Below, one piece after another: positions 1 to 64,000 of a stretch of 64,000 bases of DNA; the first letter of the stretch is position 1; the number at the start of each line of letters is the position of its first letter. Source of the stretch: Lycium barbarum (lineage: Eukaryota; Streptophyta; Magnoliopsida; Solanales; Solanaceae). Under the pieces are notes generated by a model. It ran no database searches, had not been told where the DNA came from, and saw only the letters and a list, made by a program, of their open reading frames with translations. The stretch is from NCBI RefSeq assembly GCF_019175385.1, contig NC_083344.1, forward strand, positions 59,086,782-59,150,781. Reading direction: 5' to 3'. The translations under genes were made by a program, and so were the position numbers.

Positions 1-2753
1 TCAAGTTCTTGTGGGAATATTACCAAGTGCAAAGCCCTCTACAAGTTGGTATAAGTATTTTGGCAAGAAAGCAATTCTATCCTCCAAGTGAAGAACTTGA
101 AGAAAGGTGAGGATTTAATGCTTTTGTTATGTTATAAATGGTATATGTATGTTGTAGTATGTGTGAATGAATGAAAAACATGGAAATTTTGTGTGTGGAA
201 AGATATGCATGTTGGCCGAATATATGTATATGTATTACATGTCTTGGGTGATTTGAATTCATGTTGTAATTTAGTTGTAGTGTGGTGGAAATTGTATTAG
301 AAATGGAAGTGGAATGAATTAGTGAAAATTGAAGAATGTAGGAGGTGGCCGTGTGGTATGGTCATGTGTTGATGGAGTATGAATTTGATCTTGTTTGTAT
401 ATTAAGTATGTTATGGTGAAGTGAATGGAAAAGATAACAATCTTTATTGTTTTGGAAAAATGGTTATCAAGTTGTTGTAGGAAAGTATGCAACTTTGTTA
501 TGATTTATGTAAAAATGGAAATGAATGTATCAAGAAGCAAATTATGATTATTGTTGAGGAATTTGGAAGATGGAAATGTATAATGAACTTGTATGTTGAA
601 GGTTAGGAAAAATTGGAAAAGTAATGGCTTAATGGAAAGTTTGAATGTTTGCATATCTTATGAATATTGTGTGAAAATGGTATGGATGCCTCCGATGTAT
701 GTTGTAATGATTTTGATGGATGATGAATATGAAAATAACAAGTTTGGTTTGGAAATGTAAGTTGGAAACGAAACATGTTTCGTTATGTCGAAAGGATGGC
801 TAGTGATGCCATATCGTATGTTTAATGCATATTGTTGTTATTGATGATATTTCTGGGTTGTTGTGATGATGAATTGAGTCGAGCTAAGTCTCGGGGATGT
901 CTTATATACAGAGGAAATGCTGCCGAAATTTCGGTAGGCAAGTCTGTGTTAAGTTGAATTATTGAAAAGTTTGAAACTAACCAAATGGTAAACTTGACCA
1001 TTTCCAGATTTTGGACGAAATTTGGATTGACGCCAAGCGAGCATAAGGCGCCATCGAGGTATGTGAAGCCTTTCCCTTTGTTCTTAGGCATGTTCTGGAT
1101 GTGATAGGCTCGGCCGCGAGCCTTAAGTACGACTCCGTTCCCCGGAATTCGAGACGGAAAACCGCTCCAATTCCTTCAATTCATTTGAAGCTATTTTCTT
1201 GCAAATTGCCTTTAAAGTGAGTTTTTGTACAAAACCTCCCTAAACGGAGTCGGAACACTTCCAAACGATTATGGATGACCTCATAAGGTCTATTAGCGAT
1301 AATTTACATATGTTGCCTCGAGTTGGTCCGAGGCGGGCCCACAAGGCCCGATATCTTCTGTAATACTTTAAATACTTCCCTTTTGTCCGATTTTCTCAGA
1401 AAACAATTGAACTATTATTTTGATTATGATACAACTATTTTTATGCAATTCTTACAAAAATGATTTCTGAACATTTGAGAATCTGATTCTGCTAATAATC
1501 TGTCGTGCCTTCCCAAGTAGGATATAGGCACGTACTATGCATACTATCTGGATATTCTGATTTTGGCTCGCCGTTTGGCACCCTACAGTTTGATTGAGTC
1601 TGTATGTTGAGTCTGTATGTAAGTAGTTTCTCATTTATCGATTCGTGTCTGTCTCAATGCATTCTTTCACTGCGACCCGGGCCAGGTTCTGTTATCGTGC
1701 ATATTTCTCTGCATTGTTCACCGCGTCCCTCGGCGTACGGGCCGGGATCTGTATGTCTGTATGATATTATGATTCGTGTATGGGGATGGCGGCCAGGATG
1801 GCATATGATCTGATCTGATTCTGTCTGTCCACCGCGTCCCGTACTAAGAGGGCCGGGTTCTGTTACCGCGCCCCCAGACAGGGCCGGGATCTGTATGAAT
1901 GTATGCGTGTGCCATCTGTATTTATATAAGCACATGCCTCTGTATGATTCTGCATGACTCTGTACTACTCTGCATGCATAATTCTGTCCGACATACTTCT
2001 GTCTGTCCGTCTGAATTACGACTATGTCTGTATGTCCGTATGGATTCTGATTCTGCTCATCTGTCCGTATTATGATTCTGTCTGTCTGTCCGAACCATGA
2101 TTCTGTTTATCTGTAAAGAACACGTTTCTGTATGTCTGTCTGGATCATGACTCTGTCCGTCAGTCTGATTTATGGTTCTGTTCGTTATATTTCTGTGACT
2201 CCGGTTCGGACTATGTTTATATCTATTATGTTCTGCTTTACATACTCGGTACATTTTTCGTACTGACCCCCGTTCTTCGGGGGCTGCGCTACATGCCCGC
2301 AGGTACCGACGCACCAGGTGATACGCCGCCAGCGTAGGTTTCTGATTCAGCTGTTTTGAAGAGCTCCTTTGATCCGGAGCGTATATTTTTGGTATATATC
2401 TCCTGTCTTCTGTATACTCTGTATGTATGGATTTTCTAGGTATGGCGGGGCCCTGTCCCGTCATATGATTCTGTATGTCTGTAGAGGCCTGTAGATAGAT
2501 GTGTGGATTACGGGTTTTCGTCTGTATGTTAGCCTTATCGGCTTATCTGTAAATGTCTGTATGTTCAGGTATATATATATATATATATATATATATGTTT
2601 GCGCGCGTGCCATAATTGTATCGGCCTACTTTTGTAACTTCTGTTTTAAAAAAAGAAAAAACAAATTCCGTATGATTCGAAATTCGGTCGGGTAGGTATG
2701 TACGGGCACCCAGTTAGGGTACCAGTCGCGGCCCACGGGGTTGGGTCGTGACA
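1..2753 (+). mobile_element. LTR A, 3' part (Tekay-type, same subfamily as C, I and J)
   Basis: Long terminal repeat running off the left edge. It ends with the family terminus TCGTGACA at 2753 and abuts the pol tail of element B, so A inserted into B. Landmarks match LTRs I and J: donor-like AAG/GTGAGG near 106, CCATTTCCAG followed by a 51-nt exon-like segment 1008-1058 and then GTATGTG, the conserved CAGTAC/GTACTG and CCCCC/GGGGG block near 2233-2306, and a (TA)n tract at 2569-2596. By alignment with I about 450 bp of the LTR lie upstream of the window. It could be a solo LTR or the 3' LTR of a full element; the left flank is needed to tell. No coding sequence is present. Confidence 0.85.
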
Positions 2754-2845
2754 CCGAAAACGGGATGAGGAATAAGTATCCTTACTTGTTCCCTATAACT
2801 GCAAGTAATTTAATTTCTTACTTGACTACATTGATTGGTAGATGA
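2754..2845 (+). pseudogene. Element B pol 3' end: chromodomain tail fragment
   Basis: Last roughly 30 codons of a Ty3/gypsy polyprotein, read from 2756 to a TGA at 2843-2845. The peptide contains MRNKYPYLFP, matching MKKKYPHLFP at the end of element F's chromodomain. The rest of B's coding region lies left of the window, cut off by the insertion of LTR A at 2753. This fragment identifies B as a chromovirus whose 3' LTR follows at 2994. Confidence 0.75.
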
Positions 2846-2960
2846 GACTATATGTTATTGTGGCCCTGTGAGGTATCTGTGAGTTGCTGAATGCAGGTTG
2901 GTAGGTATAACGACAAGGGAGACTTTCTGGAATTTTTATAAGACCCTATAGAACTAGTTT

Positions 2961-2993
2961 AACATTCGAGGACGAATGTTCCAAAGGGGGGAA
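2961..2993 (+). promoter_or_regulatory. Element B pre-PPT hairpin and polypurine tract
   Basis: A perfect 8-bp inverted repeat, AACATTCG/CGAATGTT around AGGA (2961-2980), is followed by AAAGGGGGGAA and then the LTR start at 2994. The purine run is the expected primer for plus-strand DNA synthesis. The same hairpin-plus-PPT arrangement precedes the 3' LTR of C, D, E and F. Confidence 0.8.
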
Positions 2994-3564
2994 TGATTTT
3001 ATATCCCGTATTTTGTACGTTGGATTATTCGTAAGTTAATCGACATAAGTCCAAGGACAAGATTATTTTTGGGAAAAGAGACAAGGACTTTTTAATCCCA
3101 ATTTTAATAGTGCACTGTTTGCTTATTAATTACAATTAGTGTAGAAACATTAGTGAAGTGGGAAATTAATTAACCATGATTAGACCACTAAGTGGGCCCC
3201 ACAAAAAACGTGGCTGATTAGGATTGGTGACATGCCCAAGTGGGGCACGTGTCCTATGGGCTGGCTGCCTATATATTTTGGTTGATGACTGATTAGAATA
3301 AACTTTCACCTTCACATTTCATTTGAAAGAAAGCATTACAAACAGCCATGGTTGCTCTTGAGCTCACGGCCAGCCTCAAGAATTTAAGAGGAAGAAAATT
3401 ATGCTTCCATGAAGGTGTTCTAAACGTCCCAAAGGAGGCAGCAACGTTAGAATTTAATTGAAGAAAAAAAAGTGGTGCAATTGGTGCAAGTGATTGTAGG
3501 ATCTGTTCTAACTAACTTTAGGTAAGATTTCTTCTTCTTATAGTGTGATTGGAGTTAAATGATG
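2994..3564 (+). mobile_element. Element B 3' LTR, left segment
   Basis: First 571 bp of B's 3' LTR, beginning TGATTTTATATCCCG directly after the polypurine tract. It holds a TATA-like CTATATATTTT near 3270 and a donor-like TAG/GTAAGA at 3521. Element E interrupts it after TGATG; the LTR resumes at 41697. The joined LTR is about 2.55 kb without the MITE-like insertion, matching the LTR lengths of E and L. Confidence 0.85.
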
Positions 3565-5195
3565 TGTTATATCCCGTATTTTTGTGCGTTGGATTATTCG
3601 TAAGTTAATCGACATGAGTTCAAGGACAAGATTATTTTTGAGATATGAGACAAGGACGTTTTAATCCCGATTTTAACAAGTGCACAATTTGCTAATTAAT
3701 TACAATTAGTGTGGAAATATTAGTGAAGATTAGGGATTAATTAATAGCCATGATTATATTATTAAGTGGGGATTTATAATTAATTAAGTCAATTAGAGTG
3801 CTAAATGGACCCCACTACAACATGACCAAATCTGATTGGTCCATGCTATAGTGGGACATGTGTCAACATGGTAGGCAGCATATAAAGTCATAAGTGATGA
3901 CTAATATTAGTCATACACTTCATTTCCATTTCCAATTCAATTGAAAGAGAGGAGCTCATAGCCATGGCAGCTCACGAATAAGCTCAAAGCTTTGAAGGAA
4001 GAAAAATTAAATCCCAAGGTGCTTTACGTGTTCAAGGAGGCAGCAACATAAGGATATTGAGCTGAGGAAGAAGAAGCGGTGTAATTGGTGCAAGTGATTA
4101 TAGGATCTGTCCTAATTAAATTAAGGTAAGATTTTCTCTTCCTTATGGTGTAATTGGAGTAGATGGTGTTGTAATTGAGAGATTAACTCTTATTAAGTGG
4201 AATTGGATGCAAGGAATTGTACACGTTAGTGTTAAGGTTCTGTTTGGACCGTGTTGGAGTTGTTCTAATTTAATAATGATGGATTAAGTTTGATTAGTGT
4301 TGTTGTTATTGTTGTATTTTGTTTGAAGGTAATTTGTTTATGTTGAAGGGTTGGAAATATAGTAATAGATATGTATGGGTGCTGTTATTCATAGTAATAT
4401 TATACTCTTTTCAATGTGTTTGTGATTTTGCGAAGTAAAGGTCGAAGATTGTATTTCGATATTGTAGTTTCGATGGACTGTTTAGAGCTTGATATTGAAA
4501 TGATATTGAAGTAATTTTATTGTACATGGATGGTAGTTGATGTTGTTGTTGATATGGCTCATAAATTTGGAGGAAAACAAGTGTATAAGGTATCGTATAC
4601 GAAGCGTAAGTTGGTCTGTTTGGTGTAGAATCTTAGATGTTAATGATTTGAATTGAAAAAGGATTAAGAGAGGTTATTGAGTTGTTATCGTTGTTGTTGG
4701 TATTGTTGTGCTAATTGGAGATTTATTGGAAGTTCGGGTTAGGCGAATTATATAGAGGAAATGCAGCCCGATTTTCGTTAAGTTCTTAACTAATTAAAAT
4801 ACGAATCAAGAAGTATGAACTAAGCAATGATTTCCATAAGTGATTGGTTGTAGATTTATTAGTTTGGAAGGTCGTAGTTTATTAACATTAGTGTTACTCT
4901 CATATTAATAGGCTAAAGGGGCGACGAAGCAAGCTTGGTTACGGTTGATCTATAACAGGTATGTGAAGCTATCCTTTCCTTCTTTTTGGCATGATCTTTA
5001 TAAAACAAACAGACGACGAGCATATAACTCCAAAGAAGCTCCTATTCTTAGATACACTAGGATGGCTAATGTTCTTGATTCCCAGAACCTACACTCGGTT
5101 TGGTGATCCTCCAGCTTAGGACTTCTGCTCAGCTGTTTGGGGAGCTCCATTGTTCCGGAGCCTAGACTATTTTGGTACAGATCTTTTGATATAAA
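3565..5195 (+). mobile_element. Element E 5' LTR, left segment, with internal deletion
   Basis: Starts TGTTATATCCCG. TATAAA at 3881, donor-like AAG/GTAAGA with GT at 4126, and a 47-nt exon-like segment 4912-4958 between ATTAATAG and GTATGTG. Compared with the 3' LTR it lacks about 601 bp (equivalent to 40635-41235): the junction near 5092 joins ...CCTAC to ACTCGG with 2 bp of microhomology. The missing part includes the conserved hairpin block and minisatellite. Ends ATAAA, the altered copy of D's target site ATAGA. Confidence 0.85.
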
Positions 5196-6341
5196 TGTTA
5201 TATCCCGTATTTTTATACGACGGATTATTCGTAAGTTAATCAACATAAATCCAAGGATAAGATTATTTTTAGATATGAGACAAGGACTTTTAATCCCCGA
5301 TTTTAATAGGTGCACGACTTGCTTGCGATTTTATTTGGTATGGAAATCTTAATGGAGATTAGGGATTAATTAACCACGATTACATTATTAAGTGGGGATT
5401 AGTGATCAATTATGATTAATTAGCCTCATTAAAAAACTAAGTGGGCCCCACGACACATGGCAGAATTTAATTGGCATGAATAAAAGTGGACACGTGTCAT
5501 AAAGATGGGCACGTGTCAACACAAGGGGCAAAGTATATATGTATAGATGATGACTAAGAATTAGTCACCAAATTCATTCATTTCTCAACCAAATTAAAAC
5601 TAGAGAGAGGAGGAGTAATTAAGCTAGAGAGAGGGGGGAAAGGCTCGGCCATGGCAGCTTGTGACTGAGCTCACGGCCGGCCATGGCAACAGCCCCTAAA
5701 CAACTCACGGCCAGCCTACTCCCTACACCATTAAATTGTTGATTTTCAAATTCAATTGGAGGAAGAAAGGAGAGAGGAATCTCATGGCCATGGTGAATAA
5801 TAAGAGATTGATTTCTAAGGTAATATTTAATTCTCCCTAAGATGTTTTAGAAGTGATTTGGTCTTCATATGAATTAACGGATGTGGAATTAATTGCAAGA
5901 ATTGTGTATGTTGATGTTGGATCTTGGTTGAGCCGTGTATGGAATATTTTAAGCTAGCAAGGATGGGTTAATTTTAATTGGTAATTTTTTTTTGTTGTTG
6001 TGTCATGGATTAAGTGAAGGAATTAAATAATTAAAGTTGAAGTTGTAATTGTTTGTGGGCTGTTGTAGAACTTAATGTGATGATAATGTAGTTTTCTTAT
6101 ATATAAATGGATGACGTTGTTGTCGTGTGTGGGCTGGTGTAAATCACGAATTTGGATGAAAATATTGTACGAGATAACATATGAGAAACGTATATGGTTT
6201 GCTTGGTGTATTCGTAGGTGTTCGTAAGATTATCGGGCATCTCTTTATGTTGTGGTTAGGGGCTGTTTTGATATGTTGTTGTTGTTCTTGTTGAGCTTGG
6301 AAGATTAATGATGATTAAGACTATACGTTGTGTTGTATGTT
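5196..6341 (+). mobile_element. Element D 5' LTR, left segment
   Basis: First 1146 bp, starting TGTTATATCCCG. TATATAT near 5534, a leader rich in GGCCATGGC motifs, and a donor-like TAAG/GTAATA at 5819-5820. Ends at ATGTT (6337-6341), the target duplicated by element C. D's 3' LTR contains the unoccupied version at 26603-26607, confirming the join to 15532. Confidence 0.88.
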
Positions 6342-6664
6342 TGTTATGTCCCGTATTTTCGTATAACGGGAAATCAAGAAATAAATGAGACTTGTGTGTG
6401 TTGAGGAAATATTTTGATTCAAGTTGCTATGCTCATGTTGATTATGAAATCATTGACGTCAAGACCTCGGGGAAGGCCGAGGGTGAATTTGGAATTTCGG
6501 AAGTTTGTTTCGGGAATTACAAAATGGGACTTTTAATGAATTGGGCCAAGAAAAAAAATTAGAACACAAAATGAGGCCCAAGGTTAGTGGGTTGGCCGTC
6601 CAATTTAGAGGCCCAAACCCATTTTTAAATGTCATGTGCTATGCACATGACACTTAGTAATGGA

Positions 6665-6901
6665 TATATATCATGAATACTTGATAATTATCAAGAAAAT
6701 AAATCAAAAATTCAAGAACACAAGGAGAGAGGGGTTTCGGCCACTATAGAAAAAAAAAGAAAGAAAATTTCCAAGCTTGATTGTTGATCCAAAAATCTCA
6801 AGTTTTACATAGTTGTGAAGTACTCAAGACGCTCTCCGACGTGATACAAGTAGTTTGGAGAAAGAGCGACGTTTGCGACAAGTCGGAAATTCAAGAAAAC
6901 G
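6665..6901 (+). promoter_or_regulatory. Element C: TATA box and predicted leader exon 1
   Basis: TATATA at 6665-6670 is followed, at the usual spacing, by an A-rich tract typical of plant transcript leaders, which from about 6700 to 6901 has no ATG. It ends at ACG/GTAAGATC (GT at 6902). The 3' LTR copy reads AAG/GTAAGATC, the better consensus. TATA and donor recur in LTRs B, D, E, F, I, J and L. Transcription start and splicing are inferred. Confidence 0.55.
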
Positions 6902-7674
6902 GTAAGATCTTTATGTTTTAATGCTATGAAATGGATACATATGTGTTAGTGATTGAATTGGCATGAAGATTTTGGAATGGTGTTGTGTTTGTGCATGGCG
7001 TGTGTGTGCAAAAAGAGTGTGTTTGGCCGTGGGTTTTATAAGGTTTAAGGCATAAGAATTTGATCTTATTTAGCTTGAATGATGTGTTGTTGTGGTCATT
7101 ATGTTGTAAAGGATTGATTAAGGAATTGAGTTGGTGTTAGAAAATAATTTCGGACGTTATCGGAAAGTGTATACCTTTGGTATATTTGTGTATATCATAG
7201 TATATATATGATACTAAAGACTTTAAATATGATTTATGGTTGATGATAATGAGTTTGGAATGAAACGACGCAAGTTAGAACGTTCGTCGTAATTTTTGGT
7301 GTTTTGAATAAAAATTGGAAAGTAGTGAACTTTGGGGATGTTTGTATGTGGTTTGGAACTTGTTTGTTATGTAATGGAATAATCTTGAATGAATGAATAC
7401 AATAATGTGGATGTGAGTTGAAATTGTGAAGTTTGGAAATAGGATTACCAACTTATGAAATAAGGTGCAATTGTGAAGTTAGTGTGTTTGATTGTGATTC
7501 GTATTGTGTAATGATGTTTGGGCTGTTGATGTTATTATATTTTGAGCCGAGCTAAGTCTCGGGGGTGTTAGATTTATAGGGGAAGTGCTGCCGAAATTTC
7601 GGTAGCCAAATATAGCCCAAGGACTAAAATGTTAATTCTCATGAATAGTAACTGGTAAAAGTGACCATTTGCAG

Positions 7675-7725
7675 TTTCTGGACGAAACGGGAATTGCGAT
7701 TTGAGGAGCGTAAGGCGCCAACCAG
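7675..7725 (+). other. Element C: predicted 51-nt leader mini-exon inside the 5' LTR
   Basis: Segment bounded by CCATTTGCAG on the left and AG/GTTTGTAAAG on the right, with no ATG. The 3' LTR copy (13810-13860) has the stronger donor AG/GTATGTAAAG. Equivalents are 51-52 nt in A, F, I and J, 54 nt in B, D, L and M, and 47 nt in E and H, although the exon sequences of these groups differ. Conserved boundaries with diverged content suggest selection on splicing. Confidence 0.55.
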
Positions 7726-8740
7726 GTTTGTAAAGCCTACCTATCATTCTTTTGGCATGTCCTAGTCCTACTAGGTTAATATCGGAACCTCGGGAATAAT
7801 CCTACTCTTGGAAATCGAGGTTCAAGTTCGAGCACTATTCACTCAGCGCGATTGAACCCTCTTTGTCACCTTTGGTTAAAAGAATGTTCGTACCTCCATA
7901 ACTTGTGCTGTTGTGTCCGAAACTCTTCGAAACTTTTGTAGATGGCTCTATGGAGCCGAAAGTCTGTGATTTGTGTCCGCCACCTCAATTTGACTCGAGG
8001 TGGGCCCGCGAGCCCCGAGGCTCCCCTTATTCGGTTTGTTTGATTCATTTGTGTCCGTTATGATCCGCAACCGTCTGTTTAGGACCCAAGGATGTGTTTG
8101 AAACTTTCTATGCCATTAATGTACGTTCTGTACTTGAATGATGTGAGATTTTCGGAAAATGACTTATGAACAGTTTTCTTGCGAATTTGGCAGTTTGGAA
8201 CTTCGTAACTTTTATACGCATACTTTGATCAGTCTGATTCCTACTCCGATCCTTCGGGCGTCAGTATATACCTCTACGTAAACTATATGTTAAGTCCGAC
8301 AAATTATTTTTGATATGCATATGATTTCTGCACTACTCTGTTCGTGCTGCCTGCTATGACTTCGTTCGTCGGTACCCGGGCCGACTTTGTGATCATGCGC
8401 ACTATAATATATTCGGGAGTTATGATGTGTTACGGTTTCCGAGGCCTCGCCATAGGGCTGGTTACCGTTTATGGAGTTATGATGTGATATGGCATTTGAT
8501 ACGTTCTGATGATATGATATGTGTGTGATAAGATGTGTCTGGAGATTGTACGGAGATTTGAAACCTTCTGGAGTTATGATGTGTTGTGGCACCAGCGTCG
8601 GGGGGTGACCACGTTCCTAAACCCTACACATGATTTGATTTGCATTTGTACGTTCGCCTCCCGCACAGGTTTGCTTTGTTGCGATGTTGGTGTGTTTGTT
8701 CTTTCTGACTCTAGCTGTGTTTGTGATTTCTGTACCTTCT

Positions 8741-8813
8741 GCTTTACATACTCAGTACTCCTCCCGTACTGACCCCCGTTTCTTCGGGGGCTGTGTTTCA
8801 TGCCCGCAGGTAC
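8741..8813 (+). promoter_or_regulatory. Conserved LTR block with two inverted repeats (copy in C 5' LTR)
   Basis: TTTACATA, then CAGTAC...GTACTG, then CCCCC and TTCGGGGG, then TGCCCGCAGGTACAG. The same block occurs in nearly every LTR of the window (near 2233, 14876, 16731, 27799, 35891, 41159, 43157, 46686, 54194, 56658 and 61998 on +, and 19784 and 32936 on the minus strand), and is the most conserved stretch between subfamilies. It may be a second promoter core or a 3'-end signal; the sequence alone does not decide. Confidence 0.6.
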
Positions 8814-9395
8814 AGAAGCTCGTTTGGGTGGTCCTCCAGTTTAGGCTACTCACTCTGCTGTGTTGGAGAGCTCCCTTTTGATCCGGAGCCTACTTTTGGT
8901 ACATATCTTTTGTTGTGTCTGTATTCTGTATATTTGGATGAGTGGGTATGGCGGGGCCCTGTCCCGTCCTATGTTCTTATGTTCTGTTTTGTTTAGAGGC
9001 CTGTAGTCAGATTTGTGGGTCGTGGGTCCGGTGTGTTTGCATGTGAGTCTGTTTTACGATCTTAAGCGGCCCGTACGCTACTATGGCCAAGTCGGCCTCT
9101 GAGTCTGTATGTATGTGTATGCATTTGGGGGCGATGTGCATTCCGCCACCCTTCTGATGTGTGTGTGTGAAATTTGGCGATGTACATTCCGCTTCCTTTC
9201 TGATTTGTGATTTGTCTGATCTGTACGGGCGACTGCTTAGGATAAGTGTTCGGTAGATGTCTGATTACGATGTTGAGTTCGAATAACGTACGTTGAGTTT
9301 GGGCGAGTCGGATTACGATGGTCTGGGTGTGAGTTCGTTTGGGGTGTCCCAGAAGGACACCAGTCGCGGCCCACGGGGCTGGGTCGTGACAAAAG

Positions 9396-9407
9396 TGGTA
9401 TCAGAGC
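9396..9407 (+). promoter_or_regulatory. Element C primer binding site (initiator tRNA-Met type)
   Basis: TGGTATCAGAGC lies four bases (AAAG) after the LTR end. It is the common plant LTR-retrotransposon site complementary to the 3' end of initiator tRNA-Met, from which minus-strand DNA synthesis starts. Confidence 0.93.
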
Positions 9408-9450
9408 GGTTTGTCCTCGGAATGTCTACAGGCCGTGTCTAGTAGAGTCT

Positions 9451-9486
9451 TGTTTATCGATGTGTTGTGCACCACATCTATAAACA
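9451..9486 (+). other. Element C leader hairpin with palindromic GTGCAC loop (candidate dimerisation signal)
   Basis: Outer stem TGTTTAT/ATAAACA, 2-nt internal loop, inner stem ATGTG/CACAT, and apical loop TTGTGCAC containing the self-complementary GTGCAC. It lies between primer site and gag. Six elements carry it at 36 nt, and most changes among them keep pairing through G-U wobbles. The layout resembles the kissing-loop dimer initiation sites of retroviruses; function is inferred. Confidence 0.6.
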
Positions 9487-9601
9487 GGGAGCTACAGGAC
9501 ATCTAGGATGTTGTGTTGCCTTTTCTTTGGAATCTTAGATCGTGCGATAGAGCTGTGTTATTAGGGTCATTCTGATCTGACCCGTTGTTGTGTTTGCAGT
9601 G

Positions 9602-11068
9602 ATGCCTCCGAAGATGGCAACGGCGGCCCAAAAGGGCAAGGCGAAGGTGGGAGAGACCAGTCAGGCACAACGGGCTACTCGGGCTCGTGTTTATGATTTG
9701 CCTGAGGTTACACCTCATTCTGAGGGGTCTGCTACACCCCCATTAGTACAGCCTGGAGCGGGACCTTCAGCAGCTCCAGAGGTCCGTGTACCCGCTCCTG
9801 AGATTCCTCAGCCAGGGGCGGAGGATAGGACCCTGCGGGAGGCTGTACAGTTGTTGACCACGATTGTAGCCGGCCAGGCTCGCAGACGCGGGCGGAGGGA
9901 CGATGATGATGAGGACAGGCGGGAAAACCTGAGAGTTCGGGAGTTCTTGTTATGCGGCCCTCCAGAGTTTTTCGGGTCTAAGCCCGACGAGGACCCCCAT
10001 GACTTCATTCGGGGGATGCGGCGTGCATTAGACTTGGTCAGGGCGTCAGAGACCGAGTCGGTTGAGCTAGCTTCGCATAGACTTCGGGACGTTGCCGCGC
10101 ATTGGTATGAGACTTGGGAGCTATCCCGGGGTGAGGGTGCTCCTCCAGCTATGTGGGATCAGTTTGTGACTGCTTTCACCCGCCACTTCCTGCCCCCAGA
10201 GTTACGACGGGAGCGAGCTGATCGGTTTTTGCATCTGCAGCAGAGGGGTCGGAGCGTCCGTGAATATAATTTGGAGTTCGATTCCCTGGCCCGGTATGCC
10301 CCTGCCGTGGTGGCAGATATGACAGATCGGATGCATAGATATGTTATGGGGCTGGATCGTTACTTGATTGACGGGTGTATGGAGGTGTCATTGCAGACAG
10401 ATATGGACATTGCCCGTCTACAGGCCTACGCCCAGGGGATGGAGAATCGGCACCGAGCAGATCGGCCCAGCCGAGAGTATGATGGGAGACGGCCCAAGAG
10501 GGCCAGATCAGCGGGGTATTCTGGAGATTCTCGGAGCGGGCAGCCGCAGTATCAGTCCAGCGGGCACTTTCCGCCGTCAGGCCGGGACACACAGTCTATT
10601 GGTAAGAGGTTTGATGGAGCAGGACCGTCCAGGGCAGACCAGAGTTCCAGAGCCCCAGGTCCTCAGTCGAGCAGGGGTCCCAGTCAGTCTAGGCCACCCA
10701 TACCCCAGTGTTCGTATTGCGGAAGATCGCACCCAGGGGAGTGCTTCAGGGCCACGGGGGCCTGTTTTGCTTGCGGCCGCCAGGGCCATATCATGCGGGA
10801 TTGTCCGTGGGCAGGCGGTTCCGGCAGCGCAGCACCGCCGATGAGATCCGTTGCTGGTTCGTCATCTACCCCTTCGGCCACGCGCTCTACGGGGCGAGGT
10901 ATGCCAGCACCAGCGGGCCGCGGTAGAGGCCGTGGTGGGGCTTCAGATTCTAGCGGTCCCTCGAACCGCATCTATGCTCTGACTGGTCGTCGGGACCCAG
11001 AGGCACCCCCAGACGCAGACCCAGGTATATTACTAACCTTTTTGTTTAATGAAAATGTGCAATGGTAG
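9602..11068 (+). CDS. gag: Gag polyprotein of element C, intact, with novel C-terminus
   Basis: Structural capsid-nucleocapsid protein of 488 residues. I start it at the ATG at 9602 (MPPKMATAAQ), because F, I and J begin at the same place and an AG acceptor-like site lies 2 nt upstream; an in-frame ATG at 9590 is less likely. Order: basic N-terminus, Pro/Ala-rich linker to about residue 80, capsid-like retrotransposon gag domain about 115-250 (HWYETWELS, RSVREYNLEFDSLARY), Arg/Ser/Gln-rich linker, knuckle-like CSYCGRSHPGEC from residue 370 and classical CCHC knuckle CFACGRQGHIMRDC from 388. Homology to gag-pol stops near 11037, just before the protease, after which the frame closes at 11066-11068. 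Intact while pol is gone, so it may act in cis packaging of its own RNA. Confidence 0.93.
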   Translation: MPPKMATAAQKGKAKVGETSQAQRATRARVYDLPEVTPHSEGSATPPLVQPGAGPSAAPEVRVPAPEIPQPGAEDRTLREAVQLLTTIVAGQARRRGRRDDDDEDRRENLRVREFLLCGPPEFFGSKPDEDPHDFIRGMRRALDLVRASETESVELASHRLRDVAAHWYETWELSRGEGAPPAMWDQFVTAFTRHFLPPELRRERADRFLHLQQRGRSVREYNLEFDSLARYAPAVVADMTDRMHRYVMGLDRYLIDGCMEVSLQTDMDIARLQAYAQGMENRHRADRPSREYDGRRPKRARSAGYSGDSRSGQPQYQSSGHFPPSGRDTQSIGKRFDGAGPSRADQSSRAPGPQSSRGPSQSRPPIPQCSYCGRSHPGECFRATGACFACGRQGHIMRDCPWAGGSGSAAPPMRSVAGSSSTPSATRSTGRGMPAPAGRGRGRGGASDSSGPSNRIYALTGRRDPEAPPDADPGILLTFLFNENVQW

Positions 11069-12370
11069 GTTTGTACCTCAGTATTATGAGATATACTTTT
11101 TTTTGTGTGTGTCAGTAAAGGTAAGGTAAGAATCCGAATTAATGAAAATATCCGAGGCAGTTATCTGTACATGTGGGAGGAAGATATATGGGATTTGGAA
11201 GACTAGAACGATAGACCTCACAGCCAGAAAAGCAAACGACCTCTTTGGGTCAGAATGGGACCCGCTACGAAAAATTTCCGAAAAATTTGCTAAGACCCCG
11301 TTTGGCCTAAAATTACGTGATAAAGGTCGTGCGAGGCAATTGGCGAAATTATATCAGCCCTAACGCGTCGAAATGTGTAAAAGTTTCAGGGTTAAGCGTG
11401 CTCAAGCCAGAGCAATTCTGGGATGGGTGACCCCCTGGGAAGTAACGCAAAATTTTGCACAAGTGTAAGTATGATTAACGTAAATGGGAATTTGGGGTAA
11501 CCAAAGGTGAATAGAATGTGTGGAGAATAATTAGTGCCCTTTCGAGAGTCGCGCGGAACGAGGCGGACAAAATGGGCGAAAAGGAAAGGATACAACACCT
11601 CTTGGGAAAATTGAACGAATTTGAATAACAGCCAGAGATGTTCGCCGGTAAGGTATGAGTAAACGTGTGTAGGTGTATATGTATGTGTATGTGTGTGTAT
11701 GATTCTCATTTGGTGCCTAGGAGGGCTAAGAGCTGAGCCCGGCGACTAATGTTGTGATAAATAAAAGATAAGCAGTGTGAGTAATTGGAATTTTTGAAGG
11801 AGTCGATACGTAAGACGCAAAGTAAATTGTGTGACGACTTGGTGAGTGAGTTTGCAAATAAAGGAAAATTCTCATGAATTATTGGAGCCTTAATATGAAT
11901 GATTTGATTCTAAATTGATATCCTATCTGTGGTGCTTCTGCACTTCCGATTCCGATGAGGCTCTACCTAGTACACCTCTGTACTTCTGCGTTCGACTAGG
12001 TTCCCGTCCGATGAACCTTTTGTGCGTTTGATTCTGAATCCGTTCCTGTCTGGCACGCCTCTGTGGGTCTGACTCTGGATATAAATCCGTCCGATATACG
12101 CATGCGCGTCCGGCCTAAGTTCTGAATCTGTTTAGCATGAAGTGTCTGATATGAAGTAGAGTGAGATTACGACGATGGGGTGAGGGAAACTCAAAAGTGT
12201 GACAAGAAAATGATATTGACTATGATGTCTGGAAAGCGTTCGTCTATTACAAGAATATAGCGTATGGTTCGGTCATTACGTAGAGTACGAGAAAATGGAT
12301 TATGAAGGCATTTGGATTGGTGATGTGAGAAATCTACCCCGAGTATTGGTAAGGGAGCCATGTCGGAGAA
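11038..12370 (+). other. Non-coding segment replacing pol in element C
   Basis: About 1.33 kb unrelated to pol, between the end of gag homology and the resumption of family sequence upstream of the polypurine tract. It contains one 73-codon ORF (11142-11363) that I do not recognise, and a 5S rRNA-like stretch at 11387-11460. The left junction lies just upstream of where the protease starts in F and I. I see no RT, integrase or protease motif. Origin unknown; capture during reverse transcription or descent from a separate non-autonomous lineage are both possible. Confidence 0.75.
11387..11460 (+). pseudogene. 5S rRNA-derived fragment with internal control region
   Basis: GGTTAAGCGTGCT (11390-11402) and GGATGGGTGACCCCCTGGGA (11421-11440) match box A and box C of the plant 5S rRNA internal promoter, in the right order and at about the right spacing, with an intermediate AGAGCAATTCT. 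The 5' half of 5S rRNA is not recognisable, so this is not a 5S gene. Similar 5S-derived promoter segments are known in the LTRs of Cassandra TRIM elements; here it lies in the interior of a gag-only element. Sense orientation matches gag. Confidence 0.8.
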
Positions 12371-12397
12371 ATCAATAAAGGACAACTATCAAAAGAA

Positions 12398-12410
12398 CCC
12401 CCCCCCCCCC
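12398..12410 (+). repeat. Poly-C run
   Basis: Thirteen C residues where the related element F has CCCCC at the same position before the PPT hairpin; expansion by slippage is likely. Confidence 0.9.
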
Positions 12411-12440
12411 AGAGTTGTACGACACCCATGAAGTCGATTC

Positions 12441-12476
12441 AACATTCGAGGACGAATGTTCTTAAGGGGGGGAGAA
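12441..12476 (+). promoter_or_regulatory. Element C pre-PPT hairpin and polypurine tract
   Basis: AACATTCG/CGAATGTT hairpin at 12441-12460, then TAAGGGGGGGAGAA directly before the 3' LTR at 12477. Plus-strand priming site. Confidence 0.88.
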
Positions 12477-15400
12477 TGTTATGTCCCGTATTTTCGTATA
12501 ACGGGAAATCAAGAAATAAATGAGACTTGTGTGTGTTGAGGAAATATTTTGATTCAAGTTGCTATGCTCATGTTGATTATGAAATCATTGACGTCAAGAC
12601 CTCGGGGAAGGCCGAGGGTGAATTTGGAATTTCGGAAATTTGTTTCGGGAATTACAAAACGGGACTTTTAATGAATTGGGCCAAGAAAAAAAATTAGAAC
12701 ACAAAATGAGGCCCAAGGTTAGTGGGTTGGCCGTCCAATTTAGAGGCCCAAACCCATTTTTAAATGTCATGTGCTATGCACATGACACTTAGTAATGGAT
12801 ATATATCATGAACACTTGATAATTATCAAGAAAATAAATCAAAAATTCAAGAACACAAGGAGAGAGGGGTTTCGGCCACTATAGAAAAAAAAAGAAAGAA
12901 AATTTCCAAGCTTGATTGTTGATCCAAAAATCTCAAGTTTTACATAGTTGTGAAGTACTCAAGACGCTCTCCGACGTGATACAAGTAGTTTGGAGAAAGA
13001 GCGACGTTTGCGACAAGTCGGAAATTCAAGAAAAAGGTAAGATCTTTATGTTTTAATGCTATGAAATGGATACATATGTGTTAGTGATTGAATTGGCATG
13101 AAGATTTTGGAATGGTGTTGTGTTTGTGCATGGCGTGTGTGTGCAAAAAGAGTGTGTTTGGCCGTGGGTTTTATAAGGTTTAAGGCATAAGAATTTGATC
13201 TTATTTAGCTTGAATGATGTGTTGTTGTGGTCATTATGTTGTAAAGGATTGATTAAGGAATTGAGTTGGTGTTAGAAAATAATTTCGGACGTTATCGGAA
13301 AGTGTATACCTTTGGTATATTTGTGTATATCATAGTATATATATGATACTAAAGACTTTAAATATGATTTATGGTTGATGATAATGAGTTTGGAATGAAA
13401 CGACGCAAGTTAGAACGTTCGTCGTAATTTTTGGTGTTTTGAATAAAAATTGGAAAGTAGTGAACTTTGGGGATGTTTGTATGTGGTTTGGAACTTGTTT
13501 GTTATGTAATGGAATAATCTTGAATGAATGAATACAATAATGTGGATGTGAGTTGAAATTGTGAAGTTTGGAAATAGGATTACCAACTTATGAAATAAGG
13601 TGCAATTGTGAAGTTAGTGTGTTTGATTGTGATTCGTATTGTGTAATGATGTTTGGGCTGTTGATGTTATTATATTTTGAGCCGAGCTAAGTCTCGGGGG
13701 TGTTAGATTTATAGGGGAAGTGCTGCCGAAATTTCGGTAGCCAAATATAGCCCAAGGACTAAAATGTTAATTCTCATGAATAGTAACTGGTAAAAGTGAC
13801 CATTTGCAGTTTCTGGACGAAACGGGAATTGCGATTTGAAGAGCGTAAGGCGCCAACCAGGTATGTAAAGCCTACCTATCATTCTTTTGGCATGTCCTAG
13901 TCCTACTAGGTTAATATCGGAACCTCGGGAATAATCCTACTCTTGGAAATCGAGGTTCAAGTTCGAGCACTATTCACTCAGCGCGATTGAACCCTCTTTG
14001 TCACCTTTGGTTAAAAGAATGTTCGTACCTCCATAACTTGTGATGTTGTGTCCGAAACTCTTCGAAACTTTTGTAGATGGCTCTATGGAGCCGAAAGTCT
14101 GTGATTTGTGTCCGCCACCTCAATTTGACTCGAGGTGGGCCCGCGAGCCCCGAGGCTCCCCTTATTCGGTTTGTTTGATTCATTTGTGTCCGTTATGATC
14201 CGCAACCGTCTGTTTAGGACCCAAGGATGTGTTTGAAACTTTCTATGCCATTAATGTACGTTCTGTACTTGAATGATGTGAGATTTTCGGAAAATGACTT
14301 ATGAACAGTTTTCTTGCGAATTTGGCAGTTTGGAACTTCGTAACTTTTATACGCATACTTTGATCAGTCTGATTCCTACTCCGATCCTTCGGGCGTCAGT
14401 ATATACCTCTACGTAAACTATATGTTAAGTCCGACAAATTATTTTTGATATGCATATGATTTCGGCACTACTCTGTTCGTGCTGCCTGCTATGACTTCGT
14501 TCGTCGGTACCCGGGCCGACTTTGTGATCGTGCGCACTATAATATATTCGGGAGTTATGATGTGTTACGGTTTCCGAGGCCTCGCCATAGGGCTGGTTAC
14601 CGTTTATGGAGTTATGATGTGATATGGCATTTGATACGTTCTGATGATATGATGTGTGTGTGATAAGATGTGTCTGGAGATTGTACGGAGATTTGAAACC
14701 TTCTGGAGTTTTGATGTGTTGTGGCACCAGCGTCGGGGGGTGACCACGTTCCTAAACCCTACACATGATTTGATTTGCATTTGTACGTTCGCCTCCCGCA
14801 CAGGTTTGCTTTGTTGCGATGTTGGTGTGTTTGTTCTTTCTGACTCTAGCTGTGTTTGTGATTTCTGTACCTTCTGCTTTACATACTCAGTACTCCTCCC
14901 GTACTGACCCCCGTTTCTTCGGGGGCTGTGTTTCATGCCCGCAGGTACAGAAGCTCGTTTGGGTGGTCCTCCAGTTTAGGCTACTCACTCTGCTGTGTTG
15001 GAGAGCTCCCTTTTGATCCGGAGCCTACTTTTGGTACATATCTTTTGTTGTGTCTGTATTTTGTATATTTGGATGAGTGGGTACGGCGGGGCCCTGTCCC
15101 GTCCTATGTTCTTATGTTCTGTTTTGTTTAGAGGCCTGTAGTCATATTTGTGGGTCGTGGGTCCGGTGTGTTTGCATGTGAGTCTGTTTTACGATCTTAA
15201 GCTGCCCGTACGCTACTATGGCCAAGTCGGCCTCTGAGTCTGTATGTATGTGTATGCATTTGGGGGCGATGTGCATTCCGCCACCCTTCTGATGTGTGTG
15301 TGTGAAATTTGGCGATGTACATTCCGCTTCCTTTCTGATTTGTGATTTGTCTGATCTGTACGGGCGACTGCTTAGGATAAGTGTTCGGTAGATGTCTGAT

Positions 15401-15526
15401 TACGATGTTGAGTTCGAATAACGTACGTTGAGTTTGGGCGAGTCGGATTACGATGGTCTGGGTGTGAGTTCGTTTGGGGTGTCCCAGAAGGACACCAGTC
15501 GCGGCCCACGGGGCTGGGTCGTGACA
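12477..15526 (+). mobile_element. Element C 3' LTR
   Basis: 3050 bp, same length as the 5' copy and differing at about 15 positions by eye. Landmarks: TATATA near 12800, donor AAG/GTAAGA at 13035-13041, mini-exon 13810-13860 with consensus donor GTATGT, conserved block 14876-14948. Followed by ATGTT, the target duplication. Confidence 0.95.
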
Positions 15527-16374
15527 ATGTTGGTTGGGCTGTTATAGGGTAGTTTAGATGAAAATGTTATGACTATGGATCATTAAGAATAACTTGAATA
15601 TGTCGTAGTTGTATGTGGATTATTATCAAATGTTGTAAACGTGGACTATTTGGGATGTTGTGCGGGCTGTTCGGAGTGTTCTCGAGTATTGTCTTGAATA
15701 GCCTCGATATGGTACTTGAGCGTGTGGTTATTGATGTTGTCTTAGTCATTGTGTAGTTGGTTGGAATATAAGGGAAACGTCGTCTAATTTCTAGAAAGGA
15801 GTTACTAACGTTAGAATACGTTTTGAATCTCCCCGTAGCTTAACCATAGTTCTTGACGTCTTAATATAGGTTGAGACACTACTGGGCAGCGTATGCGTGT
15901 TGTGTTGCGAATAAGCGCTAAAGGTATGTAAAGCCTATCCGTTCTTTATTTTGGCATGTCTTAGACGTAAGTGATGAATGATATAAGCTTTGGGATAATT
16001 CCATTCATAAGTTCCGAATATGATTCATGATTCTTATTTACTTCTTGATGTTAGAACTTTTAAAGCAGTTAAGCTACTGCCCTCGAGCTTTCTATATGTT
16101 GGATAGTATAATCGGATGTATAAGTATCTATTCCTAAAGGCTCTATAATTACTAATGACTCTGACTTCATAAGTTATTTCACATTATTTCGATACATGTC
16201 TATGATTCCTGAGGCTCCCTTTGATATAGTTCATAATGATATTTAAAGAGTACTTAACATGACTATCGCTTGGACACTCGAATGTTAGCTAGTCTACTTG
16301 TCTATCGAGTCTCAGATGATGATTTAATTGCACGTGGATACTCACTACTCTACTCGTGCATACTATTGTTACGT

Positions 16375-16625
16375 CTTTCACCGAGTCCCGGGCCGGGTAT
16401 GTTATCATGCACAGTTTTACTACATTATTCACCGAGTCCCATAATGGGCCGGGTACGGTATATGATGATATGATTATTCACCGAGTCCCATAATGGGCCG
16501 GGTACGGTATACGATGATATGATTTTTCACCGAGTCCCATAGTGGGCAGGGTACGATATATGACGATATGATGATATGACTATCCGCCGAGTCCCATGAT
16601 GGGCCGGGTACGGTATATGATAATG
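16375..16625 (+). repeat. Minisatellite CACCGAGTCCC...GGGCCGGGTA in D 5' LTR
   Basis: About five imperfect units of 40-55 bp, each with CACCGAGTCCC, a partly self-complementary CCCATAATGGG core, CCGGGTACGGTATA, and a GATGATATGAT tail. Copy number differs between LTRs of the same family. Confidence 0.8.
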
Positions 16626-17059
16626 ATATGCATGACTTGTTTTGTAAGACACAGGTACAGTGATTTATTGATTATCATACTTTTCTCCTGGAATCTTTAA
16701 TTCAGTTATGATCTTCCATATTGTATTTCATGCTTTATATACTCAGTACATATCTCGTACTGACCCCCTTTCTTCGGGGGGCTGCGTTCATGCCCGCAGG
16801 TACAGATACTTAATTTGGTAACCCCCCAGCTTAGGACTTCTACTCAGCCGTCTTGGAGTGCTCCGTTGTTCCTGAGTCTAGTCTTTTGGCACAAATCTAC
16901 TGATATATGTATATGTTCATTTAGGGGTACGACGGGGCCCTGTCCCGTCATATGTTACTGTTGATACTCTTAGAGGTCTGTAGACATATGTGTGGGTTGT
17001 ATATAGATGTTGTTCAGTTATGCCTATATGACTTATGTTGGGACGTTCCCGTATGTAGT

Positions 17060-17190
17060 GGCAGCCTTGTCAGCTTGCGTATATATATACATTTTGGGTT
17101 GTTGTATGTAGTGGCAGCCTTGTCGGCTTGCGTATATGTTTGGGGATGTTCCCGTACGTTGTGACAGCCTTGCCGGCTCGTGTATTATTA
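17060..17190 (+). repeat. Tandem repeats of the GCAGCCTTGTCGGCTTGCG type
   Basis: Three imperfect copies of a unit around GTGGCAGCCTTGTCGGCTTG, each followed by GTAT/GTATATA and separated by 40-60 bp. Also present in the D 3' LTR (28120-28250), singly in L and F, and in multiple inverted copies in K (32535-32690). Confidence 0.7.
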
Positions 17191-17384
17191 TATCTTTTGA
17201 TTAGATGTGACTCCTCAGGAGACAGGTTACCATGATACATGGATGTGACGTTTTGAGATAACGTATGTTTTCACAAAGTTTCTATATGATGTTCAGCTTC
17301 AGTTTGATTATGCCTGACAGATATGTATACGAGTGTCCAGCTCGAGCACTAGTCACGGCCTACGGGGTTGGGTCGTGACAAAAG

Positions 17385-17396
17385 TGGTATCAGAGC
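17385..17396 (+). promoter_or_regulatory. Element D primer binding site
   Basis: TGGTATCAGAGC four bases after the D 5' LTR, initiator tRNA-Met type. Confidence 0.92.
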
Positions 17397-17439
17397 AGTT
17401 CATCCTCGGAGTGTCTACAGACCGTGTCTAGTAGAGTCT

Positions 17440-17475
17440 TGTTTATCGGTGTGTTGTGCACCACATCTATAAGCA
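17440..17475 (+). other. Element D leader hairpin with GTGCAC loop
   Basis: Same 36-nt structure as in C. Differences (A to G in the inner stem, A to G in the outer stem) change A-U or G-C partners into G-U pairs, so the RNA fold is kept although D has no gag. Confidence 0.6.
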
Positions 17476-19309
17476 GGAAGCTACAGGACATTTAGGATGT
17501 TACCTTTCTTTCATATCTAAGATCGTGCGATAGAGCCGAGTCATAGGAAATGAAATTCCTTATACTAACCTTTGATTTTAGCAGAAGGACGACATTGACA
17601 GAAGGAAGTGACTGATGATATTTGAAGTTTCAAAGCACGCAGGTAAGTAAAGGCACGAAAGATATATGTCGGGTAAGGTATTGAAGTACGAATTGAAATG
17701 TAAAGTTGAAAATTGAAAGGAAAAGTAGACAGGAAAGTGTAACAGGTGCAGTTCAAGTTGGACATACGAGGTAAGTCCATCATTTTCATACTGTTGTTGA
17801 TATTGGGAGCCCTGTGTGGCTGTGATATGATATAATATGAATATATTTATATATATATATATATATATATGTTGGCCCTGTGAGGCATTGTTGGTATTTC
17901 CTGCGTGCAGGTTTTGAGATAGTAAGAAATACAGAGGAAGCTCTGCCAAAATTTTCCTAGAAATAATAAGAGAATGAGATATAGGTTTGTAATATGTCTT
18001 GAAAGGTCGTGCCAACAGTAATGATGGGATTTGACTAAGTTGCGAGTATGGCTGACCTCGAGAAATAAGTTAATTGCTGAATTGATAGTAATAGCAATTA
18101 AGAGGTCGATATCGATATGGTAAAAAGAAGAATCTGAAAAGGGTTTAGGATATTAAGAGATGATTTAGAAAAGGCTGGCAAACCGTGATAGAGTGCTATA
18201 CTAAGGCACTGATTGAATTGATAAGCAGGGATAAATTATGACGAGTTTATAGTTAAAGGAAGTAATAGTATGATTGAGACAAGAGTACAGAGGAAAAAGA
18301 ATTGTGACGGATATGAATGTATTGATAAGACAGCTTGTGAGAAATTAAGGATAAGATGGATTAGAAAGGGTAAAATGTTAAGAAGTGTTACACTATAGGA
18401 TTGAATATGAACAGGATATAATGTGATTATAATGGGGATTGTTATGAAAATAAGTAAATCCTAGTGAGGAAGTGGCCAAAGATATGACATGGTCTATGTG
18501 ACTAGAATATAAGGGTAAGTGTGAGCTGAAAAGCGAGCTATAGAACGAATAAGAAAGACTTATCAAGTTCGGTAGGGAAAGTTCAGAATAAAGATTGCGT
18601 GATAACGGAAATGATAGCGAGCACCAGAGAAGAAGAAGAGTAATTGAAAGAAGGAAATAAGAAGAAAGCGAGTTAACAGTGTAGCAATAGGTTATGACAT
18701 GTATAGCCGAGAACACGAGTAATATAAGTGACGGAATTGTGAAAGACCAAGTTATAAAAAGATGAGTAACAAGGTAGAATGAGTGCTAGAAAATGACTGG
18801 TATGATAAGAATAAACAAGGATGAACAGAATACGTTTTAAAAATGAGAAAAGGATTATGCGAAAGTAATGTGTTCCGAAGGATACAAAGGTAGCATAAGA
18901 TTCCTCGTGTACAGAATAAAAGATAGACATAGACGGGAGAAATGATAAGGGAATTCTAAAGGAAGCACCTAAGATAGACGTAATTAATTGAGTACGAGTA
19001 TGGTACGAAAGGGGAATATATAGTTACGAAATTAAAGGTGTAGTACGACGACGAGGTGATAAGATAAGGGTTTCCCTAAAATGAATTTGATATGATTTTG
19101 AGTAAGTTAGAAGTCGTTACTAAGAACACAACAAGGGTAAAAAGGGCATAAGGCATAAAGGAGTACTGCGTATACACGACTTCACCTCCGAAATAGTGAA
19201 ATCCCTAAAGGACAAGGGCTGTAGGCTTGAACAAAATGATGTATTGTAAATTTATTAAAGGAAACAGATGATATAGGTTGGGATAAAGATAATGTTACAA
19301 GAGGACTTT
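17476..19309 (+). other. Element D interior, left part: non-coding purine-rich sequence
   Basis: After a short leader, about 1.8 kb of A/G-rich sequence without gag, protease or RT similarity. It aligns with E's interior (about 28897 onward) at high identity with small indels, so it is a heritable feature of this non-autonomous lineage. Minus-strand ORFs (for example 17578-18015 and 18393-18716) are low-complexity shadows of the purine-rich strand. A (TA)n tract lies at 17848-17870. Confidence 0.75.
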
Positions 19310-22300
19310 TGTCACGACCCAACTCCGTAGGCCGTGACTAAGTACCCGAACTGGGCACTCGTATACACACTCTTTGGCTATATGTTCAGTTCACAACAAA
19401 CACAATATGGAATTTATAACGACCAAACCATGGTCTCGGAACTGTCGCATAAATATACATATAACTGCAAGCCGACAAGGCTGCTACCACAACATAATAA
19501 TATCTGCAAGCCGGCGAGGCTGCTACCACGATAGAATACGCATACTGATAATACACACACAACTGATCACATCTCAATACGACCCACATACATGTCCACA
19601 GACCTCTAAGAGTTTCAACAGTGAAATATGACGGGATAGGGCCCCGTCGTACCCTTAAGAAACATATGCATATATTTAGATAAAAAAGGATCTATACCAA
19701 AGTCTGGGCTCCAGAACAACGGAACTCTTCAAGATAGCAGAAGGGAAGTCTTAAGCTGGCAGTTCACCAAAACGCGTATCTGTACCTGCGGGTATGAAAC
19801 GCAGCCCCCCGAAGAAAGGGGGTCAGTACGGAATATGTACCGAGCATGTAAAGCTTGAAGTACAGTAAAAGGATCATAACTGAAATATGGAGTACAGTAA
19901 ATGTGCACAATATCCAGAATACCAAAACACTTGCCTTTGTAACATAATCATACTTGTCAATATCATATATCGTATGCATATATATATCGTACTCGGCCAT
20001 TTAATGAGGGACTCGGTGAATAAGATCATCATATGCCCTCCTGGCCACCATGACATGTCATCATATCATTATATCATCATATGGTCATATCGTCATATCA
20101 TCATATCATCATATACATATATACCGTACCCGACCCGGTGAACAATGCAGTGAAACTGTGCACGATAACATACCCGGCCCGGGACTCAGTGAAAGATATA
20201 TTGAGGTATGCACGAGCAGAGTAGTGAGAAACCATATGCAATTCAAAACGTTTTTAAGGACTCAATAGAATAGTCAACACGAACCACCATTCGCAAATTC
20301 AATAATAGTCATATCATTTACCTTTCGGATGTCCCTGTGGATTATATCAAAATGGAACTTTGAAATCATATGTACATATCAAAATGTATATATAAAATGT
20401 AAGTTATGAGAATCAAGATCATTAGCCATCCTAGTGGTTCTAGGAATAGGAATTCCTTTGGAATCGTATATATATATCGTATATTCATTTCACAACGATC
20501 ATGCCAAAAAGAAAGAAGGGTTAGCTTCACATACCTTTAGCGCTTATTTGTCACACAATATGTATACGCTGCCCAATAATACTTCAACCTATATTAAGAT
20601 GCCAACAACTACGGTTAAGCTACGGGGAGATTCAAAACGTATTCTAACGTTAGTAACTCCTTTCTAGATGTTTAGACGATGGTTTCTCTTGTAGCCAAAC
20701 AAACTACATACAACCAATCCCACATCAATAATTATACGTTCAATACCAATCCAGACAGCCCACACAACATTCCAAACAACCCACATTCACAACATTCAAT
20801 AACGATTCACATTCGGCTACTACATTCTCAAGTTATTCCTAATAGTTCGTAGCCTTAATGTTTGCATGTAACAACTTTATAACAGCCCATTCAAAATACA
20901 TCACAATGCATAATCTTAATTATCATTAGTTTTTCCAACTTAACAAAAACAACAACATGTCCAAAACAATCCCTAACCAACAACATAAAGAAGCTCGGAA
21001 TTCTTGCAAACGTTTATGAACATATTAAGAAAACCACATACGATTATTACACATTATTTCATGTCTTCTTTTCATATAATTTCAGTGAATTATTACCAGA
21101 AACCACACGACATGTACGTCATCAATTCATACGCAACTAAGCTACATCGTCATCACTATAATCCTTACAACAACCCACAAACGAATTTAGTTCCAACTCC
21201 AACAATCAAACACATTCATTTCCATCATAAAATTCATGACAACAACAATCAAAATATCAACTAAAATCAGTTCATTATCTTCCACACAAAACAGTCCCTA
21301 CATGGTTTCAACATGCTTCAACATCACACACAAAAGTTCATGGATTCAATTTATATTCATACTAACACAACTTCACCTTTAACCTTCCAATCCTTTCCAT
21401 TCTTTTTACCATGCAATCTATGATAGCATAAAACATAATTACTAAAGAAAATCAGTCCACCATTGCCACTAAAACAGTCCCTATGGCCACATTAACATTC
21501 CAACACCAACATTCATGATTTCATGCATGCAATTCATGTTCACCAAGTTACAACCATACTTCAACATCAACACATATAACTCCATGGCTACTATCATGTT
21601 CCAACATCAACACACATCATTTCATGCATACAACTTATATTTACACATCTATATCACCCTTAATACATGCAAAACAAAGTTAGATCTTACCTTGACAATT
21701 CGACTTCTCAACTTGGCTAGAGTTTGTGAATTGGAATGATAATGGTTCTTGTTGCTCCAATGACTATCTTCACGTTTCTAGGGACCTTCTAAAGGGTTTA
21801 AATGCTTGAAGAAATTATTTTTTGATCAACACTCAAAGAGCTCCAATTCAGCCACTTTGGCCGACAGTTTCTCTCTCCCTCTCTAGGTTTTCTATTTTGG
21901 TGTTGTGAAGTTGAAATGAGAAGATGATCTCTCTTAGTCATCCATTTGATTAAACTAATATGCCTACAAGTTGTACACATGCTCCACTCATGACATTGAT
22001 CCACTCAATTAACTTTGCATTTAATTTCATTTTCTTTCTCCCTCACTTTCGGCTACATGTTGGCCGAGCCTCCCTTGTCTCTCCTTTCCTTTTAATTGTT
22101 TACAATGTAATTGCATGTGTAGTGGATGAATCATACACTAACCTTTATCATTTGCAATCATACAAGGATGAATTGGCAATATTTAAATGTGCAATGATTC
22201 TTCCAACATGTATGCCTTCATAGAATAATGCATACCTTCATAAAATAATGGATGCCTTCAATATTTAAATGCATGCCTCACCTTTTTCTCTCCATAATTT

Positions 22301-22659
22301 CGGTCACTTGGCCGACCCTCACATTGGTTTTCTTTCAACTTAGTTGTCCACAATACAATGTAAGTGTAGTGGATGAATTAATGTTTAAATGCATATTTGT
22401 ATGTCTTCCATAATAGCGGTATTTTAGATGACTTTGAGTCATCTTTAGGCATTGGCACGTTATTGTGCATCTTGACTCATTGTTGCCACTAATTTTTACT
22501 TAACACCACAATTAAGTAGTTCCTAATCTCCAATAACATTTTTATACTAAGTAAAATTTATAACCAATTAGTTCTAATTTAGAAGTTAAGAATTAAAGGT
22601 TTCTATCTCACGTCGATTCCTTCGCGAATAACTCGACGTATAAAATACGGGGTCTAACA
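19310..22659 (-). mobile_element. Solo LTR M, reverse strand, inside D
   Basis: 3350-bp LTR read on the minus strand: starts TGTTAGACCCCG at 22659 and ends TCGTGACA at 19310. Perfect target duplication ACTTT (19305-19309 and 22660-22664) and no internal region, so it arose by LTR-LTR recombination of a full element. It carries the conserved inverted-repeat block near 19784-19854, a 54-nt exon-like segment (20535-20588), and a donor-like AAG/GTAAGA on the minus strand near 21689. Not coding. Confidence 0.9.
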
Positions 22660-22664
22660 ACTTT

Positions 22665-24273
22665 GGACACTATCGTCGGGATATAAGTGCCACCTAATTG
22701 AGATTTGAACAACTACAAGTACTAATTTATTATTGATTGGAGTGAGTGAAATGTGGCCTTGGACGAGTTTCTACATTGGTCACATTACTCAAGTACAGAT
22801 CACCAGATAAGATTTTATACTATCTATAGAAAGGCTCTCGTCGCTTCGTGATTTTGTTAAGGTTTCGTACGTAGATAATCAAAGTTATACATCATAAGGG
22901 GAAAGACATGGATATAGTACAGTTTACCAAGTAAACTGGAAAAAAAAAAGACCAGATAAAATTGAGATTGGAAATAGGGACATAGAGTACAGTATAAACG
23001 GATAATGGTATAAGTACACCCTTAAGGGGGGGGGGGGGGGGGAGCGGGTGCGAGAAATGCAAGTGTAAGATGGAGGCAATTGACACTACAATATATTTGA
23101 TATAGATGTTTAAATTTCAATTGAGATCCCTTGCTGAAACAAGTTAATAAGATTTGAAAGCCAGCAATAAATGAATAGAAGCCAGGATGGTAATTGAGAT
23201 AGTGTTGAGAAATAGTGGGTGTGTATAAAAATAAAGAGTATGACAAGAGAATGGTATCGAATAACTTAAGAGATACTATAAAGGATAGCGATGCTATACT
23301 GGATTAAAGGCCAAGATGTTGGCTATAGAGTTGTTCGCTAATGATATTGCGACTTATAAGTAACAAAGGAGAAGGAATAGAAAATCTCCTAGGGTAGGAA
23401 ATGAGAAAATCAAAGAGTGAATAAAGGAAGGGAAAGAAGTATGACAAAATAGGACGAGCGAGTTTTAGTATGAATGAGATATGTAAAGCAGAAAGAACCA
23501 GGAGACGGAAAGACTATGTCTAAGATTGAATATACCTTATACAAATTGTACAAGATTAGTTATGCAACCTACGAATATTTGTATGTTAAGCGTAAGACCA
23601 AGTGAGTGAGTACTTGATAAGAGGAGTAAGGATTCAATAATGACAATGCAGTTATGATATTTTGGGTATGTTACAGAGAGATGCAAAGATGGTTTAAACC
23701 AAATTACCGAGATAGAATTAGTACTAAGGGAAAATAGGACATGGCCATGGTTGAACCAAAGATCTATCCCGATACCGATTGTAAGATAAGAGAGGAGAAG
23801 CCAAGGTAAAGCATAAAGATTAGTGAAACGACTCTAAGGTATTTCCTGGGCTAATTTGAGTATCTTCGCATACTCTTGTAAAGATTGCAGCATAATGAGT
23901 GATAGGAAAGTTAAGAGCAAAATCTGAGTATGGAGGCAATAGAAGAGTTTGAATTAAAGACAAAGAAATGACACGAGATAATATGCCTAAAGTATTACAA
24001 GTTAGATAAAGGGAATTATAGAATGGTTTAAGCAAGACGATCAGGACTAGCTGTTACTATAAGATGGTGAACTTATGTGTCAAATTCTTTCAGAATTATA
24101 CCAGTTAATGATAGAAAGAGCACAGAGCGGCTATGTAAGTCATTATATGAGGAAACTTCAGCGCTACTCGGTAGCCAACTCTAAGGATTGAGATTAAAAG
24201 CCAAAAAGTAGAGTACCAGTTAAAGTCTTCTAAAGATGTCGGGAATAATACATGAGGCCTAAGATTCCAAAGT
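22665..24273 (+). other. Element D interior, right part: non-coding purine-rich sequence
   Basis: Continues the sequence shared with E (E 30880-32390 and 38404-38546). Contains a 17-base G run at 23026-23042 where E has AAGGGAGGA-type sequence. No coding motif is seen until the integrase join at 24274. Confidence 0.75.
23026..23042 (+). repeat. Poly-G run
   Basis: Seventeen consecutive G residues. The equivalent part of E (31235-31262) reads as short AAGGGAGGA motifs, so the run is a D-specific expansion. Confidence 0.9.
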
Positions 24274-25355
24274 ATGGACTTCATTACAGACTTACTTTGC
24301 ACTCCACGGAAGTATGACTCTATTAGAGTTATGGTGAATAGGCTGACAAAATCAGCCCACCTTCTCCCAGTCAGGACTACTTATTCAACTAGGGACTACG
24401 CGAGGTTATATATCAAGAGGATAGTGAGACTTCATGAGGTTCTCACATCTATTATATCGGACAGAGGAGCTCAGTTTACAGCTAACTTCTGGAGATCATT
24501 CCAGAAGGGATTCGGACACAGGTGTCTTAGCATAGCATTTCACCCTCAGACTAATCGATAAGCCGAGCATACTATTCAAACGCTAGAAGATATGTTGCGA
24601 ACCTGTATTATTGATTTCAGAGGTATCTGGGATGATCATTTTCCACTTGTCGAGTTTGCTTATAATAATATCTACCATTCTAGTATCCAGATGGCACCGT
24701 ATGAAGCCTTGTTTGCAGGAAGTGCAGGTCACCTATTGTTTGGTTCGATGTTGGTGAAACTAAGTTAATTAGCCCAGATACGATTCAGCAAGCTGTTGAT
24801 AAGGTAAAGCTTATTCAGGAAAGGTTATTAGTAGTCCAAAGTCAGAAGTCATATACAGATAATCGACGTCGACACTTACAGTTTCAGATTGGTGATTGAG
24901 TGTTCTTGAACGTGTCACCTATGAAGGGTGTGACGAGATTCGGTAAGAAAGGGAAGCTTAGCCCGAGGTATGTTGGGCCTTATCAAATTATTCATAAGGT
25001 AGGAAAGGTTGCCTATGAGTTGTACATACCATCTGATTTAGAAGCAGTGCATCCAGTCTATCACGTGTCGATGCTTCGCAAACGTATTGGCGATTCTTTT
25101 AGAGTAATCCCCCACGGATGATGTCCAGGTAACGGAGGAATTATCTTATGAGAATGACCCTATAGCTATGCCTTAATCGCCAAGTGAGAAGGTTTCCTAC
25201 TAAAGATGTGGCTACCGTCAGAGTATTATGGCGAAATAATAATCGGGAAGTGATGACTTGAGGAGCTGAAGAGGGGATGAAGAATCAATGTCCTTACTTG
25301 TTCCCTATGCCTACCGGTGATCAAATTCCTCACTTGATTATATTGATTGGTGGAT
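24274..25355 (+). pseudogene. Element D integrase core to chromodomain, decayed
   Basis: Begins with MDFITDLLCTPRKYDS, the start of the integrase catalytic core, which in intact elements is preceded by the HHCC domain; that part is absent. The first two catalytic Asp (MDF and ISDRGAQF) are visible, and the region with the Glu (AEHTIQTLEDML) follows an in-frame stop at 24559. A frameshift near 24720, a TGG to TGA stop near 24897 (GDWVF position) and another break near 25110 precede the C-terminal SH3-like part (KLSPRYVGPYQI) and chromodomain remnant. Cannot encode a working integrase. The left edge coincides with ATGGACT, also present in E. Confidence 0.85.
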
Positions 25356-25423
25356 GAGACTATATGTTATCGCAATAAAAGAGACTCCCCCGGAATATTT
25401 GTAAGACCTTATGAGGCTAGTTT

Positions 25424-25459
25424 AACATTTGAGGACGAATGTTCTACAGGGGGGAAGGA
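25424..25459 (+). promoter_or_regulatory. Element D pre-PPT hairpin and polypurine tract
   Basis: AACATTTG/CGAATGTT (one G-U pair) at 25424-25443, then CAGGGGGGAAGGA before the 3' LTR at 25460. Confidence 0.85.
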
Positions 25460-28446
25460 TGTTATATCCTGTATTTTTATACGACGGATTATTCGTAAGT
25501 TAATCAACATAAATCCAAGGATAAGATTATTTTTGGATATGAGACAACGACGCTTAATCCCCGATTTTAATAGGTGCACGACTTGCTTGTGATTTTATTT
25601 GGTATGGAAATATTAATGGAGATTAGGGATTAATTAACCACGATTACATTATTAAGTGGGGATTAGTGATCAATTATGATTAATTAGCCTAATTAAACCA
25701 CTAAGTGGGCCCCACGACACATGGCGGAATTTAATTGGCTTGAATAAAAGTGGACACGTGTCATAAAGATGGACATGTGTCAACACAAGGGGCAAAGTAT
25801 ATATGTATAGATGATGACTAAGAATTAGTCACCTAATTCATTCATTTCTCACCCAAATTAAAACTAGACAGAGGAGGAGTAATGAAGCTAGAGAGATGGG
25901 GGAAAGGCTCGGCCATGGCAGCTTGTGGCTGAGCTCACCGCCGGCCATGGCAGCAGCCCCTAAACAACTCACAGCCAGCCTACTCCCTACACCATTAAAT
26001 TGTTGATTTTCAAATTCAATTGGAGGAATAAAAGAGAGAGGAAGCTCACGGCCATGGTGAATAATAAGAGCTTGATTTATAAGGTAAGATTTAATTCTCC
26101 CTAACATGTTTTAGAAGTGATTTGGTCTTCATATGGATTAACGGATGTGGAATTAATTGCAAGAATTGTGTATGTTGATGTTGGATCTTAGTTGAGCCGT
26201 GTATGGACTGTTGTAAGCTAGCAAGGATGGGTTAATTTTAATTGGTAAATTTTTTTTTGTTGTTGTGCCATGGATTAAGTGAAGGAATTAAATAATTAAA
26301 GTTGAAGTTGTAATTGTTTGTGGGCTGTTGTAAAACTTAATGTGATGATAATTTAGTTTTCTTATATATAAATGGATGATGTTGTTGTCGTGTGTGGGCT
26401 GGTATAAATCACGAATTTTGATGAAAATATTGTACGAGATAACATATGAGAAACGTATGTGGTTTGCTTGGTGTATTTCGTAGGTGTTCGTAAGATTATC
26501 GAGCATCTCTTTATGTTGTGGTTAGGGGCTGTTTTGATATGTTGTTGTTGTTCTTGTTGAGCTTGGAAGATTAATTATGATTAAGACTATATGTTGTGTT
26601 GTATGTTGGTTGGGCTGTGTTATAGGGTTGTTTAGATGAAAATGTTATGACTATGGATCATTAAGAATAACTTGAATATGTCATAGTTGTATGTGGATTA
26701 TTATCAAATGTTGTAAACGTGGACTATTTGGGATGTTGTGCGGGCTGTTCGGAGTGTTCTCGAGTATTGTCTTCAATAGCCTCGATATGGTACTTGAGCG
26801 TGTTGGCTTAGTCATTGTGTAGTTGGTTGGAATATAGGGGAAACGTCATCTAATTTCTAGAAAGGAGTTACTAACGTTAGAATACGTTTTCAATCTCCTC
26901 GTAGCTTAACCATAGTTCTTGACGTCTTAATATAGGTTGAGACACTATTGGGCAGCGTATGCGTGTTGTGTTGCGAATAAGCGCCAAAGGTATGTAAAGC
27001 CTATCCCTTCTTTCTTTTGGCATGTGTTAGACGTAAGTGATGAATGATATAAGCTTTGGGATAATCCCATTCATAAGTTCCGAATATGATTCATGATTCT
27101 TATTCACTTCTTGATGTTAGAACTTTTAAAGCAGTTAAGCTACTGCCCTCGAGCTTTCTATATGTTGGATAGTATAATCGAATGTATAAGTTTCTATTCC
27201 TAAAGGCTCTATAATGACTAATGACTCTGACTTCATAAGTTATTTCACATTATCTCGATACATGTCTATGATTCCTGAGGCTCCCTTTGATATAGTTCAT
27301 AATGATATTTAAAGAGTACTTAACATGACTATCGCTTGGACACTCGAATGTTAGCTAGTCTACTTGTCTATCGAGTCTCAGATGATGATTTAAATGCACG
27401 TGGTTACTCACTACTCTACTCGAGCATACTGTTGTTACATCTTTCACCGAGTCCCGGGCCGGGTATGTTATCATGCACAGTTTTACTACATTATTCACCG
27501 AGTCCCATAATGGGCCGGGTACGGTATATGATGATATGATTATTCACCGAGTCCCATAATGGGCCGGGTACGGTATACGATGATATGATTTTTCACCGAG
27601 TCCTATAGTGGGCCGGGTACGGTATATGACGATATGATGATATGACTATCCACCGAGTCCCATGATGGGCCGGGTACGGTATATGATAATGATATGCATG
27701 ACTTGTTTTGTAAGACACAGGTACAGTGATTTATTGATTATCATACTTGTCTCCTGGAATCTTTACTTCAGTTATGATCTTCCATATTTGTATTTCATGC
27801 TTTATATAATCAGTACATATCTCGTACTGACCCCTTTTCTTCGGGGGGCTGCGTTCATGCCCGCAGGTACAGATACTTAATTTGGTAACCCCCAGCTTAG
27901 GACTTCTACTCAGCCGTCTTGGAGTGCTCCGTTGTTCCGGAGTCTAGAATTTTGGCACAGATCTGCTGATATATGTATATGTTCATTTAGGGGTACGGCG
28001 GGGCCCTGTCCCGTCATATGTTACTGTTGATACTCTTAGAGGTCTGTAGACATATGTGTGGGTTGTATATAGATGTTGTTCAGTTATGCCTATATGACTT
28101 ATGTTGGGACATTCCCGTATGTAGTGGAAGCCTTATCAGCTTGCGTATATATATACATTTTGGGATGTTGTATGTAGTGGCAGCCTTGTCAGCTTGCGTA
28201 TATGTTTGGGGATGTTCCCGTACGTTGTGACAGCCTTGCCGGCTCGTGTATTATAATATCTTTTGATTAGATGTGACTCCTCAGGAGACAGGTTACCATG
28301 ATACATGGATGTGACGTTTTGAGATAACGTATGTTTTCACAAAGTTTCTATATGATGTTCAGCTTCAGTTTGATTATGCTTGACAGATATGTATACAAGT
28401 GTCCAGCTCGGGCACTAGTCACGGCCTACGGGGTTGGGTCGTGACA
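25460..28446 (+). mobile_element. Element D 3' LTR
   Basis: 2987 bp, TGTTATATCCTG to TCGTGACA. Uninterrupted, so it shows the empty site of element C at 26603-26607. Donor-like AAG/GTAAGA at 26083, 54-nt exon-like segment 26936-26989, minisatellite 27441-27690, conserved block 27799-27871. Confidence 0.93.
27441..27690 (+). repeat. Minisatellite CACCGAGTCCC in D 3' LTR
   Basis: About five units, the counterpart of 16375-16625, with a few substitutions. Confidence 0.8.
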
Positions 28447-28451
28447 ATAGA

Positions 28452-28801
28452 CTTATGTATATGTCCAGGGGTAAGGCGGGGCCCTGTCCCGTCATATTTC
28501 ACTTTTATACTCTTTGAGGTCTGTAGACATATGTGGGTTTTATACAGGTTTCGGTCAGCTGTGTCTATATGGTTTGCTTTTGATATTCCCGTGTATAGTG
28601 GCCACCTCATCAGCTTGCGTATTGTGTTATGCTGTGGTTAGCCGTGACGTGACAGGTTGATGATATGTGGTGTTGTGAATCCTTCGTTTTTTTTACAAGT
28701 TTCCATATTGTCCTTAGTTTTAGTTTTACTATATTTAACAGGTCCGTATACGAGTGTCCAGTTCGGGCACTAGTCATGGCCCATGGGCTTGGGTCGTGAC
28801 A
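28452..28801 (+). mobile_element. Element E 5' LTR, right segment
   Basis: Last 350 bp of E's 5' LTR after D, ending TCGTGACA at 28801. Matches 41339-41691 of the E 3' LTR. Confidence 0.87.
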
Positions 28802-28805
28802 AAAG

Positions 28806-28817
28806 TGGTATCAGAGT
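28806..28817 (+). promoter_or_regulatory. Element E primer binding site, last base changed
   Basis: TGGTATCAGAGT: the final C of the initiator tRNA-Met site is T, probably post-insertion deamination. Confidence 0.88.
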
Positions 28818-28860
28818 AGTTCATCCTCGGAGTGTCTACAAACCGTGTCTAGTAGAGTCT

Positions 28861-28896
28861 TGTTTATCGGTGTGTTGTGCACCACATCTATAAATA
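28861..28896 (+). other. Element E leader hairpin with GTGCAC loop
   Basis: Same 36-nt structure. The outer stem right arm is ATAAATA, turning a G-C pair into G-U. Loop unchanged. Confidence 0.58.
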
Positions 28897-31800
28897 GGAA
28901 GCTACAAGACATTTAGGATGTTACCTTTCCTTCTTACTCTAGATCGTGCGATAGAGCCAAGAGATAGGAAATGATATCCCATATATACTGACCTTTGATT
29001 TCATCAGAAGAATGGTGTCGACAAGAGGAGGTAAAAAAAAAATGATACTGGCAGTTACAGAGGTAGGATATTTCATTGAGGTTACGTTATCAGAATTTGT
29101 ATATATAGAATGGCAAACTGGCCATCATCAAGGTAAGTTATTGTAAGTATAGTAAGAAAATGGATTGAATGTATATATTGTTGATACGTTCAGTTATAAG
29201 GTGCGCACAGAAGAAGCTGAAGGAATCAGTAACGGTAAGCAGAATATATGTTAGATATAGTGTGAATGTTGCAGGTATGATTGAAACCTGCAGTTAAAGA
29301 TTGAAAGGGAAAATAAACAGGAAAGTGTAACAGATACAGTTTGAGTTGGACATACGAGGTAAGTACATCATTTTCATACTGTTATTGATACGGAGCCCTG
29401 TGCAGCTATGATACGATATAATATATATGTATATATGTTGGCCCTGTGAGGCATTGTTGGTATTTCCTACGTGCAAGTTTTGAGATAGTAAGAAATACAG
29501 AGGTAACTCAGCCAAAATTTTCCTAGAAATAAAAAGAGAATGAGATATAAGTTCGTAATATTCTTGAAAGGTCGTGTCAATAGTAATGATAGGATTTGAC
29601 TAAGTGGTGAGTACAGTTGACTTCGAGAAATAAGTTAACTGTTGAATTGATGGTAATAGTAATCATGAGGTCGATATCGATATGGTAAAAAGAAATGCTA
29701 GGATAATTTGTAAGGGCTTGTAATACGAACAGATGATTTAGAAAAGGCTGGCAAATCTTAATAGAGTGTAATATTGAGGTATCGATTGAATTGATAAACA
29801 GGGATAAATATGACGAGTTTATAGTTAAAAGAAGTAATAATATGATTTAGAAAAGAGTATAGAGGAAGAACAATTGTGACGAATATGAATGTATTGATAT
29901 GGCAGCTTGTGAGGTATTAAGGATAAGATTGACCCGAAAGGGTAAAAGGTTAAGTACACCTACTCCACAGAGTGTAGTTAAACCATAGTAAGAATCATGA
30001 ATAAGGTTAAGAAGTGCTACACTATAAGATTCATTGCAAACAGGATATAATGCAAATATAATAAGGATTGTTATGAAAATGAGTAAATCCTAGTGAGGAA
30101 AGCGAGCTATAGAACGAATAAGAAAGACTTATAAAGTTCTATAGGGAAGGTTCAGAATAAAGATTATGCGATAACGGAAATGATAGCGAGCACAAGAGAA
30201 GAAGGAGTTAATTGAAAGAATGAAATAAGAAGAAACCGAGATAACAGTGTAGTAACAGGTTATGACATAGCCGAGGACACGAGTAATATAAGTGACGGAA
30301 TTGTGAAAGACCAAACTACAGAAAGATGAGCAACGAGGTAGAATGAGTGCTAGAAAATGACTAGTATGACAAGAACAAACAGGGATGAACAGAATACGTT
30401 TTGAAAATGAGAAAAGGATTATGCAGAAGTAGTGTTTTCCGAAGGATACAGAGGTAGCATGAGATTCCTCGTGCACAGAATGAAAGATGGACATAGACTA
30501 GAGAAATGGTAAGGGAATACTAAAGGAAGTACCCATGATAGACGTAATTAATTGAGTACGAGTATAAAATAAAAGGGAAATATATAACTACGAACTTAAA
30601 GGTGTAGTACGACGAAAAGGTGATAAGATAAGACCATTATTAAGATGAACTTGATATGATTTTGAGTAAGTTAGGAGTCAGTGTTGGGTACACAACAAGG
30701 GTAAAAGAGCATAAGGCGTAAAGGAGTACTGCGTGTATATGATTTCACCTCGGAAATAGTGAAATCCTTAAAGGACAAGGACTGTAGGTCTGAGGAACAA
30801 ATAATGTATTGTGAATTTATTAAAGGAAACAGATGATATAGGTTGGGATAAAGATAATATTACAAGAGAACTTCAGACACTTGTCATCTGAATATAAGTG
30901 CTACCTAATTGAGAATTTGGAACGACTATAAGTACTAATTAATTACTGATTGGAGTAAGTGGAATGTGTCCTTGGATAAGTTGCTACATGGGTTGCATTA
31001 CTCGAGTACAGATGGTCAGATGATATTTTATACTACATATAGAAAGGTTCTCGTCGCTTCATGATTTTGTTAAGGTTTCATACGTGGATAATCAAAGTTA
31101 TAAATTATAAAGAAAAGATATGGATATGGTATAGTATACCAAGTGAGTTGGAAAAAAAAAGGATCAGATGAATTTGAGATTAGAAATAGGGACATAGAGC
31201 AGAATATGAATAGACAATGGTATAAGTACACCTTTAAGGGAGGATACACCCTTAAGGGAGGAAGCGGGTGAGAGAAATGCGAGTGTAAGATAGAAACAAT
31301 TGACACTGCAATATATTTGATATGGATGCTTAAACTTCAAGTGAGATCCATTGCTGAAACAAGTAAGTAAGATCTGAAAGCCAGCAATAAATGGATAGAA
31401 GTCAGAATGGTATTTGAGACAGTGCTAAGAATTATTTGTAAAGACCTTGAATGATAAGACATTAGAAAGTGGGCCTTATAAAAAGAAAGAGTACGATAAG
31501 AGAATGGTAATGAGTAACTTAAGAGATATTGTAAAGGATAGAAATGCTATACTAGATTAGAGGCTAAGATTTGGCAATAGAGTTGTGCGCTGATGATATT
31601 GCGACTTATAAGTAGCAAAGGAAAGGGATAGAAAATCTCCTATAGAAGGATATGAGAAAATTAAAGGGGTGAATAAAGGAAGGGAAAGGAGTATAACAAG
31701 ATAGGCTACGAGCGAGTTTTAGTACGGATGAGTTATGTAAAGCATAATGAACCAGGAGAAGGAAAGACTATGACTAAGATTGGATATATTTTATACAAGT

Positions 31801-32396
31801 TGTACAAGAATAGTTATGCAACCTACGAATATTTGTATGCTAAGAATGAGACCAAGTGAGTACTTGATAAGAAGATTAAGGATTCAGTAATAACAATGCG
31901 GTTATGATATTTTGGGTATATCAAGGAAAGTTGTAAGATGGTTTGAGCCAAATTACCGAGATAAAATTTGTACTGAGGGGAAATAGGACATGGCCATAGT
32001 TGAGCTAAAGATTTATCTCGATACCGATTGTAAGATACAAGAGCAGAATGCAAGGTAAAGCATGAAGACTAGTGAAACGACGCTAAGGTATTTCTTGGGC
32101 TAATTTGAGCACCTTCGCATATTCTTGTAAAGATTGCAACATAATGTGTGATAGAAAAACTAAGAGCAAATCTGAGTAAAGAGGAAATAGAAGAGTTTGA
32201 ATTAAAAATAAAGAAACGACACGAGATAATATGCCTAAAGTGTTACAAGTTGGATTAAGGGAAATTGTGAAATGTTTTAAGCGAGACGATCAGAACAAGT
32301 GGGTTAATAGATGACAGTGAATTTATATGTCAAATAAAAAATTCTTTCAGAATTATACCAGTTAATGATAGCCAGATCACAGAGCAGCTATGTAAA
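28897..32396 (+). other. Element E interior, left part: non-coding
   Basis: About 3.5 kb of purine-rich sequence colinear with D's interior (17476-19309 and 22665-24100), with a somewhat different first 400 bp. No gag, RT or integrase similarity in any frame. Solo LTR K interrupts it after GTAAA. Confidence 0.75.
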
Positions 32397-32534
32397 AGTC
32401 ACGACCTAACCCTGTGGGCCATTACTAGTGTCCGAGCTAGACACTCGTATACGTACCTGTTACATGAAGGTAACTAAAGATTCATAGCGTCGCATATAAT
32501 AAACCTGTCTCCTGAGGAGTCACAGCTAATCAAA

Positions 32535-32690
32535 ACATAATAGGATACGCAAGCCGACAAGGCTGCCACTACATGTAATATTATACGCAAGCCGACAAGG
32601 CTGCCACAATATCAATACCATACGCAAGCTGACAAGGCTGCCATAACATATCAATACCATACGCAAGCCAACGAGGCTGCCATTACAAGC
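32535..32690 (-). repeat. Tandem repeats of the CAAGCCGACAAGGCTGCC type in K
   Basis: Four imperfect copies of ACGCAAGCCGACAAGGCTGC about 35-45 bp apart, the minus-strand form of the repeat at 17060-17190. Confidence 0.75.
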
Positions 32691-33821
32691 GGGAATATCC
32701 ATAGCAAACCATATAGACACAGCTGAGCAAAACTTACACACAACCCACACATATGTCTACAGACCTCTAAGAGTATCGATAGTGAAATATGACGGGACAG
32801 GGCCCCGCCGTACCCCTGGATAAACATACATATACATCATAAGATCTATACCAAAAGTCTAGGCTCTGGAACAGTGGAGCTCTCCAAGACAGCTGAGTAG
32901 AAGTCCTAAGCTGGAGAGTTACCAAACCGACTATCTGTACCTGCGGGCATGAAACGCAGCCCCCCGAAGAAAGGTGGTCAGTACGAGATATGTACTGTGT
33001 ATATAAAGCATCAAATAAAATAAAGAGGATCATCACTGAAATAGAGATTACCGGAGACAAGTATGTCAATCAAAGATACCATTACACTTGCCTTATGAAA
33101 TGTAAATCTTGCATATCACTATCATATATCATACCCGGCCCATTATGGGACTCGGTGAATAAAGTCATCATATGTCATCCTTGGCGCCATAATCACATCA
33201 TCATATTATCATATCATCACATCATCATATCATCATATGATCATATATATATATACCGTATCCCGGCCCTCTAGTGAGGGACTCGGTGAACAATGTAGTG
33301 AAACTGTGCACGAAAACGTATCCTGGACCGGGACTCAGTGAAAGATATATTGAGGCATGCACGAGCAAAGTAGTGAGCAACCATATGCAAAGTAAATAAT
33401 ATCTGAGATTCAATAGAATAATCAAAATGAATCATCATTTGAAAATCAAGACAATAGTCATATCAAGTACTCTTCGAATGTCACTATGGATTATATCAAA
33501 ATAGAACGTCTGGAAACATAGACACATATCAGAACATAATAATATAAGTTCTGGGAATCAAGAACATTAGCCATCCTAGTGGCTCTAAGAATAGAAGTTT
33601 CTCTAAAGTCAGATACTCATCGTCTATTTGTTCATAAAGATCATGCCAAAAAACAAGGGTTAGCTTCACATACCTTTCAACTTCCTATTCCATAACAATG
33701 CTAAGTTCAATCCATCGTATGTTCATCTACAACAAGGAAGATGGTACTAATATCGTATTTGGTGTCGTGCTATCGTAATTTGAGTAATAAAACTATTCTA
33801 TGGGAAAACGAGCAACACCAC

Positions 33822-35649
33822 TTTTATACCCCGTATTTTTTTGCACGTCGGATTATTCGTAAGCTAATCGACGTAAGCTTAAGGACGAGATTATTTTTGG
33901 GATATGAGACAAGGGCTTTTAAATCCCTGATTTTTAATGAATGCACGATTACTTGCAAATTTAATTGCTGTAGAAATATCAGTGGGGATTAGGGATCAAT
34001 TAACCATGATTATATTATTAAGTGGGGATTAATGATTAATTAAGCTAATTAGACCACTAAGCGGGCCCCACAACACGTGGCAGACTTTGATTGGAGATTA
34101 ATTGAGTGGGACACGTGTCAAAATGGTGGACACGTGTCCCATGAAGGGGCTGCCTATATAAGGCCGTTGATGACTCATAAGCCACCTTTCAATTACTATT
34201 CATTTCAAATTCACTTTGAATTAGAGAGAAATAAGTGAACTAAGCTAGAGGGGGAAAGAGAGTTCGGCCATGGCTATGGCATAGGCACATGATGAACTCA
34301 CGGCCAGCCATGGCAGCCACATGATGAACTCACGGCCAGCACCCCCTACTCTATTAAATTTTTATATTTTCAAGTTCAATTGGAAGAAGAAAGGGGAGAG
34401 GAAGCTCATGGCCATGATGGGTAATGAGAGATTGTCTCTAAGGTAAGATTTAACCCTTTTCTTGATGTTTTGGAGATGGTTTGAACTTGCTATAATTGTT
34501 GATGGATATGGAATTGAATGCAAAAATTGTGTATGTTGATGTTGAGACTTTGTTAGGCCGTGTAGGGCTGTTTTAATCTAGCCATGATAAATTAAATTTA
34601 ATTAGTATTGTTGTTGTGTTGTCATGGAGAAAATGATGAAAGTAAAGGGGTTTGATGATTAAAAATGGAGTTGTATTTGTTTAGTGGGTTGTTCTTGTTG
34701 AATTGAGGGATTAGGGGTTAAGATTATGTGTTGTGTTGTTGATCTTGTGAAATTGGAGGACTAAGTGTCATTAAGACTTGTGTTGTGTTGATTATAATTG
34801 ATGGGCTGCTTTAGGACTTGTTGTAATGTTAAGATAATTTTCTTGCGTATAAGGGCTGAAGCCGTTGTTATGTAGTGGCTAATGTGAATCACTAACTCAA
34901 TAATAAAGGAATGTATAAAATATCATATGTGAAACGTATGTGGGCTGTTTTAGAGTATCCTAGGATCTTGTTTCGACTGGTTCTTAATGCGATAACTTAA
35001 ACGTGCTTGGGTGGTTGCTATGTTGGTTGTATGGTTGGCATAAATGCGAGGAGATTGAGCGATATAGGTGAAGTGCTGCCTAATTGTCTGGAAATAAGTT
35101 ACTAACGTTAAAGTACGTTTTATTCCATTTTGTAGCTTAACTATAGTCTTGATGTCTTAATATAGGTTGAAATATTTTGGGCAACGTGTACATATCGAGT
35201 CATGGATTAAGCGCCAAAGGTATGTAAAGTTAACCCTTCTTTCTTTTTGGCATGATCTTTATGAAACGAACAAACGATGTGTATATGATTCCAAAGAAGT
35301 TCCTATTCCTAGAGCCACTAGGATGGCTAATGTTCTTGATTTCCAAAAGCTACTTCATTATGTCTTGATACGTGTATATGATTCCACAAGTGCTATTTGG
35401 ATATAATCCATAGTGATATTCGAAAGGTACTTGATATGACTATTGTCTTGATTTTCAAATGATAGTTCGTTTTGATTATTCTATTGAGTCTCAAATATGA
35501 TTTAATTTGCATATGGTTGCTCACTACTCTACTCGTGCATGCCTCAACATATCTTTCACTGAGTCCCGGGCCAGGATACGTTTTCGTGCACAGTTTCACG
35601 GCATTGTTCACCGAGTCCCTCACTAGAGGGCCGGGATACGGTATATATT

Positions 35650-35687
<38 letters not shown>

Positions 35688-36403
35688 TATGATGGTGTTA
35701 TGATGTGTTTATGGCGCCAAGGATTGTATGTGGCGACCTTATTCACCGAGTCCCATAATGGGCCGGATATGATATATGATATTGATATGCATAATTTTCA
35801 TTTCATAAGGCAAGTGTATTGATATTTTAAAAGTCATACTTGTTTCCGGTAATCTTGATTTCAGTAATGATCCTTTTTATTGAATTTCATGCTTTATATA
35901 CTCAGTACATATTCCGTACAGACCCCCTTTCTTCGGGGGGCTGCGTTTCATGCCCGCAGGTATAGATAGTCGGTTTGGTGACCCTTGAGCATAGGACTTC
36001 TACCCAGCTATCTTGGAGATGTATATATATATGTTTATCCAGGGGTATGGCGGGGCCCTGTCCCATCACATTTCGCTACCAATATTCTTAGAGGTCTGTA
36101 GACATATGTGTGGGTTGTGTATGAGTTATGTTCAGCTGTGTCTATACGATGTGCTATGATATGATGTTCGTCTGTAGTGGCAGCCTTGTCGGCTGGCGTA
36201 TCGTGTTATGATTTGATTAGTTGTGACCCCTTAGGAGACAGTGTATCTGGATATATATATATATACGTGACGACGTTATGAACCTTGGAGTTCTTTGCAA
36301 GCTTCCATAATGTTCTTAGATTCAGTTTGACTATATCCAACAGGTACGTATACGAGTGTCCAGGTCGGGCACTAGTCATGGCCCACGGGGTTTGGTCGTG
36401 ACA
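33822..36403 (+). mobile_element. Solo LTR L, forward, inside K
   Basis: 2582 bp from a worn start TTTTATACCCCG to TCGTGACA. Flanks ACCAC and ACCTC (33817-33821, 36404-36408) form a duplication with one mismatch. Length and features match E LTRs: TATATAA near 34155, donor AAG/GTAAGA at 34442, 54-nt exon-like segment 35166-35219, conserved block 35891-35962. No internal region, hence a solo LTR. Confidence 0.85.
35639..35690 (+). repeat. (TA)n microsatellite
   Basis: About 50 bp of nearly pure TA after CCGGGATACGG. TA tracts follow the same minisatellite unit in several LTRs (40922-40954, 42880-42900), which suggests recurrent slippage at one LTR position. Confidence 0.9.
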
Positions 36404-38403
36404 ACCTCCCCTGTTCCTTAAACTTTCCATAAGTTTAAATCAACCAACAACGACCCAAACAATAATAGGACTCATATCAAGCTAGTTCAATAACCAAATA
36501 ATCCCAACAAGCGGCAAGCTCGGTTCGATTAACGAGCTATAGTTTAATTTCTTTCCCTCCTTCATAAACGTGCCAATAACTATAACAGTAATATCCTTGT
36601 TATTTCACAAATTTTCAGTCCAAAACATCAATCACAATACCAATAACGATATCAACAAACACATATCCAAATAGAATAAAATCCATTCTTAAATCACCTC
36701 CAAAACAGCCCAATATACATCCCTACACCGATGTTTGTATACACTTCTTTATTTTCGTATATACATAGTATAACATCAAACATAACAACAACAACTATGG
36801 CCACTCCCACGATATTCCAACCCACAAAATAATTTACAACAACCACCAAACAGTCCATATGATAACAATAACCATTTATCCGATTTCCCGCAATTAATTT
36901 TGTAGTTTTCATCTCACAATTTAACTATGACTTGGATTGAGATTAAATTGGAAAACGTTGCTACTATATTTTGGAGTGAAAATTGTTGTTGCTATACTTT
37001 TGGAAAGAAAAACTTTGCAGCCTTGTTAAAAGGGTACAACGTTGCTGCCATTAAAAAGAGCATCATATAAACATATATTTTCTTACAATGAACAATGAAC
37101 TGTTAATGAAAAATAAGAGACTTCAATTGATAAATCCTTTGCACGTTGCCCTCTTGGTCTATTTATTACTATTTATCTCAAAATGTGCCACCACTAACTT
37201 AAGTAAATGAAATCATGTCCCTTATGATGCCATCTGTCCATGACTCACTACTACATCTATACTTTATTCCCACTTTTATTTAATTACATCCACACTTAAT
37301 TTCTTTATCTCAACTCACTTAAATATGGACCACTTTTAACACACCTCATATACTCATTATCATAATCATGTCATATAACATAATTTCCGTCCATAACTAT
37401 GTTTACAAAACCCACAAAATAGTCCAACAAACAGCCCACGAGCCAACAACAACATCAAATACAATTTACAGTATAATTTTCGTATTTCTCGTCCCAGCTA
37501 TGACTTCAATGAATTTAAATAAATTTAGAAGAGGATAATTCTTACCTTATATACAAAGAAATGATCTTCTTCCACTTTACTTTACTTTGAAGAAAACCCA
37601 GATTTGCTAAAATCCGGAGGAAACAAACATTTATATAACCTCTTTGTCATTATTTGTATTTTCCCCAATACTGGGATCTAGTATCTTTTAGTTGAAGAGA
37701 AAAATTGATGTTCATCTCCGTCGAAATGAAGCAAACGTTACTGCTCACAATGATAAAATTTCATTGCTGCTTTCATTCTCCTATGCGAAATAACCAAGAA
37801 AGTAAAGTAATAAGAGTTTAAAAGAATCTTGCAAGAGACGTGTCCCTTCATGGCCAAAATTTTCTTATTACTTATCACTGATCTTTGCCACTCCTACACC
37901 TAATATATTTGCTGCCAATTTATTGGTAATACACGTGGACCATATCCACCTAATAGTTATCCAATGATCCCGATTAATTTCTAGTCTTCCACTACAATCC
38001 CTCATTAAACTAATTACACACAAAATATTATCTCCAATCATCGTCATTCCACTTTCGAGTCCTAAATAATTTCGGGACGTCATTCCTTTTACACATTGAT
38101 CTCTTGATTCCCATACTTGAATATGACCAAATCCTCGAGGCTCGGATAAATTTGCTCATGTTGGACGGTCAAATTTCCCGGTCCATTATACGGGATATTA
38201 TGGCTTGGACCATATTCCATTCAAATAAATTTCGGACCTCGATGAATCTTATTTTCTTCAGTTTGTTTAACTTCTAATCCTTACGTTACATATGTACCAT
38301 AACTTTAACCACCTATAAGCTTAGGGGATAACCTCGTTTAGTTACTAATGTCATTTGACTTGCATGCTTTCCAACGCATGAAAACACGGGATGTAACGGT
38401 AAA

Positions 38404-39072
38404 GTTATTATATGAGGGAACTCCAGCGCTACTTGATAGCTAACTCTAAAGATTGAGATTAAGAGCTAAAAAGTAGAGTGACAGTTAAAGTCTTTTAAGG
38501 ATGTCGAGGAGTGATACATGATGCTGAAGATTCCAGAATATGGACTGGAACAACAGAGCAATGTAAGGTTATTGAAGTAAAATAATGTAACACCTTGGAA
38601 AAATTCATTTTATTCGTAAGAATCTGCAAAGGGTCTACAGGTTACCAGAGACATGAAATACTCAAGGGATTGTAAAGTCTAATAAATCAACGAGGGACGT
38701 CTACGCGTTATAAAATCTTATGTAAAGATTAACAGGTAAGATGAAGTGAACGATACATCATAAGGAAGTAACTTATAGAAGAAGAAAGAGTCGAGTTATG
38801 ACTAAGTGCACCAAAGAGAGAGTAGGATTTCAGCAGAAGAGCTCGCAATACAACTGTCAACCAACTGCGAAATAAAGAGGAGAGTAAAGACAATGATGTG
38901 GAATTATTACCTCGAGAGGCGAGAGCAAGAGGGAATATTACGGGAATGGTTACTTAGAGATCTGGAATGCGTTATAGTAAATTAAAGGGAATCGACCAAT
39001 TAAAGAGGCATGTGAAGGACATAATTCAATAAGAGAACACTTGAGGAAGTATTGGGAGTGCAAGACTAGTTT
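38404..39072 (+). other. Element E interior, right part: non-coding
   Basis: The first 140 bp continue the sequence shared with D up to ATGGACT (38540-38546); there D joins integrase, whereas E continues with about 500 bp of unrecognised sequence up to the PPT hairpin. No coding motif seen. Confidence 0.7.
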
Positions 39073-39108
39073 AACATTCAAGGACGAATGTTCTAAAGGG
39101 GGGAAAGA
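39073..39108 (+). promoter_or_regulatory. Element E pre-PPT hairpin and polypurine tract
   Basis: AACATTCA/CGAATGTT at 39073-39092 (one mismatch in the stem), then AAAGGGGGGAAAGA before the LTR start at 39109. Confidence 0.83.
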
Positions 39109-40919
39109 TGTCATATCCCGTATTTTTGTGCGTTGGATTATTCGTAAGCTAATAGACATGAGTTCAAGGACAAGATTATTTTTTACATACGAGACAAGGA
39201 CATTTTAATTCCGATTTTAACAACTGCACAATCTGCTAACTAATTACAATTAGTGTGGAAATATTAGTGAAGATTAGGGATTAATTAATAGCCATGATTA
39301 GATTATTAAGTGGGGATTTATAATTAATTAAGCCAATTAGAGTGCTAAATGGACCCCACTACAATATGGCCAAATCTGATTGGTACATGCTAGAGTGGGA
39401 CATGTGTCAACATGGTAGGCAGCATATAAAGTCATAAGTGATGACTAATATTAGTCATACACTTCATTTCCATTTCTAATTCAATTGAAAGAGAGGAGCT
39501 CATAGCCATGGCAGCACACGGCCATGGCAGCTCAAGGATAAGCTCAAAGCTTTGAAGGAAGAAAAATTAAATCCCAAGGTGCTTTACGTGTTCAAGGAGG
39601 CAGCAACATAAGGATATTGAGCTAAGGAAGAAGAAGCGGTGTAATTGGTGCAAGTGATTATAGGATCTGTCCTAATTAAATTAAGGTAAGATTTTCTCTT
39701 CTTATGGTGTAATTGGAGTAGATGGTGTTGTAATTGAGAGATTAACTCTTATTAAGTGGAATTGGATGCAAGGAATTGTACACGTTAGTGTTAAGGTTTT
39801 GTTTGGACCGTGTTGAAGTTGTTCTAATTTAATAATGGTGGATTAAGTTTGATTAGTGTTGTTGTTATTGTTGTATTGTGTTTGAAGGTAATTTGTTTAT
39901 GTTGAAGGGCTGGAAATATAGTTATAGATATGTATGGGTGCTGTTATTCATAGTAATATTATACTCTTTTCCATGTTTTTGTGATTTTGCGAAGTAAAGG
40001 TCGAAGATTGTATTTCGATATTGTAGTTTCAATGGACTGTTTAGAGCTTGATATTGAAATGATATTGAAGTAATTTTCTTGTACATGGATGGTAGTTGAT
40101 GTTGTTGTTGATATGGCTCATAAATTTGGAGGAAAAGAAGTGTATAAGGTATCGTATAAGAAGCGTATGTTGGTGTGTTTGGTGTATAATCTTAGATGTT
40201 AACGATTTGAATTAAAAAAGGATTAAGAGAGGTTGTTGTTGGTATTATTGTGCTAATTGGAGATTTATTGGAAGTTCGGGTTAGGCGAATTATATAGAGG
40301 AAATGCTGCCCGATTTCCATTAAGTTCTTAACTAATTAAAATACGAATCAAGAAGTATGAACTAAGTAGTGATTTCCATAAGTGATTGGTTCTAGATTAA
40401 TAAGTTTGGAAGGTCGTAGTTTATTAACAATAGTGTTACTCTCATATTAATAGGCTAAAGGGGCGACGAAGCAAGCTTGGTTACAGTTGATCTATAACAG
40501 GTATGTGAAGCTATCCTTTCCTTCTTTTTGGCATGATCTTTATAAAACAAACAAACGACGAGCATATAACTCCAAAGAAGCTCCTATTCTTAGAGACACT
40601 AGGATGGCTAATGTTCTTGATTCCCAGAACCTACTTCATTATGTCTTGATGCGTGTCTATGATTCCTGAAGTTCTATTTGATATAATTCATAGTGACATT
40701 CGAAGGGTACTTGACATGACTATTGTCTTTGATTTTGAAATGATAGTTCATTTTGATTATTCTATTGAGTCTCAAATATGACTTAGTTTGCATATGGTTG
40801 CTCACTACTCTGCTCATGCATGCCGTTAATATATCGTTCACCGAGTCCCGGGCCGGGTATGTTTTCATGCACAGTTTCACTGCATTATTGACCGAGTCCC
40901 TCACTAGAGGGCCGGGTAC

Positions 40920-40958
<39 letters not shown>

Positions 40959-41691
40959 ATGATGATGATGTGATTATGGCACTGAGTATGGTATATGATG
41001 ACTTTATTCGCTGAGTCCCATAATGGGTCGGGTATGGTATATGATATAAACATGCATGATTATCATCTCGTAAGGCACAGGTGTATTGGTATCTTTGATT
41101 ATCATATTTGCCTCCTGTAATATTTTATTCAGTTATGAGTTTCCTTATTGTATTTCATGCTTTATATACTCAGTACATATCTCGTACTGACCCCCTATCT
41201 TCGGGGGGCTGCGTTTCATGCCCGTAGGTACAGACACTCGGTTTGGTGATCCTCCAGCTTAGGACTTCTGCTCAGCTGTTTGGGGAGCTCCATTGTTCCG
41301 GAGCCCAGACTATTTTGGTACAGATCTTTTGATATAGACTTATTTATATGTCCAGGGGTACGGCCCTGTCCCGTCATATTTCACTTTTATACTCTTAGAG
41401 GTCTGTAGACATATGTGGGTTGTATATAGGTTTTGGTCAGCTGTGTCTATATGGTTTGCTTTTGATATTCCCGTGTATAGTGGCAACCTCGTCGGCTTAC
41501 GTATTGTGTTATGCTGTGGTTAGCCGTGACTCCTCAGGAGATAGGTTTATGATATATGGTGTTGTGAATCCTTCGTTTGTTTTTTCAAGTTTCCATATTG
41601 TCCTTAGTTTTAGTTTGACTATATTTAACAGGTCCGTATACGAGTGTCCAGTTCGGGCACTAGTCATGGCCCACGGGGTTGGGTCGTGACA
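39109..41691 (+). mobile_element. Element E 3' LTR
   Basis: 2583 bp, TGTCATATCCCG to TCGTGACA, intact and so the reference for the deleted 5' copy. TATAAA near 39425, donor AAG/GTAAGA at 39685, 47-nt exon-like segment 40454-40500, (TA)n 40922-40954, conserved block 41159-41231. Shows the empty site of D at 41334-41338. Followed by TGATG. Confidence 0.93.
40922..40954 (+). repeat. (TA)n microsatellite
   Basis: About 33 bp of TA in the E 3' LTR, followed by GATGATGATGATG. Confidence 0.9.
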
Positions 41692-42796
41692 TGATGTTAT
41701 AGTTGAGAGGATTAATTCATATTAAGCTAAATTGGATGCAAATAATTGTATATGCTAACGTTAAGGTTCTGTTTAGCCGTATTGAAGTTGTTAATAATGG
41801 TGGATTAGGTTTGATTGTTGTTGTTGTTGTTGTTATGGATTATGTGTTAAAAATGAAGGAATCTTTATATTTAAAGTTGTAGTCGTTTATATGACATTGT
41901 TGGACATGAATTGGATTAGATGTGCATGAGGTTGTTGGGCATGGTTATATTGTAATTAGGGGTTGTTTTTGTTTAGTTGAAGGACTAAGTGTAGTTATGA
42001 TTAGGTATTGTGTTGTTGTGGTGATGGGCTGTTTGGAGCATGTTATTGTAAGGTCGTTTTGATGATGTGTTGTGGCTGTAGATCATAAGGAATAACTTGA
42101 GTATGTCGTGGTCGTTATGTTGATTATTGTTTAATGTGCAACGTGTGCACTGATTTGGAGTGTTGTGCGTGCGTTACGGGCTGTTTCGAGGTGTTCTTGG
42201 ACTTTGTTTTGGCTAATTCTTGATGTGGTAACTTGGACGTGTCATTGTTGATGTTATTCTGGTGTTTTCATAGTTGGCTTGAAGGTGAGGGAAGTGAACA
42301 ATATAGGGGGAATGCCGCCCAATTTTCTAGAAATAAGCTACTAACGTTGAAATACGTTTTAAGCCTTTCCATAGCTTAACCGTAGTTCTTAACATCTTAA
42401 TATAGGTTGAGATACTTCTTGCGGCATATACATATCGAGTCATGGATTAAGCGTCAAAGGTATGTAAAGCTATCCCTTCTTTCTTTTGGCATGATCTATA
42501 TGAAACAAATAGACGACGAGCATATAAACTCCAAAGAAGCTCCTATTATTAGAGGCACTAGGATGGCTAATGTTCTTGATTTCCAGAAGCTATTTCATTA
42601 TGTCCTGATACGTGTCTAAGGTTCCTGAAGTCCTATTTGATATAATCCATAGTGACATTCGAGGGGTACTTGACATGACTGTTGTCTTTGATCCTTAACT
42701 ATTAGTTTATTCTAATTATTCTATTGAGTCTCAGATAATGATTTAGCTTGCATATGGTTTCACATTATTCTGCTCGTGCATGCCGTTAATATATCA

Positions 42797-43040
42797 TTCA
42801 CCGAGTCCCGGGCCAGGTATGTATTCGTGCGCAGTTTAACTGCATTGTTCACCGAGTCCCTCACTAAAGGGCCGAGTATGGTATATATATATATATATAT
42901 GATGTGATTATGGCACCGAGTCCCATGATAGGCCGGGTATGGTATATGATGACTTTATTCACCGAGTCCCGTAATGGGCCGGGTATGGTATATGATGACT
43001 TTATTCACCGAGTCCCGTAATGGGCCGGGTATGGTATAGG
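42797..43040 (+). repeat. Minisatellite CACCGAGTCCC in B 3' LTR
   Basis: Units at about 42800, 42850, 42915, 42960 and 43005; the last two are a near-perfect 47-bp duplication (CACCGAGTCCCGTAATGGGC). Confidence 0.8.
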
Positions 43041-43373
43041 ATATAGCTATGCATTATTCTCATTTCGTAAGGCACTAGTGCATTGGTATCTTTGGTTATC
43101 ATACTTTCCTCCTGTAATCTTTTATTCAGTCATGATCTTCTTTACTGTATTTCATGCTTTATATAATCAGTACATATCTCGTACTGACCCCCTTTCTTCG
43201 GGGGGCTGCGTTTCATGCCCGCAGGTACAGGCACTCAGTCCGGTGATCCTTCAGCCTAGGACTTCTGCTCAGCTGTTTGGAGAGCTCCATTGTTCCGGAG
43301 CCTAGATTATTTTGGTACAGATCTTTTGATATAGACTTATACATATCCAGGGTTACAGCGGGGCCCTATCCCA

Positions 43374-43656
43374 GTGGTCGTTTGGTGCATGGCTAAAATT
43401 ATCCCGGGATTATAATTTCGGGACTAATTTATCCCATATTTTTGGACTATTTGATACCATCTCCTAGATGGTATAAAATAGTCCCAGGATAAGTGGTATA
43501 AGAAGGTATATCCCAGCTTATACCATGGGATGCATTTTATACTTTGTTTGGTACAAGGTATAAATTTATCGCAGGATAAATTTATACCTTCTACCAAACA
43601 TGGTACAAAAATTAATGTTGCGATATCCTAGATTATACCTTCTACCAAACGACCCC
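43374..43656. mobile_element. MITE-like element with GGTCGTTTGGT terminal inverted repeats
   Basis: About 283 bp with GGTCGTTTGGT at 43376 and its complement ACCAAACGACC at 43644-43654. Within it a second inverted pair (43546-43599) forms a long palindrome around TAAATTTAT. No coding capacity. It replaces roughly 20 bp of LTR sequence present in E (GTCATATTTCACTTTTATAC), so no clean target duplication is visible. TIRs of this kind are common in plant non-autonomous DNA transposons; superfamily not assigned. Confidence 0.75.
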
Positions 43657-43955
43657 TTAGAGGTCTGTAGACATGTGTGGGTTGTATGTAGGTTTTGGTC
43701 AGCTATGTCGATATGGTTCGTTTTGGGTATTTCCGTATATAGTGGCAGCCTTGTCGGCTTGCATATTATGTTATTTGTTGTTTAGCTGGGACTTCTCAGG
43801 AGACAAGTTTATGATGATGTATGGCATTATAAATCTTTAGTTGCTTTTATAAGTTTCCATACTGTCCTTAGTTTCAGTCTAACTATATCTAACATGTTCG
43901 TATACGAGTGTCCAGCTCGAGCACTAGTCATGGCTCATGGGGTTGGGTCATGACA

Positions 43956-44494
43956 TGGCATGATCTTCCCTCCTTCTCCATGAATTTCCTATAATCCGGA
44001 AAACTAAGAGTCTATGTTCATGAATAGCCATATGAGTTAAAAGTAAGAGATATTATGAACATGATGATGATGAGATTAAGTCCAAAGATTCTAGAGTTCA
44101 CGATATGATGTTTCTACAAAGCTAATGATGTTAACTATGATCCATTGATGTTGTTTATGGTATACACTCACCTTATATGCTAATTCCTTCAAGGTGAGGC
44201 AGAATGCTTATGAATGCTCCATAATGAAATCGGGGGATTCGCGACCTTATGTCACACCGATAAAGTATAGCTGTCTTGAGTTCTATGCATGCATTATGAC
44301 GAGTACATGATGATGATTTTACACCGCACCTATATGGCCGGGCAGACACCGCTAAGGCGGGCAGCCTATACACCATGTCTAGATGGCATGGGCAGACACC
44401 ACTAGTGGGCGGCATGAGATGGTACCCCGGACGCTGGAGGCCAGGATGCGGGCTAATGATTATCATATGTACCTATATGGTCGGGCAGCTTATA
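43956..44494. other. Spacer between B and F: unidentified repeat-like sequence
   Basis: About 540 bp that belongs neither to B nor to F and so is the oldest layer, the target of both. It has two imperfect copies of a motif with GGCCGGGCAGACACCGCTAA and GGCATGGGCAGACACCACTA (44335-44410). No ORF with recognisable domains; it looks like part of another retroelement LTR, but I cannot place it. Confidence 0.4.
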
Positions 44495-44775
44495 TGTTAT
44501 ATCCCGTATTTTGTGTATTCGGATATTTCAAGATAATTGCGAGAAGTTAAGGGCAAGGCTATATTTTGATCTTGTTTAATACACAAGTTGTTTATGAAAA
44601 TTATTGAGGTGGAAATATTAAGAAAGGCTAGGGGTAAAAAGGAAAATTCACAAGGTGGCTCATGGAAACATTAAGGAAAGTTTGGGGTTAAGAGTGATTT
44701 ATGGAAACTTAAAAGTCTTGAACAAAAGGGCCATGTGGCCGTGCACTATGGTGTGGGCCTTGGCCCACATGGATG

Positions 44776-45051
44776 TATAATATATGTGTATAGTAGATGA
44801 CTTATTAGTCATATTTATCATCATCTTCACACTTAGAAAATTCAAGAAACTTGGAGAAAAACAAAGAGAAGCCATTCGGCCATAGCATAGCCGAACAACC
44901 ATCTTGGAAAAATTTATCACAAATAAATATTTTCTTCTAGCAATTCAACCAATTGGAAGGTCCTCTTTAACGTGAGATAGTTGTTGGAGCAATTAAACCA
45001 CTCTTTGTTGCAAATTCATAACCCTAGCCAAGTGAGAAGTGTGGTGAAAAG
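44776..45051 (+). promoter_or_regulatory. Element F: TATA box and predicted leader exon 1
   Basis: TATAATATAT followed by an A-rich leader (AAAACAAAGAGAAGCC) that lacks ATG from about 44822 to the donor AAAAG/GTAAGG. Same architecture as C, I and J in a diverged LTR. Confidence 0.5.
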
Positions 45052-45813
45052 GTAAGGTTTAATCTTCTTTTTATATGTTATGGATGTTTGTGTATGTTGT
45101 AATATGTAGAAATGGATGAAATTCATGAAAATATGGATGTTTTGTTGTAGCCGTGTAGGTGTAGGTGTTGTGTAGAAAGGATGAATTAATTTTATTTAGA
45201 ATTTTGGTTGTTGTTGTAATGGATTCTATGATGAAAGTGAAAGTTTAATAATTCTAGTTGAAGTTGTAATTGTTGGAGAGTTGTTTTAGAAGCTAATGTG
45301 ACTTTAATACCACTTCTTGTATTTATGGAAAATAATGTTGCAAGCATGTGAATTGTTAGTGAAGTTCATGAATTTGAAAGAAGGAAATGTGTTGTTATTG
45401 CTCTTGTTGCATTTGGAATGTTTCGGGTGGAGTGGAGTTTTGGTTGGGTTGTTTTGAATATTGTGCGGATTGTTTGAAGCTTTCTTGAGTTTTGTTTGAA
45501 TGGTTTCGGATTAGTATTTGAGTGTGCGAGCATTGGTGTTAGCTTGATTGTATGTAGTTGAAGTGAATGTAAATGGAATGCCGTCGAATTATGTAAAAGG
45601 GAGTTGCTAATGTTAGAATCCGTTTTGAATTAATTGTTGATGTTGTTAATAGGGTTGTTGGTATTGTTGTTGAGGATTTGGCCGAGTTGAATTCTCGGGG
45701 TTGTTGAATTTACAAGGGAAATGCTGCCGAAATTTCTGTAGACAAGGGCTAGCTTAGGATTGAATCCCTAAGTACTTGTAGCTAACATTTGGTATTTAAT
45801 GACATTATTATAG

Positions 45814-45864
45814 ATCTTGGGGAGCTCGAGACTTGAGTTGGGATTGGCTTAGGAAGCAGACGAG
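45814..45864 (+). other. Element F: predicted 51-nt leader mini-exon
   Basis: Bounded by TTATTATAG and AG/GTATGTAAAG, no ATG. Same length as in A and C although the sequence is largely different. Confidence 0.52.
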
Positions 45865-47150
45865 GTATGTAAAGCTTACCCTTTCCTTCTTTTGGCATGT
45901 CCTAGTTGCAAGTAAGCTATGAAACGAGTCTCGGGGTAACTCCATTCATAAGATCCGAGCATGTCGACGATTTTTATTCACTTCTTGGTGTTAGTATTCC
46001 TAATATAGTCGAACTATGGTTTTTGTGGCTTTTGTATGAGTGGATAATAAATATGTGTAAAAGATTTTTATTCCTAACAGCTTTATGTCGAAAAATGTCC
46101 GTAACTTTCATAGACGAGCTCGGATCGCTCCGATACGTTCCTAGAGGATCCTAAAGCGAACAATGTCCATAACTTTCTTATACTAACTCGGATTGACTCG
46201 AAACGTGTTTATGATTTTCAAGCGTCGACTAGTGTATGTATCTATTGAGTCTTAAAAATTGTTTTATATGCATATAGTTTCTCACTACTCTGCTCGTACA
46301 TACTGTTTTTATATCTTTCGCCGAGTCCTGGGCCGGTTTTGTCATCGTGCGCACTATGTTATATTCGGCAGTATGATGTGTTACGGTTCGCCGAGCCACT
46401 CACTAGAGGGCCGGGTACCGCTTATATACGGCGTTATGATGTGTTATGGCGTATGATGTCCTATGATGTTATGATGTGTTTCGGGGTTATACGGAGATAT
46501 GAAATCTTCTGGAGTATGATGTGTTGTGGCGCCAACGTCGGAGTGGCGACCACGTTCCTGAGCCCTATGCATGATTTTTTTATATGCATTATTTGTGTTT
46601 CAAAAACAATCTTTTGGTATACTGATTTCTGTACTCGTGTTCCATACTTCTTGTTTCAGTTATGATCTTGATTATTGTATTTCATGCTTTATATACTCAG
46701 TACATATTTCGTACTGACCCCCTTTCTTCGGGGGCTGCGTTTCATGCCCGCAGGTACAGACGCTCATTGTGGTAATCCGCCAGCCTAGGATACCCATTCT
46801 GCTACTTTGGAGTGCTCCCTTGATCCGGAGCCCATACTTTTGGTACAGATCTTTTTGTTGTACATATTTATGTGTATATGACTATTTAGGGGTACGGCGG
46901 GGCCCTGTCCCGTCATATGCTTCTGTTGTTATTCTTAGAGGCCTGTAGTCATGTATGTGGGTCATGGTTCGTTATTGTTAAGTTGTGTCTGTGTGATTTG
47001 CGTCTTAACCGGTTCCATTTGCTGTGACAGCCTTAACGGCTTGTATGTATGTATATGTTTTGGGCGATGTGTTTTACGACAGCCTTGCCGGCTTCTATGT
47101 GATACATTTGTTATATGTGACCGCTTAAGACGACATGTCTATTAAAGTCT

Positions 47151-47186
47151 TGTTTATCGGTGTGTTGTGCACCACATCTATAAACA
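47151..47186 (+). other. Element F leader hairpin with GTGCAC loop
   Basis: 36-nt structure as in C with one G-U in the inner stem; retained although the primer site next to it is deleted. Confidence 0.6.
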
Positions 47187-47294
47187 GGAAGCTACAGGAC
47201 ATTTAGGATGTCACCTTTCCTTCGATCTTAGATCGTGCGATAGAGCTGTACTATTAGGATGGTTCCTTTCTAACAGATTGTTATGTTTACAGTG

Positions 47295-48738
47295 ATGCCT
47301 TCGAAGAAAGCGACAGCTGCCCAGAAGGGCAAAAAAGTAGCAGGAGAGACCAGTCAGACTCGGAGAGTTACTCGGGCCCATGCCCAGACTATGCCCGAGT
47401 TTATGCCCCAGTCAGCGGGCTCTATTACGCCGCCGTCATCAGTGGAGCCTAGAGCAGCAGCCGCTGCAGCTATGAATCAGGGGGCGGCTCCACCATTAGC
47501 TCCAGAGGCTCCAGCGCCCGAGCCTCCAGCTCCTCAGCCAGGGGCGGAGGATAGGGCGATGAGGGATGCCGTACAGTTGCTGACTAGATTAGTAGCAGGG
47601 CAGGCTCACAGACGCGGGCTAGGGGGTGATGATGTGGATAGACATGACAGCTTAAGGGTTCGTGACTTCTTGACTTGTAATCCCCAGAGTTCTACGGGTC
47701 AAAGCCCGAGGAGGATCCCCAGGATTTTATTCGATAGATGCAGCGTACGCTAAGGTTAGTCAGAGCTTCTGAGACCGAATATGTCGAGCTGGCTTCATAT
47801 CGGTTGCGTGATGTAGCCGTTAATTGGTATGAGTCCTGGGAGATGTCTAGAGGCGAGGGTGCTCCTCCAGTGGTGTGGGATGAGTTTACAGCAGCCTTTC
47901 TCGGCCATTTTCTGCCTCCAGAGATGCGGCGAGCGAGGGTTGACAGATTCTTACAGTTGAGACAGAGGGGCAGAAGTGTTCGAGAGTATAGCCTAGAGTT
48001 TGACTCTCTGGCCTGATATGCGCCCACCATTGTAGCTGATATGGCTGACAGGAAGCATCGGTACGTGATGGGGTTGGATCGTTATTTGGGTGATAGCTGT
48101 ATGGTGGTGGCATCTCTGCCCGGGATGGATATTGCTCGAGTGCAGGCATATGCACGAGGAATGGAGGACCGACACAGAGGGCGTCAGCCCGATAGAGATC
48201 GTGATAGAGGTCAGCCCAAGAGGGCTAGATCAGCTGGTTATTCTGGGGAGTTTCGAGGCGGGCAGCCTCAGCAGCAGTATAGCAAATATCTTTCTCAGCC
48301 AGGCCAGAGTACACATCCTCAGTCCACGGGTAGACGATTCGATGGTGCAGGGCACTCAAGAGCAGGCCAGAGTTCCAGGGCTTCGGGTTCGCAGGTGAGC
48401 AGAGGTTCCAGTCAGTCAAGGCCACCTATGCCTCGGTGTTCTCATTATGGGAGATCTCACCCAGGGGAGTGTTATCGTGCTACGGGAGCCTATTTTTCTT
48501 GTGGTCGTCAAGGCCATCTTATGAGAGATTTCCCGTTGGCAAGTAGTTCCGGTGGTTCAGCTCAGCCTACAGGGTCAGTTGCTGGTTCGTCTTCCACTTC
48601 TGTAGCTATGCGCCCTATGGGGCGGGGTATGCCGACATCAGCAGGCCGCGGCAGAGGTCGGGGTGGAGTTTCTGATTCTAGCGGTCCCTCGAACCGCATA
48701 TATGCCTTGGCCAGCCGACAGGATCAGGAGGTGTCACC
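47295..48738 (+). pseudogene. gag: Element F gag, broken
   Basis: Gag of the same family as C, starting MPSKKATAAQKGKK at 47295, 2 nt after a TTTACAG acceptor-like site. A one-base loss near 47685 shifts frame, a TAG stands at 47735 and a TGA (CGA in relatives) at 48014. The N-terminal linker is longer and richer in Ala/Pro than in C. The capsid-like domain is recognisable (VNWYESWEMSRGEGAPP, RSVREYSLEFDSLA). In the nucleocapsid the CCHC knuckle reads YFSCGRQGHLMRDF, missing first and last Cys, and the upstream CSHYGRSHPGEC has lost one Cys. Non-functional. Confidence 0.9.
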
Positions 48739-49260
48739 AAATGTGGTTACAGGTATTCTATTGATCATTTCCCGAGATGTGTATGCATTGATAAATCCGG
48801 GCTCTACTTTGTCGTATATTTCTCCCCTTGTCGCTAGTAGAATTGGGATAAAACCTGAACCGATAGAACCGTTCGAGGTAGCATCACCGGTCGGGGATTC
48901 TATTATAGCAAGGCAGGTATATAGAGATTGTTCAGTAATTATATGTAGCCGTTGCACCAAAGCCGATTTGATAGAGCTGGATATGACATAATTCGATGTT
49001 ATTATGGGCATGGATTGGTTAGCCTATTGTTATGCTAATGTTGACTGTCAGAAGAAGGTAGTCCGCTTCCAATTTCTAGGAGAACGAATTATAGAATGGG
49101 CAGGAAATACAGCATTGCTGAGGGGTAAGTTTATTTCATACCTCAAGGCCAGGAAGATGATTCAGAAGGGGTATATTTATCATCTGGTTCGCGTGCATGA
49201 TATTAAAGCGGAAGCACCTACTCTTCAGTCAGTTCCAGTAGTTAATGAATTTCCAGATGT
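48739..49260 (+). pseudogene. Element F aspartic protease, catalytic Asp lost
   Basis: Retroviral-type aspartic protease region fused to gag. The active-site motif reads ALINPGSTLSYIS, where I has ALIDPGSTLSYIS, so the catalytic Asp is Asn (48787-48798). A TAA stop at 48989 (DMT-stop, where I continues through DMLEFDV) follows, then [22 protein letters not shown] as in I. Normally it cleaves the polyprotein in the particle; it cannot do so here. Confidence 0.88.
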
Positions 49261-50120
49261 ATTTCCAGATGAGCTTCCAGGCCTTCCTCCTGAACGGGAA
49301 ATAGAGTTTACGATAGATGTGCTGCCAGATACCCAGCCTATATCTATTCCTCCTTACAGAATGGCACCTGCAGAACTGAAAGAATTGAAGAAGCAGCTGA
49401 AGGATTTATTAGAGAAAGGCTTCATCAGACCCAGTACATCACCTTGGGGAGCACCAGTATTGTTTGTAAGGAAGAAAGATGGGTCGTTACGGATGTGCAT
49501 TGATTACAGGCAACTGAACAAGGTGACCATAAAGAACAAATATCCCCTCCCCCGGATTGATGATTTATTTGACCAGTTGCAGGGTGCTAAGTATTTCTCG
49601 AAGATAGATTTGCGCTCGGGCTATCACCAGGTGCGGGTAAGAGCGGCAGATATTCCGAAGACTGCGTTCAGGACCCGATATGGGCACTATGAGTATAGGG
49701 TGATGTCTTTTGGGTTGACCAACGCCCCAGCAGTGTTCATGGATCTGATGAATCGGGTATTCCGGCCGTTCCTAGACATGTCCGTGATTGTATTTATTGA
49801 TGATATTCTAGTTTATTCATGATCAGAAGAGGAGCATTCAGATCATCTGAGGACAGTACTCGGAACACTCCGGCAACATAAATTATATGCTAAGTTCTCC
49901 AAATGTGAATTCTGATTGACTTCAGTGGCATTTTTGGGGCACATCGTCGGAGCAGATGGTATTCGGGTCGATACACAGAAGATCGAGGCCGTAAAGAATT
50001 GGCCTAGGCCTACGACTCCTACTGAGGTAAGTAGTTTTCTGGGATTATCAGGGTATTACAGGAGATTTGTGGAGAATTTGGCTTCGATTGCAGCACCGTT
50101 AACGAAACTAACTCAGAAGG
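49004..50120 (+). pseudogene. Element F reverse transcriptase, two in-frame stops
   Basis: RT fingers-palm region from [19 protein letters not shown] through [34 protein letters not shown], and the catalytic FIDDILVYS (the YxDD-type motif, Asp pair intact) near 49793-49820. A TGA at 49820 and another at 49913 (EFW position) interrupt the reading frame, which is otherwise continuous with the connection region [16 protein letters not shown]. Long enough to confirm Ty3/gypsy affiliation and useful for clade placement. Confidence 0.93.
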
Positions 50121-50698
50121 CAGCAAAATTCCACTGGACCGATGCTTGTGAACGAAGCTTCCAGTTGCTGAAGGAAAAGTTGATTACAGCTCCAGTTCTG
50201 ACTCTTCCCGAGGGGCCAGACGGGTATGTCATTTATTGTGATGCTTCCGGTGTTGGGATAGGTTGTGTATTAATGCAGCATGGCAGAGTTATAGCCTATG
50301 CCTCCCGGCAGCTCAGACCGCACGAGAGGAATTATCCTACTCATGACCTGGAATTAGCAGCGGTAATTCATACTTTGAAGATATGGCGGCATTACTTATA
50401 TGGCGTTCATGTTGATATTTATACAGACCACAAAAGCCTTCAGTACATCTTTAAGCAAAATGAGCTGAATTTGCGGCAAAGGAGATGGCTCGAGTTGTTG
50501 AAAGACTATGATGTTGACATTTTATATCATCCTGGGAAAGCCAATGTTGTAGCAGATGCACTTAGCCGCAAGTCTATGGGCAGCTTGACAGATATGCAAC
50601 CAGAAAAGAGAGAAATGGTACGTGATATCCACAAGCTAGCTAATCTTGGAGTTCGTCTGGCAGATTCTGGAGAGGGCCCCATTGGAGATTACACCTGA
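50121..50698 (+). pseudogene. Element F RNase H domain
   Basis: RNase H downstream of RT in the same frame: [16 protein letters not shown] (first catalytic Asp), [17 protein letters not shown] (Glu), [11 protein letters not shown] (Asp) and [10 protein letters not shown] (last Asp). All catalytic positions are present. The frame is lost near 50680, where a TGA closes it at 50696. Confidence 0.9.
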
Positions 50699-51840
50699 CA
50701 GAGTATTATTATATAAAGGCAGGTTATGTGTACCTGACGTTGCAGGGCTGCGGCTGCAGATTATGGGAGAGGCACATTATGCTCGGTATTCTGTTCATCC
50801 AGGATCAACAAAGATGTACCATGACCTCAGGTGCTTATATTTGTGGGATGGTATGGAAAGGGACATTGCAGAGTTCGTTGCTCAGTGCCCAAATTGCGAA
50901 CAGGTTAAGATCGAGCATTAGAAACTTGGTGAGTTGTTACAGGAAATGGAGATTCCGACTTGGAAGTGGGAAGCAATTAATATGGACTTCATTACAGGTT
51001 TACCACGCACACCACGGAGGTATGATTCCATATGGGTTATTGTTGATAGGCTGACAAAATCAGCCCATTTCCTCCCAGTCAGGACCACCTATTCGGCTGA
51101 GGATTATGCCCGGTTATATATTAAGGAGATAGTAAGACTTCACGGAGTTCCCACATCTATTATATCCGACAGAGGTGCTCAGTTTATAGCTAACTTCTGG
51201 AGATCATTTCAAGAAGGATTGGGGACCCAGGTAAGTCTTAGTACCGCATTCCACCCGCAGTCTGACAGACAGGCTGAGCGTACTATTCAGACACTAGAAG
51301 ATATGCTACGAGCCTGTGTTATTGACTTTAAGGGTAGCTGGGATGACCATTTGCCACTTATTGAGTTCGCTTATAATAATAACTATCATTCCAGCATCCA
51401 GATGGCACAGTATGAAGCCCTATATGGCAGGAAGTGCAGATCACCGATCGGTTGGTTCGATGTGGGTGAAACTAAGGAAATTGGTCCAGACATGGTTCAA
51501 CAAGCAGTGGATAAAGTGAAGCTTATCCGGGAACGGTTATTAGCAGCTCATAGCTGACAGAAATCATATGCGGATAATTGACGTCGGCATTTGGAATTCC
51601 AGATTGGCGATTGGGTATTTTTAAAAGTGTCACTCGTGAAAGGTGTAATGAGATTCGGCAAGAAAGGTAAGCTCAATCCGAGGTATATTGGACCTTATCA
51701 GATCGTCCGCAAGGCAGGCAATGTCGCTTATGAATTAGACTTACCATCTGATTTAGAAGCCGTGCATCCGGTCTTCCATGTGTCGATGCTTCGCAAATGT
51801 ATTGGTGACCCTTCCATAATATTTCCCATAGACGATGTCC
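50646..51840 (+). pseudogene. Element F integrase, stops between domains
   Basis: Continues in the next frame. N-terminal HHCC zinc domain (HYARYSVHPGSTKMYHDL and CPNCEQVK), TAG at 50919 (GAGCAT then TAG), catalytic core with Asp in NMDFITGLP, Asp in IISDRGAQF and Glu in QAERTIQTLEDML, then EFAYNNNYHSSI. Two TGA stops at 51555 and 51579 precede the C-terminal domain (GDWVFLKVSL, LNPRYIGPYQIVRKAGNVAYELDLPS). Catalytic residues are intact; the gene is dead through stops. Confidence 0.92.
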
Positions 51841-52046
51841 AGGTGACAGAGGAGCTGTCCTACGAAGAACAGCCGATAGCCATACTAGATCGTCAGGTGA
51901 GAAGACTGCGTACTAAAGATGTGGCTTCTGTTAAGGTATTGTGGCGCAACAATAACAGAGAGAAGATGACCTGGGAAGCTGAAGAAGAAATGAAGAAGAA
52001 GTACCCTCACTTGTTTCCGATATCTACAGGTAATTTAAATTTCTAA
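51841..52046 (+). pseudogene. Element F chromodomain
   Basis: C-terminal chromodomain fused to integrase: EELSYEEQPIAILDRQVRRL, VASVKVLWRNNN, MTWEAEEEMKKKYPHLFP, stop TAA at 52044. In chromoviruses it is thought to direct insertion to heterochromatin. Position and sequence style fit the Tekay/Del clade. This domain itself is open. Confidence 0.9.
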
Positions 52047-52136
52047 ATTGGTTATGTAAATTGATAGGTGGATTGTGTGTGATAGTTATAAAGGAAATTC
52101 CCCCGAAGTATTTATACGACCCTATAAGACTAATTC

Positions 52137-52172
52137 AACATTCGAGGATGAATGTTCTAAAGGGGGGGAGGA
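52137..52172 (+). promoter_or_regulatory. Element F pre-PPT hairpin and polypurine tract
   Basis: AACATTCG/TGAATGTT (G-U) at 52137-52156, then AAAGGGGGGGAGGA before the LTR at 52173. Confidence 0.88.
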
Positions 52173-52436
52173 TGTTATATCCCGTATTTTGTGCATTGGG
52201 ATATTTCAAGATAATTGCGAGAAGTTAAGGGCAAGGCTATATTTTGACCTTGTTTAATACACAAGTTGTTTATGAAAATTATTGATGTGGAAATATTAAG
52301 AAAGGCTAGGGGTAAAAACGAAAATTCACAAGGTGGCTAATGGAAACATTAAGGAAAGTTTGGGGTTAAGAGTGATTTATGGAAACTTAAAAGTCTTGAA
52401 CAAAAGGGCCATGTGGCCGTGCACTATGGTGTGGGC
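52173..52436 (+). mobile_element. Element F 3' LTR, left segment
   Basis: 264 bp nearly identical to 44495-44757 of the 5' LTR; interrupted by G at GGTGTGGGC. The remainder should lie to the right of the window, after a repeat of TGGGC. Confidence 0.88.
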
Positions 52437-52549
52437 TGTTATACCCCGCATTTTCAGAGCATCAGCATGACACGTGCTTTCTCAAAAAACAAAATTGAAA
52501 AAAATTGAAAATTATGTTGTTGCTACGTAATTTAAACTCACGTTGATAG
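52437..52549 (+). mobile_element. Element G: first 113 bp of another LTR
   Basis: Begins TGTTATACCCCGCATTTTC exactly where F's LTR breaks off, then is itself interrupted by H at 52550. Too short to classify; an LTR start is the best reading from the terminus and position. Confidence 0.55.
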
Positions 52550-54306
52550 TGTTGTATCCCGTATTTTAGTACGTCGGATTATTTGTAAGCTGAGGTGGGG
52601 CCCACACATCGAGATTTTTTTGGACATGTGACAAATTATATGAAGCACATATGTGAAGTTAACCACAACTCAAGAAGGACCCTTGAGCCAAATCGAAATG
52701 GAAGTCCTGCACACTTGGGGTAAGATTACGATCCCTTTTCATTGTTAACAAGTTTATTTAAAGTTTTAACAGATTAGAACGGAGAAAATAGCGATATAAA
52801 TTCGTTTGTTGATGTTGTTGAATTATGTTTTGAGTTTGAGGAGAACTTTGGATAAAATATATATATATTTCTTGTAGGATGTTGTTATTAATGTTATTGG
52901 TATTGATTCAGCTTCTCTACGGAAATAAAATTACTAAATAGTTATACCGCAAATTGGTTGGTTGAGACATTTAGAAAACAGTGCGTGAGCTGTTCTTTGG
53001 CATACGTTGGTATTGGAAATGATGTTAATACTATTGGTATTGTTGTTGATGTTGTTGGTTGCTGAATTGGAATTCGGGATAGGCATATAAACAGGGGAGA
53101 TGCTGCCCGATTTTCGACAGGATATAAAATAGTATGATTTGAAATATGGTACAAATGTGCGATGAAAAGGCTAACATTAGCATAAATCCCATCAAATGTA
53201 GATATACGAGCTCGGAAAAATAAGCGTAGCTAATTGGAGGTTGAACAGGTATGTAAGGCTTACCCTTTCTTTCTTATGGCATGATCCTTATGAAATAAAC
53301 AGACGATGTGTATATGACTCCAAAGAAATTCCTATTCTTAGAGCCACTAGGATGGCTAATGTTCTTGATTTCCATACGCTATTCTGTATGGTTTTGATAC
53401 GTATCTATGATTTTCGGAGTTCTATTTGATATGTTTCCGAGTGGGATTCGAAAGATATTTGATATGACAATTTTCTTGATTTCAAATGATAGTTCGTTTT
53501 GATAATTTCATTGAGTCTTTGATATATCTTGGTACGTATATATGATCCCAGAAGTTCTGTTCTGATATAATCCACAGTGACATCCGAAAGGTATTTAATA
53601 TGACTATCGTCCTGATTCTCAAATGATAATTCATTTTGATTATTCCATTGAGTCTTTGATAATGTTTTAATTTGTATATGGTTGCTCACTACTCTACTCG
53701 TGCATGCCTCAATATGTCTTTCACCGAGTCCCGGGCCGGGTATGTTATCGTGCGCACTCCACTGCATTGTTCACCGAGTCCCTCACTAGAGGGCCGGGTA
53801 CGGTATGTATATATATGATAACATGATGAGATGATGATATGTTATGGCGGCCAGGAGGGCATATGATGACTTCATTCACCGAGTCCCTCACTAGAGGGCC
53901 GGGTACGGTATATATATGCATGATGATATGTTAGTATGCTGACATGATGACATGATTTTATCCACCGAGTCCCTCACTAGAGGGCCGGGTACGGTATATA
54001 TATGCATGATGATATGATAGTATGCTGACATGATGATATGATTTTATCCACCGAGTCTCATAATGGGCCGGGTACGGTATTTGATGATGGTATGCATGAT
54101 TTTCGCTTCAAAAGGCATATGTATTGATGTATTAAAAATCATACTTGTTTCTAGTAAATCTCCATTTTGGTTATGATCCTCTTTACGGTATTTCATGCAG
54201 TACATATTCCGTACTGACCCCCTTTCTTCGGGGGCTGCGTTTCATGCCACACAGGTACATACAGATGAGAAGAAGACATTGCTAGAAGATGTTCCAGCGG
54301 GATTGT
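52550..54306 (+). mobile_element. Element H 5' part of LTR
   Basis: Starts TGTTGTATCCCG. A shortened first part with a donor-like GG/GTAAGA at 52719, 47-nt exon-like segment 53202-53248 before GTATGTAAGG, an expanded minisatellite (53717-54085) and the conserved block near 54194-54258, after which it departs from relatives. Interrupted by element I at 54307. Confidence 0.8.
53717..54085 (+). repeat. Minisatellite in LTR H, higher-order units
   Basis: Five CACCGAGTCCC units. Two consecutive units of about 85-90 bp (from 53877 and 53962) share CCCTCACTAGAGGGCCGGGT and a TGCTGACATGATGA tail almost identically, indicating recent tandem duplication. Confidence 0.82.
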
Positions 54307-54624
54307 TGTTATGTCCCGTGTTCTCGTATAATTGGAAATCGAGAAATAATTACGACTTGTGTGTTATAAGGAAATATTTTGATTTTGGTGAATATGACTA
54401 TGTTGGTTATGGAATCATTGATGTTAAGACATCGGGGAAGGCCGAGGGTAAATTTGGAATTTCGGAAATTAGTTTCGGGAATTACAAAACGGGACGTTTA
54501 ATGAATTGGGCCAAGAAAAATATAAAACAAAATTGAGGCCCAAAAATCTTGAAGTGGCCGGCCATAGCATTGGTCCAAGCCCACTTTTAAAGGTCATGTG
54601 CTATGCACATGACCCCTATATGGA

Positions 54625-54862
54625 TATATATCAACAATAACACTTAGAATTATCAAGAACAAAACAAAATTCAAGAAAGCACCTCAAAATACCTCTCGGC
54701 CGAATAGGAGAAAGGAAAGAAAAATAATTCCCAAGCCTTTGTGTTGTGATCCAAAAATCTTGATTTTTGCATAGTTGTGAAGTACTCAAGACCCTCTTCA
54801 ACGGGGTACAATTAGTTTGGCGTAAGGTGCGCGTTTGCGACAAGTCGGGTTTTCAAGAAAAG
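54625..54862 (+). promoter_or_regulatory. Element I: TATA box and predicted leader exon 1
   Basis: TATATA followed by an A-rich leader with no ATG up to the donor AAAAG/GTGAGA (GT at 54863). Confidence 0.52.
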
Positions 54863-55645
54863 GTGAGAATTCTTACACTTTTGTGTTATAGAATTGATAT
54901 GAATGTGTTACGGATTGAGAATAGACGAGAATCCCGTAACTTTGATGTATGTAGAAATCCGTGGGTGTGTGTGTGTTTGGTGTTGGAGCCGTGGCACTTA
55001 TGAAGTGCAAAGTAATGTGAATTGATCTTGTTTAGTTTGTTTAGTGTGTCGTTGTGACCTTTATGTCGTAAATGAGCGTTTAAAGAATTGAATTGGCGTT
55101 GGAAAAGGATTTCGGATCATTACGGGAAAGTGTATACCTTTTGTATATTTGCGTATATCATTGTATATCTTTGATGCCAAAGACTTTAAATATGACTTAC
55201 GGTTGATGTTAATGAATTCGGAATGAAACGACGCAAGTTAGAATGTTCGTTGTAAGTTTTGATGTTTTGAAAGAATTATGGAAAGTAATGAATTTTGGGC
55301 AATTTCGTATATGGCTTGGAATATATTTGGAATGTGATTGAATAATCTTGAATGAGTGAATGAATACAATGATGTGCATATAGATTTGGAGTTTTGGAAG
55401 TTTGAATGAAGAGTTGCCAACTTAGGTAATAAGGTAGAACTTTGAAGCTAGAGTGGTTTGATTATGATTTGTGTTGTTTGATGATGTGTGGGCTGTTGTT
55501 GTTGATGTATTTTGAGCCGAGCTAAGTCTCGGGGATGTTAGATTTGTAGGGGAAATGCTGCCGAAATTTCGGTAGGCAAAAATGAAGTTAATGACATTTT
55601 TTTTAAGCCTAAGAATCTCAAATTGGTAACTTTGACCATTTGCAG

Positions 55646-55697
55646 ATTTCGGACGAAACGGGACTTGACTTTTGGGAGAGCATAAGACGTCAGTAAG
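55646..55697 (+). other. Element I: predicted 52-nt leader mini-exon
   Basis: Bounded by GACCATTTGCAG and TAAG/GTATGTGAAG, no ATG. Confidence 0.55.
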
Positions 55698-57243
55698 GTA
55701 TGTGAAGCTTCCCACTTCTTCGTTTGGCTTGTCTTAGTATGTTAGGTGAATATTGGAACCTCCGGAGCATTTCTGCTCCTCGAAACCCGATCCACAGAAA
55801 AGTTACTATTCATTCAATTCAATTGAAGCCTAAGGGCTCTATTTTGGCTAGAATGCCACCAATCGTCCGAAACCTATCAAAATGTGATCGGGTCACTTGA
55901 TAATGATTATGTATGACCTTTTGGCCTATAAATGTTCGTAAACTATGTTCGCTACCTCAATTTGACTCGAGGTGGGCCCGCTAACCCCGAGACGCCCTAT
56001 TTGTCCTATCGGGCTCTCCTTTTGAATAAAGTTTGATATGACCCCTTTGATTTCGAAACGTTCCTCTACGAGATATGCTGCGATTACTATGATATGTTAA
56101 ATTACACTTTTGAGTTATATGCACTACTTTGAAAACGTTTTGTGGAATGAACATTCGTACCAACTAACGAATTGACTATTTCTGGTTTATGAAGGGATAT
56201 ATGAACTCATTATGTTTTGAAAGGCTATTTTGAAATATGTATTGCATTTGTTTGCTCACGACTCCGCTCATGCCCTATTATGACTTCGTTCACCGGTTCC
56301 CGGGCTGGTTATGATTCGTGCGCCTTATGATAATTCGGCCGTATGCTGTGTTTCGGTTCCCGAGGCCTCGCCATAGGGCCGGGTTCCGTTTGGAGTTATG
56401 CTGTGATATGGCTCGTGACGCGATACGCTCACCTATGTTGTGTTTGTGTTCGGGGATGTACGGAGATTTGAAACCTTCTGGTGTTATGCTGTGTGTGGCG
56501 CCAGCGTCGGAGTGGCGACCACGTTCTTAAGCGTTTGCATGATTTCGTTTGCATTATGTATACGTATATGGTTTTGATACGGATTTTGACATACTGGTTT
56601 GTACTCCACTTTGTCATCTGATTTGCTTTCGGTTTTGGCCCATATTTCTGTACTCCGTGCTTTACATACTCAGTACATATTTCGTACTGACCCCCTTTCT
56701 TCGGGGGCTGCGTTTCATGCCCGCAGGTGCAGATATTGGTGATCCTCCACTGTAGGCTTCACTCTTTGCTACTTCGGAGTACTCCTTCTTGACTCGGAGT
56801 CCACTTTTGTTACAGACTCCCTTTTGCTATGTATATTCTGTACATTTGACTATTTGGGTACGGCGGGGCCCTGTCTCGCCATATGTCTTTGTTTTGAGTT
56901 CGTAGAGGCCTGTAGTCATATATGTGGGGCGAGGGCCCTATATCTGATTGTCTGATTTTGTTTTCTGGTCTTAAAGCGGTCCGTTTGTTTTGATGGCCCT
57001 GAATGGCCCTTATGCTTATATTTGCATTTTTGACCGGCGATGTCTATTCCGCCGCTCAGTTTGGATCCGATATGACATTTTAATTTGTGCGACCGCTTAA
57101 GACATATTTTGATATAAACTATGTTTGATATGACTTTTATGAAATTCTAAAATAAGTTTGGATTTGGCAATGAATATGTAATTTGGTCTGGGTACCCAAG
57201 TAGGGTGCCAGTCGCGGCCCATGGGGCTGGGTCGTAACAAAAG

Positions 57244-57255
57244 TGGTATCAGAGC
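57244..57255 (+). promoter_or_regulatory. Element I primer binding site
   Basis: TGGTATCAGAGC, four bases after the LTR. Confidence 0.92.
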
Positions 57256-57298
57256 AGTCTGTCCTCGGAATGTCTACAGGCCGTGTCTCGTAGAATCT

Positions 57299-57334
57299 TG
57301 TTTATCGATGTGTTGTGCATCGCATCTATAAACA
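57299..57334 (+). other. Element I leader hairpin
   Basis: Same 36-nt fold; loop reads TTGTGCAT, so the GTGCAC palindrome is broken, and one inner-stem pair is G-U. The only copy without the palindromic loop. Confidence 0.55.
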
Positions 57335-57442
57335 GGAAGCTACAGGGCATTTAGGATGTTACTTTCTTTGGAATCTTAGATCGTGCGATAGAGCTGTGCT
57401 GTTTGGGTGATTTTGATTTGACCCGCTATTGTGTTTGCAGTG

Positions 57443-58740
57443 ATGCCTCCGAAGAAAGCAACGGCGGCCCAGAAGGGCAAAGCGAGGATGGGAGAGACTA
57501 GTCAGGCACAGCGCGCTACACGGGCTCGTGTCTATGATTTGCCCGAGGTTGTGCCTCGTTCTGAGGGGTCTGCTACACCCCCACTAGTACAGCCTGGAGC
57601 AGGACCTTCAGCAGCTCCAGAGGTCCGTGTACCCGCTCCTGAGACTCCAGCTCCTCAGCCAGGGGCGGAGGATAGGACCCTGAGGGAGGCTGTACAGTTG
57701 TTGACTACACTAGTAGCAGGTCAGGCTCGCAGACGCGGGCGGAGGGACGAGGATGACGATGACAGGCGGGACAGCCTGAGAGTTCGGGAGTTTCTATTAT
57801 GTGGCCCTCCAGAGTTTTTCGGGTCTAAGCCCGACGAGGACCCCCATGACTTTATTCGGGGGATGCGACGCTCACTGGACTTGGTCAGGCCTTCAGAGAC
57901 CGAGTCAGTCGAGCTGGCTTCGCACAGACTTCGAGATGTTGCCACCCATTGGTACGAGACTTGGGAGCTGTCTAGGGGAGAGGGTGCCCCTCCAGCCACT
58001 TAGGATCAGTTTGTGACTGCTTTCACCCGCCACTTTCTGCCCACAGAGTTACGGCGGCGCGGGCTGATCGATTCTTACGTCTGCAGCAGAGGGGTCGGAG
58101 TGTTCGCGAGTATAATCTTGAGTTTGATTCTCTGGCCCGATATGCACCGGCCGTGGTAACAGATATGTCCGATCGGATGCACAGATATGTTATGGGATTG
58201 GATCGGTATTTGGTTGATGGCTGTATGGCAGTATCATTGCAGACAGATACGGACATTGCCCGACTCCAGGCCTATGCGATGGGTATGGAGGACCGTCGCA
58301 GGTCTGATCCTTCTGGCAGAGATCGAGATAGGAGGCCGCCCAAGAGGGCTAGGTCCGCAGGCTATTCTAGAGATTCTCGAGGCGGACAGCCTCAGCAGCA
58401 GCAGTCAGACAGACCTTTTCCTCCGTCCGGCCGGAGTACTCAGTCAGGTAGCCGGAGATTTGACAGTGCAGGACCGTCTGGGGCCGATCAAAGCTCCAGA
58501 GCGGCAGGTTCACAGGTATCCAGGGGTCCCAGCCAGGCCAGACCACCCAGGCCCCGTTGTCCTCATTGCGGGAAGTCTCATCCTGGGGAGTGTTATCGAG
58601 CTACTGGAGCTTGATTTTCTTGTGGTGGTCAGGGCCACTTTATGAGAGACTGTCTGTTGGAAAGCGGTTCTGGTAGTGTGGCTCAGCCGACAGGGTCAGC
58701 CGCCGGTTCTTCTTCTGCTCCATCTGTTGCACGCCCTGGA
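57443..58740 (+). pseudogene. gag: Element I gag, broken
   Basis: Starts MPPKKATAAQKGKARMGETS at 57443 after TTTGCAGTG. Open to a TAG at 58001 (TGG in C and J), then an indel near 58050 moves the frame; the C-terminal part resumes with SDRMHRYVMGLDRYL. A TGA at 58612 replaces a Cys codon at the start of the CCHC knuckle (FSCGGQGHFMRDC follows). Very similar to J's gag, which is intact where visible, so these are recent breaks. Confidence 0.9.
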
Positions 58741-59436
58741 GGGTGAGGTATGCCAGCATCGGCAGGACGCGGTCGAGGCCGCGGTGGCGTTTCAGGTTCT
58801 AGCGGTCCCTCGAACCGCATATATGCTTTGGCCAGCCACCAGGATCAGGAGGCTTCGCCAAACGTCATCACAGGTACATTACGGGTTTTCTCCAGGTTTG
58901 TATATGCATTGATTGACCCTGGCTCTACTTTATCATATATTTCCCCGCTCGTTGCTAGTAAAATTGGGATAGTGTCTGAGCCTATAGAGCCATTTGAGGT
59001 AGCTACGCCAGTTGGGGATTTTGTTATAGCGAGACAGATCTATAGAGATTGTTCTGTGACCATTTATGATCGTAGCACTAAGGCTGATTTGATAGAGTTA
59101 GACATGCTTGAGTTTGACGTCATTATGGGTATGGACTGGTTGTCTTCCTGTTATGCTAATGTCGACTGCCAGAAAAAGGTAGTCCGTTTTCAGTTTCCAG
59201 GGGAACCAGTTATAGAGTGGTTCGGATCTACAGCATCACCGAGGGGTAAGTTTATTTCATACCTCAAGGCTAAGAAGATGATCCAGAAGGGTTATATCTA
59301 TCATTTGGTTCGTGTACACGATACTGCAGCGGAGATACCTACCCTTCAGTCTGTTCCGGTCGTCAGTGAGTTTCCAGATGTTTTTTCTGACGAGCTTCCT
59401 GGCTTCCGCCTGAGCGAGAGATTGATTTTACTATAG
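58741..59436 (+). pseudogene. Element I protease and RT start, frameshifted
   Basis: After a TGA at 58744 (CGG/CGA in relatives) the frame is open from 58750: nucleocapsid tail, then YALIDPGSTLSYISPLVASKIG with the catalytic Asp intact, and [21 protein letters not shown] small deletion near 59402 shifts the frame at LPGFRLSE and it closes at 59434. Confidence 0.9.
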
Positions 59437-59664
59437 AGTTGATGCCGGATACACAGCCTATATCTATTCCTCCGTACAGGATGGCACCGGCTGAGTTGAA
59501 AGAGTTGAAGGAGCAGCTGAAAGATTTGTTGGATAAGGGCTTTATCAGACCCATCACATCACCCTGGGGAGCGCCGGTATTGTTTGTCAAAAAGAAAGAT
59601 GGGTCATTGCGGATGTGTATCGACTACCGGCAGCTAAATAAGGTGACTATAAAGAATAAATATC
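59437..59664 (+). pseudogene. Element I reverse transcriptase, 5' part, cut by J
   Basis: N-terminal [22 protein letters not shown] through [18 protein letters not shown]. Element J inserted at AAATATC (target ATATC, 59660-59664), so the palm motifs are missing here; the remainder should continue to the right of J beyond the window. Confidence 0.92.
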
Positions 59665-59969
59665 TGTTAGGCCCCGTGTTTTCGTACAATTGGAAATCGA
59701 GAAATAATTATAACTCGGGTGTTAGAAGGGCATAAATTTAATTTTTGTGAATATGACTATGTTGGTTGTGAAATCTTTAATGCTAAGACCTCGGGGAAGG
59801 CCGAGGATAAATTTGGAATTTCGGAAATTAGTTTCGGGAATTACAAATCGGGACTTTTCAAGAAGTGGGCCAAAGAAAAAAAAATTCAATTGAAGCCCAA
59901 AGGAAAGAGAGGGGCCGGCCAAGCCCATTTTTAAAAGGGTCATGTGCTATGCACATGACCCCAAAAGGA

Positions 59970-60208
59970 TATATATCACTATGAAGTCTTAGCAATTTAG
60001 ATCAAATCAAAAAAATCAAGAACACACCAAGAACCAAAGGGGTTCGGCCGAGAGCAATAGGGAAGAGGAAAAAAAAATTCCAAGCTTTCTTGTGATCCAA
60101 AAATCTTGTTCTTCTCATATTTGTGAAGTACTCAAGGCCCTCTTCAACGGGGTATAATTAGTTTGGCACGAGATCGACGTTTGCGACAAGTCGGGGTTTC
60201 AAGGAAAG
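59970..60208 (+). promoter_or_regulatory. Element J: TATA box and predicted leader exon 1
   Basis: TATATA followed by an A-rich leader lacking ATG from about 60000 to the donor GAAAG/GTATGA (GT at 60209). Confidence 0.52.
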
Positions 60209-60985
60209 GTATGAATTTTGTCCCTTTTATGTTATAGAATTGATATGAATATGCTAAGGATTGTAAATTGATAGAAATCCCGTGACTTGGATGTTGGGGA
60301 AACAAACGTGGGTGTGTGTGGAGTGTGTATTGGCCGTGACTTATGGAAGAAAGAAATGGTTTGAATTGATCTTGTTTAAGTTGGCATAATGTGTTGTTGT
60401 GATCCTTATATCGTAAATGATTAATTGTTGAATTAAATTGGCGGTGGAAAACGAATTCGGATATTATCGGAAAGCGTATACCTTCGGTATCGCCATGTAT
60501 ATCAATGTATATTTTGGGTGCTAGAGACTTTAGATATGACTTTGCAATGATATTGATGAATTCGGAATGAAACGACGTTAGTTAGAGTGTTCGTCGTGAA
60601 TTTTAATGTTTTGAAGAATTATGGAAACTAATGGATTTTTGGTGCAATTTTGTGTATGTCTTAGATTGAATTTGGAATGTGTTTGACTAGTGTTGGATGG
60701 GTAAATGAATGCACTTATGTGAATATAGAATTGGGATTTTGAAAGTTTGAACGGAAGTTGCCAACTTAAGAAATTATGTAGAACTTTGAAGCTAGGGTGA
60801 CTTGATTGTTGTTTATATTGTTTGGTTGATGTGTGGGCTGTTGTGGTTGGTTAATTTGAGCCGAGCTTCGCCTCGGGGATGTTAGATTTATAGGGGAAAT
60901 GCTGCCGAAATTTCGGTAGGCAAATATGGAATTAAAGGCAATTTTAAGCCTAAGAATCTCAATTGGTAACTTTGACCATTTGCAG

Positions 60986-61037
60986 ATTTTTGACGAAACG
61001 GGACGGGACTTTTGGAGGAGCTTACGACATCTGTGAG
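60986..61037 (+). other. Element J: predicted 52-nt leader mini-exon
   Basis: Bounded by GACCATTTGCAG and TGAG/GTATGTAAAG, no ATG. Confidence 0.55.
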
Positions 61038-62565
61038 GTATGTAAAGCTTCCCACTCCTTCATTTGGCATATCCTAGTGTACTGGTAGAATATGAGACCT
61101 CCCGGAGCATTTCTGCTCCTCGAAACCCGATCCACAGAAAAGTTACTATTCATTCAATTCGATTGAAGCCTAAAGGCTCCCTTTTGGCTAGAATGCCACT
61201 ATTCGTCCGAAACCTATCGAAATGTGGTCGGGTAACCTAGAAATGATTATGTATAACCCTTGGCATATAACTGCTCGTAAAAATATGTTCGCCACCTCAC
61301 TTCGACTCGAGGTGGATCCGCTACCCCAAAATGCCCGATTTGCCTTCGGGCCATCTTTGAGAATAAAGTTGAAAGTACTACTTCTGATCTTTGGAACATC
61401 CTCCTACGGGGTATGTTGGGACTATTCGATGCGCAAATCTATGTTTTGAACTATATGGACCATTTTGGAATCGTTTTGCAAAATGAAACTTTATGTCGGC
61501 TAAGTAATCGACTATTTTGTATTCTAATATGACTTATGAGTTCACTTCGCTTTGAAAGACTATTTTGAAATACGATTTGCATTTGTTTGCTCACGACTCC
61601 GCTCGTGCCTTATTATGACTTCGTCCACCGGTTCCCAGGCCGGTTTTGATTCGTGCGCTGTATGATAAATTCGGTTGTATGCTGTGTTACGGTTCCCGAG
61701 GCTTCGCCATAGGGCCCGGTTCCGTTTGGAGTTATGCTGTGATATGGCTCGGGACGCGATACGCTCACCGATGATTATGATTATGTTCGGGGATGTACGG
61801 AGATTTGAAACCTTCTGGTGTTATGCTGTGTGTGGCGCCAGCGTCGGAGTGGCGACCACGTTCTTAAGCGTTTGCATGATTTTATTTGCATAAAATATAT
61901 GTATATGATTCCGATGCAGATTTGACATACCAGTTTGTACCCCACTTTGATATCTGATTTGCTTTCGGTTTTGATCCATAATTCTGTACTCCGTGCTTTA
62001 CATGCTCAGTACATATTTCGTACTGACCCCCTCTCTCCGGGGGCTGCGTTTATGCCCGCAGGTGCAGACATCGGTGATCCTCCGCAGTAGGCTTCACTTC
62101 TTGCTTTCCGGAGTACTCTTATTTGGTCCGGAGTCCACTCTTGGTACAGACTCCTCTACTCTGTATATACTTTGTATATTTGACAGTTGGGTACGGCGGG
62201 GCCCTGTCTCGCCATATGTTATGTTTTGAATTCGTAGAGGCCTGTAGTCATCTTTGTGGGGCGAGGGTCCTATGTGTATGTTGTCTGATTTTGCTTTCGG
62301 GTCTTAAAGCGGTCTGTTTGATATGATGGCCCCAAATGGCCCTTCTGTATATATTTGTATTTTGACCGGCGATGCCTATTCCGCCGCTTTGTTTGAGTTT
62401 GATTTGATATGACCGCTTAAGACATGTTTTCGAGATAAATTATGTTTGATATAACTTTTTGAAAAATTCTGAAATAAGTTTAGATTCGGAAATGAATATG
62501 CGATTTGGTCTGGGTACCCAGGTAGGGTGCCAGTCGCGGCCCACGGGGCTGGGTCGTGACAAAAG

Positions 62566-62577
62566 TGGTATCAGAGC
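62566..62577 (+). promoter_or_regulatory. Element J primer binding site
   Basis: TGGTATCAGAGC, four bases after the LTR. Confidence 0.93.
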
Positions 62578-62620
62578 GGTTTGTCCTCGGAATGTCTACA
62601 GGCCGTGTCTCGTAGAGTCT

Positions 62621-62656
62621 TGTTTATCGATGTGTTGTGCACCACGTCTATAAGCA
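62621..62656 (+). other. Element J leader hairpin with GTGCAC loop
   Basis: 36-nt structure; right arms read CACGT and ATAAGCA, both differences giving G-U pairs. Loop TTGTGCAC intact. Confidence 0.6.
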
Positions 62657-62764
62657 GGAAGCTACAGGGCATTTAGGATGTTACTTTCTTTGTAATCTTA
62701 GATCGTGCGATAGAGCTGAGCTATTAGGATGATTTTGATCTGACTCGCCTTCGTGTTTGCAGTG

Positions 62765-64000
62765 ATGCCTCCGAAGAAGGCAACGGCGGCCCAGAAGGGC
62801 AAGGCGAGGATTGGAGAGACTAGCCAGGCACAGCGAGCTACCCGGGCTCGTGTTTATGATTTGCCTGAGGATGTGCCACAGTCTGAGGGGTCTGCTACAC
62901 CCCCACCAGTACAACCTGAAGTAGGACCTTCGGCAGCTCCAGAGGTCCGTGTACCCGCACCTGAGGCTCCAGCTCCTCAGCCAGGGGCGGAGGATCGGAC
63001 CCTGAGGGAGGCTGTACAGTTGCTGACTACGCTGGTAGCAGGACAGGCTCGCAGACGCGGGCGGAGGGATGATGATGACGATGACAGGCGGGACAGCCTG
63101 CGAGTTCGGGAGTTTCTGTTGTGTGGGCCTCCAGAGTTCTTCGGGTCTAAGCCCGATGAGGACCCCCATGACTTTATTCGGGGGATGCGACGCTCACTGG
63201 ACCTGGTCAGGGCTTCTGAGACCGAGTCAGTTGAGCTGGCTTCACACAGGCTCCGAGATGTGGCTACTCATTGGTACGAGACTTGGGAGCTATCTAGGGG
63301 AGAGGGTGCCCCTCCAGCCACTTGGGATCAGTTTGTGACAGCATTCACCTGCCACTTTTTGCCACCAGAGTTACGGCGGGCACGAGCTGATCGGTTTTTA
63401 CGTCTGCAGCAGAGGGGTCGGAGTGTTCGCGAGTATAGCCTTGAGTTTGATTCTCTGGCCCGATATGCACCGGCCGTGGTAGCAGATATGTCCGATCGGA
63501 TGCACCGCTATGTTATGGGATTGGACCGGTATTTGGTAGACAGCTGTATGGCCGTGTCACTGCAGACAGATATGGATATTTCCCGGCTTCAGGCCTATGC
63601 GATGGGTATGGAGGACCGTCGTAGATCTGATCCTGCTGGCAGAGATCGAGACAGGAGGCCGCCCAAGAGGGCTAGATCCGCGGGTTACTCAAGAGATTCT
63701 CGAGGCGGACAGCATCAGCAGCAGCAGCAGTCTGATAGATATTTTCCTCCCTCCGGCCGGGGTACTCAGTCAGGCAGCCGGAGATTCGACAGTACGGGAC
63801 CGTCTGGGGCCGGTCAGAGCTCCAGAGCGGCAGGATCGCAGGTATCCAGGGGTCCCAGTCAGGCCAGACCACCTAGACCCCGTTGTCCACATTGCGGGAA
63901 GTCTCATCCCGGGGAGTGTTACCGAGCGACGGGAGCTTGTTTTTCTTGTGGCGGTCAGGGCCACTTTATGAGAGACTGCCCATTGGCTAGCGGTTCGGGT
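62765..64000 (+). CDS. gag: Gag of element J, open to the window edge (partial)
   Basis: 412 codons open from ATG 62765 (MPPKKATAAQKGKARIGETS) to the last base, with no stop or shift. Domains as in C: Pro/Ala linker, acidic-basic DDDDDDRRDSLRVREF stretch, capsid-like domain (HWYETWELSRGEGAPP, RSVREYSLEFDSLARY), Gln-rich linker with five Gln codons in a row, CPHCGKSHPGEC, and the CCHC knuckle CFSCGGQGHFMRDC complete. An acceptor-like TTTGCAG lies 2 nt before the ATG. One Arg conserved in C and I is Cys here (TCHFLPP), a CGC to TGC change. Whether pol follows is outside the window. Confidence 0.92.
   Translation, partial: MPPKKATAAQKGKARIGETSQAQRATRARVYDLPEDVPQSEGSATPPPVQPEVGPSAAPEVRVPAPEAPAPQPGAEDRTLREAVQLLTTLVAGQARRRGRRDDDDDDRRDSLRVREFLLCGPPEFFGSKPDEDPHDFIRGMRRSLDLVRASETESVELASHRLRDVATHWYETWELSRGEGAPPATWDQFVTAFTCHFLPPELRRARADRFLRLQQRGRSVREYSLEFDSLARYAPAVVADMSDRMHRYVMGLDRYLVDSCMAVSLQTDMDISRLQAYAMGMEDRRRSDPAGRDRDRRPPKRARSAGYSRDSRGGQHQQQQQSDRYFPPSGRGTQSGSRRFDSTGPSGAGQSSRAAGSQVSRGPSQARPPRPRCPHCGKSHPGECYRATGACFSCGGQGHFMRDCPLASGSG

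Follow-up and report, generated by a model that had tools for sequence, protein, structure and literature searches.

How can gag be translated from a retrotransposon RNA whose leader holds dozens of upstream ATGs? An answer is suggested by a locus of Lycium barbarum. On strong sequence evidence, the long LTRs of a group of nightshade-family retrotransposons appear to carry small exons that are spliced to gag; this splicing would give gag a clean start and probably also an extra short tail.

Nested elements with long LTRs

The window, by which we mean the whole stretch of DNA analysed (64,000 nt of NC_083344.1), is densely occupied by nested Ty3/gypsy elements with LTRs of about 3 kb. LTR copies are designated here by letters of our own (a, c, d, e ... 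p), which differ from the lettering of the sequence-only reading that preceded this work. Element C comprises two LTRs, which differ at 15 of 3051 compared positions, and gag only, whereas element k shows the domain order protease, RT, RNaseH and integrase core at 48041-51557. The LTR pair, the target duplication and the primer binding site of C (Table 1), together with the domain order of k, identify Ty3/gypsy LTR retrotransposons, these features being pooled over copies, with the complete set present in no single one. The gag exon of C matched Pfam Retrotrans_gag. A Pfam Chromo match in k (E 4.6e-5, 23.7 bits) fell under the cut-off of 25.1, and PF00385 is listed for the relatives P0084, P0111 and P0114. 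The long LTRs and the gag type serve as a lead to a tentative clade name, Tekay/Del chromovirus. The Rfam scan returned no match at the gathering score, and the tRNA scan, run with bacterial settings, found none. A peptide pattern matched two stretches of viral_contigs, neither encoding a relative, and a 23-base pattern had zero exact matches in viral_contigs or genome_contigs.

Table 1. Coordinates of LTRs, predicted exons and associated sites in the window.
Feature	Position	Strand	Basis or remark
5' LTR of C	6342..9391	+	self-comparison, end motifs
3' LTR of C	12477-15526		self-comparison, end motifs
Target duplication of C, 5 bp ATGTT	6337-6341 and 15527-15531
TATA-like box of C	6665..6672	+	sequence scan
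TATA-like box homologues	54625 (I), 59970 (J)
Predicted exon 1 of C, start assumed	6696..6901	+	donor GT at 6902
Predicted exon 1 of I	54655..54862	+	ATG scan, donor ranking
Predicted exon 1 of J	60003..60208	+	ATG scan, donor ranking
Predicted exon 1 of k	44810..45051	+	donor rank 1 of 317
Predicted mini-exon of C, 5' LTR	7675..7725	+	donor rank 2 of 365, acceptor rank 22 of 269
Mini-exon copy, 3' LTR of C	13810..13860	+	candidate acceptor for gag end
Mini-exon of I	55646..55697	+	gag-phase reading DFGRNGT-stop; best match of P0030, P0015 tails
Mini-exon of J	60986..61037	+	LTR comparison, site ranking
Mini-exon of k	45814..45864	+	gag-phase reading DLGELET-stop; best match of P0029 tail DFGELET
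Mini-exon of LTR a	1008..1058	+	LTR comparison
Mini-exon of LTR c, 47 nt	4912..4958	+	close copy in i, 40454-40500
Mini-exon of LTR d, 54 nt	15870..15923	+	close copy in f, 26936-26989
Mini-exon of LTR e	20535..20588	-	regex, LTR comparison
Mini-exon of LTR g	33674..33726	-	less certain, LTR truncated there
Mini-exon of LTR h	35166..35219	+	related mini-exon in j, 42406-42459
Mini-exon of composite LTR p	53202..53248	+	LTR comparison
Third acceptor and tail, 5' LTR of C	8810..8844	+	G-TEARLGGPPV-stop; most conserved LTR block
Third acceptor and tail frame, 3' LTR of C	14945..14979	+	candidate last coding gag exon
Third acceptor and tail of I	56727..56755	+	G-ADIGDPPL-stop; best match of P0003 tail
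Third acceptor and tail of J	62062..62090	+	G-ADIGDPPQ-stop
Third acceptor and tail of k	46754..46788	+	G-TDAHCGNPPA-stop
Third acceptor and tail of LTR a	2303..2337	+	G-TDAPGDTPPA-stop; identical to Lycium barbarum P0036 end
Primer binding site of C, TGGTATCAGAGC	9396..9407	+	within predicted intron 2
Predicted gag exon of C, ATG 9602	9600..11024	+	TTTGCAG acceptor; donor CAG/GTATAT, GT at 11025
Predicted gag exon of I, ATG 57443	57441..58873	+	donor CAG/GTACAT
Predicted gag exon start of J, ATG 62765	62763..64000	+	continues beyond window
Predicted gag exon of k, ATG 47295	47293..48752	+	donor CAG/GTATTC

Predicted leader exons upstream of gag

The sequence-only reading had proposed that a leader exon and a mini-exon, both lying in the LTR, are joined to gag. 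The sites of the junctions that it quoted for C (6901/7675 and 7725/9600), I (54862/55646 and 55697/57441) and J (60208/60986 and 61037/62763) are all present in the sequence. As scored with approximate weights, the predicted donors in C, I, J and k rank 1-4 among 262-365 GTs, that of exon 1 in C being fourth of 365. The predicted introns of these four elements measure 762-783 and 1428-1874 nt. In the ten LTRs with a known start, exon-1 donors lie about 526-626 nt into the LTR, a correction of the usual 500-560 bp given before.

The leaders bear out the contrast in ATG content that had been claimed. With 5' ends assumed about 30 nt past the TATA box, or in k directly after the last ATG, the predicted spliced leaders of C, I, J and k (259, 262, 260 and 295 nt, respectively) contain 0 ATG each, as against 81, 82, 78 and 81 in the unspliced leaders (2906, 2788, 2762 and 2485 nt). 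Exon 1 of C falls in the longest ATG-free gap of the 5' part of its LTR (rank 1 of 46), and the 200 nt upstream of the exon-1 donor of k hold 0 ATG versus 3.4 expected. Of 12 LTRs, 7 have the donor inside their longest stretch free of ATG. Measured against dinucleotide shuffles, the ATG deficit in C, I and J was not significant (P 0.10, 0.06 and 0.15, respectively). An ATG-free exon 1 is clear in C, I, J, k and e, partial in c and i, and absent in b, d, f, h and p, and we rejected the deficit as a general feature of exon 1. The exon-1 region of h has 11 ATGs per 200 nt versus 5.3 expected. Both the exons 1 that hold ATGs and the lack of significance in C, I and J are points against the model.

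At one and the same position, 15 LTR copies have an acceptor, a segment of 47-54 nt and an AG/GT donor, and the edges [CT]AG and AG/GT are kept in every one. The segment measures 51 nt in both LTRs of C, a and k, 52 in I and J, 53 in g, 54 in d, f, e, h and j, and 47 in c, i and p; the 'constant size' described earlier thus holds within subfamilies but not across all of them. Between distant subfamilies the interior is at the identity level of shuffled sequence (mean identity 0.56 over 66 pairs, null 0.49), with values of 0.45 for i-I, 0.40 for J-e and 0.45 for f-p. This confirms that the sequence diverges while the boundaries hold. Identity over the 46 nt starting at the mini-exon donor averages 0.76 between distant subfamilies. 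A regular expression for an acceptor, 47-61 nt and a donor matched 14 times in the window. Eleven of these matches fall, in LTR sense, on the homologous site of the LTRs, and being homologous copies they are not independent; first-order Markov sequences of equal length gave a mean of 2.0 and a maximum of 6 in 40 simulations. These simulations and the 15-copy conservation reject chance consensus matches as the source of the mini-exon.

The donor sequences assigned earlier, AG/GTAAGA for exon 1 and AG/GTATGT for the mini-exon, occur in the 3' LTR of C (AAG/GTAAGA and GTATGT), but its 5' LTR has ACG/GTAAGA and GTTTGT, and the change of both donors there is a point against the model. The mini-exon acceptors are weak in C (Table 1) and in k (rank 28 of 292).

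The predicted gag exon

As noted previously, gag has an acceptor whose end lies exactly 2 nt from the ATG; it reads TTTGCAG in C, I and J and TTTACAG in k, and is preceded by the branch-like motifs CTGAC (C), TTGAC (I), CTGAC (J) and CTAAC (k). These acceptors rank 1, 3, 9 and 2, respectively, among 240-292 AGs; in C, both the acceptor (of 269) and the donor at the gag end (of 365) rank first. The T fraction is lower in predicted exons (0.20-0.27) than in introns (0.34-0.41) in 4/4 elements. A step in T content at the exon-1 donor is sharp in C and k (percentile 0.986), but I (0.72) and J (0.65) lack such a sharp step. Because of their mutual relatedness, C, I and J do not provide independent support. 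The gag copy of I carries frameshifts, and the homologue of the gag-exon acceptor is lost in f.

A third acceptor and the tails of public gene models

The earlier scheme lacked a third acceptor in the LTR, which opens a short reading frame. The block around it is the most conserved of the LTR, and the tail frame is intact in 9 of 12 distinct LTRs, the damaged blocks of c (5072) and p (54195) being left outside the 12. Third acceptors rank 7-20, a point against the model. Five copies of the site fold to two small hairpins; because z is only -0.8 to -1.8, we do not claim a regulatory structure there.

NCBI computed gag models from Lycium and Solanum have odd short C-terminal tails. The protein searches scored the best 7984-7993 candidates by shared words. 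From 33 'short/other' proteins we drew 17 tails, excluding 16 proteins that looked unspliced, were cut off or jumped into longer other sequence; five further 'short/other' relatives lay outside this test. Compared with 3385 AG sites, seven of the 17 tails matched the third acceptor and three (P0030, P0015 and P0029) the mini-exon acceptor, while seven had no match, namely the uninformative 3-residue tail of P0020 and six others; these seven weigh against the model. The ten matched tails outscored all other window sites and 20/20 simulated windows, which rejects chance as their source. Ten computed models thus use the gag-end junction, whose donors in C, I and k are given in Table 1, and related tails were found in two genera.

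In P0070 (Nicotiana tabacum, isoform X2), gag is an internal exon with both predicted boundaries, the junctions being I/V-M (G/TG ATG) and VVTG/HGG. The pattern [AS]-x-M stands at the gag start in 8 of the 11 relatives having upstream residues; as read at the protein level, it would be compatible with a YAG 2 nt 5' of the ATG. Two Capsicum models containing a part of gag (P0164 and P0177) were set aside, as their junctions differ from the predicted sites.

A proposed splicing model for Gag production

We consider it likely, on these sequence features, that LTR exons are cis-spliced to gag and that the end of gag is spliced to an exon in the 3' LTR, yielding a predicted Gag-only mRNA. In C, I and J, transcription would begin close to the TATA box, which lies some 325 nt inside the 5' LTR. 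Exon 1, of about 205-240 nt, rich in A and free of ATG, would be cis-spliced to the 47-54 nt mini-exon, and the mini-exon in turn to the acceptor located exactly 2 nt ahead of the gag start codon. Excision of intron 2 would rid the message of the remaining LTR, of the primer binding site and of dozens of ATGs lying upstream; the mRNA would therefore be scannable and translatable but not reverse-transcribable. From the donor at the gag-protease boundary (CAG/GTA), splicing would lead to one of two 3' LTR acceptors: that of the mini-exon, or the conserved CTGAC...CATGCCCGCAG/GT site, which would extend the protein by about 8-10 residues before a stop codon. This would yield a Gag-only mRNA, and unspliced RNA would stay the genome and the Gag-Pol template. 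The sequence itself shows the sites, their conservation, the ATG-free leaders of four gag-bearing elements and the use of several sites in public gene models; we infer where transcription starts, that splicing takes place, that one RNA uses these junctions together and that the RNAs divide the tasks between them. The model gives no account of how the third acceptor, or any poly(A) signal, in the 5' LTR would be skipped, which counts against it.

The LTR might even be a two-ended exon cassette, providing an ATG-free two-exon leader at the 5' end and, at the 3' end, a coding last exon for a Gag tail of 8-10 residues; with the primer binding site spliced out, only unspliced RNA would be copied. 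To this wider proposal we give an even chance. Copying of unspliced RNA only would explain both the persistence of the introns through reverse transcription and the excess of Gag over Pol.

Other explanations of the sites

It is conceivable, but unlikely, that only the 3' side is spliced: the gag end would be joined to 3' LTR acceptors, the 5' sites would be a mere repeat copy, and the leader would be dealt with by a downstream start, shunting or internal entry. All ten matched protein tails (10/10) concern the gag-to-LTR junction, no outside data bear on the junction of exon 1 and mini-exon, and five of the 12 LTRs have no ATG-free exon 1. However, exon 1 and mini-exon contain 0 ATG in 4/4 gag-bearing elements, the exon-1 donors rank 1-4, and a 3'-only scheme would leave the gag acceptor, 2 nt from the start codon, without a use, yet P0070 uses it.

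We find it less probable still that the blocks are conserved regulatory or packaging motifs with a spacer of about 50 nt, picked up by ab initio gene-model scoring. Conservation does run about 40 nt into the predicted intron, the third-acceptor block is conserved far beyond the need of a splice site, and gene models are computable without RNA. Against this stand edges that are exactly [CT]AG and AG/GTATG, the frame that continues open past the acceptor in most LTRs, the related tails in two genera, and the composition and ATG patterns that track the predicted exons in gag-bearing elements. Recent common LTR descent with merely inherited GT and AG, suggested by close pairs such as the two LTRs of C, c/i and d/f, is very improbable and was rejected, as distant mini-exons are at shuffled-level identity and yet keep all boundaries.

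Splicing at both ends of gag thus remains our preferred reading. The leader scheme from which we started draws support from site strength, T content, ATG-free leaders, kept boundaries and two sites used in NCBI models. It is only partly supported, because it is sequence-based, the outside data concern junctions other than that of exon 1 and mini-exon, and it covered less than the LTR holds, which includes a third acceptor and exons that look like the 3' end of gag as well as its leader.

If true, the model would account for the great length of these LTRs and the strong conservation of one LTR block, and existing RNA data would allow a direct test of how Gag is produced. Some odd-tailed genes annotated as gag may then be spliced retroelement mRNAs, and host genes could capture from a lone LTR its promoter, its donors and acceptors, and a candidate terminal exon.

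Comparison with known systems

In contrast to trans-spliced leaders of the trypanosome type, which come from a separate gene, the two predicted leader exons share one LTR, located 5' of gag. Retroviruses have a leader donor near the 5' LTR and keep an unspliced genome alongside spliced mRNA; their gag is translated from unspliced RNA, whereas gag here would need splicing, with the primer site removed. Ogre likewise belongs to the plant Ty3/gypsy elements and has an intron that is partly spliced (PMC6317226). An Ogre-type intron between gag-pro and RT-RH-INT was not found in the relative P0002, where gag, protease and the RT start are read without a break, or in k, where the segments succeed one another within about 200 nt. 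TR-GAG elements can be compared with C, which has two LTRs and gag only; the part of PMC7765848 available makes no mention of spliced LTR exons. The open-access literature matches listed include no description of LTR-borne exons in this clade, nor did we find among them a Ty3/gypsy short-Gag system of this form in print.

The closest parallels come from Ty1/copia elements. In EVD/EVADE of Arabidopsis, splicing similarly gives rise to a subgenomic Gag mRNA, for which translation is preferential; there it is coupled to premature polyadenylation downstream of gag, whereas the last exon here would sit in the 3' LTR (PMC8892269). In BARE1 of barley, the spliced Gag mRNA uses a donor, CAG/GTAT, directly after gag, so that, as proposed here, the message encodes Gag only and closes with a few added residues and a stop; as in our model, too, separate RNA pools serve translation and replication (PMC3735527). 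BARE1 differs in its superfamily, in its 104-nt intron within the coding region, and in having no LTR exons and no mini-exon (PMC3735527). The excess of Gag over Pol is poorly understood in plant Ty3/gypsy elements, and short-Gag splicing of the kind predicted here has been described for Ty1/copia (PMC3735527, PMC8892269).

Results

By self-comparison and by profile and protein searches, the window is plant DNA in which Ty3/gypsy elements, nested in one another, make up the greater part; their LTRs measure ~3 kb and their primer site is TGGTATCAGAGC. The LTRs are lettered here a–k, p, C (5′ and 3′), I and J. The gag proteins nearest to theirs, among the candidates scored in the protein searches, came from Lycium barbarum, Solanum dulcamara and Nicotiana, which points to a probable origin in the nightshade family. 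The protein search found gag in elements C, I, J and k; damage is present in I and k, and J extends beyond the window edge. Of 3051 positions compared between the two LTRs of element C, 15 differ, and a 5-bp target duplication flanks the element. Element C has gag only, with no match to RT or integrase, and resembles a TR-GAG element. In element k, both the primer site and the 3′ end of the 5′ LTR have been lost.

The leader predicted to precede gag joins two LTR segments, exon 1 and a mini-exon (exon 2), to the gag exon. The junctions named by the sequence-only reading are present, and its claim that splicing would leave a leader devoid of ATG held for all gag-bearing elements: the predicted spliced leaders of C, I, J and k are 259–295 nt long with 0 ATG, and their unspliced leaders contain 78–82 ATGs. 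The longest ATG-free gap in the 5′ part covers the exon-1 donor in seven of the 12 LTRs, namely C (5′ LTR), I, J, k, c, i and e, and does not do so in b, d, f, h and p. When the 200 nt upstream of this donor were compared with dinucleotide shuffles, the P values for ATG deficit were 0.10, 0.06, 0.15, 0.006, 0.012, 0.12 and 0.04 for the former seven, respectively, and 0.5–1.0 for the latter five, LTR h having an excess (11 vs 5.3 expected). Exon 1 of the d/f family contains ATG, and the interior of this family (at 17.4–24.2 kb of the window) gave no protein-search match to gag, protease or RT, integrase alone being matched downstream; the family may be non-autonomous, or its interior may have been replaced. 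The ATGs fit relaxed constraint, but this is one family.

Across the exon-1 donor, the T fraction rises from 0.20–0.29 to 0.37–0.44 in 12/12 LTRs (200 nt per side), and in C, I, J and k it is 0.20–0.27 in the predicted exons vs 0.34–0.41 in the predicted introns; among these four, only C and k have their sharpest step at this donor. Plant introns are usually richer in U than exons, according to an excerpt of PMC3735527. Predicted intron 2, between the mini-exon and gag, contains tandem arrays in LTRs d, f, j and p, with units of ~46–86 bp carrying CACCGAGTCCC...GGGCCGGGTA.

The mini-exon, 47–54 nt long and bounded by [CT]AG and AG/GT (slashes mark junctions), occurs in 15 LTR copies. Its donor is GTATG in 14 of them, the 5′ LTR of C having GTTTG instead. 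Two of the 15 LTR differences of C fall in the exon-1 and mini-exon donors, the unusual base being in the 5′ LTR both times. Twelve representative copies, compared in all 66 pairings, have a mean mini-exon identity (0.56) barely above that of shuffled sequences (0.49); mean identity is 0.61 in the 30 nt upstream and 0.76 in the 46 nt that begin at the donor, and related pairs such as h–j reach 0.84 in the mini-exon. A regular expression for acceptor, spacer and donor returned 14 rows in the window, 11 of them the mini-exon site in LTR sense (homologous copies, hence not independent), and a mean of 2.0 (maximum 6) in 40 simulated sequences.

Ranked with approximate plant splice-site weights, the exon-1 and mini-exon donors and, in C, I and k, the gag donor stand 1–4 among 262–365 GTs. 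Among 240–292 AGs, the ranks in C, I, J and k are 1, 3, 9 and 2 for the gag acceptor, 22, 2, 1 and 28 for the mini-exon acceptor, and 7, 17, 11 and 20 for a third predicted LTR acceptor. Branch-like motifs lie upstream of the gag acceptor (CTGAC, TTGAC, CTGAC and CTAAC, respectively).

The third acceptor forms the most conserved LTR block, TACTGACCCCC...GGGGGCTG...CATGCCCGCAG/GT. It opens, in the phase of the gag donor, a short tail frame that is a candidate end of Gag (for instance TEARLGGPPV-stop, TDTRFGDPPA-stop and ADIGDPPL-stop), intact in 9/12 distinct LTRs and broken in d and f by an early stop and in h, which is two codons short. Among six tails of equal length, differences by codon position number 26/42/59, or 42/69/98 once a seventh is added; the 30 nt beyond the stop in these six give 52/53/66. 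The pattern is a coding signal of weak to moderate strength. Here and in the homologues, the acceptor and the sequence that follows its branch-like CTGAC can form a pair of small hairpins, one stem of which includes the acceptor CAG; the fold was not significant against shuffles.

Features and their positions in the window
Feature	Position	Location
Element C	6342–15526	
Donor differences of C	6900, 7728 (5′ LTR) vs 13035, 13863 (3′ LTR)	exon-1, mini-exon donors
Possible hairpins	8766–8812	third LTR acceptor
Interior without gag, protease or RT match	17385–24270	after LTR d
Integrase match	24271–24842	
Loss in element k	47102–47136	3′ end of 5′ LTR, primer site
Tandem array, LTR d	16424–16621	predicted intron 2
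Tandem array, LTR f	27490–27687	predicted intron 2
Tandem array, LTR j	42914–43042	predicted intron 2
Tandem array, LTR p	53866–54080	predicted intron 2

NCBI models of gag relatives, which are computed gene models, frequently have short non-protease ends. We scored 17 such tails at 3385 AG sites having a stop within 14 codons. Seven were best at the third LTR acceptor (P0001, P0003, P0005, P0006, P0012, P0013 and P0036, the last identical to the tail of LTR a), three at the acceptor of the mini-exon in I or k (P0030, P0015 and P0029), and seven had no usable match among these sites. Each of the ten matched tails (eight from L. barbarum, two from S. dulcamara) scored above all other AG sites of the window and 20/20 simulated windows. 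In P0070, also a computed model (tobacco LOC107794937, isoform X2), gag lies within an alpha/beta hydrolase as an internal exon, joined at I/V-M (G/TG ATG) and VVTG/HGG; the hydrolase flanks are presumably joined directly as a rule. One protein from this family of plant elements, P0109, is catalogued as belonging to Corynebacterium sp. MC-13, where it lies on a contig of 2.2 kb; it probably represents plant contamination.

Discussion

The observed sites, their conservation, the ATG pattern of the gag-bearing elements and the agreement with gene models are most economically read as pointing to a Gag-only mRNA carrying LTR exons at both ends. Such an RNA would begin at a putative transcription start site, would be spliced and would combine the 5′ and 3′ junctions in one molecule; the third acceptor of the 5′ LTR would presumably be skipped. 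Splicing of intron 2 would take out the primer site, so that the spliced RNA could not be copied and the introns would persist, and unspliced RNA would be the source of Gag-Pol and of the genome.

In excerpts of the respective papers, spliced Gag-only mRNAs are described for the Ty1/copia elements BARE1 (PMC3735527) and EVD (PMC8892269), and long reads from sunflower and triticale revealed spliced Gag RNAs, mainly of Ty1/copia, with one Ty3/gypsy case that is intronless (PMC7730604, PMC7765848). The consulted part of a review presents plant LTR elements as a rule without introns and names Ogre and EVADE as departures from that rule (PMC12786077); the Ogre intron, as excerpted, is of another kind than that predicted here (PMC6317226). 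Rice Retrosat2, with LTRs >3.2 kb, is described without introns in the cited excerpt (PMC3485330). The literature matches listed contained no description of LTR-borne exons for this clade.
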